Below are positions 1 to 34,170 of a stretch of DNA of 34,170 bases, in pieces. Position numbers and translations under genes: made by a program. Origin of the DNA: a virus; the IMG/VR virus record IMGVR_UViG_3300018019_000024, positions 1 through 34,170 of that record. One strand, given 5' to 3'. Each line of letters starts with the position of its first letter. Position 1 is the first letter of the stretch. Below the pieces are notes generated by a model. That model was not told where the DNA came from, did not search any database, and saw only the letters and a program-made list of their open reading frames with translations.

Positions 1-1059
1 AATCGTCGTCGACGGCTGCACCGCAATTACACCAGGCACCGCCATGGCGGCACCTTCCAGGACGCTGATATAGATTGTCTCGCCTATGCCGAGCGCATTG
101 GTGGCCGCCTGCAGCGCAGTCTGCACGTTAGCGTTGACGGCCGTCGTCACAAAATTGGGGTCGACGCGCACGGTAATCGCCTCGTTGACCGTCGTGCGCG
201 TGACCGCCTGGGCAATCGCCAGGATGGTAAACCCCCGGGTGACTTCAACGGCCTGCTGTACCAGCGTCACCAGACCGGCCGGCGGTGCCCCGCTGCCGTC
301 GTCGATCGTTGCGATGAATTCGCCAGGCTGGACGGCGCCGCCGGTGTTTATGTTTTCCAAGATCGAGGCGTCGGCCACACCTGGTACATTGAACACCGCC
401 GACACGATGGCGCCGTAGGTCGCCTTCGACAGCGAATTGATAAACAGAATAAATCGCGCGCTATAGCTGGCGTCGGATTCCGCGCTGGTGCCATTGGTGA
501 TCGCCGCCGGGTTGGTCACGGTGTCGACGCCGGGCAGATTGCTGCCAATTTGCGACAACTGGTTGGCGGTCACATTGTAAGCGGCGCCGATTTGCAGCGC
601 CTGCACGGTTGCGGTCAGGCTACTTTGGCCGGTCGCCAGCACGTAAGCGTTAAGGCCGGCGTTCCATGTCGGCTGATTGGTGTCAGCAATCACCTGATAT
701 TGAATCGCACCGCCCTGCGTCTGCACGATGGTGCCGGCCACGATAAGCACATTGCTGAGCGCCGGAGAGAACGAACCGAACACCACGCCGCCTTGACCCC
801 CAACCCCGGCCTGCCGGTAGAAACCAAATTGTTCATAAAACGTGTCCAGGTCGGCGCCGGTCGACGTCTGTGCGCGCGCGATTTGATTGACCAGCTGAAT
901 CTGGGCCTGGATGAAAACCAACTGACCTGCAACGGTTTCCATGAAGGCATAAAATGCGTCACCTTCCTGGAACGTCGGCGGGAATCCCAATGAGGCGGCC
1001 CAGCCGGCGACCATGTCCGATACGTATTGCGCAAAGGTTTTTGAAGGCAGTCCGGTCAT
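1..1059 (-). CDS. Baseplate J-like protein (Mu gp47 type), truncated by window edge
   Basis: An open frame of 353 codons starts at the ATG at 1059 and runs off the left edge without a stop, so the C-terminus is missing. The translation starts MTGLPSKTFAQYVSDMVAGW and contains TSTGADLDTFYEQFGFYRQ, the pattern near the N-terminus of J-like baseplate wedge proteins (ex-Mu gp47/P2 J). A further segment, SDASYSARFILFINSLSKAT, fits the middle domain of the family. In contractile tails this protein forms baseplate wedges and connects spike and sheath. The start lies 2 nt after the stop of the gp46-like gene, as in the Mu order 45-46-47. The call rests on motif pattern plus gene order. Confidence 0.85.
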   Translation of the reverse strand, partial: MTGLPSKTFAQYVSDMVAGWAASLGFPPTFQEGDAFYAFMETVAGQLVFIQAQIQLVNQIARAQTSTGADLDTFYEQFGFYRQAGVGGQGGVVFGSFSPALSNVLIVAGTIVQTQGGAIQYQVIADTNQPTWNAGLNAYVLATGQSSLTATVQALQIGAAYNVTANQLSQIGSNLPGVDTVTNPAAITNGTSAESDASYSARFILFINSLSKATYGAIVSAVFNVPGVADASILENINTGGAVQPGEFIATIDDGSGAPPAGLVTLVQQAVEVTRGFTILAIAQAVTRTTVNEAITVRVDPNFVTTAVNANVQTALQAATNALGIGETIYISVLEGAAMAVPGVIAVQPSTTI

Positions 1060-1061
1060 GG

Positions 1062-1466
1062 TCACACCTGCAGGGCCAATTGCCCGGGCTCGCCAGAGTT
1101 AAGCACCACGCTGACGATGGCCCAGAATGTCTCGTTATCGGGTTGCACATACTGAATCGTCGGCGGCGTCGTCGACGCCACGTCGGCGTCCTCAAGTACA
1201 CCGCGCGAAATGATCTGCTCGAGATTGGCGATATATTCCACGTCCGTGTTCTGGTCGACCAGCGAGCCGCCGCCAATGCCAAAGGTTGGATGGAAAACAT
1301 AATCGGCCGGCGTATTGACGCCGTCCGGCAGCTGCTGCGCCGGGTTGGTGATGATCCTGCGCACAATACGCTGGCGCACCCAATCCCATGCGACAGCTGT
1401 TTGAATACTGCCACTAGGCGTAATCAGAAGGTCTGAATTCCAATCGAGCCAAAAATCGACGCCCAT
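1062..1466 (-). CDS. Baseplate wedge protein, Mu gp46-like (W-like)
   Basis: 134 residues from the ATG at 1466. The start MGVDFWLDWNSDLLITPSG, followed by an AVAWDWVRQRIVRRIITNP segment, is typical of the Mu gp46 family, whose N-terminal part carries the gp25/W-like lysozyme-related fold that starts sheath assembly on the baseplate. A longer reading from a TTG at 1520 would add 18 residues that come from the overlapping HNH remnant, so the ATG is preferred. The Shine-Dalgarno is weak. It lies between the spike gene and the J-like gene, which fits. The gap from the spike gene is filled by an endonuclease fragment rather than by a direct overlap. Confidence 0.8.
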   Translation of the reverse strand: MGVDFWLDWNSDLLITPSGSIQTAVAWDWVRQRIVRRIITNPAQQLPDGVNTPADYVFHPTFGIGGGSLVDQNTDVEYIANLEQIISRGVLEDADVASTTPPTIQYVQPDNETFWAIVSVVLNSGEPGQLALQV

Positions 1467-1471
1467 TTTGT

Positions 1472-1588
1472 CTATCCGACTTCGTTGCCAACTATGGAGC
1501 GCCCTATTTTGACGCGCCAAATTGCTGATCCGGTTGCTGGATCATATTTAAGAACCTCTTTCAACCGGGCGAGCGTGATTCGTTTCAT
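1472..1588 (-). pseudogene. Remnant of an HNH homing endonuclease N-terminus
   Basis: A 38-codon ORF starts with a TAATG overlap on the stop of the spike gene and ends in TAG six bases before the gp46-like ATG. It reads MKRITLARLKEVLKYDPATG followed by SAIWRVKIGRSIVGNEVG. The pattern L..vL.YDP.TG...WR....G...G is the N-terminal module of phage HNH/AP2-type endonucleases. The plus-strand HNH gene at 12860 has the same pattern (ILAYDPLTGEFRWR). The HNH core itself is absent, so this is either a decayed insertion or a retained short peptide. Inference: an endonuclease once sat between the spike and gp46-like genes. Confidence 0.65.
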
Positions 1589-2208
1589 TATTGCGCCTTC
1601 AAAACCGTGCTGTTGGAGCCGTCCGCCAATTTGACCGCCTGCAGCGTGCCGCCATTGCCCAGGTCGATTTCCGGCGCAGTCACCTGCGCCTTAGTCGCCG
1701 CCGTCACCGTGGCATTGCGTGTGGCGGTCACAATAACATCGCGCTGCGCTGTCGCCAGCAAATCCTGGTGTGCCGTCAGAGCCACGTTGCCGTCGTTGGT
1801 GAACTGCAGCGTGCTGCCCGACTTGTGCTTGATGCCCATTTCACCCGGCTGCAGCTCGGGGAACGGCGCCAGGCTGGTCTGATTAAAGAACATGCTGGCG
1901 ACCGCGGCCACCCCGTAGGCGCGCTCGACCAGCTGAATCACCACCGGCTCGCCCGCGGTCGGGTTTTGCGCCGTCGCGCCGCCCACCGGAGCGATCTGGA
2001 ATCCGAAGCCGTTGCCCGACCAGCTGGATCCCAATGGCATCCATGACGTCAACACGCAGTTGTTGGCCGCGTCGCGCATGCTGGGGATAACGCAGCGCAC
2101 GCGGTGCAGCTTGGGGTCGTACGACGCGACATGCGCATAGACAAAGGAGCGATGCTCCTGGCTCTGCTGCTGGGCCGCGTGTTTGATCTGGTGCAACAAC
2201 TCGTCCAT
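1588..2208 (-). CDS. Baseplate spike protein, gpV/Mu gp45-like
   Basis: 206 residues, ATG at 2208 overlapping the stop of the hub gene (TAATG). The N-terminal part contains HVASYDPKLHRVRCVIPSM, an OB-fold-like start seen in gpV/gp45 spikes. The C-terminal third (about residues 140-200) is made of short strands rich in T, A and V (LTAHQDLLATAQRDVIVTAT, then NATVTAATKAQVTAPEIDLG), consistent with the trimeric beta-helix that pierces the outer membrane. Family knowledge: the spike caps the tail tube below the hub. Position between hub and gp46-like genes supports the call. The tip histidine/iron motif was not clearly seen. Confidence 0.8.
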   Translation of the reverse strand: MDELLHQIKHAAQQQSQEHRSFVYAHVASYDPKLHRVRCVIPSMRDAANNCVLTSWMPLGSSWSGNGFGFQIAPVGGATAQNPTAGEPVVIQLVERAYGVAAVASMFFNQTSLAPFPELQPGEMGIKHKSGSTLQFTNDGNVALTAHQDLLATAQRDVIVTATRNATVTAATKAQVTAPEIDLGNGGTLQAVKLADGSNSTVLKAQ

Positions 2209-3485
2209 TAGCCCGCCCCACTGGCCGTCGATATCGACTCGCCGGCGCCGACCGGCTGGCGGTCAAGCAGCCGCAAATGCGTGTCCAGCTCGCCCTTTTC
2301 GGATTTAGGATTGAGAACGTATTTGTGCGTGTACTCGGTGACGAAATACTGGTGCGCGATAAAGTCCTGGCTAATCTGTCCGTCCAGCGACGCCGGACTG
2401 GACGGCTGCACGGCGGCGATAAAATTAGACTTGATATCGACGACCAACTCGCGCTTGGAAATGTCCAGCGCAATCGACTGCGCGCGCTGCTGCGCCTGCG
2501 CCTGCGTCAGCCCGTCGACGTGGAAAGTGTAAATCGGCACCTGGTTGTTTTTTTGTGTGCCGGCAGCGCCGCTGTTCGACGTGGTCGCTGACAGGATGGC
2601 CTGCGCCTGCGGCCCGGTCCACAGCCCGGCGTTTACCTTGGCGTTGTCGTTGGTGCTGAAATTAGACCCTATGACATAGGCCAGCCCCTTGGTCAGCGTC
2701 GACGACGTCGGGTCGTACGACAGCACGATGACCTGGAACGTCTGGTTGCGGCGCGGATTATGGCTGACGTCAAGAGACATGGCGCCAAATGAGCCGGCTG
2801 GTATCGGGTTGACCATATAGGTGAACGGCAGCGTCGGCAGGCCGGCGCCGGGCGCGCCGAACACCAGGGACTTGCCCGGCGTTGTATAGACGATGTTGCC
2901 GCTATCGCGCGCCAGGCGCGTCAGTATCGCCCACAGGCTTTGCGGCGTCGTGGTCAGAATCGTATTGGCGCTGTCGCCGAAAATCGTCCCCACGTCGACG
3001 TCGCCGCCCTGGGCCAGCCGCAGGTCGGGCGTCAGACCAAACTGGTTGGCTATCGAGGTGACGATTTGCGACAGCTTCTGGTTTTGCGTATTGACGCCGC
3101 CGGTCGCAACCTCGCTCGGCGCCAGTGGGCCGGTGTTGCCGCCCAGAATGCTGACCAGCACACGCCGCTGGTCGACCAACGGGCCCGACCAGTCGCGCGC
3201 ATGGATCGATACCAACGTGCGCGTGTAGCTGAATTTGGCGCTCAGATACTCGCCGCTGAAAATATGCGAGCGCACGCCGTCGACGTCCACATACACGTCG
3301 ACCGGCAGCGACGTCGGCGCTGCGCTCGACAGCTGCACCAGGTCAATGCCGGCGGCCGCCAGCCTGGCCATGCCGGTGCCCGCCACCATGTGCCCGGTAT
3401 TGCCGGCGCCGCTGCCCTTGACGTCGAACGACTCGATTGGAATCGTCTGGCCGCCAATGTTTAGCTCAACCCCCAGGGCGCTCAT
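2208..3485 (-). CDS. Baseplate hub protein, Mu gp44 / P2 gpD-like
   Basis: 425 residues, ATG at 3485 overlapping the preceding gene by 4 nt (ATGA). The size, the start MSALGVELNIGGQTIPIESF and the segment RVLVSILGGNTGPLAPSEVA suit the tail-hub family that forms the trimeric adaptor between tube and spike. A middle stretch with QKLSQIVTSIANQFGL and PQSLWAILTRLARDSG matches the part of late-control D/gp44 proteins in which a short helix pair precedes a second beta-barrel. The gene is directly followed by the spike gene, as in Mu 44-45. Function is assigned by family resemblance and order. Confidence 0.75.
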   Translation of the reverse strand: MSALGVELNIGGQTIPIESFDVKGSGAGNTGHMVAGTGMARLAAAGIDLVQLSSAAPTSLPVDVYVDVDGVRSHIFSGEYLSAKFSYTRTLVSIHARDWSGPLVDQRRVLVSILGGNTGPLAPSEVATGGVNTQNQKLSQIVTSIANQFGLTPDLRLAQGGDVDVGTIFGDSANTILTTTPQSLWAILTRLARDSGNIVYTTPGKSLVFGAPGAGLPTLPFTYMVNPIPAGSFGAMSLDVSHNPRRNQTFQVIVLSYDPTSSTLTKGLAYVIGSNFSTNDNAKVNAGLWTGPQAQAILSATTSNSGAAGTQKNNQVPIYTFHVDGLTQAQAQQRAQSIALDISKRELVVDIKSNFIAAVQPSSPASLDGQISQDFIAHQYFVTEYTHKYVLNPKSEKGELDTHLRLLDRQPVGAGESISTASGAG

Positions 3486-4348
3486 GTGGCCGGCACCCTG
3501 ATAAGGAACTGACCGATTGGCTGCGGGTCAGGCGGCAGCCCGCTGGCCGTCGCGATTTGCTCCCACAGCGTCGGATCATTCAAATACTGACCCGCCACCT
3601 GAAACAGGTTGGGGTTTATCATTTCCATTTGGCGCACCGACGCCGTCGGCGCCGCGACAATGTTGGTGACGGCAATCGAGTACGACACCAGGTCGGCCGC
3701 CGGCGACGCCTGCGTGGGGTCGGTGCCGACGACAATCGGCGCCGCCGCGGTCTGCAGCACGGTCGCCGCCGTATTGATCGCTACGGCATTGACGCCCGAT
3801 ATGCCGGCGACGGTGCCGTTGCCGGTCAGCAGCCCGGTCTGCACGGCGCCGGTCAGCGCGTTGGCCAGCGGCACCAGGCTGACCGGACATGCCAGGCCGT
3901 CGTCGCCCTGCACGGTGTCGTCGATTGCCGACACCTGGTCGTTTAATTGCGATTCAAGCGATTGCGTGCCGACCGGCTGCGTGCCGACGCCCGACAGGTC
4001 GGCAATCGGCTCGAACGTGATCGTGTACGGGATCAGATATTGATGCTTGGGGTTATATTTGAAGTCCGCGACCTTGCCGATAAACGACTGCGGCCCGTAG
4101 GTCAGCACCACCGGCAGGCCGACGGTGCGCACCCGGTCCAGCGATTGCGCGCGCGCGAAGGCACCGGCTTGCGAGAACAACCCCGACCACGTCACGGTGT
4201 GCGGGAAGGCACCCAGGCTGTCGACGTCTTTTGCCCCACCGGGGTACTCGTGCACGACCAGCACCTGGCGGCCGCCGAACGGGCCGATTTCCTGCGGCAC
4301 CTCGATGCTGGCGAAGGTGACTCCCCCGATGGTAAGTGGTAGACTCAT
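3482..4348 (-). CDS. Tail/baseplate protein with DNA-circularisation-type N-terminus and LysM-like C-terminus
   Basis: 288 residues. The N-terminus (MSLPLTIGGVTF, EVPQEIGPFGGRQVLVVHEY, then HTVTWSGLF) resembles the N-terminal domain of Mu gp43-type DNA circulation proteins and similar tail proteins. The region to about residue 115 ends in PYTITFEPI. The last 50 residues (INPNLFQVAGQYLNDPTLWE, then GQFLIRVP) look like a LysM/tail-X-type module that often precedes the hub. The middle is Ala/Thr/Val-rich linker. It lies between the tape measure block and the hub, with a 4-nt overlap into the hub gene. Exact role in the baseplate is inferred. Confidence 0.65.
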   Translation of the reverse strand: MSLPLTIGGVTFASIEVPQEIGPFGGRQVLVVHEYPGGAKDVDSLGAFPHTVTWSGLFSQAGAFARAQSLDRVRTVGLPVVLTYGPQSFIGKVADFKYNPKHQYLIPYTITFEPIADLSGVGTQPVGTQSLESQLNDQVSAIDDTVQGDDGLACPVSLVPLANALTGAVQTGLLTGNGTVAGISGVNAVAINTAATVLQTAAAPIVVGTDPTQASPAADLVSYSIAVTNIVAAPTASVRQMEMINPNLFQVAGQYLNDPTLWEQIATASGLPPDPQPIGQFLIRVPAT

Positions 4349-4380
4349 TGCCTCCGTTGCCCCCCAAAGGAGATTAAGCC

Positions 4381-4710
4381 ATGGACAAGTTCGGACGTTT
4401 GATGCTCGGCAATACGTGCATCGCTATTGGCGCCCGTGCGTTCAACATGATTGACCGGCTCATGTTTGCCATTTGCGGTGCGGTGGTGCTCGCGGCTGGC
4501 ATTGCAGTGTTGATAGTGGAAAGGACGGTTGGATGGGCGATTCCCGTTATTGCTACCTTGTTCGCTCTGGGTTTGTTTGCGGCCAACATCATGGCCGAAC
4601 GCGACCGAAACAAAATGCTGAAACACTACGAGCGGTCGAACAAGATCGTTGCAGACGCCATCGCCGCGAACGATAAGCGGTGGGAGAAAGTCGCCACTGG
4701 TCAGCGGTAG
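4381..4710 (+). CDS. Small two-helix membrane protein, moron-like
   Basis: 109 residues on the plus strand within a minus-strand tail operon. A strong Shine-Dalgarno (AAAGGAGATTAAGCC then ATG) marks the start at 4381. Two hydrophobic segments are visible at about residues 27-46 (LMFAICGAVVLAAGIAVLIV) and 51-71 (GWAIPVIATLFALGLFAANI). They are followed by a charged tail (ERDRNKMLKHYERSNK). The gene lies head to head with the DNA-circularisation-like gene and faces the 4723 gene, so it is an independently expressed insertion. Phage morons of this shape often alter the host envelope or block superinfection. That role is inference; no known family was recognised. Confidence 0.7.
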   Translation: MDKFGRLMLGNTCIAIGARAFNMIDRLMFAICGAVVLAAGIAVLIVERTVGWAIPVIATLFALGLFAANIMAERDRNKMLKHYERSNKIVADAIAANDKRWEKVATGQR

Positions 4711-4722
4711 GCTCATGATTTC

Positions 4723-5346
4723 TTAATCGTCCCTGACTTTTCCTGCCGCCCGCAATGCCGCTTCTGCTCTCGTGCGAAATTGGACGGCCATAGAATGATC
4801 GCGCCCATATAAGTCGCAAAGCGCTAGTGCGGCAGCCTGAATTTCTTTGTCCGTTGGCGGCGGCACTTCTATTGGCGTTGGTCTCCACTGGTTTTCACAC
4901 GGGCCAAAATAACCTTCCTTGCCACCGGAAAATTGCAGCCACTCGTCGGTTGTGTAGATACCGGCACCCGGAACAATATCTACAATGCGCTGCTTCCCGA
5001 CGATTTCGCCTTTGGCGCTATCACATGCACCAACGCCAAGGCGGCGGTCCACTTTTTCCTTTGTCTCTTGCGTAATTGGCCCGTCTGTCATTGGCCGCAT
5101 CTTTTTTGACGCCAACGAGAAGTCGCCGTCGTTGGTGAACGCCACCGACACCGCATTGGCGAGTTTAACGACCTCATGGCGCGGCAGTGTGATGCCCGCG
5201 AAGGGGCAACCGCTGTCAGGCCCGAGCATAATGATTTCGATTTTTCCGTCCCTCACTTGGATCATAAAGAACGGCGACCTCTCCACCAGTTTTGTGGATT
5301 TGTTCTGCGGGTCTTTCACAAACTTATAAATGATCTTGTCAATCAT
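4723..5346 (-). CDS. Hypothetical protein, accessory gene in tail operon
   Basis: 207 residues, ATG at 5346 with a good Shine-Dalgarno (GAAGGAGACGGCC). No family recognised. The N-terminal part (MIDKIIYKFVKDPQNKSTKL, FFMIQVRDGKIEIIMLGP) looks like a small beta-rich domain. The C-terminus is helical (TDKEIQAAALALCDLYGRDH, then RTRAEAALRAAGK). Codon use is less GC-biased than in the flanking tail genes. It is separated from the tape measure by 30 bp and converges with the plus-strand membrane protein, their stops only 12 bp apart. The pair looks like a two-gene cargo inserted between the tape measure and hub-side genes. Function unknown. Confidence 0.6.
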   Translation of the reverse strand: MIDKIIYKFVKDPQNKSTKLVERSPFFMIQVRDGKIEIIMLGPDSGCPFAGITLPRHEVVKLANAVSVAFTNDGDFSLASKKMRPMTDGPITQETKEKVDRRLGVGACDSAKGEIVGKQRIVDIVPGAGIYTTDEWLQFSGGKEGYFGPCENQWRPTPIEVPPPTDKEIQAAALALCDLYGRDHSMAVQFRTRAEAALRAAGKVRDD

Positions 5347-5376
5347 GGCCGTCTCCTTCGTTGGGGAACAAAGTAA

Positions 5377-7458
5377 TCATGGGATATCGCCCCCGCTGGT
5401 GAACTGACTGGACAGCGCGCCGTCAGCCTGCCCGAGATTGTGCTGGCTGCTCATGCCGAGCAGCTCGGCCAGGTAATGCGCGACGCGCTTGGCCAGGCCC
5501 TCCTGGTCCATGCTGGGGTCGGCTTTGATCGTCGCGTCGATGGTCGTGTGTTGCGACGACGCCGTGCCGGCGCCAACGGCGCCTACCGGGCCACCGGTGC
5601 CGATAGCAGGCGGTGCGTTGGGCCATGCCGGCGCAGCCGTCAGTGCGCCGCCCAGCAAAAACTTGCCGCCCTCATAGGTGCCACCGGCGAACGCGCTCAA
5701 CGCAGCAATCGTGCCCGCGACCGGCAACCCGTACCCGGTCATTGCGGCCCCGATAGACAACGGGGACGTCATAAGCACGCCCTCGGCCATGCCCTTGCCG
5801 AGCGCTTCGCCTAGCGTGCCCTTGGCCGGCGGCCCGAACGTGGTGCCCTGGCTTGGCAGGTGACCGGATATAGTTTTGAAACTCTCGTCAACGCTGCGCA
5901 GCCCGACCAGCAGCGGCGGCAGCACGTATTGACCCAGGTCGGCCAGCACGTTGGTCATGTCCTGCCACGTCTCGCGCGCCTTCTGGATCGGCGACTCTTT
6001 GCTGTAATCTTCGAAAAAGGTTGCGTAGCGGCCCTTGAATTCGGGGAATTCCCTTTTTAGTTCGGCCTCCTGTGCCACCACAGCCGGCGACATTAGAATC
6101 GACATGCCGCGCTGGCCCTGCTCGCCAAAGTTCTTTTTCATCATGGCGCTCCGTTCGGCAATTGGGAGGAGTTCTGTTTTTTGACGAACAAGGCTTTTCG
6201 CTAAATTGATGTCCACGAATTCACCTGTCGGATCGTAAGCTAAGTATTTGCCAGCTTCGTCGACTAGGCCGACCTCCTTCATGGCGAACATTCGTCTGGC
6301 GTATTCTTTGGATGACATTATCCGAGGATCAGGCGGCAGCAATCGCTCAAACGCCGCCCGCAGCCAGGTGCCGGATTTTGTGTTGGTCGCGCCCGCGCGG
6401 GCCAGCGCGGTCGCCTCATACAAGACGTCTTCCGGCTTGACGTTGAGCGCAGTGTGCAGGGTCGGCATGGCGTAGGACGCGGCGCGCACCATTTGCGGCA
6501 TTGTCGCCGGGTTGGTGGTGGACAGGAACGCGAGCAGCGGCGCCATGCCCTTTATGTCCTCGATGCCGTACTCTTGCGCCATGTGGGCCTGCTGGACGAG
6601 CGAATCCATGGCGCCCTTTAAGTTGGTGCCCGGCTTGACCTTGGCCTCGACCGCCGCAGCACGCAGCATTTCAGGCAAAATCCCCAAGCCGCCGCTTTCC
6701 TTGCCCGCGGCCCCTTTCAGCAGCCGGATTTCGTCGGTCGCCGCCTCGGCGATCTCCTTATAGCCGAATCCAGTAGTGGCCGCGGTGCTTTGGATAAGGC
6801 TACGGAAATACTTGTCGTTCTCTGGCGTGTTGGGCAGGCCGGCATGCCATTTCATTTGAAAAATAGCGTCCTCGAGTTCGGCCTGCTCAAAGACGCCATA
6901 CGCCAGCGCGCCGGCGCCGATCATGGCCGCTGTGCCGTGGTGAGAACTGCCAGCACGGAAATACCCGCGCATGCCGCCCGGCAGTGGCATGCCGATGCCC
7001 TCGGTGACAAAGCCGCCGCCGCGGCTACCACCGCGGCCAGGCCCATGGCGGCCACCGCGGCCGCCAATACCGACGCCACCGACCGCGCCGGCCCCCACAC
7101 CGGCCACATTCGGCACCCGCAGGCCACGCGCCACGCCGGCGGCCCTGGCCAGTGCCGCTGAAAGTTCCCGGGCGTTTGCGGTCGCCATCACCAGGTCGGC
7201 ATTCATTGCCCCCAGGCTGGCCGCAAATGCTCCGCTCGTATCTTCGGACACTTTGCCTATGCGCGCGATTGCGTCGGCGGCCTTGGTCGCGCCGGTCGTC
7301 ACGCCGCTAAAGGTCAGGCGACCGAAGCTGCGCAGCGTCTTGACGGCCGCCGTCATGGTCACGTCGACGTCGCGGCCCAGCTTGGCTATGCGCTCAAGCG
7401 CCGGGCTTGCCTCGTCCACAATCCTAAAAAGGGCTCCTACTTCATAGCTACTTATCAT
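5377..7458 (-). CDS. Tail tape measure protein
   Basis: 693 residues, ATG at 7458 in a 4-nt overlap with the upstream gene. It is the longest tail gene. It starts with a helical segment (ASPALERIAKLGRDVDVTMT), has a Gly-rich linker around residues 120-150 (GVGAGAVGGVGIGGRGGRHG), and then a long helical body with hydrophobic stretches (for example near residues 575-625, LSIGAAMTGYGLPVAGTIAA). This architecture, and the position downstream of the tail assembly chaperone, are typical of tape measure proteins, which set tail length and help DNA cross the inner membrane. Short for the class, which would imply a rather short tail if length scales as usual. Confidence 0.85.
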   Translation of the reverse strand: MISSYEVGALFRIVDEASPALERIAKLGRDVDVTMTAAVKTLRSFGRLTFSGVTTGATKAADAIARIGKVSEDTSGAFAASLGAMNADLVMATANARELSAALARAAGVARGLRVPNVAGVGAGAVGGVGIGGRGGRHGPGRGGSRGGGFVTEGIGMPLPGGMRGYFRAGSSHHGTAAMIGAGALAYGVFEQAELEDAIFQMKWHAGLPNTPENDKYFRSLIQSTAATTGFGYKEIAEAATDEIRLLKGAAGKESGGLGILPEMLRAAAVEAKVKPGTNLKGAMDSLVQQAHMAQEYGIEDIKGMAPLLAFLSTTNPATMPQMVRAASYAMPTLHTALNVKPEDVLYEATALARAGATNTKSGTWLRAAFERLLPPDPRIMSSKEYARRMFAMKEVGLVDEAGKYLAYDPTGEFVDINLAKSLVRQKTELLPIAERSAMMKKNFGEQGQRGMSILMSPAVVAQEAELKREFPEFKGRYATFFEDYSKESPIQKARETWQDMTNVLADLGQYVLPPLLVGLRSVDESFKTISGHLPSQGTTFGPPAKGTLGEALGKGMAEGVLMTSPLSIGAAMTGYGLPVAGTIAALSAFAGGTYEGGKFLLGGALTAAPAWPNAPPAIGTGGPVGAVGAGTASSQHTTIDATIKADPSMDQEGLAKRVAHYLAELLGMSSQHNLGQADGALSSQFTSGGDIP

Positions 7459-7910
7459 CGCACACCCTTCGGCGTGAGCAATGACACCGCCAGCTGGCCG
7501 AAGAACAATTCAAGTTGCGGGCCAGATCGCGATGCCGCCAAACCAATAAAGGGCCGCGGCGGGATGCTGCCGGTCGGCTTAAGTGTTCCGAATTCTTGCC
7601 AGAAAGCTATTTTGCTGGTCGACCCGACGGCGCCAACGGACCCAACGGCATAGAAGCCGATTGACTCGCGCATTTCGCCGGTGCGCAGCAGTGGGTCAGT
7701 AGCGCTGATCCTGCCGAGATATCCGAGTTTTTGCTTTTCCGCGATCGTGCTGTCGGCCAGCGGTGCCCAACCTGGCATTTCGTGGCCGATATAGCTTTTA
7801 GCTTCTAGCGCAACGGATTCCACAACCGACCGCAGGGCAGTCGTGACACCCGTGCGGCTCTCACCAACCGCGCGCTCCATTAGATTTGAAAATTGTTTGA
7901 ACGACAGCAT
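7455..7910 (-). CDS. HK97 gp10-like / virion morphogenesis tail completion protein
   Basis: 151 residues, ATG at 7910, just 3 nt after the stop of the frameshifted tail chaperone. Diagnostic pieces are PGWAPLADSTIAEKQKLGYL, DPLLRTGEMRESIG, IAFWQEFGTL and SIPPRPFIGLA. The pattern PxWxPLxxxT...K...LLRTGxxRxSI...A..QEFGT...PPRPF is the signature of the gp10-like/phage virion morphogenesis family, which helps complete the head-tail or tail end structure. Its position between the tail chaperone and the tape measure is unusual, since these two are normally adjacent and this family normally lies before the sheath or tube. Confidence 0.75.
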   Translation of the reverse strand: MLSFKQFSNLMERAVGESRTGVTTALRSVVESVALEAKSYIGHEMPGWAPLADSTIAEKQKLGYLGRISATDPLLRTGEMRESIGFYAVGSVGAVGSTSKIAFWQEFGTLKPTGSIPPRPFIGLAASRSGPQLELFFGQLAVSLLTPKGVR

Positions 7911-7913
7911 GGT

Positions 7914-8093
7914 CTAGCCCTGCCCCGGGAACTTGACCCGGCCCGTGGCCCAATTGACCGCGCCGCCCTCCAGCTGCTGGGCGCAATACAGGAACGCCTT
8001 GCGTTCTATCGCGCCCATCGCCCGTGCCTCTGCCCACGATACGTGCCCGCCTGTCGCGCGCACGCATTCCCTAAAGTCAGGGTCCTCGCAGAT
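7914..8093 (-). CDS. Tail assembly chaperone, second frame (GT extension), expressed by frameshift
   Basis: After the A9 run at 8093-8101, a second minus-strand frame reads ICEDPDFRECVRATGGHVSW, continues AEARAMGAIERKAFLYCAQQ, and ends LEGGAVNWATGRVKFPGQG then TAG at 7914, 59 codons in all. The frame is closed by TAA formed at the start of the A run, so it has no entry from upstream. The only internal ATG would discard nearly half of it. Residue pattern and position between tube and tape measure match the T part of G/GT tail assembly chaperones. Reaching it from the G frame needs +1 or -2. Fusion would give a product of about 249-250 residues. Confidence 0.75.
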   Translation of the reverse strand: MCEDPDFRECVRATGGHVSWAEARAMGAIERKAFLYCAQQLEGGAVNWATGRVKFPGQG

Positions 8094-8661
8094 TTTTTTT
8101 TACAATCTGCAGCTCTTTCAGTTTCACCGCCGGCCAGTACTCGCTCAGCACGTAGGCTAAGACGTCCAGCGAATTGTCCCCCAGCAGGTTGGCGACTTTT
8201 TGCACATCGACCCGGCTGGTAATCGGCGGCGGCTTCTGGCCGTCAATTGAGCGCACGCTGATGCAGCAGCGTGCAATCAAGTCGAGCGCGTCGCTGGGCG
8301 GCTGGCCGGCCATCAGGATGGCGACGCGCGCGGTCAGCGACACGCCGGCGGGCGGCCCAAACACCACGTCGCGGCCGTCCGGCAGCTTCAACTCAATCGT
8401 TTCGATATCTTCGCGCGGCTTGACCACGTCGGCCGGGTCGGACTGTGTGCCCTGTTCCTCGGCCGCATGCTCGTCGTGCTGCTGCTGATGCAACGCAGCC
8501 GTGCGCTCGGGCGACGGCACTGGCCGTCGATTGCGCGGTGCCGCCTGTCGCGCTGCCACGGGTTTTTGTCCCGCTACCGCAGCCGCGATCTCTGGCGGTA
8601 TTGCGCCGCCGGTCGGCGCCTTTATGGCGCCCGTGCTGAGGGTAAGCTCTGGTGATCCCAT
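8077..8661 (-). CDS. Tail assembly chaperone, first frame (G)
   Basis: 194 residues from the ATG at 8661 (AAGGAG upstream). The first 90 residues are Pro/Ala/Gln-rich and look disordered. The folded part begins near ETIELKLPDGRDVVFGPPAG and continues with SLTARVAILMAGQPPSDALD, and DVQKVANLLGDNSLDVLAYV. It ends LKELQIVKKNLRGP, with IVKK encoded by the A9 slip site. Gene order tube, this gene, then tape measure region is that of the G chaperone, which coats the tape measure while the tube polymerises. The product ending at 8077 would be the short, frequent form and the frameshifted one the rare form. Confidence 0.75.
   Translation of the reverse strand: MGSPELTLSTGAIKAPTGGAIPPEIAAAVAGQKPVAARQAAPRNRRPVPSPERTAALHQQQHDEHAAEEQGTQSDPADVVKPREDIETIELKLPDGRDVVFGPPAGVSLTARVAILMAGQPPSDALDLIARCCISVRSIDGQKPPPITSRVDVQKVANLLGDNSLDVLAYVLSEYWPAVKLKELQIVKKNLRGP
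8093..8101 (-). promoter_or_regulatory. A9 slippery site for programmed frameshifting or transcriptional slippage
   Basis: Nine consecutive A on the minus strand (T on plus) in context ATT GTA AAA AAA AAT CTG. The G frame stops 18 nt after the run, while the coding extension needs the next codon to start at the ninth A, a net +1 or -2. A plain -1 slip gives a different reading (KSARTL...) that does not resemble a chaperone. Mu itself uses a -2 shift at this gene. Confidence 0.65.
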
Positions 8662-8686
8662 GGGGGTGGGGCTCCTTGGTTAAGAT

Positions 8687-9184
8687 TTACGCGGCGGCTG
8701 CAAGCGCCGTCAGGAAGGGCGCGCCGCCGCCGGTCCCGACGCATTGCGCCCAGGCGAAGGCGAGCGACTGGTCGACCTCCTTCATGCCTTTGTAATTGCC
8801 GAATGTCGGCTTGTTGAATTGCACGCCGGTGTACAGGTACTCGTCCACCGTGCCGTCGCGATTCAGTATGTTGATCGACAGCGAGAATTGCGGGATGACG
8901 CCGCGGCGGTGATACGCGTCCATCAGGTCGAGTATCATTTGCTGCAGGTTGCCGTTGGCGCGCGCGAAGGTGAAGCGGCCGGTGCCACCGTGCCAGGTGA
9001 CCTGGTGCACCGGTATGCCGCCATTGTCGATCGGCACAATAGTAATCAGCGTGTCGACCGCCTCGGTGTCAATGTCCATGACGCGCCCGAGGTCGGACAG
9101 CGGGAACTGGTCGCCGTAGTCATCTTGGACGATGCACGACGCATCGGTGCCAACCGAGAATCCATTAACGGTTACAGCTACCAT
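8687..9184 (-). CDS. Tail tube protein
   Basis: 165 residues, ATG at 9184 with Shine-Dalgarno AAAGGAGACTAAGTC. The sequence MVAVTVNGFSVGTDASCIVQ, then DIDTEAVDTLITIVPI, RFTFARANGNLQQMILDLMD and FSLSINILNRDGTVDEYLYT, matches the beta-barrel tube fold of contractile tails, with a central barrel and the long helix. It directly follows the sheath gene, the standard sheath-tube pair. The protein polymerises into the inner tube through which DNA passes. The C-terminus is Ala-rich (FLTALAAAA). Confidence 0.85.
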   Translation of the reverse strand: MVAVTVNGFSVGTDASCIVQDDYGDQFPLSDLGRVMDIDTEAVDTLITIVPIDNGGIPVHQVTWHGGTGRFTFARANGNLQQMILDLMDAYHRRGVIPQFSLSINILNRDGTVDEYLYTGVQFNKPTFGNYKGMKEVDQSLAFAWAQCVGTGGGAPFLTALAAAA

Positions 9185-9223
9185 GACTTAGTCTCCTTTG
9201 GCTGATCGGTGACGCGTATCTCG

Positions 9224-11167
9224 TTAGTTGCTAGGCGGCGATTGCCCCGGTGTAGCGCCAACGGTCACTACAGTCGTGCCCCCTTGAAGGGTGAGAATAA
9301 AGAACCGCACGCTGGACAGATAGCGCACGCGCACCAGCACATAGCAGTAATGCTGCGCAACGCTTGTCGGCGTGTTGACGCCCTGGCCCGCGACTGCGTT
9401 CTGGCTGGCGTCGAAAGTACAGACCACCGCAAAGTCGTCGATCTGCCCCACGGTCCCGTTCGCCCCCTTGAGGCCTTGCAGGAAGGTGTTGAGCTGCAGT
9501 TTGACCGCATTGCGGAACGGGTCGTTGGGCTGCTGACTCTGCAGCTGGTCGACGAACACGCCCATGGCGGCCTGGAAACTGCGCGCCAGCCAGCAGGTCA
9601 TGCGCCAGTATTCGAACGGCTGCGTGACGCGCGTGAGCGACGTCGTCTGGCCGTGCCGTATGCCGAACACCGCGCCTGCCGGAATCGGGTTGGCAATGAA
9701 CATGACGCCGGCGCTGGCCAGCTGCCCGACCTCGGATTCGCTATACGGCACATTGCCCGTGGTCGGATTGTTGCGCTCGGTGCCGACCACCAGCGCGACC
9801 TGCTTATTGCCGGGCGACTGCGCCGGCGGCAGCGTGGTGATATAGCCGCCGATGTACGCGTTGGGCGACACCAGGCGCGTGATCGCATTGACCGGGTCGT
9901 AAAAGTACACCCAATCCTTAGTCCAGGCGAAAGCCGGGTCGTGCACGGCGACGGCCGACACTTGCGCGAGCGCGGCCGCGGTGGTGGTGCCCAGCGCCAT
10001 GGCCTGCAGCAGGCTGCAGCCATTAACCTGCGCGAACTGCAGCAGCGTCGGGGAAATGGTTATGTCGGTGCAGCCGACCAGCCAGACGACGCCGACTGCC
10101 GGGTTTTGGCTTTGCAGCGCGTACAGCCCGGTGGGCGGAATCACGCTGTTGCTGCCCAGCAGCGTTGCGGTGACGACGCCGGCGCGGCCGTCGGTGCCGC
10201 CGCTGAATGCGTAAGTACCGGGTGTCGGCGCCCCGACCGCCTGGTTATAGGCGCCAGCGGCAACGATTGCGGACGGCCCCTGGAAACCGGATATGCCGTT
10301 GGTGACGGCGGACGCGAGCGCTTTCCAGAATCCGGCCGCGGGGATATTCGCGTACAGCTCCTGCTGGCCGGTGGTCGGCAGGAAAATCCCCACATTGAAC
10401 GTATTGGTGGCCGCGCCGGCGCTGATCTGCACCTGGATGGCATTGCCGACCACGCCGGTAAAAATGCCCTTGAGCGTAATGCCGGTGCCGGACGCCGCCG
10501 CGGTGCCAAGCGTTGCCGTCGCGCTCGAGCCGCTGGTGCGGGTGTACGTGACCTGCGGCGACAGGGTGGTCGGCTGGTAGATCGAGCAGACCACGCCGGT
10601 GCTGCTGGCGAACAGGCCGGCCGCGCTAATGACGGCGTTGGCATTGACCGCGGTGGCCAGCTTGGCGGCGAGCGACGTCAAGGTGTCGCCGCTGACCCCG
10701 GGAATCGTCAGCGTGATCGGCGAGCCCGTCAGGGCGCTGGACGTGAAAGTGACAGAGAACGAATCACCCGAGACTGCCGAGCCGGTGAGCGTGACGGTTT
10801 CGGCGCCCGACGTGAGCGCGCCCGACAGCGGGCCCGACGCCGCGGTGTCGTTGCCGTCGGTGACGCGCACCGCCCAGCCCTCATTGTTCAAACCGCTGGC
10901 CTGGCCAAACGCAATCGCCAGGTCGGTCGCGATATCGTACGGGTCGGTGAGCGACGCGGCGCTGATCGGGCCGAAGGTCTGCAAAGCGTCAAACGGCGAG
11001 CCCAGGTGCTGGGCTTTGTTGACCGCGCCCCAGCTGGCGGTGCCGACCAGACCGAACACGTCGGTGGGCACCCCGCTGATATAGCCGGGCGGGTTTTGGA
11101 TCGCGATGTACAGGTCGTCGGCGGTCAGTGACGCAGGATTGAAGTTTGCGGCTGGAACGATTGGCAT
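9224..11167 (-). CDS. Contractile tail sheath protein with inserted recurrent domain
   Basis: 647 residues from the ATG at 11167. The N-terminus has PPGYISGVPTDVFGLVGTAS WG, the classical start of sheath proteins (P-G-v-y...). The C-terminal half has the conserved sheath core, including NPTTGNVPYSESEVGQLASA, GVMFIANPIPAGAVFGIRHG and the closing FEYWRMTCWLARSFQAAMGV. Between about residues 122 and 225 sits a copy of the module seen in other virion proteins here (TLTGSAVSGDSFSVTFTSSA, then GVSGDTLTSLAAKLATAVNA). In known sheaths this region carries variable surface-exposed insertion domains. Inference: the module decorates the outside of the tail. Confidence 0.88.
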   Translation of the reverse strand: MPIVPAANFNPASLTADDLYIAIQNPPGYISGVPTDVFGLVGTASWGAVNKAQHLGSPFDALQTFGPISAASLTDPYDIATDLAIAFGQASGLNNEGWAVRVTDGNDTAASGPLSGALTSGAETVTLTGSAVSGDSFSVTFTSSALTGSPITLTIPGVSGDTLTSLAAKLATAVNANAVISAAGLFASSTGVVCSIYQPTTLSPQVTYTRTSGSSATATLGTAAASGTGITLKGIFTGVVGNAIQVQISAGAATNTFNVGIFLPTTGQQELYANIPAAGFWKALASAVTNGISGFQGPSAIVAAGAYNQAVGAPTPGTYAFSGGTDGRAGVVTATLLGSNSVIPPTGLYALQSQNPAVGVVWLVGCTDITISPTLLQFAQVNGCSLLQAMALGTTTAAALAQVSAVAVHDPAFAWTKDWVYFYDPVNAITRLVSPNAYIGGYITTLPPAQSPGNKQVALVVGTERNNPTTGNVPYSESEVGQLASAGVMFIANPIPAGAVFGIRHGQTTSLTRVTQPFEYWRMTCWLARSFQAAMGVFVDQLQSQQPNDPFRNAVKLQLNTFLQGLKGANGTVGQIDDFAVVCTFDASQNAVAGQGVNTPTSVAQHYCYVLVRVRYLSSVRFFILTLQGGTTVVTVGATPGQSPPSN

Positions 11168-11182
11168 TGTTAAGTCCCCCGT

Positions 11183-12061
11183 CTAGCTTTCCAGAACTGC
11201 GTAAGCCGGCACCAGCGCCAGCACGGCGTACAGCACGTCCTGCGTCGTGATTGGATACTCCAATCGCGTCAGGAAGTCATGCCGATAAACGTCCTCGAGC
11301 GTGTCGTCCTCGATCGCATAATCGTTTTCCATGGTCAGGCGCGCCTGGGTGACGCCGTCGGCCAGCGTCGGCCCGAAATTGTCCTGCAGGCTGCCCAGCA
11401 GCGTGGTGATGGGCGACACCGCAATGGCGCGCGCGGGCTGTGTTTGGGTCCAGACCGTGATTTGCAACTGTGATTCGCGCCGCCCCAGCTCGCGTACCTG
11501 CGTGCCGCCGTTGCCGGTATAGCTTTGCAACGCCACCGGGCCGGCGGTCAGGTTGTTGAGGTGGACCGTCGCGCCCGTCGTGGTGGCGAGCAACCAGGTC
11601 GACAGCGTCGGGTCGGCGTTGATAAGCCCGGCCAGCCGGGTCGCCATGCTGCCAGGGGTGTCGCCGCTGACGGCGATTGCGACCACGGCCGCGGTTTTGT
11701 TGGGCGCGTTGGACTGCGGGGCCCTGGCGATCAGCGACACCGCGTCGCCGGCCGACACCGGGCCGCCCAGCGTCAGCGAGCCCGAATGAGTCGGCGGCAG
11801 CGTCGCCGGCGGATTGACCACGCTGGTGAGCGTCGCCGGCGTCACGATCCGGTTATAGGGGAAGGACGACCAGCGTGTGGTGTTGCGCCCCACCTTGCGG
11901 TCGTACACGCTTATCAGCGTGCCGCCGTTGCGCGCCAGGTTCTGCAGCGCCGTCACCGGCGGCCAGCCGACAGCGCACTGAATCGGTGCCAGCGCAATAC
12001 CGGTCACGGCAGCCGTCACCTGCTTCTGTAAAGCCGCCATGACGTCGTAAATCGTGGTCAT
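11183..12061 (-). CDS. Neck/tail completion-type virion protein with inserted recurrent domain
   Basis: 292 residues, ATG at 12061 in an ATGA overlap with the preceding gene. The start MTTIYDVMAALQKQVTAAVT, and the end (ENDYAIEDDTLEDVYRHDFL, then YPITTQDVLYAVLALVPAYA), belong to a fold placed next to the sheath. No exact family could be named. Residues about 95-185 hold the recurrent module (SGSLTLGGPVSAGDAVSLIA, then IAVSGDTPGSMATRLAGLIN). Location immediately before the sheath gene suggests a tail terminator or neck component. The role is inferred from position only. Confidence 0.6.
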   Translation of the reverse strand: MTTIYDVMAALQKQVTAAVTGIALAPIQCAVGWPPVTALQNLARNGGTLISVYDRKVGRNTTRWSSFPYNRIVTPATLTSVVNPPATLPPTHSGSLTLGGPVSAGDAVSLIARAPQSNAPNKTAAVVAIAVSGDTPGSMATRLAGLINADPTLSTWLLATTTGATVHLNNLTAGPVALQSYTGNGGTQVRELGRRESQLQITVWTQTQPARAIAVSPITTLLGSLQDNFGPTLADGVTQARLTMENDYAIEDDTLEDVYRHDFLTRLEYPITTQDVLYAVLALVPAYAVLES

Positions 12062-12861
12062 GGCTGGGCCACCTTGCGGTCGCACAGCAGCTGGTAGCCG
12101 ACCACGCCCGCCAGCTGCTCGTACGGACTGACCACGACATAGCGCGCGCCGTTCTGGTCAATGATCGCGTCGCCCTCGCGCGGCAGATAGCCGGGCAGCG
12201 GCGGCACGTAGAAAAACCAGTGCGTCGGCTTAAGCATGCCGGGCACACCGGGGCCGAAGATCGCTTCCCCCCGCCGGTGCGCACTGCCGATTCCGGCCGG
12301 CACCAGCGAAGCGCCCCCGGCCCCGGCACTCCCGAAGGCGAACGAGCCGCCCGCGAGGACCAATGGCTGGTCGTTGTCGTGTGTGCTTTCCCAGTATTGC
12401 GACCCGTCGCCCTGGACAGCCGGCGCGACGGCAGGCCGGTAAATCGTGACCAGGCGGTTAATCGTGCCGCCGACCGCCTTATTGACCGGCGGGTGCCAGG
12501 CCAGGCACATGCCGTTGAGCTCAATCGTGCCCGGTATGCTGGTCGCGCCGGCGCCGTAGCTGACGCCAGGCACATAGGCCGGGTCGTTGAGCAGGAAAAT
12601 ATCGCCCAGCACGAACGGGTCCATGTTGGCGACAATGTCGATCCACTGCGTGGTGTTCTTGAGCCCGGTCAGTATTTTGGTTTCGCCGGTTATCTTGCGA
12701 TAAAACAGCGGGAAGTTGCTCGCCACCTTGGCCCAACCGCCGGGGAAGTCGCCGGCCGAAGATCCAATAATCCGGAACGCGTTGTAGGGCGGCCCAAGCT
12801 TCCGCGCCGCGATGCCCTTGCCGCGGTCAATCTTACTTTGTACTGTCGCATAGCTAACCAT
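12058..12861 (-). CDS. Virion structural protein, head-tail connector region
   Basis: 267 residues, ATG at 12861. The sequence (RIIGSSAGDFPGGWAKVASN, FPLFYRKITGETKILTGLKN, then MDPFVLGDIFLLNDPAYVPG) is mostly beta and contains no enzyme motif. It ends SPYEQLAGVVGYQLLCDRKV. It overlaps the next gene by ATGA, so the two are translated together. The start codon overlaps, on the opposite strand, the ATG of the HNH gene at 12860. Position between the connector at 13407 and the sheath block suggests a head completion or neck protein. No confident family name. Confidence 0.55.
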   Translation of the reverse strand: MVSYATVQSKIDRGKGIAARKLGPPYNAFRIIGSSAGDFPGGWAKVASNFPLFYRKITGETKILTGLKNTTQWIDIVANMDPFVLGDIFLLNDPAYVPGVSYGAGATSIPGTIELNGMCLAWHPPVNKAVGGTINRLVTIYRPAVAPAVQGDGSQYWESTHDNDQPLVLAGGSFAFGSAGAGGASLVPAGIGSAHRRGEAIFGPGVPGMLKPTHWFFYVPPLPGYLPREGDAIIDQNGARYVVVSPYEQLAGVVGYQLLCDRKVAQP

Positions 12862-13402
12862 GGCGGGCCCCGCGATGCCGCGACCACAAAGACGGACAGA
12901 ATTGTCGGCTGATTATATTCGTTCGATTTTGGCCTACGACCCGCTCACCGGCGAGTTTCGATGGCGCCATAGAGATGATCGCCCAAAATGGTGGAATACG
13001 CATTATGCTGGCAAGATAGCTGGAACGATCGATGCCAATGGCTACCGGAGAATCTGCATCGACAACGGTTGCCGACACCTTGGCCAAAGACTCGCTTGGC
13101 TGATTATGACGGCGTTGTGGCCAATAAATGAAATTGACCACAAAAACACGGATAACGGCGACAACCGCTGGGACAATTTGCGCGAGGCGACGGAAGCCCA
13201 AAATAAAAGAAACAGACGCATGTTGGTTCGAAATGCGTCCGGGCTCAAAGGTGTTTGTGCACATAAAGGCAAGTGGCAGGCGACAATCTATGCCGAAGGC
13301 ATCAATTACTACCTCGGTCGCTTCGACACACCAAAAGCCGCGCACAACGCTTATTGTGCAGCAGCAAAACAGCTGCATGGCGAATTTGCACGCACTGCCT
13401 AA
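12860..13402 (+). CDS. Free-standing HNH homing endonuclease with AP2-like DNA-binding domain
   Basis: 180 residues on the plus strand. An N-terminal module (YIRSILAYDPLTGEFRWRHR) is followed by the HNH core LAWLIMTALWPINEIDHKNT, then DNGDNRWDNLREATEAQNKR. The visible residues are the D-H of IDHKNTD and the N of NLREAT. The C-terminal domain (SGLKGVCAHKGKWQATIYAE, then YYLGRFDTPKAAHNAYCAAA) is an AP2/ERF-type DNA-binding module. The start may be the ATG at 12860 or that at 12875. The gene is opposite to the virion operon and occupies exactly the gap between two structural genes, the usual footprint of a homing insertion. Confidence 0.88.
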   Translation: MAGPAMPRPQRRTELSADYIRSILAYDPLTGEFRWRHRDDRPKWWNTHYAGKIAGTIDANGYRRICIDNGCRHLGQRLAWLIMTALWPINEIDHKNTDNGDNRWDNLREATEAQNKRNRRMLVRNASGLKGVCAHKGKWQATIYAEGINYYLGRFDTPKAAHNAYCAAAKQLHGEFARTA

Positions 13403-13406
13403 CCAT

Positions 13407-14225
13407 CTATACATACGAAATGGCTCCCGTGCGCTGAGGTTGCTGACGCATATCCTTGTTCATCGGCGTGCCGAGGAAATCAGACAGCATTTGCCGCCAG
13501 TTTTCGTATAGGCTGCGGCGCTGCCCGGCCTCGTTGCTGCGGCCTTTCCAGACGTCGGCCTTGATCGTGTCGAGGTTTTGCGACGTGCTGGCATAGGCGT
13601 TCTCGAGCCCGTTCAAGATCGGGATATAGCCCCAGATCGTCGTGACGCCGTCCAGGCTGGTGTTGGGGTTGAGCTGCACGCCGGTTGCGGTCAGCTGCGG
13701 CGCCACCGCGCCAGTCCCGCTGCAGGTCAGCGTGAAATTGACCGGGCAGATAAACCCGACTTCCGGCACCGCGACGGCATTTTGCGAGAACGGGCCGGTG
13801 CCGTACGGCGACAGCCCCAGGATATTGGCGGCCTGCAGCGTCGCGTTGCGGTTGACGGCCGCGGTCAGCGCGTTGATCAGCGTAATGCGTGCGTCGTTGT
13901 CCGGCGGGTTGTTCAACGGTGCCGTGACGATCACGCTGACCGGGCTGCCCAGCGGGCCGCCGCTGAATGTCGCCGTCAGGGTGTCGCCGGTGTTGGGCTG
14001 CGGGCCGGTCAGCGCGACGGCGCCATAGGCCAGACCGGTCAGCCGGGCTTCCTCGTCCGGGTTTAGGTTGTTCATTTTGTATTCCAGGAAGCCGTAGGCC
14101 TGGAAAAACCGGTAACCGACCGCGCCCTGCGCCAGCGTGCCGCCGGCAGGCGATATGCGCAGCAGACCGGCGACCGGATAACCTAGATGGCGTCTTACGT
14201 CTGATTTTTGGGCTGCGGTCAGCAT
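13407..14225 (-). CDS. Head-tail connector protein with large internal insertion
   Basis: 272 residues from the ATG at 14225; a longer reading overlaps the zinc protein and was rejected. The N-terminus MLTAAQKSDVRRHLGYPVAG, with RFFQAYGFLEYKMNNLNPDE, and the C-terminus (NLDTIKADVWKGRSNEAGQR, then LYENWRQMLSDFLGTPMNK) match a common small connector-type protein. In ordinary homologues, as far as I know, these two parts are contiguous. Here residues about 70-200 are an insertion containing the recurrent module (TGPQPNTGDTLTATFSGG, then TLINALTAAVNRNATLQAAN). The family name is not certain. Confidence 0.6.
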   Translation of the reverse strand: MLTAAQKSDVRRHLGYPVAGLLRISPAGGTLAQGAVGYRFFQAYGFLEYKMNNLNPDEEARLTGLAYGAVALTGPQPNTGDTLTATFSGGPLGSPVSVIVTAPLNNPPDNDARITLINALTAAVNRNATLQAANILGLSPYGTGPFSQNAVAVPEVGFICPVNFTLTCSGTGAVAPQLTATGVQLNPNTSLDGVTTIWGYIPILNGLENAYASTSQNLDTIKADVWKGRSNEAGQRRSLYENWRQMLSDFLGTPMNKDMRQQPQRTGAISYV

Positions 14226-14232
14226 GGGGCTG

Positions 14233-14643
14233 CTACCCCACGCGCTTTTTCTCGGCGCCCTGTCCCGGCAGCGGGAATACAGTCTTGCAATGCGGGCAGC
14301 ACGCCATGCCGCCGGCCTGGCTGACCGGGCAAATCGGCGCCTGGCTCGCCTTGAGCTGCTCAATCTGTGCGTGGTCGGTCAGTACCATGGTGCGCTTGAA
14401 TTCGCCCACCACATTGCCCAGCAGGCATTTGAAGTCCTGCATGACCACATAGGGCTCGAACACCAGCGCGGCCGGCGCGCTTGGATGCACGACGACGTCG
14501 GCTGGCTTGTCCGGCGCGGCCGCGCGGACCTGCGCGGTGCCACAAGTCGGGCACGCGGCCTTCTTGTAATGCACCACGGCCCCGCACTGCGGGTTGGTGC
14601 ATGGCCGGAAGCCGACCGGAAGTCTGGTCGCGTGGTCCGTCAT
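14233..14643 (-). CDS. Small zinc-ribbon protein in the head gene cluster
   Basis: 136 residues, ATG at 14643 overlapping the preceding stop (ATGA). Two zinc-knuckle-like segments are present: CTNPQCGAVVHYKKAACPTCG-type cysteine spacing (C-x4-C then C-x2-C) near residues 15-35, and C-x8-9-CC-x2-C near residues 105-120. Between them lies VVMQDFKCLLGNVVGEFKRT. No enzymatic motif. The ATGA coupling to the decoration-like gene and position beside the connector suggest a structural or assembly role. No known family was recognised. The spacing supports metal binding, but this is inference. Confidence 0.6.
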   Translation of the reverse strand: MTDHATRLPVGFRPCTNPQCGAVVHYKKAACPTCGTAQVRAAAPDKPADVVVHPSAPAALVFEPYVVMQDFKCLLGNVVGEFKRTMVLTDHAQIEQLKASQAPICPVSQAGGMACCPHCKTVFPLPGQGAEKKRVG

Positions 14644-15902
14644 ACGATCGGTTCCCCGCTTGCCACCAGCGCCAACAGCAGCTGGTAGTCGACAAAATAC
14701 GGGTTGCCGTAGAAGAACGACCGCGCCTGGCCGTTATAGGCAAAGTCGAAATTGTTGGTGACCAGAATCGGGCCCGAGCCGTTGGCCAGCTTGCCGCTGT
14801 TGCTGAACGTCACGGTTTCGGTTTCGCCGTCGGTCGTCACGGCCGTGGTCGTCGGGTTGGCCGGCACGGTCAGTGACAGCGTGCCGGTGACGGATTCGCT
14901 GTAGCGCACCTGGCCAAAGCCGCCCGGGACCGTAATCGCGATGCTGCTGCCGGTGCGCAAGCCGGTAATGCCGGCCGCAGCCAGCACGGGGTCGCTGTTG
15001 ATTGCCGCGGTCAGGCCTGCGGCCGCCAGGGCGGTCGTGATATCGGTCGGCAGCGTGATGTAGGACACGGCGTGCGGGCTGCCGGGCAGATTGGCCGCGG
15101 TGAACGTCACCGTCAGCGTGTCGGCTGCGTCAGGCGTGGCGCCGACAACGACGGCCGGCGACGTTTTGTTGACCCAGCTGGTGACCGTGTAGTCGCCCGC
15201 CGGCACGCCGCTGATTTTGACGGCGCCGCTTGTGTCGGTGCCGATAATGCCCAGGCCGGCCAGGGTCGGGTTGGCCGCAATCGCCGCCACCAGGGCGTCG
15301 CCCATGTTGGTCGCGCTTTGCCCGGTCGTCGGCGCGGTCTGAATCACAACGCCGCCGCCCAGGCCGGGGCCGGTAAACAGCACGTTGACCTGGTCGCCCG
15401 TCAGCGCGGTGCCACCCAGCGTCACGGTCGCGCCCTCGCCGACGGGCGACGTCAGCACGGACAGATTGCCCACCGGGCCGGCGTGCTTGAACGTAATCAC
15501 GGCCTCGACGGCGTCGGCGCTGATATCGGCCTGCTGGGCGTTCAGGTTGTCGTTGAACAGCGTGGCCAGCTGCTCGGCGACCGCCACCAGGGTGTCGGTG
15601 CTGCTGACCAGATAGGTGACAGAGATTTTGGGCGGGCTAAGACCCTGCGCGGCCAGCGCGCCGTTGGTCAGGTCAATGGTGATTTCGTCGCCCGTGGTGA
15701 TGGTGCCGCCGATAGTCGCGGTCGCGGTCGCGGCGACGCGCGGGTTGGCCGCCAAAAAGTCGGCCGGCGACTGATTGCCACCGCCGGTGCTGTTGAGGCC
15801 GACCACGGGGGTATCGAAATTAGGCAGCAGCGTCGGGCGACGCGGCTGCACGGTGCCGACCGGCAGACCAGAAGGCGGGATTTGATCGTTGTTCGCAACC
15901 AT
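14640..15902 (-). CDS. Virion protein built mainly from three copies of the recurrent domain
   Basis: 420 residues, ATG at 15902. After a 55-residue N-terminal arm, three successive copies can be read at about residues 59-150 (TATIGGTITTGDEITIDL, then STDTLVAVAEQLATLFNDNL), 157-235 (TVTLGGTALTGDQVNVLF, then ATNMGDALVAAIAANPTLAG) and 255-328 (DAADTLTVTFTAANLPGSPH, then TTALAAAGLTAAINSDPVLA). The C-terminus (SFFYGNPYFVDYQLLLALVA) is distinct. It lies between the major capsid gene region and the connector, where decoration or fibre-like head proteins are often found. Function inferred as decoration or surface adhesion; no enzyme motif. Confidence 0.6.
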   Translation of the reverse strand: MVANNDQIPPSGLPVGTVQPRRPTLLPNFDTPVVGLNSTGGGNQSPADFLAANPRVAATATATIGGTITTGDEITIDLTNGALAAQGLSPPKISVTYLVSSTDTLVAVAEQLATLFNDNLNAQQADISADAVEAVITFKHAGPVGNLSVLTSPVGEGATVTLGGTALTGDQVNVLFTGPGLGGGVVIQTAPTTGQSATNMGDALVAAIAANPTLAGLGIIGTDTSGAVKISGVPAGDYTVTSWVNKTSPAVVVGATPDAADTLTVTFTAANLPGSPHAVSYITLPTDITTALAAAGLTAAINSDPVLAAAGITGLRTGSSIAITVPGGFGQVRYSESVTGTLSLTVPANPTTTAVTTDGETETVTFSNSGKLANGSGPILVTNNFDFAYNGQARSFFYGNPYFVDYQLLLALVASGEPIV

Positions 15903-15906
15903 GGCG

Positions 15907-16119
15907 TCAGCCCTTCTTGATCAGATTGCCGGCGTAGCGCGGCGTGGTCTTTTTCCCCATACGCACCCGCTCGGCTGCGCGCGTCATGCCCTGGCCACCG
16001 CTGACCTCTTTGTCCCAGTTGGGCGTGAAGCACTCGGTGCCGCCGAACGCTGGACCGGAGAACACCGCCGTGGTGGTGCGCTTTGGCGGCGCTATCTCTT
16101 TGGCCGGCTTGCCCGCCAT
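15907..16119 (-). CDS. Small basic hypothetical protein of the head cluster
   Basis: 70 residues, ATG at 16119, one base after the stop of the HNH gene and 4 bp before the next gene. The sequence is basic and Gly/Pro-rich (MAGKPAKEIAPPKRTTTAVF, then GGTECFTPNWDKEVSGGQGM). No domain recognised. It probably was adjacent to the 72-residue gene at 16772 before the HNH gene was inserted. Similar short basic proteins are common next to the capsid gene and may be minor head components. Function unknown. Confidence 0.55.
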   Translation of the reverse strand: MAGKPAKEIAPPKRTTTAVFSGPAFGGTECFTPNWDKEVSGGQGMTRAAERVRMGKKTTPRYAGNLIKKG

Positions 16120-16120
16120 G

Positions 16121-16771
16121 TCAGTTCAACCTTGCTCGTTCTCGGATTTCCGCAGCGCGATTTGGTACGAATTCCTCAAGCGTTTGATCGCGTTTACTCG
16201 AATTACACGGAATGCAGGCCGGAACGATATTGCCGACCTCTGTCTTTCCGTCACGCGACAGCGGCATCAGGTGTTCAAGGCTCAACTTAGTTTCGGTGCC
16301 ACAATATGCGCATGCGTGGTCAAACTCTTTGAGAAGCGCGAGCCAGTCGGCGCGGGTGAACTTGCCTTCGATCTGCGTCGCAGCCTGAATCACTCCATCT
16401 TTGTACGTTTCGGCACGCAGAATAGCGCGTTTCAGACGCCAGCGATCACGCAGAATCGGGCGCTGTTCCGGTCGTTTTGTATAAGTACGCATGTAGGCAG
16501 CGTGCTTTGCTCGCGCAGTCGGCGTCTTGCTGCGGCGACGGGCGCCAGCATTGTCTCTCTCTAGATTTCGCAGACGCCATGTGGCCATGCGAATTGTTCC
16601 ATCAGCTATGTCGCAAGATTTGCAAGATGAACGATAACCGCTTGGATCCTTTTTTGTGATCTTGCGCCGATAGAAGTCTGTTAGTGGCTTTTCTTCACCG
16701 CATCCTGGACAGCATTTCTTGCCACTCGATAGATCGAGAGCAGGCCGCCCAATTTTGCGGGAACAACCCAC
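16121..16771 (-). CDS. Free-standing HNH homing endonuclease
   Basis: 216 residues read from the GTG at 16771, which immediately follows the stop of the upstream gene. The N-terminus has a zinc-binding pattern (CCPGCGEEKPLTDFYRR, then YRSSCKSCD). The C-terminal HNH domain reads CAYCGTETKLSLEHLMPLSR, then DGKTEVGNIVPACIPCNSSK, with the C-x2-C pairs, the H of LEHLMPLS, the N of VGNIVPAC and a final CNSSKRD. It sits between two small head genes on the same strand and has lower GC than its neighbours. It likely spreads by cutting phage copies lacking it. Confidence 0.88.
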   Translation of the reverse strand: MGCSRKIGRPALDLSSGKKCCPGCGEEKPLTDFYRRKITKKDPSGYRSSCKSCDIADGTIRMATWRLRNLERDNAGARRRSKTPTARAKHAAYMRTYTKRPEQRPILRDRWRLKRAILRAETYKDGVIQAATQIEGKFTRADWLALLKEFDHACAYCGTETKLSLEHLMPLSRDGKTEVGNIVPACIPCNSSKRDQTLEEFVPNRAAEIRERARLN

Positions 16772-16990
16772 TCACGGACCTCCATATTTTTTCATCGGCT
16801 CCGTGTACTTTTCCGCGCTGCGGTCGCCCTCGTGCGCCATGCCGGGCGCAGTCTCAACTTTGCCGTCACCCGGCACGGTCATGGTCGGGCCGCCGCCGCG
16901 CTGTTGCTGCACGGAGATTTCCTCGGCGCCACGCCCTTTGCTGGACTGGCCCCTGAGGGACTTGGAGATATTCTTGCTGGGCGCCTTCAT
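16772..16990 (-). CDS. Small hypothetical protein downstream of the capsid gene
   Basis: 72 residues, ATG at 16990. The sequence (MKAPSKNISKSLRGQSSKGR, then GDGKVETAPGMAHEGDRSAE) is polar, Gly/Lys/Ser-rich and probably disordered. No family recognised. A strong hairpin at 17035-17060 separates it from the capsid stop. It is followed without a gap by the HNH gene. It may be a minor head protein or an assembly factor. Position is the only clue. Confidence 0.5.
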   Translation of the reverse strand: MKAPSKNISKSLRGQSSKGRGAEEISVQQQRGGGPTMTVPGDGKVETAPGMAHEGDRSAEKYTEPMKKYGGP

Positions 16991-17034
16991 GCTTTCGCTC
17001 CTGGGTCAATCCGTCTGTCGTCTTAGGCGTCAGT

Positions 17035-17060
17035 CCCCCGGGGCGTCGCCGTCCCGGGGG
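17035..17060 (-). terminator. GC-rich hairpin between capsid gene and downstream genes
   Basis: CCCCCGGGG at 17035-17043 pairs with CCCGGGGG at 17053-17060 across a 9-nt loop (8 bp without gaps). No T-run follows on the minus strand, so it is probably an attenuator or mRNA-stabilising 3' structure that limits read-through after the highly expressed capsid gene. It need not be a full rho-independent terminator. Confidence 0.5.
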
Positions 17061-17083
17061 TCGCCAGTTACCCCCGTAAGCCC

Positions 17084-18484
17084 TTAGCCGACGTGTTCCA
17101 GCACCAGGGCGCGCTTGAACAACGCGTTGCTGGCGGTCGGGATAATTGCCGTGGTCGCCGTGATATCGGTCGGCACCGCGAAGTCGCCCACCCAATTCCA
17201 CGACAGCGAGCAGACCTGCTGCAGGCGGTCGAGGGGCGGGCGCAGGATCTGTGCGACGCCGTTGACCAGGAACACCTCGCCGATCGCGTTGACGCCTTCG
17301 CGCGCCAGCCACGTCTCGAGGCCTTCGAAATCGCCCTGGATGATCGACTCGGCGCCCAGCACAATCGGGCGACGGATGCGCTGACTGATGACCGACAGAC
17401 CCGTGGCCGTGCTGGCCGCGTTGTAGGCGGCGCCGTTGTACTGCACGCCCGGGGGCTGCACGTAGGTTTCAGTCGTCGGGATGAACGTCACACCGAGCAG
17501 GCGGACAATGTCGCCGTCGCGGTATTCGCTGGCCCGGCTGTTGCCGGCAAACAGAACCTTGAAGTCCTGGTCGGCCCACAGCTGCCGCATGCTCGTGTTG
17601 TCGAGGATACAGTGATAGGTGCCGTCGGTCATGGGCGGCACGCCGTTGTCGCGCAGGTAGGCGAGCGCGTCTTCGACCAGGCCCATGGTCAGCATGTCGC
17701 TGCCCTGCAGCAACGCGGTGGTCAGGCGGGAGAACGGCCGTAGAATCTTCGGCCCGTTGAGCGCCGTCATGGCGTCGCCGTTAACCGGCGTGGTCGCGGC
17801 GGTGAACGTCAGGCTGCCCGAGATACCGTCGGGCGTGGTCGACTTGTTGGTGGCGTCCGCCGTCGCGGTGTTGACGGTCAGGGTCTGTGTCACGCCGGCG
17901 TTGCTGGCGGCCACTTCCTGCACGGTCAGCGGATTGCCGCTGCTGATAGGCGTCACGACGCCATTGACCAGCACGGTGGTGAAGCCCCGGATATCGTCAA
18001 GCCAACAGGTCGTGGTGCTGCCGGCGTTCAAGTCGGTGCGCACGCGGGAATTCCCGCCCAGGTAGGCGCTAAACAACTTGTAGCGGCAAATCCGCTCCAT
18101 GGACTGGGCGGCCTGCACGCCGTTGTTGCGGCTGTTGGCAATCAGCTGGTCGGCAATGCCGGCCAGTTCCTGCTGCATGTTGGTGTCGACGGTGTCGGCG
18201 TACGAGGCAATCGTGAAGCTGTACTGCTCGACCGAGAAGGTGGACGACGTCAGGCCGTTGTCCAGGCCAGTGTTGCTGGCCGGCGTCATTGGCGTGGTAA
18301 CCGGCGTTTTGCGGCCCTTGCGGGTCCGCGTCAGCGTTTCACCGATTCGCGACGGCACAGTCTCCTGCAGGGCCGCGCGCCGATAAGCCAGGATCGAATC
18401 CAGGCCTTCCTCAAGTTCGCGCTCCAGGAACCCCTGCTGCAGAATCGCGGCAAGCGCGGCGGGAAAATTGACGTATGAGCCCAT
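17084..18484 (-). CDS. Major capsid protein
   Basis: 466 residues, ATG at 18484 with GGGGGA five bases upstream. The N-terminus (MGSYVNFPAALAAILQQGFL) precedes a long helical arm with LDSILAYRRAALQETVPSRI. The core includes YTIASYADTV-type segments (QYSFTIASYADTVDTNMQQE), GVPPMTDGTYHCILDNTSMR, LFAGNSRASEYRDGDIVRLL and ITTAIIPTA-type ends, as in HK97-fold capsids. The middle (about residues 175-255) is Thr/Ala-rich and looks like an extra surface insertion. Size, position right after scaffold and its own promoter and leader support the call. No protease-type motif was seen in the window. Confidence 0.82.
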   Translation of the reverse strand: MGSYVNFPAALAAILQQGFLERELEEGLDSILAYRRAALQETVPSRIGETLTRTRKGRKTPVTTPMTPASNTGLDNGLTSSTFSVEQYSFTIASYADTVDTNMQQELAGIADQLIANSRNNGVQAAQSMERICRYKLFSAYLGGNSRVRTDLNAGSTTTCWLDDIRGFTTVLVNGVVTPISSGNPLTVQEVAASNAGVTQTLTVNTATADATNKSTTPDGISGSLTFTAATTPVNGDAMTALNGPKILRPFSRLTTALLQGSDMLTMGLVEDALAYLRDNGVPPMTDGTYHCILDNTSMRQLWADQDFKVLFAGNSRASEYRDGDIVRLLGVTFIPTTETYVQPPGVQYNGAAYNAASTATGLSVISQRIRRPIVLGAESIIQGDFEGLETWLAREGVNAIGEVFLVNGVAQILRPPLDRLQQVCSLSWNWVGDFAVPTDITATTAIIPTASNALFKRALVLEHVG

Positions 18485-18714
18485 GTGGGTCCCCCAAAGC
18501 GTGATTGATCGTTCCGGAAGGGACAGCGGCTGTTACCAGCGCGTCATGGGTGCCAGCACCCAGTCCCGACGATCATTCACGGCACCCAGGGGGGCGGGCG
18601 CGTGGGGGACAACGGCGATCTATCGCACGACCAACGTCACAAGGTCGGCCAGTCTCGGCCGGGACCCCAGGTTGCGCGCCTAGCCTGCTAGGCCGCGCGA
18701 GTCACGACACGCAA
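18485..18714 (-). promoter_or_regulatory. Structured 5' leader of the capsid transcript
   Basis: About 220 nt with no ORF I could support. It contains two strong inverted repeats. One is CCTAG-CCTG-CTAGG, extended by GCGCG-type arms, around 18675-18700, close to the predicted transcript start. The other is TGGGTGC-TG-GCACCCA around 18545-18562. These may stabilise the capsid mRNA or regulate its translation. Confidence 0.45.
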
Positions 18715-18744
18715 TCTATAGAGCCGATTTAATTCGATTGTCAA
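18715..18744 (-). promoter_or_regulatory. Sigma70-like promoter for the capsid gene
   Basis: On the minus strand TTGACA (18744-18739) and TATAGA (18720-18715) are separated by 18 bp. The -35 is a perfect consensus; the -10 matches four of six. It lies between the scaffold terminator and the capsid start and would put transcription start near 18708. This explains how the capsid can be made in excess of the upstream genes. Confidence 0.65.
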
Positions 18745-18750
18745 ATTGTG

Positions 18751-18789
18751 GAAAAGAAAACGGCCACGTCGGGTGTGAACCGGTGGCCG
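18751..18789 (-). terminator. Rho-independent terminator after the scaffold gene
   Basis: CGGCCAC (18761-18767) pairs with GTGGCCG (18783-18789), with further GGT/ACC pairs inside the loop. On the minus strand the stem is followed by TTTTCTTTTC (18760-18751). It is just upstream of the capsid promoter and separates the early head operon from the capsid unit. Confidence 0.75.
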
Positions 18790-18935
18790 CTTCCTTGACG
18801 CTCGCCCTTTGCCCATGTGGGGCCCGACTCGTGCCGGGGACGATACCAGACCTGGCCTGCCGTTTCCATGGCCGCGACCAGAAGCCACCGAAATGGCCGC
18901 GTTGTCCGTTGTCGTCGCGGGTGGCTGACACCCGG

Positions 18936-19592
18936 CTATTGGTTGCCCAGACTGCGCAGCGCGTCCTTTTTTTGCTGCTCGTATGCGCGCTTGCCCTCGG
19001 GCGTCTTTGGGATATCGCGCACGCTTGTCGTCGGCGGCGCGGCCCCAGGCGCTGGTGGCGGCAGCGGCGACCCGGTACTGGCGCGCACCGGCGCTGCAGC
19101 TGGCGCTGCGGCCGGCTTGAACCAATCGGGCTTCTTAGTCTTGCCCGCCGCAATCGCCTCGCTAATGCCGGTGAACGTGCCGGTGGCCGGGTCGTACGAC
19201 ACGGCCTTTTTATCAATCAGCGGCAGCAGGTCGAGGTCGGTCAGCCCGGCCTGTATGGCCGCGGCCTTAAGCTCGGCGTCGATCAGCTGCCTGCGCGTCG
19301 CCTGCAGTTCGGTGTTGCCGGCCTCGCGCGCGGTACGCTCGCGATTATCCGCCTCGGTCTTGAGTCGCGTGATTTCCGCGTTAGCCGCGTCGACCTGTTC
19401 CTTGGCGGTACGCGCCTCGACGCGATTTGCCGCAGCCTCGGCGCGTGTGTTCGCAACGGTGTTTTCCAGCACGGCAATGCGGTCCTGATCGGTCTGACCA
19501 GCTTGCCGCGGGGGTATCGGCGGCGCGACCGGCGGCACAACTGCTGCAGGCGGGGGTGGGGGCGGCGGCGGTGCATTATGGACGTCAGACAT
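18936..19592 (-). CDS. Capsid scaffolding protein
   Basis: 218 residues, ATG at 19592. The N-terminus is a Pro/Ala tract with eight consecutive prolines, followed by a strongly charged coiled coil at about residues 35-105 (IAVLENTVANTRAEAAANRV, then ITRLKTEADNRERTAREAG). Next come AAIQAGLTDLDLLPLIDKKA and GTFTGISEAIAAGKTKKPDWF, patterns common in phage scaffold proteins near the capsid-binding end. The Pro-rich tail follows. It directly precedes the major capsid gene, the standard place for scaffold. A hairpin and terminator follow the stop. Confidence 0.8.
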   Translation of the reverse strand: MSDVHNAPPPPPPPPAAVVPPVAPPIPPRQAGQTDQDRIAVLENTVANTRAEAAANRVEARTAKEQVDAANAEITRLKTEADNRERTAREAGNTELQATRRQLIDAELKAAAIQAGLTDLDLLPLIDKKAVSYDPATGTFTGISEAIAAGKTKKPDWFKPAAAPAAAPVRASTGSPLPPPAPGAAPPTTSVRDIPKTPEGKRAYEQQKKDALRSLGNQ

Positions 19593-19618
19593 TTGGGGCC
19601 TCTCTTGGGGTTAAGAGA

Positions 19619-19702
19619 TCATAGATACCGTTTACGCAAAAACCAAGCCAAAATCACCATGCTCGGCGCGCAGTATATCACGAATGCGTGCCAGATCGTC
19701 AT
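19619..19702 (-). CDS. 27-residue membrane peptide
   Basis: ATG at 19702 overlaps the stop of the Asp-box protein (ATGA) and a stop lies at 19619. The peptide reads MTIWHAFVIYCAPSMVILAW then FLRKRYL, one hydrophobic helix with a basic C-terminal end, as expected for a membrane peptide oriented with that end in the cytoplasm. The ATGA coupling argues for translation. No family; a role in the envelope or in coordinating the Asp-box protein is speculation. Confidence 0.5.
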   Translation of the reverse strand: MTIWHAFVIYCAPSMVILAWFLRKRYL

Positions 19703-21006
19703 GCCGCCTTGTCCAGATAGGCCGGGGTGTTGTCGTTCGATGCCGGGTCCAGGTCGCGGTTGAGCAGGTAGGGGAAATATCCCCACGCGAAGCCGTTGTC
19801 TTCGAACGCGATGTACCCGTAGCCATAAATGGCCATGTTGCCTTCGCAGTCCATGATCGGGTCGACGCTGTTGCGCGGCACCGCCGGCCCAACCATCGTC
19901 CAGGTCACGCCCTGGTCGGTGGACCGCCACATTCCATAGCCGGTTAAATCCGTTATGCCTCCACCCCACGACACAACATAAACTGAGGGATAGCTTTGCC
20001 CGGACGCGGGCGCACCGAAGCCGACGCACATCGGTTCTTTAATCAATGAACTTGAAATCGTCGCGAAGGTCGCGCCGCCGTCGGTAGAGTGGAACAGCGA
20101 ACTTGCCCCCGGATGCACCACCGTGCCGCCCCCAACGAGCCCTCCGGCGATCCATATGTCGTTCGCATTGCTAGGAGTCGCCTTCAATCTGATTATGTTG
20201 AACCCGAAGGCGTGATTGCCCATGAACGTGACGGTGCCGCCGCCGCCCGTCAGCTTGTAAATTCCGCTGCGGGAACTTGAGGGACTGGTTGCCGAATTGG
20301 TAGTGGCGAGGGCGATGTAGAACGTCCCCGCGGTCACGCGGTCCGCTGCGGTGGTGTAGTAGGGCCTATACGGCTGGATCAGATCGTTGTTGGAGTTCGC
20401 GTAGAGCGACACGAACAGGCTGTCCGCGCTTCCGCTGCTGGCCGACGTCGCGGCCGCCAGCAAAGTCACGGTGCCGGCGGCGCACGAAGACACCACGCCG
20501 ATAGTCTTGGGCGGGGAATAGGTGTAGTCGAAAATCTCGGCAGTGGGATAAATGCCGGCGCACGAGCCCCCGCTGATGGTCAGCGTCGTGTCGTGCAGGG
20601 CCCACGACGCGCCCGCCGTGACGGACACCGGATCGGCGACGCCGTTGAACAATAAATTGTCGCCGCTCGTAACGGTCGCCAGCGAGTTCGCGTTGAGCGT
20701 CAGCGTGGTGCTCGCGCAGCTCACTATCTGTCCGATGTTGACGGCGCCGCCGCCCTGAATGTCCCACGCCGTTTCGCCGGCGACCGCCTTTGAGCAAGAC
20801 CCGACCGTGAGCGTCGCGCTGCCGCTTGCCGAGGTGGCGCTCGCGGTCGTGGTCGCCGCCAGGCCCGACGTTGGGGTGGCGGCGGCGAGCGAAACGTGCG
20901 TCCACCCCGACCCGCCGGCCCCTACCCCGCCGTTCATGGTATAGAACGGAGCCGACAGGGCGTAGGTCAGAAGAATGTTCAGCGGCGTGCTGACGGCGAG
21001 GGCCAT
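19699..21006 (-). CDS. Asp-box/GH74-like beta-propeller protein
   Basis: 435 residues from the ATG at 21006. The C-terminal half has Asp-box-like repeats: SLFHSTDGGATFATISSSL, then GMWRSTDQGVTWTMVGP, with GFGAPASGQSYPSVYVVSWG and the final MDCEGNMAIYGYGYIAFEDN, the layout of xyloglucanase (GH74)/sialidase-type propeller C-termini. The N-terminal half is Thr/Ala/Ser-rich beta sequence. The catalytic residues of GH74 were not identified. It overlaps the signal-peptide gene by 28 nt in another frame. It may be a polysaccharide-binding or -cleaving tail-associated protein. A longer reading in this frame exists upstream but has a non-coding look. Confidence 0.6.
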   Translation of the reverse strand: MALAVSTPLNILLTYALSAPFYTMNGGVGAGGSGWTHVSLAAATPTSGLAATTTASATSASGSATLTVGSCSKAVAGETAWDIQGGGAVNIGQIVSCASTTLTLNANSLATVTSGDNLLFNGVADPVSVTAGASWALHDTTLTISGGSCAGIYPTAEIFDYTYSPPKTIGVVSSCAAGTVTLLAAATSASSGSADSLFVSLYANSNNDLIQPYRPYYTTAADRVTAGTFYIALATTNSATSPSSSRSGIYKLTGGGGTVTFMGNHAFGFNIIRLKATPSNANDIWIAGGLVGGGTVVHPGASSLFHSTDGGATFATISSSLIKEPMCVGFGAPASGQSYPSVYVVSWGGGITDLTGYGMWRSTDQGVTWTMVGPAVPRNSVDPIMDCEGNMAIYGYGYIAFEDNGFAWGYFPYLLNRDLDPASNDNTPAYLDKAA

Positions 21007-21503
21007 GCCGTATTGAACTTGGTTCGTGAAGTCGACGAGCCGGTCGCGATGCAATGCAGCGTCGTAACGCCGGTCGGAATCGTGAAAGCAAACCAGCCGC
21101 CGCCGGCCGTTATCTCCTGGTCGCTGGTCGTGGCGGCCACGCCATTGACGTTGCAATACATCGGGTTGGCGCCGACGTTCGACACTACCGTGACCGGGCC
21201 AGTCGGCAGCGTGCCGCTGCTGTCGGAGGTCGTGACCGACAGCGGCGTCATGCGCGCGCCGGTCACGCTGGGCGTAAAGCCGCCAAGGCTTGCCGACAGC
21301 GTACCAAACACTGGTATGCCGCCGCCGGCGCATGACGACGTGCCGTCGCTGTTGACGACCGGCACAGCCTTGCCGGTCGAGTTCAAGCAGTACAGCGACA
21401 CGCGCGCGGCGGTGCCGTCGTATTTTTGCTGCGCCTGGGCGGGCGCCACGAGGAAAAGCGCGGCGATCGCCGCACTGACAATGGCAGCCTGTAAGCATTT
21501 CAT
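20979..21503 (-). CDS. Signal-peptide protein with tail-fibre-type beta domain
   Basis: 174 residues from the ATG at 21503 (one base after the stop of the preceding gene). The start MKCLQAAIVSAAIAALFLVA then PAQAQQ is a clear Sec signal peptide with an AQA|QQ cleavage site. The mature part (RVSLYCLNSTGKAVPVVNSD, RMTPLSVTTSDSSGTLPTGP, VTVVSNVGANPMYCNVNGVA, then EITAGGGWFAFTIPTGVTTL) follows the pattern of a beta domain often found in phage fibre-associated proteins. It lacks a signal peptide there as a rule, so its presence is odd in a virion cluster. Cysteines may form disulfides after export. Confidence 0.65.
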   Translation of the reverse strand: MKCLQAAIVSAAIAALFLVAPAQAQQKYDGTAARVSLYCLNSTGKAVPVVNSDGTSSCAGGGIPVFGTLSASLGGFTPSVTGARMTPLSVTTSDSSGTLPTGPVTVVSNVGANPMYCNVNGVAATTSDQEITAGGGWFAFTIPTGVTTLHCIATGSSTSRTKFNTAWPSPSARR

Positions 21504-21504
21504 T

Positions 21505-22206
21505 TTATGCGGCTCCATTATAGATGGCCGACACGACGGCACCGCCGCCGGTCAGCGTCTTAAGGCGCGCCTTGATGTACGCCGTAGTAATGCTGACCTG
21601 CGTCAGCCCCAGCTCGGTTATGGGCGCCAGCAGCACGCCGTCGGTGCCGGCCGCAATGGTGACCGACTCATTCGCGCCGCTATTCAGCACTCCGGTCAGC
21701 AGCGTCGTATTGGCATTGGGCGGGCTGCTGGGCGTGCCGGGGAATACCGCCGAGGGAAACTGAATCGTTATGGCGCCCGCCAGATTGGTCGCCGTGATCT
21801 GCACGGCCTGCATGCCGGCATCGGCGTTGATTTTGGTCACCAATGCGGCGGCGATGCTGGTGAGACTGTCGCCGCTGACCACGGTGTGCGTCAGAGTCTT
21901 GCTGCCATTCGGCAAATTGGGATTGATAAAATCCAGGCCGACCAGATCGCCCGGTGTCGCCGTGCCGCCGATCGTCGCCGTGTAGGTATTAAGCGGCCAG
22001 CCCAGCGCGTTGGTGCCGAAAACGTCTATCTCGAGCGTCGAGATTGAACCAAACGCCTCGATTGAGCCGGTCTTGGCCCAGCCGGACGGAATCCACAGGC
22101 CCTCGACCGGCGTTGCCGCGACTGCGTCCAGCAATCGTGCCCTGATGCCGAAAGGACCGCCGAACGGCGCGGACTGGTATTCACTGACCGGCTGCGTGCG
22201 CAACAT
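21505..22206 (-). CDS. Virion protein with one copy of the recurrent domain
   Basis: 233 residues, ATG at 22206. The N-terminal 75 residues (MLRTQPVSEYQSAPFGGPFG, then STLEIDVFGTNALGWPLNTY) and the C-terminal 45 (LLAPITELGLTQVSITTAYI) flank a recurrent module at about residues 76-185 (TATIGGTATPGDLVGLDFIN, then TVVSGDSLTSIAAALVTKIN). The module is a close match to the copies in the sheath and in the gene at 14640. The protein has no enzyme motif and is probably a decoration or fibre-associated protein. It ends one base before the signal-peptide gene. Confidence 0.6.
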   Translation of the reverse strand: MLRTQPVSEYQSAPFGGPFGIRARLLDAVAATPVEGLWIPSGWAKTGSIEAFGSISTLEIDVFGTNALGWPLNTYTATIGGTATPGDLVGLDFINPNLPNGSKTLTHTVVSGDSLTSIAAALVTKINADAGMQAVQITATNLAGAITIQFPSAVFPGTPSSPPNANTTLLTGVLNSGANESVTIAAGTDGVLLAPITELGLTQVSITTAYIKARLKTLTGGGAVVSAIYNGAA

Positions 22207-22225
22207 GGCGTCCCCCAGTTTCGGA

Positions 22226-22450
22226 TTACGATTCGCTCTCTATCACGGCCACGATCTCGTCCTGCGCGACCACTTGGCCCAGCTCAATCCTGTGCCGCAC
22301 CACGCCCGCGCAGGGTGCCACGATGGGCCACAGCGTTTTCATGCACTCGACCTCGACAATCCGATCGCCGGCCTCAACGCTGGCACCGTCGTCGGCGCAG
22401 CGGAGCGCGACGGTCCCGGCAATTTCGGCCCGGCAGTCTGTGGTGCGCAT
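22226..22450 (-). CDS. Stand-alone biotinyl-type (BCCP-like) domain protein
   Basis: 74 residues, ATG at 22450. Almost the whole protein is one biotinyl/lipoyl-type barrel: AEIAGTVALRCADDGASVEA, GDRIVEVECMKTLWPIVAPC, then AGVVRHRIELGQVVAQDEIV. The MK of ECMKT (M37, K38) corresponds to the EAMKM biotin acceptor of carboxyl carrier proteins. Lipoyl domains carry DKA-type motifs instead. The AP.AGVV and LGQVV turns are conserved family landmarks. The protein lacks the Pro/Ala linker and any partner enzyme gene in the window. It sits among virion genes. Biotinylation by a host ligase is inferred, not shown. Confidence 0.75.
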   Translation of the reverse strand: MRTTDCRAEIAGTVALRCADDGASVEAGDRIVEVECMKTLWPIVAPCAGVVRHRIELGQVVAQDEIVAVIESES

Positions 22451-22520
22451 TCGGCGGGGGACTCGGCTGGCAGCATGGACTGGTCAGGCCTCGACGGTGA
22501 TTCGTCGTCTTGGACGCACG

Positions 22521-22844
22521 CTATACCATTTCCTGCGTTTGCTCGCGCCAATTAATCGTCAGGTTGGGCGCCGCGTCGCGCGCGTCGACCACGGCAATCA
22601 GCGCCCCGATGGCGCCGCCGCCCAACCAGAAGCTGCCCGTGAACATGCTGGGCTGCAAAAACAGCAGACGGCCCAGCGCGTCCTCAAGCTGCACGCGCCC
22701 CCAGGCGCCGGCCGCGACAATCTGCACGCTGTAGAGCTCGGCGTGCCGGCGCGCCAGGCGGAAGCGCCCGGCCGCGGTTATCTTGTGGCTGCGCATGAGG
22801 CTGCCCGGGGCCGACGGCGCGTACACGTCGACAAGGTCAAGCAT
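22521..22844 (-). CDS. Hypothetical protein, small virion-cluster gene
   Basis: 107 residues, ATG at 22844. The sequence (MLDLVDVYAPSAPGSLMRSH, ITAAGRFRLARRHAELYSVQ, then PSMFTGSFWLGGGAIGALIA) has one hydrophobic stretch at about residues 70-90, which may be a membrane helix or buried strand pair. No family recognised. A 70-bp stretch with no convincing gene separates it from the biotinyl gene. Function unknown. Confidence 0.5.
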   Translation of the reverse strand: MLDLVDVYAPSAPGSLMRSHKITAAGRFRLARRHAELYSVQIVAAGAWGRVQLEDALGRLLFLQPSMFTGSFWLGGGAIGALIAVVDARDAAPNLTINWREQTQEMV

Positions 22845-22873
22845 AGCGTTCTGGGGTTATGTACTTGACTCCC

Positions 22874-23170
22874 TCACGCCTTTTCCTTGGCGACCAACGA
22901 CGCCGACACGCTGACGCCGGCCGATATGATGGCGCACCCCGGCGAGCCAAGATTGCCGCTCCAACCAACCGAGCCGCTGACCGACACATAGAAGTCCTGT
23001 TTGTCATTTGGCTCTGGAATAATGTTGACGAAAGCCATCACGGCAGTTCGCGCCTGCATGCGGTCGGCGGCATGAATCGGCTGCGACGCCTCCACCTTGT
23101 CTAGCTCGGCGTCGACTTTTTTCATCACCTCGCGTTCGGTCGTCCCGCGTACACTGAATGAGTAGGACAT
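22874..23170 (-). CDS. Conserved phage hypothetical protein
   Basis: 98 residues, ATG at 23170 with Shine-Dalgarno CAGGAGACATCA. The pattern MSYSFSVRGTTEREVMKKVD, ELDKVEASQPIHAADRMQAR, then DFYVSVSGSVGWSGNL, resembles a small family commonly seen in phage genomes near structural genes, with a helix followed by a beta-rich end. Its function is unknown to me. It is 57 bp from the preceding gene and 29 bp from the next. Confidence 0.6.
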   Translation of the reverse strand: MSYSFSVRGTTEREVMKKVDAELDKVEASQPIHAADRMQARTAVMAFVNIIPEPNDKQDFYVSVSGSVGWSGNLGSPGCAIISAGVSVSASLVAKEKA

Positions 23171-23227
23171 TGATGTCTCCTGGTGCAGATTTGCCGCAAC
23201 CGGATGATTGCGGGGCCACCTATTTAA

Positions 23228-23464
23228 TCAGGTGTCGCACGGCTTGTCGATAAACGCTGGCGGTAACTTACGACGCCGCGGTCGGAGAGGCCGGCCAAAC
23301 ACTGGCGCAATGCTGCGGTCGTGGCGTTCCATCCTATCCTCGTAGCTTTCCGCACGCACGATCGGCAGCAAAATCACCATCGCGGGCTGCTCGCGGCGCA
23401 CCGCCGGCGCGTAGGACGGCGCCCAGTCTGCAAACTGCACGACGTTACGGGCGCGCTTGCTCAT
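23228..23464 (-). CDS. Small hypothetical protein next to the IS left end
   Basis: 78 residues, ATG at 23464, which lies within or at the edge of the sequence shared with the second IS fragment. The sequence (MSKRARNVVQFADWAPSYAP, then ESYEDRMERHDRSIAPVFGR) is basic and lacks a known domain. Because the IS lies immediately upstream, the native ribosome binding site has probably been replaced or moved away, so expression now depends on IS sequence. Function unknown. Confidence 0.45.
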   Translation of the reverse strand: MSKRARNVVQFADWAPSYAPAVRREQPAMVILLPIVRAESYEDRMERHDRSIAPVFGRPLRPRRRKLPPAFIDKPCDT

Positions 23465-23482
23465 CGTGACCTCGGGCGGAAA

Positions 23483-23502
23483 CCCCGCCGTTCACGGCGG
23501 GG
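23483..23502. repeat. Left-end hairpin of the IS605-type element
   Basis: A perfect 8-bp stem with loop TTCA. The TnpA stop codon lies in the loop (23492-23494). TnpA of this family recognises such subterminal hairpins in single-stranded DNA. The second copy at 32651-32670 carries one change that turns a C-G pair into T-G. Confidence 0.85.
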
Positions 23503-23908
23503 AGGAAGCCCGTTGAGCTTCCACGTATCGCTTGACCCTCTCAAGCGGAGCGCCACCAGCACTGGCGGCAAAGTAGGACGGCGACCAAAGAACACCGCGC
23601 CAATAACGAGCAGCGATATCCCGACGCTCAAGTCTGAGCAGTCGCGACGATGTTCCCTTGAGGGCGTTAACCAAGGCGGAAACGGAGTGCTTCGGCGGGT
23701 ACTCAATAAGCAAGTGAACGTGATCTTTTTCGCCGTCACAGGCGATAAGCACACAATCCATTGCGGCGCAGACCTTGCCAAAATGGCCTTTGAGCCAATT
23801 GATCGCTGGATCGTCAAGGAGCTTTCGACGATACTTTGTAACAAATACAAGGTGACAGACCAACTTAGTGACGGAATGTCTACCCCTACGATATTCTGTC
23901 TTGTCCAC
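23492..23908 (-). CDS. tnpA: IS200/IS605 Y1 transposase TnpA
   Basis: 138 residues if started at the GTG at 23908, which has GGAGGG eight bases upstream; a further GTG at 23923 is possible. The family start YRRGRHSVTKLVCHLVFVTK, the HUH motif KDHVHLLIEYPP (H63, H65), and the tyrosine of RVKRYVEAQ (Y128) are all present. These make up the single-strand nuclease site of Y1 transposases. Length is normal for the family. It looks intact. It acts as a dimer that cuts and joins the element ends after hairpin recognition. Transcribed away from tnpB. Confidence 0.9.
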   Translation of the reverse strand: MDKTEYRRGRHSVTKLVCHLVFVTKYRRKLLDDPAINWLKGHFGKVCAAMDCVLIACDGEKDHVHLLIEYPPKHSVSALVNALKGTSSRLLRLERRDIAARYWRGVLWSPSYFAASAGGAPLERVKRYVEAQRASSPP

Positions 23909-23943
23909 TTGAAATCCCTCCACAGACCAAGTAGATAGTCTGC

Positions 23944-25020
23944 ATGATTTTGACTTTCAAGTACAGGATCAAGGACGCGACAGTCGGGAAGTATCTCGAC
24001 AGGCACTCGCGTTCGGTCAATTTTGTTTGGAACTACTGTTGCGAAACCCAGCGTAAGGTTGAAGCCTATTACAAGGCAGGCGCACCTAAGCGCCGTTGGC
24101 CTTCGCATTTCGATCTCGTCAAGCTGACCACGGGTTGCGCAGCGGAACTTGGCCTGCACTCCGATACGGTCGGACAAATCTGCAAGCAGTTTGTAATCTC
24201 GCGCAACGCGGCCCGACATGCTCCGCGTTTCCGCGCCAGCAGGGGCCCCAAGCGAGCCCTCGGCTGGCTGCCCTTTATCAAGCGCACCGTGAAACTCGAC
24301 GGCGCGCACGTTGTCTACCTCAAACGTAAATTCCATTTCTGGAAGTCGCGGGATATCCCCGACGCCATCAAGACGGGCTGCTTTACTCAAGACGCCCGTG
24401 GTCGCTGGTATGTTTGTTTCCAGTGCGAGGTTGCCGACGATCTGCCAACTGGCAACGGCGAAGTCGGGATTGATCTTGGATTGAAGACCCTCGCCACATG
24501 CAGCAACGGCGACACTATCTCCGCCTTGCGGCATTATCGCAAATATGAGGCTACGCTCGCCATTGCACAGCGCGCCGGACATAAGCAGCGCGTCAGGGCT
24601 ATCCACGCCAAGATAGCGAACGTGCGCAAGGACCAACTTCACAAGGCCAGCAGCAAGATTGCTGCGGAAAACCAACTTATCGTTGTCGGCAATGTCAGCG
24701 CCGCACAGCTTGCCAAAACGCGAATGGCTAAGTCCGTTCTCGATGCAAGCTGGTCGATGCTGCGGAACATGCTCGAATATAAAGCCAGCAGGCACCGGGC
24801 GCGTTACGTTGAAGCCGATGAGCGTTGGACTTCCCAAGTGTGTTCGTGCTGCGGGACAATTCCCGACAGCAGTCCGAAAGGTATGGGCGCACTTGGAATA
24901 AGACATTGGGTATGCTCAGACTGTGGTTGCTCGCATGATCGCGACGCGAACGCTGCTCGGAACATTCTCCGTGTCGGGGCGGAACGTCGCCCACCTGTAG
25001 AGGAAATCCCCGCCCTTTAG
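23944..25020 (+). CDS. tnpB: TnpB RNA-guided nuclease-like protein with altered RuvC-II site
   Basis: 358 residues, ATG at 23944. RuvC-I is GIDLGLKTLATCSNG (D177). The zinc ribbon uses C300/C303 and C324/C327 (CSCCG, CSDCG) and RuvC-III is HDRDANAARNI (D334). The expected RuvC-II glutamate (usually xxIIxEDL) is replaced: QLIVVGNVSAAQLAKTRM has G249 in that place. A Glu downstream in NMLEYKASRHRARY (E278) could be an alternative. Related TnpB proteins with shifted catalytic residues are known, so activity cannot be ruled out. The stop lies inside the right-end hairpin, so the omega RNA would span the 3' end. Confidence 0.85.
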   Translation: MILTFKYRIKDATVGKYLDRHSRSVNFVWNYCCETQRKVEAYYKAGAPKRRWPSHFDLVKLTTGCAAELGLHSDTVGQICKQFVISRNAARHAPRFRASRGPKRALGWLPFIKRTVKLDGAHVVYLKRKFHFWKSRDIPDAIKTGCFTQDARGRWYVCFQCEVADDLPTGNGEVGIDLGLKTLATCSNGDTISALRHYRKYEATLAIAQRAGHKQRVRAIHAKIANVRKDQLHKASSKIAAENQLIVVGNVSAAQLAKTRMAKSVLDASWSMLRNMLEYKASRHRARYVEADERWTSQVCSCCGTIPDSSPKGMGALGIRHWVCSDCGCSHDRDANAARNILRVGAERRPPVEEIPAL

Positions 25021-25027
25021 GGCGGGG
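25008..25027. repeat. Right-end hairpin of the IS605-type element
   Basis: CCCCGCCC-TTTA-GGGCGGGG, an 8-bp perfect stem that includes the tnpB stop codon at 25018-25020. It corresponds to the right-end structure recognised by TnpA. In TnpB systems it also forms the 3' scaffold of the guide RNA, with the guide taken from flanking DNA (here the start of the 25034 gene's 3' side). Confidence 0.8.
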
Positions 25028-25033
25028 AAGACG

Positions 25034-25252
25034 TTAAGCTGCCCTCGTGTATTCCCACCTAAAGTTGCCGCCCGGCAGTGGGTGCTTGCTGCGCTTGACG
25101 CGGCCAACGGCCGCTAGGTGACGCAGCATGGTGTCGACGCTCTCCGGTGACCAGCAGCCCACGCGCTCCCATATCTCGCGCGCGCCGCGCGGGTGGCTGT
25201 CCACCACCGACATAATCTGGTCGAGCGTCGCTGGGCTGAATCCACCAGTCAT
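25034..25252 (-). CDS. Small winged-helix-like DNA-binding protein
   Basis: 72 residues, ATG at 25252 overlapping the stop of the preceding gene (ATGA). The sequence MTGGFSPATLDQIMSVVDSH, then ARE IWERVGCWSPESVDTM, LRHLAAVGRVKRSKHPLPGG and FRWEYTRAA has the helix-turn-helix plus wing layout. The final strands (K..PLPGGNFRWEY) resemble a wing. The IS right end lies directly at its stop, so its 3' flank is foreign. Likely a transcriptional regulator or a terminase-like accessory. Position between portal cassette and scaffold is unusual for a repressor. Confidence 0.55.
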   Translation of the reverse strand: MTGGFSPATLDQIMSVVDSHPRGAREIWERVGCWSPESVDTMLRHLAAVGRVKRSKHPLPGGNFRWEYTRAA

Positions 25253-25476
25253 GGTCTAATAATTCCCCCCAACAGTCTGGCGTCCAGCCGCTTGGCGCTG
25301 ACCGGCACACCGATTCGCGTCTCGATCAGATTGGCCAGCCGGCACGGTATGCCGTCGGCCCAGCCCAGATAGTTTATCAGCGGCACGCCCAGCTCGTGCG
25401 CGGCCTCGGCCGGCGTGTAGCGATTGCGCTTTTGCCAGGCCTGCAGCTGCAGGGCGATGTTGCGGGGTGCTGCCAT
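25249..25476 (-). CDS. HTH-like small protein
   Basis: 75 residues, ATG at 25476, four bases after the previous stop and overlapping the next gene by ATGA. The segment YTPAEAAHELGVPLINYLGW, then ADGIPCRLANLIETRIG suits a helix-turn-helix of XRE/MerR-like character. The short length fits a phage adaptor or regulator. It probably works with the adjacent winged-helix-like protein, since both are in one coupled unit. Family not certain. Confidence 0.5.
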   Translation of the reverse strand: MAAPRNIALQLQAWQKRNRYTPAEAAHELGVPLINYLGWADGIPCRLANLIETRIGVPVSAKRLDARLLGGIIRP

Positions 25477-25479
25477 TGG

Positions 25480-25668
25480 TCAGCCCGTCAGCTTGTCCAG
25501 CAGAATCTTGTGCGCCAGCTGCGCGGCGCGGAATCCGCTTTCAAATCTCGTGATTGCAACATTGGTGTCGGCTTCCGTGACGATGCCGCTGCAGAGGACG
25601 CCAAACAGCAGCGACACATGCGCGTTGAATGCGTCGTCCAGCGCTTTGGTGATCTGCTCTTTGGTCAT
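25480..25668 (-). CDS. Small helical hypothetical protein
   Basis: 62 residues from the ATG at 25668, ATGA overlap with the 43-codon ORF upstream. The sequence MTKEQITKALDDAFNAHVSL, then GIVTEADTNVAITRFESGFR and AAQLAHKILLDKLTG is helical throughout. An alternative GTG at 25803 would give a 107-residue protein. It would then leave the ATGA-linked small ORF unused, so the ATG is preferred. Function unknown; position just after the portal block suggests a head assembly factor. Confidence 0.5.
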   Translation of the reverse strand: MTKEQITKALDDAFNAHVSLLFGVLCSGIVTEADTNVAITRFESGFRAAQLAHKILLDKLTG

Positions 25669-25796
25669 GCGTAAAATCTCCCCCACACCGGTTTGCTGCG
25701 CAGCGGCCAGCGTAGCCACGGGATTCGCGCCGACGACAGCACACAGCCGAGCATCAGCGCGCGGCGGTGGCGGCGCAAGGTCGGCTCCAGCGTCAT
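25665..25796 (-). CDS. 43-codon hidden ORF linked by ATGA at both ends
   Basis: ATG at 25796 overlaps the stop of the 25793 gene (ATGA) and its own TGA at 25665 overlaps the next ATG. The peptide MTLEPTLRRHRRALMLGCVL, then SSARIPWLRWPLRSKPVWGR, ends FYA. It is strongly basic with a short hydrophobic middle. Double ATGA coupling is strong evidence for translation in this phage-like cassette. The alternative is that the GTG-started longer frame of the next gene is used instead. No family. Confidence 0.45.
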   Translation of the reverse strand: MTLEPTLRRHRRALMLGCVLSSARIPWLRWPLRSKPVWGRFYA

Positions 25797-26254
25797 GCGT
25801 CACCAGCTGGGTCGGGTGCGCGCTGCCGGACTGGCATCCAGACTATGCTGGCAACGGTCGACACGCTGGCGTGCCCGCTCGTTGCCCTGATTGTTAGACC
25901 ATGCAGGAATCCACCGTCCATCATGAACGACCCCATAATAGCTGCTGGGGCCTGGTAGATCGCCCGACCATTGCGTGTATCGTAAGCAATGCGTCGTTGC
26001 TTATGTTCGTCGATCTGCGCCTGCGTCGAGCCAGGCCGCAGGGGCGCAGGTTCTTCCATATTGTCGCCGGGGAAGTGGCCGCCCACGTCAGGGATTCCAT
26101 CAAAGGCTTCAAGCGCACCGGCGCCAGCGTGTGTGCATGCGATGGTGCGCAAAATGCCGGGTCCTTCCTCAAGGATAAAAGTGCCCTTGCGGTCGAGAAG
26201 CCATATTTTGCCGCCCAGCGGCGGCAGATCGACGCGGATTCTAACTGGCTTCAT
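25793..26254 (-). CDS. Hypothetical protein downstream of the portal gene
   Basis: 153 residues, ATG at 26254 overlapping the portal stop (ATGA). The N-terminus (MKPVRIRVDLPPLGGKIWLL, then RKGTFILEEGPGILRTIACT) looks beta-rich. The middle (MEEPAPLRPGSTQAQIDEHK) is polar, and the end (SFMMDGGFLHGLTIRATSGH) again beta-rich. No known family was recognised. Immediate coupling to the portal gene suggests an assembly or head role. Function otherwise unknown. Confidence 0.5.
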   Translation of the reverse strand: MKPVRIRVDLPPLGGKIWLLDRKGTFILEEGPGILRTIACTHAGAGALEAFDGIPDVGGHFPGDNMEEPAPLRPGSTQAQIDEHKQRRIAYDTRNGRAIYQAPAAIMGSFMMDGGFLHGLTIRATSGHASVSTVASIVWMPVRQRAPDPAGDA

Positions 26255-27966
26255 GCGTTCACCGTCGTGCGCGGCCCTATGTTCATGCCGCCTACCTGCG
26301 CGGGACCGGCCGCCGGGCTGGCCGACTCGGGCTGGTCGGCCGGCGTGCCGGGCTCCACCGGCACGTCGACTGACGTCGGCTGCGGCGCCATTGGCGTGGC
26401 CTCGTCGGGCTCCGTCGGGCTGTCGTCGACCGCGTCCTGTTCTTCGCCGGCGTCCTCCATGTCGATCATGGACAAATCCAGCACCTGCGCGATGTAGGCC
26501 TTGGCTTCCTCGAACGTAATAAGCTGTTCTTCCGGCTTTGGCTCGGTCGCCGGCACGGCGTCGACATGCGCGCCCTGCGCGCTGGCCGGCCTGCTGCCTG
26601 GTTGCGCTGGCGCGGTCTTTTTCATCGGATCCAACATGATTTGGAACGCTTGGGCGAGCGAGAACACCTCGTCGGGCGTCGGCTGGAACATGCGCGGCCA
26701 CTGCAGCGTGAAGCCGCCGGCGTCCTTGTCGATCTTGGACGCAATCGCTATCTTTTTGATCAGCGGCAGCGCACCATGCTCGCCGTACTGGCTGCGCAGG
26801 TCGCCCACCATGTCGTCGCTGTCCTGGTCGAGGTACTCCATGGCGCGCCCAGACAGCGGGGCTTTCATTTTGTCGGGGTCTTTACGGCTGGCCGCGATCT
26901 GCTCGAGCGCCATGTTGCGCAGGTGGTCGATCAGCTTGAGCGCCGCCTCGGTGCCGGTGCCGGACATTTCCAGCAGCTTGGCGTCGCCGACGCCGACCAT
27001 GCTGCCGTCCTCGTCCTTGTAACCGGCTTCCATTTCCAGGTGCGTCATGGGCCCGCGCGTCACGGCGCCGTTCATCACCTTGCCGATCGTCACCAACTGC
27101 GGCGCGCTGTTGTAGCGCGTGCCGCGACCGATTTGGCTCAACGTGTAGTCGAGCTCGACGCTGTTGGGGATTGCGTCTTCGAACGTGCAGCAGCCGTCGG
27201 GCGCCAGGCCGCCGCCCAGATTGACAAACCAATGCGCGCACACAAAGCCCAGGTCGTGCTTGTATTCCTCGCCGGCCCACGGCTCTAACTTTTTGTTGGC
27301 CGCGCCCTCGCCGACAAAGCCGTGCACGGGATTCCATTCGACCTTCTTGACCGGCTGATACGTCACCTCGCCGGTCGGCAGCCAGTCGCGGATATACCAA
27401 TACTCTTGGCCCTTCTCGACGCCAGGCGCCCCCATGGCTTCAAGCGCTGCCCCGCTGGTCGTGTAGGCAACGCGCAGCTGCGCCAGCTCCCCCATGTCGT
27501 CAAAGCTGGGTTGGCAGTATTTGGCGCGCCAGCATTGCAACGCCACCTTGGGGTTTTTGCCGCCTGTGGTTTCGACGCGAAACGTGACGGCCACGGCGCC
27601 GACGCTGCCCAGCAGCACGGCTTCTGCCATGCGTTCAAAAAACTTGCCCTTGCGCAGCAGCGCCGCCATGGACGCAATCTTGGCCTTGTCCTTGTGGCGC
27701 ACCTTGGGCGCGTGCCGGCCGGTGAACAGCTTGCGGGTGCACCAGCGCGCGACCATGCGCGGCAGCCGGTACTGCGCCGACGGTCGGCGCTCGGTCAGCG
27801 GTATCAGCTCCTGCGTGCCTGGCTTGACCTCGTCGTAAAACGCATAGTTCAAATGATTGTAAAAGGTGCCGTCGAGCAGGCGGTCGCGCAGGTCAAGGCA
27901 GCGATAGCGCGAGTCCTCGCTGGCCCAGTCGGGGTATCGGATCGCCTGCGCGATTTTGCGGAACAT
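26251..27966 (-). CDS. Portal protein
   Basis: 571 residues, ATG at 27966 directly after the preceding stop. The core has the portal pattern: MFRKIAQAIRYPDWASEDSR, HLNYAFYDEVKPGTQELIPL, then MVARWCTRKLFTGRH, SVGAVAVTFRVETTGGKNPK and GCCTFEDAIPNSVELDYTLS, followed by LIDHLRNMALEQIAASRKDP and GRAMEYLDQDSDDMVGDLRS. Residues beyond about 430 hold the stem/C-terminal part and the end (about 480-571) is a Glu/Asp/Pro-rich tail. It forms the dodecameric vertex through which DNA enters. Order terS-terL-portal-scaffold-capsid fits. Sub-family was not fixed. Confidence 0.8.
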   Translation of the reverse strand: MFRKIAQAIRYPDWASEDSRYRCLDLRDRLLDGTFYNHLNYAFYDEVKPGTQELIPLTERRPSAQYRLPRMVARWCTRKLFTGRHAPKVRHKDKAKIASMAALLRKGKFFERMAEAVLLGSVGAVAVTFRVETTGGKNPKVALQCWRAKYCQPSFDDMGELAQLRVAYTTSGAALEAMGAPGVEKGQEYWYIRDWLPTGEVTYQPVKKVEWNPVHGFVGEGAANKKLEPWAGEEYKHDLGFVCAHWFVNLGGGLAPDGCCTFEDAIPNSVELDYTLSQIGRGTRYNSAPQLVTIGKVMNGAVTRGPMTHLEMEAGYKDEDGSMVGVGDAKLLEMSGTGTEAALKLIDHLRNMALEQIAASRKDPDKMKAPLSGRAMEYLDQDSDDMVGDLRSQYGEHGALPLIKKIAIASKIDKDAGGFTLQWPRMFQPTPDEVFSLAQAFQIMLDPMKKTAPAQPGSRPASAQGAHVDAVPATEPKPEEQLITFEEAKAYIAQVLDLSMIDMEDAGEEQDAVDDSPTEPDEATPMAPQPTSVDVPVEPGTPADQPESASPAAGPAQVGGMNIGPRTTVNA

Positions 27967-28272
27967 TCAGGCCCCCTGCGGCGGTGGTGACGCGTCGACC
28001 TCGTCGCGCATGTTGACCGACGTGGCGAAACGATTCTGCAGATAGCTGATTCCGGCCATCAGCAGGTGCACTGTGCCGCTGTCGTCTTCCCAGCCGTCGC
28101 ACAGCCAGCCGCCCGGCTTGACGAATGTGAACGCGATTGCGCGTATTTGACCGGCCTTAGCGCGCTCAAGCAGCTGCTCCAGCTTAGCGATCACATTGGC
28201 CTGCGGCTGCAGGTCGACAGCAACCTGCGGGTTGGCGACGCCGGGGAAGGTGCGCACGTTGTCGGTCGTCAT
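27967..28272 (-). CDS. Hypothetical protein, coupled upstream of the portal
   Basis: 101 residues from the ATG at 28272 (ATGA overlap). The sequence MTTDNVRTFPGVANPQVAVD, then NVIAKLEQLLERAKAGQIRA, IAFTFVKPGGWLCDGWEDDS and LMAGISYLQNRFATSVNM is helix then beta. No family recognised. Small genes of this kind between terL and portal are typical accessory genes. The stop abuts the portal ATG. Function unknown. Confidence 0.55.
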   Translation of the reverse strand: MTTDNVRTFPGVANPQVAVDLQPQANVIAKLEQLLERAKAGQIRAIAFTFVKPGGWLCDGWEDDSGTVHLLMAGISYLQNRFATSVNMRDEVDASPPPQGA

Positions 28273-28484
28273 GCCGCGGCCTCGTCCACCCAGGCAAAGT
28301 CGATCGCGCCGCCCGGCAGTCGCACCATATAGCAATTCGCTGGATATGAACGACGTACGCTGACGACGGCCGCCACGCAGGGGTCCTTGCCTTCCTGCAC
28401 GCGCTTGTGCAGGAGTGCCAGCACCGCGGCATCAATCACAGCGTCGCTGTGGCGCATCGTTTGTTTGGTCACAATTATGGTCAT
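28269..28484 (-). CDS. Hypothetical protein, ATGA-coupled
   Basis: 71 residues, ATG at 28484 overlapping the stop of the gene before it. The sequence MTIIVTKQTMRHSDAVIDAA, then LLHKRVQEGKDPCVAAVVSV and RRSYPANCYMVRLPGGAIDF ends AWVDEAAA. Mostly helix followed by strands. A longer reading upstream in this frame has no coding look and was rejected. No family recognised; coupled cassette gene. Confidence 0.5.
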   Translation of the reverse strand: MTIIVTKQTMRHSDAVIDAAVLALLHKRVQEGKDPCVAAVVSVRRSYPANCYMVRLPGGAIDFAWVDEAAA

Positions 28485-28702
28485 GCCGCGACCTCGTCGG
28501 CCGGCGTGTCCAGCGTAAAGCGCCGCTCGTTGACCGTGTCCTGCTTGCCGGTATCCTCGTAGCGCACCAGCCAGCTGCCGGCGCCGTATTGCGGCTGCGG
28601 CAGCTGCACCGTCGCCAGGCGGTGACCGCCGGCGGGTCGCCAGCCAGCGTCGCACGCGACCTCGACGACGTCGCCAGCTTGGTATGGTCGCGGCTGTCGC
28701 AT
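28481..28702 (-). CDS. Hypothetical protein of the portal cassette
   Basis: 73 residues from the ATG at 28702; a GTG at 28708 would add two. The sequence MRQPRPYQAGDVVEVACDAG, then GGHRLATVQLPQPQYGAGSW and LVRYEDTGKQDTVNERRFTL suggests an SH3-like or tudor-like small beta barrel (GDVVEV...W.VRY.DTG). That fold call is an impression, not a demonstrated homology. First gene of the coupled cassette after a candidate promoter. Confidence 0.5.
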   Translation of the reverse strand: MRQPRPYQAGDVVEVACDAGWRPAGGHRLATVQLPQPQYGAGSWLVRYEDTGKQDTVNERRFTLDTPADEVAA

Positions 28703-28739
28703 GGACACCGTTGGAATCAGCGCAGCGGTCGGCTGCGCG

Positions 28740-28769
28740 TTTATGAGCCAGCGCGCGCGTCGGCGTCAA
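28740..28769 (-). promoter_or_regulatory. Candidate promoter for the portal cassette
   Basis: TTGACG (28769-28764) and CATAAA (28745-28740) are 18 bp apart on the minus strand. Both match the sigma70 consensus in most positions. It lies just downstream of the 28773 gene's stop and upstream of the coupled cassette. The GC content makes chance unlikely but not excluded. Confidence 0.35.
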
Positions 28770-28772
28770 GCG

Positions 28773-29042
28773 TCAGCCGGTGATCCCCATGGCGCGCTCG
28801 ATCGCCTTGCGTTTGATCCACCGCCACAGCCGGTCGGCGGCCACGCCGTTGTCGTTTAACCGATATCGCCGCCACCGCTTGGCCTGCCGACCGTACACCC
28901 GCCGGTGCATCAGGTCGACCAGGCGCCAATGGTCGCCGCACAGCCATTCGTCGAATTCGGTGCGCGCGGTCGTGTGCCGGCAAAACGGCACGCAACAGTG
29001 CAGGCGGCCGGCGCGATTCCGCTTTTTGCCGTCCTGGGTCAA
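28773..29042 (-). CDS. Small zinc-finger-like hypothetical protein
   Basis: 89 residues from the TTG at 29042, supported by GGGGGAA six bases upstream. The segment LHCCVPFCRHTTARTEFDEW then LCGDHWRLVDLMHRRVYGR has a C-C-x3-C plus C-x2-H arrangement that suggests a zinc site. Such short CCVPxCR...GDHW proteins recur as uncharacterised genes next to phage terminases. The function is unknown. Its start is not ATG, so confidence in the exact N-terminus is modest. Confidence 0.55.
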   Translation of the reverse strand: MTQDGKKRNRAGRLHCCVPFCRHTTARTEFDEWLCGDHWRLVDLMHRRVYGRQAKRWRRYRLNDNGVAADRLWRWIKRKAIERAMGITG

Positions 29043-29145
29043 GTAGATTCCCCCTGCTTGCGCCAGCCAGGGTAAACGGTTGCTTAACTAACGCACCTGC
29101 TGCCTGGCGGCGTCGACAGGCGGTCGGCCGACCTTGCGCGGCTTA

Positions 29146-29197
29146 GGAGACAATGTCACTTGGACGTCTGTCATTTGTCACCTGGATTGTCACCTTG
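29146..29197 (-). repeat. Cluster of TGTCAC motifs at the 3' end of terL
   Basis: Plus-strand TTGTCACCT occurs at 29175-29183 and 29187-29195 (12 bp apart), with CTGTCA at 29168 and AATGTCACTT at 29152-29161. The 16-mer at 29146-29161 recurs in inverted orientation with one difference at 33603-33618. Stop codon of terL lies in this cluster. This could be an operator or packaging-related site. Confidence 0.35.
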
Positions 29198-31787
29198 CGA
29201 AGATCGGCAGCACCTGGGCGCCGCCGGACTGCGGCTGCGTGCGCTTTTTCTTCTGCAGCCTGGCGTAGCCGCCCGTCATGGCGTCGGTCTGGTCCTTGAA
29301 CTTGCTGCCGGGGAAGTTTGTCACTTCCTCCAAAAACGTGTCGTTCCACGGCCCGACGACAATCTCGACGTTACCATTTTCGGCCTGCGCCGCCATGGGC
29401 TCCGCGCGGTCGATCTTGCTGCCCGTCTCAATCAGCTTATGCGCGTCAAAGCCGTCCAGCATGCTGACCATGTCTCGCGCCACCGTATTGTGCACGACGA
29501 TATCGCGCACTAGAAACGACGCCTGTCCGCGTACCGTCAGGCAGCGGCACGGTCGGACGCCAGCCGGCGTCACGGACATGACCTGATCCGGCAAATAGTC
29601 CTCGTCGAAACGGCGATAGATCGACGCGTTGGCCAGCGACGCCAGTCGGGCGGCCTTGAACGAGTGGTGCACCGGAATTCGCTTCAAAAACCGGCCATAG
29701 GCGTCGTCCTGCTGGCGCATGCGCAACAGCCAGCTACGGTGGCGTTTCTCCAGATATTTGCCATTCTTGGTCTTTAGCGTCGAATTGATGCCAAGCCGCA
29801 GCAGCAGGTGCTGCACATCCTCAAGCAACGCCTTGCTGACGCTGTAGAATATGACCTCGTGCGCGTCTTTCGATACGAATCCGTCACAGGCGAAATAGGC
29901 CCCAAGGAATTCAGCCACCAACGGGCTGGGGGCGCCAAACACCCATGCTGGCACACGTTTGGTATAGGCATTGTGCCCGGCCAGTCCGGTATCACGCAGC
30001 CATGACTGCAAGCCCGCTGCGTTGATCTCGCCGCGCCGGTAACCATTGCTGGTGCGGCCACCAACGGATTGCACGCAATGCCGGAAGTCCAGCAGCTCAA
30101 CATGGTCGTGACAACAGAACGACGATTTGCTGCTTTGCACCTTGCGTTCCGGTCGTCGGATGCTTGTCACCGATCCATCGCCAATAAAATAGCCAGCAAG
30201 CCGGAACTCTTCCGCCGAACGATCAGCGATCGCCGCTATGCGCGGAGTACTGCGGAGCGCGACAACGCTGCCTGGGCGCAGGGCGCCGGCAGCCACCCAA
30301 TCGTCTGGCGTGAGAAACGGGTGGTCAAGCGCCGCCACGACTTCGCGCCCGGATCCTGTCTTAATGCACACCGTCGGCAAGTCGCCCTGTTGAAACACAG
30401 CGTCGACCATCCCAGGCACACCATCCTTGCCTATGACGGTGTCACCAACAATGATTTCCTTAAGCGGCACCTGTTGGCCATCGCCGCGCAAGATCAATTC
30501 TTCCTCCCAGATTGGCTTGCCGGCGCTGCCAGGGTCTTGCGGCACCTGCACCTCGTAGCTACCGCCCAGCTGGGCAATGCGTATCTGGTCGGCCAGCGCC
30601 GTCGCCTTGACCAGCCGGCGCACCAGGGGCGCCTGCTCGCGACAGCGCTGCACGTCGGCAATGCAGTATTGCGACAATGTCGGGTGCTTGCCCAGCAGCA
30701 CGCCGGCGGTGTAGGGCGGGTCGGCCGTATAAGTCGCCTCGGTGTCCGCCAGGTCCCAGTGCCGCACCCAGCGATAGCCCAGCGGCATGGCTGGCCTGGG
30801 CTTGAACCAGGCGCGCTTGAACATGCCGCCTTCGCGCGGCACCGGAGTCTGTTGGTGTTGCCCAGAAACTGCGTATGCGGTCATCTCGCGTTCAAGTGCA
30901 TCCACGGTAGCTAACGGGAATCGTTCAGGAAATAGCAATTCCCCCTCTTGCCGGCGCGGGTCAGTGAATATCGGCGTCGTGCAGTGCCGGCCTTGCTCGT
31001 ACCGCATGGGCAGCACCAGGGCTATGTGCTGCACCCCGATTTGCTCCCACACCCCGCTGGGGTCATCCTGATGCACCCGCTGCATAATCAGCGCGATGGC
31101 CGACGCCACCGGGTCATTAAGACGAGTTGGCACCGATTCCCGCATGATGAACTTAGCCTGCTCGCGATCGGCGTCCGACTTGGACTGCGGCACCGACAGC
31201 GGGTCGTCGATCGTCAGCACGTCGCCGCGGCCGCCGGTCAGCCCCTCGAACGCCACGCCCTCGCGTGTGCCCTTGCTCGAATTCTCAAACGACGTTTCGG
31301 CCACGCGTGTCAGCTTCACATGCGGCCAAAGCGTCTGATACCAGTCCGAAAGGATCAAATCGCGGGTCTTGCGCGTGTCGCGCTTGACGTAATCCGCCGA
31401 ATAGCTGGTCGACAGGAAACGCCGGTGTGCCAGATTGCACGGTCCCCATTGCCAGGCGTTCCATAAAACACTGACAATCAATGATTTCCCGACGCCTGGC
31501 GGCACATTGAAGCGCACCTTGTTCGGCAGCCCCATGGCCAGGAAACGACCCCAGGTCAGAGCCTCAAGGTGATCGCATATCGCACGCACCACCCAGCCCT
31601 CGACAAACTGCGTCCTGGGCTCAAGGACGTGCCAGGCCTCGCGCACAAAGCCGATTAAGGTCTGGCAGCGCGCGCGGATAGCATCCGCGTTCGCCTGCGT
31701 GTCTGCCCGCTCGCGCTCAGTGGCTCGTTGGTGCTTTGCCTGCTGGATCGCCTGCAGCAGTTGGGTCGGCGAGATTCGCGACAACAC
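29190..31787 (-). CDS. terL: Terminase large subunit, interrupted by an intein
   Basis: 865 residues if started at the GTG at 31787; the start is uncertain (TTG 31784 possible; another TTG further upstream). The ATPase shows Walker A PPGVGKS (96-102) and Walker B VLTIDDP (190-196). The nuclease contributes WDLADTEATYTAD (D345), PQDPGSAGK (D418) and DQTDAMTGGYARL (832-835). Between PQDPGSAGK and TVARDMVSML a 343-residue insert (residues 425-767) carries intein and LAGLIDADG motifs. After excision the extein is about 522 residues, normal for TerL. It overlaps terS by about 70 nt. It packages DNA through the portal. Confidence 0.9.
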   Translation of the reverse strand: MLSRISPTQLLQAIQQAKHQRATERERADTQANADAIRARCQTLIGFVREAWHVLEPRTQFVEGWVVRAICDHLEALTWGRFLAMGLPNKVRFNVPPGVGKSLIVSVLWNAWQWGPCNLAHRRFLSTSYSADYVKRDTRKTRDLILSDWYQTLWPHVKLTRVAETSFENSSKGTREGVAFEGLTGGRGDVLTIDDPLSVPQSKSDADREQAKFIMRESVPTRLNDPVASAIALIMQRVHQDDPSGVWEQIGVQHIALVLPMRYEQGRHCTTPIFTDPRRQEGELLFPERFPLATVDALEREMTAYAVSGQHQQTPVPREGGMFKRAWFKPRPAMPLGYRWVRHWDLADTEATYTADPPYTAGVLLGKHPTLSQYCIADVQRCREQAPLVRRLVKATALADQIRIAQLGGSYEVQVPQDPGSAGKPIWEEELILRGDGQQVPLKEIIVGDTVIGKDGVPGMVDAVFQQGDLPTVCIKTGSGREVVAALDHPFLTPDDWVAAGALRPGSVVALRSTPRIAAIADRSAEEFRLAGYFIGDGSVTSIRRPERKVQSSKSSFCCHDHVELLDFRHCVQSVGGRTSNGYRRGEINAAGLQSWLRDTGLAGHNAYTKRVPAWVFGAPSPLVAEFLGAYFACDGFVSKDAHEVIFYSVSKALLEDVQHLLLRLGINSTLKTKNGKYLEKRHRSWLLRMRQQDDAYGRFLKRIPVHHSFKAARLASLANASIYRRFDEDYLPDQVMSVTPAGVRPCRCLTVRGQASFLVRDIVVHNTVARDMVSMLDGFDAHKLIETGSKIDRAEPMAAQAENGNVEIVVGPWNDTFLEEVTNFPGSKFKDQTDAMTGGYARLQKKKRTQPQSGGAQVLPIFAR
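29487..30515 (-). mobile_element. LAGLIDADG intein in TerL, Pro1, class-3-like
   Basis: 343 residues from Pro (after GK of PQDPGSAGK) to Asn (before Thr). Block A is PIWEEELILRGDGQQVPLKE, block B ALDHPFLTPDDW, block F CRCLTVRGQASFLV and block G DIVVHN. First residue Pro cannot start the standard acyl shift. A block F Cys at the usual Asp position and Thr+1 are features of class 3 inteins. Block B has no Thr and the expected block G Thr is not visible. Two DOD motifs (LAGYFIGDG at intein residues 106-114, FLGAYFACDG at 203-212) indicate a homing endonuclease. Confidence 0.85.
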
Positions 31788-32223
31788 TGAGAGCGCCAAG
31801 GACTCGCTCGAATTGCTCAATATCGCCCTCCGGTAGTTTGCCCAAGATGGCCGCCAGTGCCGCAATGTCCAGCGGACTACCGTCCGGATTGGTGTGCGCC
31901 ACGCCGGTCAGCCGGCGGTGGCAATACATCGCGGCATCGCGCGCGGCCATGCGGGCATACGATAGCTCATTCCTGACCAATTCGCGGTCCAGCGGCCGAC
32001 CGCCTTCCCTGCCCTCGTCAGCCTTGGCGCGCGCCTGCTCGCGTCCGGCTTCGTCCATGTGGTATCTGGCGATCGACAGCAGCATGTCGGCCGGGCTGGC
32101 ACCGGCATGCAACGTCTTTATTTCGGCCGCCACCGCGCTGGCGCTGCTCGCAACGCCTGGAATGGCCAATTTATCGGCTTTTGGCTTCCGCCCGGCACCT
32201 GGTCGCCATCCACCTCGTGGCAT
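31717..32223 (-). CDS. terS: Small terminase subunit-like protein
   Basis: 168 residues, ATG at 32223. It starts MPRGGWRPGAGRKPKADKLA, the G-R-P-G-A-G-R-K-P motif typical of small terminases and phage DNA-binding proteins. The middle is helical with charged coiled-coil-like pieces (SIARYHMDEAGREQARAKAD, then LVRNELSYARMAARDAAMYC). The tail has LPEGDIEQFERVLGALSVVA. It directly precedes terL and overlaps it. It recognises the packaging site and recruits TerL. The overlap is longer than a usual ATGA link. Confidence 0.8.
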   Translation of the reverse strand: MPRGGWRPGAGRKPKADKLAIPGVASSASAVAAEIKTLHAGASPADMLLSIARYHMDEAGREQARAKADEGREGGRPLDRELVRNELSYARMAARDAAMYCHRRLTGVAHTNPDGSPLDIAALAAILGKLPEGDIEQFERVLGALSVVANLADPTAAGDPAGKAPTSH

Positions 32224-32285
32224 GTTTTTGAATTAGCCCTGCAATCAATCTGGAATCGGTCGGGGGCGATATTGAGCCCGTGCGG

Positions 32286-32315
32286 ATCATAAGGCAGCTT
32301 TGCGCGCCAATGCAA
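32286..32315 (-). promoter_or_regulatory. Candidate promoter for terS-terL
   Basis: TTGCAT (32315-32310) and TATGAT (32291-32286) are 18 bp apart on the minus strand. The -10 fits five of six positions. It would give a leader of about 56 nt before terS. The 182-bp gap 32224-32405 otherwise holds only the inverted repeat at 32371-32392. Confidence 0.45.
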
Positions 32316-32370
32316 ATGGTGCTGCAATTAACGGGTTTGCACGTTGCGCTGGGTGGCGCGCGGAGCCATG

Positions 32371-32392
32371 TTTGATTTGATCGAGAATCAAA
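32371..32392. repeat. Inverted repeat in the intergenic gap
   Basis: TTTGATT at 32371-32377 pairs with AATCAAA at 32386-32392 around an 8-nt loop. It lies just before the plus-strand GIY-YIG gene start and upstream of the terS promoter. It could be an operator or a weak structure affecting both directions. Confidence 0.4.
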
Positions 32393-32405
32393 AGAGCCGC
32401 CGGCG

Positions 32406-32684
32406 ATGCTCGTTTACAAAATCACCAACATGCTGACCGGTGCCGAGTACGTCGGGCTGACGTGCCGCAGATTGCTGACAAGGTGGAGCGATCACAAGGC
32501 GAAGGCGCGTGCCGGAACAAAAACGCCGCTATACAACGCAATGCGTAAATATGGTTTTGCTGCATTTTCGATCGAGGCAGTTGCGTCTGCCAAGTCCTAC
32601 GATGCGCTAAAAGCCGCCGAGGTGGCGATCATCGTGACCTCGGGCGGAAACCTCGCCGTTCACGGCGGGGAGGAAGCCCGTTGA
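32406..32684 (+). pseudogene. GIY-YIG endonuclease gene truncated by an IS fragment
   Basis: The frame starts at the ATG at 32406. It contains MLVYKITNMLTGAEYVGLTC (GIY-YIG signature, with the V-Y and Y-V-G elements), RRLLTRWSDHKAKARAG and AFSIEAVASAKSYDALKAAE. The natural sequence ends at about AEVAIIV. The remaining TSGGNLAVHGGEEAR is encoded by the IS left end, so the C-terminus is replaced. The catalytic Glu that usually follows (as E-x-x-W/I) may survive as AEVAII, but the domain is incomplete. This was a small homing endonuclease that lost its end. Confidence 0.8.
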
Positions 32685-32841
32685 GCTTCCACGTATCGCT
32701 TGACCCTCTCAAGCGGAGCGCCACCGGCACTGGCGGCAAAGTAGGATGGCGACCAAAGAACACTGCGCCAATAGCGAGCAGCAATATCCCGGCGCTCAAG
32801 TCTGAGCAGTCGGGACGAGGTACCCTTGAGGGCATTAACCA
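32629..32841 (-). pseudogene. Fragment of an IS605-type left end and tnpA 3' part
   Basis: 213 bp align without gaps to 23461-23673 with about eleven substitutions. They cover the left-end hairpin and the last 60 or so codons of TnpA (VNALKGTSSRLLRLERR to AQRASSPP). The other part of the element, including tnpB and the right end, is absent. The break coincides with the start of the 15-bp inverted repeat at 32840. Ten bases outside the assumed end are also the same at both sites. Confidence 0.85.
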
Positions 32842-32854
32842 TGCTTATCCGGTT
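32840..32854. repeat. Left 15-bp inverted repeat of a 750-bp module
   Basis: CATGCTTATCCGGTT at 32840-32854. The reverse complement AACCGGATAAGCATG is at 33576-33590. The copies enclose the repeat-protein gene and the sequence between it and the XRE gene. The IS fragment's homology ends at this point. Confidence 0.6.
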
Positions 32855-32880
32855 TAGACACACAGCCCTAGATGTAGTGG

Positions 32881-33507
32881 TCACGGGAATACCAGCGTTT
32901 TGCCATTCCATGCGCAGTCAGGAATGTTCAATTTGATGTAAGCCAAAATGTCGGCGTCCAGCGTGGCGCGCTTGGCCTTGTAGTCGGCGTACAGCGTGGC
33001 GCGCTTGGCCTCGTAGTCGGCGTACAGCGGGGCGTGCTTGGCCTTGTAGTCGGCGTACAGCGGGGCGTGCTTGGCCTTGTAGTCGGCGTCCAGCGTGGCG
33101 CGCTTGGCCTTGTAGTCGGCGTACAGCGTGGCGCGCTTGGCCTTGTAGTCGGCGTCCAGCGGGGCGTGCTTGGCCTCGTAGTCGGCGTCCAGCGTGGCGC
33201 GCTTGGCCTTGTAGTCGGCGTACAGCGTGGCGCGCTTGGCCTCGTAGTCGGCGTACAGCGTGGCGTGCTTGGCCATCGCCTCACAACCGCCCAGATAGAT
33301 CATGTTGTGTAAGCGGATAGCCACTTCGTTCTTCGGCTTTTTACGCTTCACATAATCAATGCGTTCATTCACATCGTGTGACTCTTCGCACAACTGTTCA
33401 TGGTGCAGAAAACCAAACCAGCCTTTCGTCGGGCCAGTGTAATTGTAGCGACCTGGAAACAATGTATTCTCGATCTTCTTGCGGCGCGGATGATTAACCA
33501 TTTTCAA
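32881..33507 (-). CDS. Hendecad-repeat coiled-coil protein
   Basis: 208 residues, ATG at 33507. An N-terminal domain of about 75 residues (RKKIENTLFPGRYNYTG, GWFGFLHHEQLCEESHDVNE, then NEVAIRLHNMIYLGG) is followed by ten copies of an 11-residue repeat of type AKRATLYADYK at residues 79-188. The end is IKLNIPDCAWNGKTLVFP. Hendecads give near-straight, right-handed coiled coils, so the protein probably forms a rod. The DNA repeats are nearly identical, so copy number may vary. No family name. It lies inside the module bounded by 15-bp inverted repeats. Confidence 0.65.
   Translation of the reverse strand: MKMVNHPRRKKIENTLFPGRYNYTGPTKGWFGFLHHEQLCEESHDVNERIDYVKRKKPKNEVAIRLHNMIYLGGCEAMAKHATLYADYEAKRATLYADYKAKRATLDADYEAKHAPLDADYKAKRATLYADYKAKRATLDADYKAKHAPLYADYKAKHAPLYADYEAKRATLYADYKAKRATLDADILAYIKLNIPDCAWNGKTLVFP
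32944..33273 (-). repeat. Ten 33-bp tandem repeats
   Basis: 330 bp of near-identical 33-bp units, all in frame, with Y/D, R/H and T/P changes between units. The units are contiguous and carry no spacers, so this is not a CRISPR array. Slippage or recombination could change the length of the rod. Confidence 0.9.
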
Positions 33508-33575
33508 GTCCTCTGCCCCTGAAATCCCCGAGGCGCGGGATCAACATCTAGTGGCTCTTAGCAGTTGTGTGCGTC

Positions 33576-33590
33576 AACCGGATAAGCATG
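33576..33590. repeat. Right 15-bp inverted repeat of a 750-bp module
   Basis: AACCGGATAAGCATG at 33576-33590, the exact reverse complement of 32840-32854. The sequences inside each copy also share CACACA a few bases further in, so the similarity may be longer but imperfect. Confidence 0.6.
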
Positions 33591-33600
33591 CAAGAGACAG

Positions 33601-33828
33601 TTAAGTGACAATGTCTCCTGCGTTGTCACTTTGGTGCGGCAAGCCCTTGTCGGCGTACTGGCGCGCCAGCAGCTGCACGCCGGGCGGTATCTCGCGGTGG
33701 TCATGCTCAAGGCGCCGCATGAGGCGCGACAGCGTCCTGGGCAGGCCGCGATAGCCCAGCGCCCTGGCAAACTGGCTCTGGCTGGCGCCCAGCACGATGC
33801 GGATTTCCCTAAGCTCGGCGCCGGTCAA
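33601..33828 (-). CDS. XRE-like helix-turn-helix protein
   Basis: 75 residues, ATG at 33828 overlapping the previous gene's stop (ATGA). The helices are LREIRIVLGASQSQFARALG, then RTLSRLMRRLEHDHREIPPG and VQLLARQYADKGLPHQ. The helix-turn-helix with S-Q-x-x-F-A and the R..E.....P pattern match XRE/Cro type repressors. Its 3' end contains a GTGACAA...TTGTCAC inverted repeat (33605-33629), which may be an operator for its own or a related product. It is in the accessory block. Confidence 0.6.
   Translation of the reverse strand: MTGAELREIRIVLGASQSQFARALGYRGLPRTLSRLMRRLEHDHREIPPGVQLLARQYADKGLPHQSDNAGDIVT
33603..33629. promoter_or_regulatory. GTGACAA/TTGTCAC inverted repeat
   Basis: GTGACAA at 33605-33611 and TTGTCAC at 33623-33629, 11 bp apart. 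The 16-mer at 33603-33618 resembles, in inverted orientation, 29146-29161 near the end of terL. This could be an operator of the XRE protein, but the site is inside its coding sequence. Confidence 0.35.
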
Positions 33829-34097
33829 GGCGTCACCATGGCCGCTATTTTTCGGCCAACCTCTAGGGCGTTGGTCATGTCCTCATTAAGATTTTCAACG
33901 ATCAAATGCGCGATGGCCTGCGCGTTCGGCGTCTGACGCGACGGCGCGGCAGCTATCATAGCTTTCCAATCACGCGCAGCGCACAGGTCATCGGTCCATA
34001 ATTTGCCGTTCTGCAAATCGATCCCAAGGTGAGAAACCGACCATGCAAGGCACATTTCGAGCGTTGGCTCGGTCGGCACGCATTTCCATTCTGTCAT
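33825..34097 (-). CDS. Phage hypothetical protein
   Basis: 90 residues, ATG at 34097 overlapping the truncated gene (ATGA). The start MTEWKCVPTEPTLEMCLAWS, then DWKAMIAAAPS resembles short phage proteins with a WK.VP.EPT.EM beginning and a WKAMIAAAP core, found in several siphophages and myophages without known role. The gene overlaps the XRE gene by ATGA, so the two are expressed as a unit. Confidence 0.55.
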   Translation of the reverse strand: MTEWKCVPTEPTLEMCLAWSVSHLGIDLQNGKLWTDDLCAARDWKAMIAAAPSRQTPNAQAIAHLIVENLNEDMTNALEVGRKIAAMVTP

Positions 34098-34170
34098 TGC
34101 CGTTGCTCCAAAAGTCGCTGCCGAAACTCAGCATCCGATTCCCCCATCCGACGGCATGGCATTAGACCGC
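34094..34170 (-). CDS. C-terminal end of a truncated upstream CDS
   Basis: The frame that ends in TGA at 34094 overlaps the 34097 ATG (ATGA). The readable end is PCRRMGESDAEFRQRLLEQR then Q. The gene continues beyond the window. SDAEFRQRLL is helical, and no domain can be named. Confidence 0.4.
   Translation of the reverse strand, partial: GLMPCRRMGESDAEFRQRLLEQRQ

Follow-up and report, generated by a model that had tools for sequence, protein, structure and literature searches.

Tail sheaths of type-2 myophages carry a domain that lies laterally and takes no direct part in contraction (PMC12846349), and additional sheath domains are thought to aid adhesion or stability (PMC9230969). Besides sheaths, the fold has been described from nozzles and auxiliary capsid proteins as well as from flagellin and FliD, across different phages and bacteria (PMC12846349; also PMC10172136 and PMC10457771), and most of the crAss001 FD, T7-type nozzle, XM1, flagellin and FliD domains are listed together in PMC12846349. 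Phages often bear additional beta domains on their sheaths and capsids, for which adhesion, stability or no purpose at all has been considered.

The DNA analyzed here (the window) is an entire IMG/VR virus record (34,170 bases), and its minus strand encodes a myophage virion cassette. Based on the head protein (41.7%), its closest cultured relatives were phages infecting Komagataeibacter. A module of about 100 residues was found in seven copies in five minus-strand virion proteins, with one copy each in the sheath, neck, connector and 21505 proteins and three in the 14640 protein.

Module copies and the genes that carry them

The genes and the copies within them were as follows.

9224..11167, minus strand: tail sheath gene (phrog_279 tail sheath, E 1.1e-6; solved sheath 8bky, E 4e-8)
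10490..10807, minus strand: sheath copy, residues 121–226 (profile E 1.9e-26)
11183..12085, minus strand: neck gene (phrog_13532, function unknown, E 1.5e-16), start probably 12061
11468..11788, minus strand: neck copy, residues 100–206 of the GTG ORF (held-out seed E 3.1e-8)
13407..14363, minus strand: connector-like gene (phrog_14539, function unknown, E 7.6e-17)
13674..14027, minus strand: connector copy, residues 113–230 of the TTG ORF, equal to 67–184 from M47 (held-out E 4.9e-7)
14640..15902, minus strand: three-module gene (14640 protein), with an N-terminal core, three modules and a C-terminal core
15426..15731, minus strand: 14640 protein copy 1, residues 58–159 (profile, AlphaFold)
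15150..15437, minus strand: 14640 protein copy 2, residues 156–251 (profile, AlphaFold)
14847..15164, minus strand: 14640 protein copy 3, residues 247–352 (profile, AlphaFold)
21505..22206, minus strand: 21505 gene, between portal and scaffold, with one module flanked by conserved N-terminal and C-terminal parts
21643..21990, minus strand: 21505 protein copy, residues 73–188 (profile; tail-sheath family phrog_165 match, E 0.0018)
Other cassette members, minus strand: terminase (phrog_38), portal, scaffold and major head protein (phrog_1357)

Among the five module proteins the sheath was the one with a secure identity. "Neck" and "connector" are labels from a first reading, and the families to which these proteins belong, phrog_13532 and phrog_14539, carry no known function; a whole-protein family was absent for the 14640 and 21505 proteins. 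The conserved C-terminal part of the 21505 protein read YIKARL.TLTG. The real start of the connector is likely M47, at base 14225, the TTG ORF being longer. Large "neck" ORFs of 350–640 aa in relatives are probably start-codon overextensions by the ORF caller. The initial annotation had named the same five virion proteins as carriers of the module; all five and all seven copies were present, with refined residue limits, and a search of the whole record for the module led to the same seven places.

Homology and fold of the module

BLASTP among the 26 window proteins linked the five module proteins to one another, the sole further link being that between the capsid and 23461 proteins, which was weak (E 0.04). 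When the whole sheath served as query against the record, three copies outside the sheath were found, one in the 21505 protein (E 1.5e-6) and two in the 14640 protein (E 1.2e-4 and 9e-4). For a held-out test, a profile was seeded with the five copies of the sheath, 21505 and 14640 proteins, excluding the neck and connector. This seed recovered the neck (3e-8), the connector (5e-7) and orthologues of both, and after iteration all seven window copies scored about 2e-19 or better. Among 15,309 reversed or shuffled control sequences there were no matches with the seed and one reversed match (E 0.017) with the iterated profile. Seven family profiles, each built from orthologues only, were also aligned pairwise using HHalign, and 21 of 21 pairs gave P values from 3e-4 to 2e-24, with the best reversed or unrelated control at P 0.0018. 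The weakest true pairs were connector/neck and connector/first 14640 copy. Held-out recovery and HHalign pairs beat every control, so that the copies find one another above background, as expected if they are the one recurrent module first described.

Matches beyond the module family were weaker. Ten of 51 modules matched the tail-sheath family phrog_165 weakly (best E 0.0004). Searching the PDB with the module profile placed the sheaths 9hz7 (E 0.0075), 9cb9 (E 0.032) and 8fop (E 0.29) among the best matches, at the lateral-domain stretch; a LysM protein (E 0.0006) ranked above these sheaths, and flagellin and FliD domains gave no sequence match in this search. Membership of the LysM family (PF01476), raised by the motif SGDSLTSIA, was rejected, the best member scoring 19.8 bits against a cut-off of 20.9 and covering profile positions 1–27 of 43 only. 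When single modules were scanned against Pfam, the matches were to unrelated families and were all weak or below threshold, and no carbohydrate-binding family was above cut-off. A tblastn search of a phage collection with the neck, the 14640 protein and the module consensus gave no match, which is not evidence of absence because the low-complexity filter probably masks such sequences.

Two of the five proteins were modeled with AlphaFold (AF2), namely the 14640 protein and, from M47, the connector, using shallow alignments of eight orthologues. Overall pLDDT was 60 and 67 for the two models, and 60 to 91 for most of the module stretches (mostly 60–88 in the 14640 copies). Each modeled copy, the three of the 14640 protein and that of the connector, had three strands, a long helix, a short helix and three more strands in this order, and in the connector the module sat between helices 56–63 and 200–216. 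The AlphaFold check proposed at the outset thus returned one common fold for the four copies of the two proteins modeled.

Two copies, the third of the 14640 protein and that of the connector, independently matched the same stretch of solved tail sheaths. The match to the PhiTE sheath (84–177) had a Z of 12.6 (92 residues, 1.8 A) for 14640 copy 3 (VIA-align) and 11.2 (90 residues, 2.1 A) for the connector, followed by the sheaths of A-1(L) (94–183; Z 11.9 and 10.6) and Milano (95–196; Z 9.3 and 7.5), in the same order; the connector copy also matched the Mu sheath (101–214; Z 9.2). Foldseek against sheaths gave weak E-values of 0.05–0.2 with a probability of 0.96–0.99. Looser structural matches included the T7-type nozzle, flagellin, FliD and crAss001 auxiliary capsid domains. 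In the window's own sheath, insertion 121–226 follows a VRV strand and agrees, in sequence position only, with chain positions 84–196 of the solved sheaths. Judging from the models, the module is probably a self-standing beta-sandwich of about seven strands with one helix at its flank, of the same kind as the lateral "additional" domain of two-domain myophage sheaths.

Insertion sites and copying between genes

Connectors without the module were found in about sixty relatives, including Komagataeibacter phage phiKX1 and loci in Acetobacteraceae genomes. In these short connectors, mostly 125–140 aa, the alignment to the window connector stopped at about residue 68 and resumed after residue 190. 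In the major head protein tree (unrooted), a single branch with an aLRT of 99 separated 15 module-bearing from 49 module-free connectors; the "sheath=" labels on this tree were left unused, as the 14640 protein had matched the sheath profile via its module. The sheaths of relatives L035, L047 and L106 matched the sheath profile to about residue 120 and again from about 235, skipping the module exactly, and L018 showed the same gap. At L106:12144-12464 lies the gene for a 14640 homologue of 106 aa that has both the N-terminal and the C-terminal core but lacks the module. L096 and L097 have small ORFs that match or resemble the C-terminal part of the 14640 protein. No module-free 21505 orthologue was found among the relatives. 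With clean empty sites for the connector, the sheath and the 14640 protein, the earlier suggestion that the module was inserted into different proteins is supported.

The neck differed in that even module-poor relatives had a copy at the corresponding position, though a diverged one (HHalign P 5e-7), and for this reason the neck copy is probably the oldest in the lineage. It looks ancestral and not newly acquired. The neck-first direction rests on the diverged neck copy and the unrooted split of the capsid tree, and the module-free group may instead have lost the module.

In a tree built from 54 modules of the window and of eight related phages, the grouping was first by gene and position, indicating that the window copies have long been inherited with their genes. 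No within-genome homogenization was detected, modules in different genes of one phage resembling each other no more closely than modules taken from separate phages (547 of 1000 permutations reached the observed value), which also implies that the window copies are old. No long DNA repeats were found between the module genes of the window, and recent gene conversion was not seen.

Copies that had changed gene were present in relatives. In L011, an extra N-terminal neck module (neck_71) fell within the sheath clade and was 55% identical to the sheath module of L017, and in L013 a second sheath module (sheath_222) fell within the 14640-type clade. L013 and L014 also had a 14640-subtype module, of the same subtype as sheath_222, nested in the second 14640 module and splitting it after the second strand. 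The initial annotation's proposal that the module was copied between virion genes therefore stands for the extra copies in the L011 neck and the L013 sheath, but the copies of the window itself are old and mostly inherited with their genes.

Copy number varied, with one, three, four or five modules in 14640 orthologues (none in L106), none, one or two in sheaths, and one or two in necks. Relatives of 73, 72 and 80 kb had nine, nine and seven copies, respectively, all in the same five genes, and no module outside the five genes was found in those 72–80 kb records.

Possible role and comparison with known systems

Our preferred explanation, to which we assign a probability of about 0.6 as a whole, is that a lateral domain of the same kind as that of sheaths was spread by duplication and recombination within the genome and serves as a passive outer coat. 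An old copy would have been in the neck protein first, and copies in the connector, sheath, 14640 and 21505 proteins would have arisen afterwards by duplication and recombination within the genome, into loops of unrelated proteins, with tandem, nested and cross-gene copies added later. The modules would face outward and form a passive lateral coat round the neck, the sheath and possibly the head, adding bulk and weak side-to-side or host-surface contact while being dispensable for assembly and contraction. If the sheath, like that of other myophages, is a stack of hexamers, each virion would display a hundred or more copies. The homology, the fold shared by four copies in two proteins, the empty sites, the cross-gene copies in relatives and the restriction to five genes are directly supported, and surface display, part of the original suggestion, is plausible by analogy with solved sheaths, where the domain is lateral. 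A broader and more tentative view would be that a portable domain has colonized the virion genes of one lineage, and even itself, so that unrelated head, neck and sheath proteins display one uniform surface coat.

The composition of the module was strongly biased, with T+S at 24%, A+G at 27%, K+R at 1.7%, D+E at 5.0% and aromatics at 4.2%, compared to 7.3% K+R and 8.2% aromatics in the cores. Conserved module positions were mostly structural-looking, and no conserved aromatic or charged surface patch was found in the module. A near-identical strain pair showed 6 N : 4 S changes in the modules vs 4 N : 21 S in the cores (Fisher p 0.016, one strain), a small excess of replacements that fits relaxed constraint or diversification equally. 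Across orthologues, modules diverged faster than cores in the connector, sheath and 14640 proteins, but not in the neck and 21505 proteins. Passive outer decoration is favored because the modules are poor in charge and aromatics, their conservation looks structural and the replacement excess is small.

Adhesion, in which the modules would weakly bind sugars or other groups of the cell surface and give a multivalent grip before receptor binding, has been put forward as a role of additional sheath domains and of the Ig-like domains of phages (PMC9230969), and would agree with the replacement changes being more frequent in modules than in cores. However, that excess amounts to a handful of changes in one strain, faster divergence is confined to three of the five proteins, and the module has neither a conserved aromatic or charged surface nor an above-cut-off match to a carbohydrate-binding family; the long relatives, moreover, have no copy beyond the five genes. 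No residue pattern supports specific adhesion, which we consider possible but rather unlikely.

Neighboring copies on the sheath, neck and head might instead touch and stiffen the particle. Such cementing has been suggested for the same or similar domains, the additional sheath domains of phage 812 and the capsid surface of crAss001 (PMC9230969, PMC10172136), and would fit the presence of the module in neighboring virion proteins. Yet relatives differ in their number of copies, and the lineage includes sheaths and connectors that lack the module; cementing is a rather unlikely role of the module.

The module may also have no dedicated function, being a stable domain whose Thr/Ala/Gly-rich, repetitive coding sequence duplicates into tolerant loops and persists. 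Variable copy number and insertion sites, nested and tandem copies and the relaxed replacement pattern would all be expected from such neutral persistence. But throughout the clade the copies in the five genes persist as orthologues, with about 40–60% identity in most pairs, and none of the 15 connectors scored in the connector copy's clade lacks it. Both points suggest that selection maintains the copies, and largely neutral persistence is rather unlikely. Mere likeness, by convergence or composition, among Thr/Ala-rich beta proteins is very hard to uphold: the biased composition and the chance matches to LysM and other families would suit it, but reversed and shuffled controls of the same composition failed, D and L positions are conserved, and a strong copy and a weak copy gave the same structural matches.

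The passive coat and its rivals can be compared within this clade, which offers a natural series of zero, one or two sheath copies and zero, one, three, four or five in the 14640 orthologue, along with the module-poor cultured Komagataeibacter phages phiKX1 and phiKX2, so that the question of purpose becomes testable. In the literature searched, which lay largely outside subscription journals, no description was found of one lineage with sequence-recognizable copies in five virion genes, empty sites and cross-gene copies.

In fold, helix, length and matched stretch, the module resembles the lateral additional domain of type-2 sheaths (PhiTE, Sf14, Adele, A-1(L), Milano, 7-7-1 and Mu). Type-2 sheath phages, however, have one described copy, in the sheath, whereas here there are seven copies in five proteins with detectable mutual sequence homology. 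The window neck belongs to phrog_13532, whose members carry a diverged module and which 17 of 51 modules match weakly. The window connector departs from phrog_14539, a family of 133 positions that fits the module-free form end to end, by an insertion of 118 residues.

A beta-sandwich with a helix is also shared with the crAss001 gp36 FD domain, the T7-type nozzle insertion, flagellin D2 and FliD D2/D3 (Z 5 to 11), the module models matching FliC 4nx9 at Z 9.8 and 8.3 and FliD 5fhy at Z about 6; no sequence relationship to these domains was detected, and the likeness of fold may be homologous or convergent. By its published fold, the XM1 sheath insertion domain, InD, which has been likened to FliD (PMC10457771), is of this type as well. 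Phage Ig-like domains, as cited from Fraser et al. (2006) in PMC9230969, offer a parallel as promiscuous beta domains on diverse virion proteins for which weak adhesion has been proposed. The module differs from them in the long helix that separates strands 3 and 4; antibody structures matched at Z 5.5–5.8 with alignments spanning two modules, and no Pfam Ig family was listed. This fold has already been published, as has its presence in several virion proteins across different phages. Its expansion over several genes within one clade appears to be new, and here gene trees and empty sites show a domain copied between virion genes, a process that is usually inferred from folds only.

Start codons and reading frames

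The ORFs labeled connector (13407-14363) and neck (11183-12085) in the initial annotation probably have called starts that are too early, because the starts of their orthologues correspond to bases 14225 and 12061, respectively. Reading frames also overlapped at two ORFs:

19699-21498, minus strand, 599-aa ORF in which a BNR/Asp-box repeat scored weakly (E 0.002)
23492-23923, minus strand, 143-aa ORF resembling an IS200/IS605-type transposase (sequence judged by eye)

The former, flanked by the scaffold gene and the module-bearing 21505 gene, was overlapped in a different frame by ORF 20979-21542, and its N-terminal portion looks out of frame. The latter was an alternative frame of the 23461-24906 ORF.

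HNH-like ORFs and sheath additions among the virion genes

Two HNH-endonuclease-like ORFs, recognized by eye, were located within the virion cassette, adjoining module-bearing genes:

12860-13402, plus strand, opposite to the cassette, flanked by the connector and the 12058 gene
16121-16771, minus strand

Large sheaths of 594-760 aa were encoded by related phages of the same lineage:

L031:12826-15108
L106:15735-17657
L042:4729-6513

The extra sequence in these three sheaths gave no match to the module profile, and therefore additions other than the module occur in sheaths.

Sequence shared between genes

Small ORFs of 80-90 aa were found downstream of the head gene in two related phage loci:

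L096:5147
L097:4044
L097:4293

Their C-termini and that of the 14640 protein share the pattern F.W.G...F..G..Y.L, and the zinc-ribbon-like gene adjoining the 14640 gene (window 14233-14643) may carry a similar tail. In one related phage, L011, DNA comparison revealed 94% identity over 31 nt between L011:6754-6784 and L011:13601-13631, where the module of 21505 type is compared with the third module of 14640 type; the stretch may be a small gene-conversion tract.
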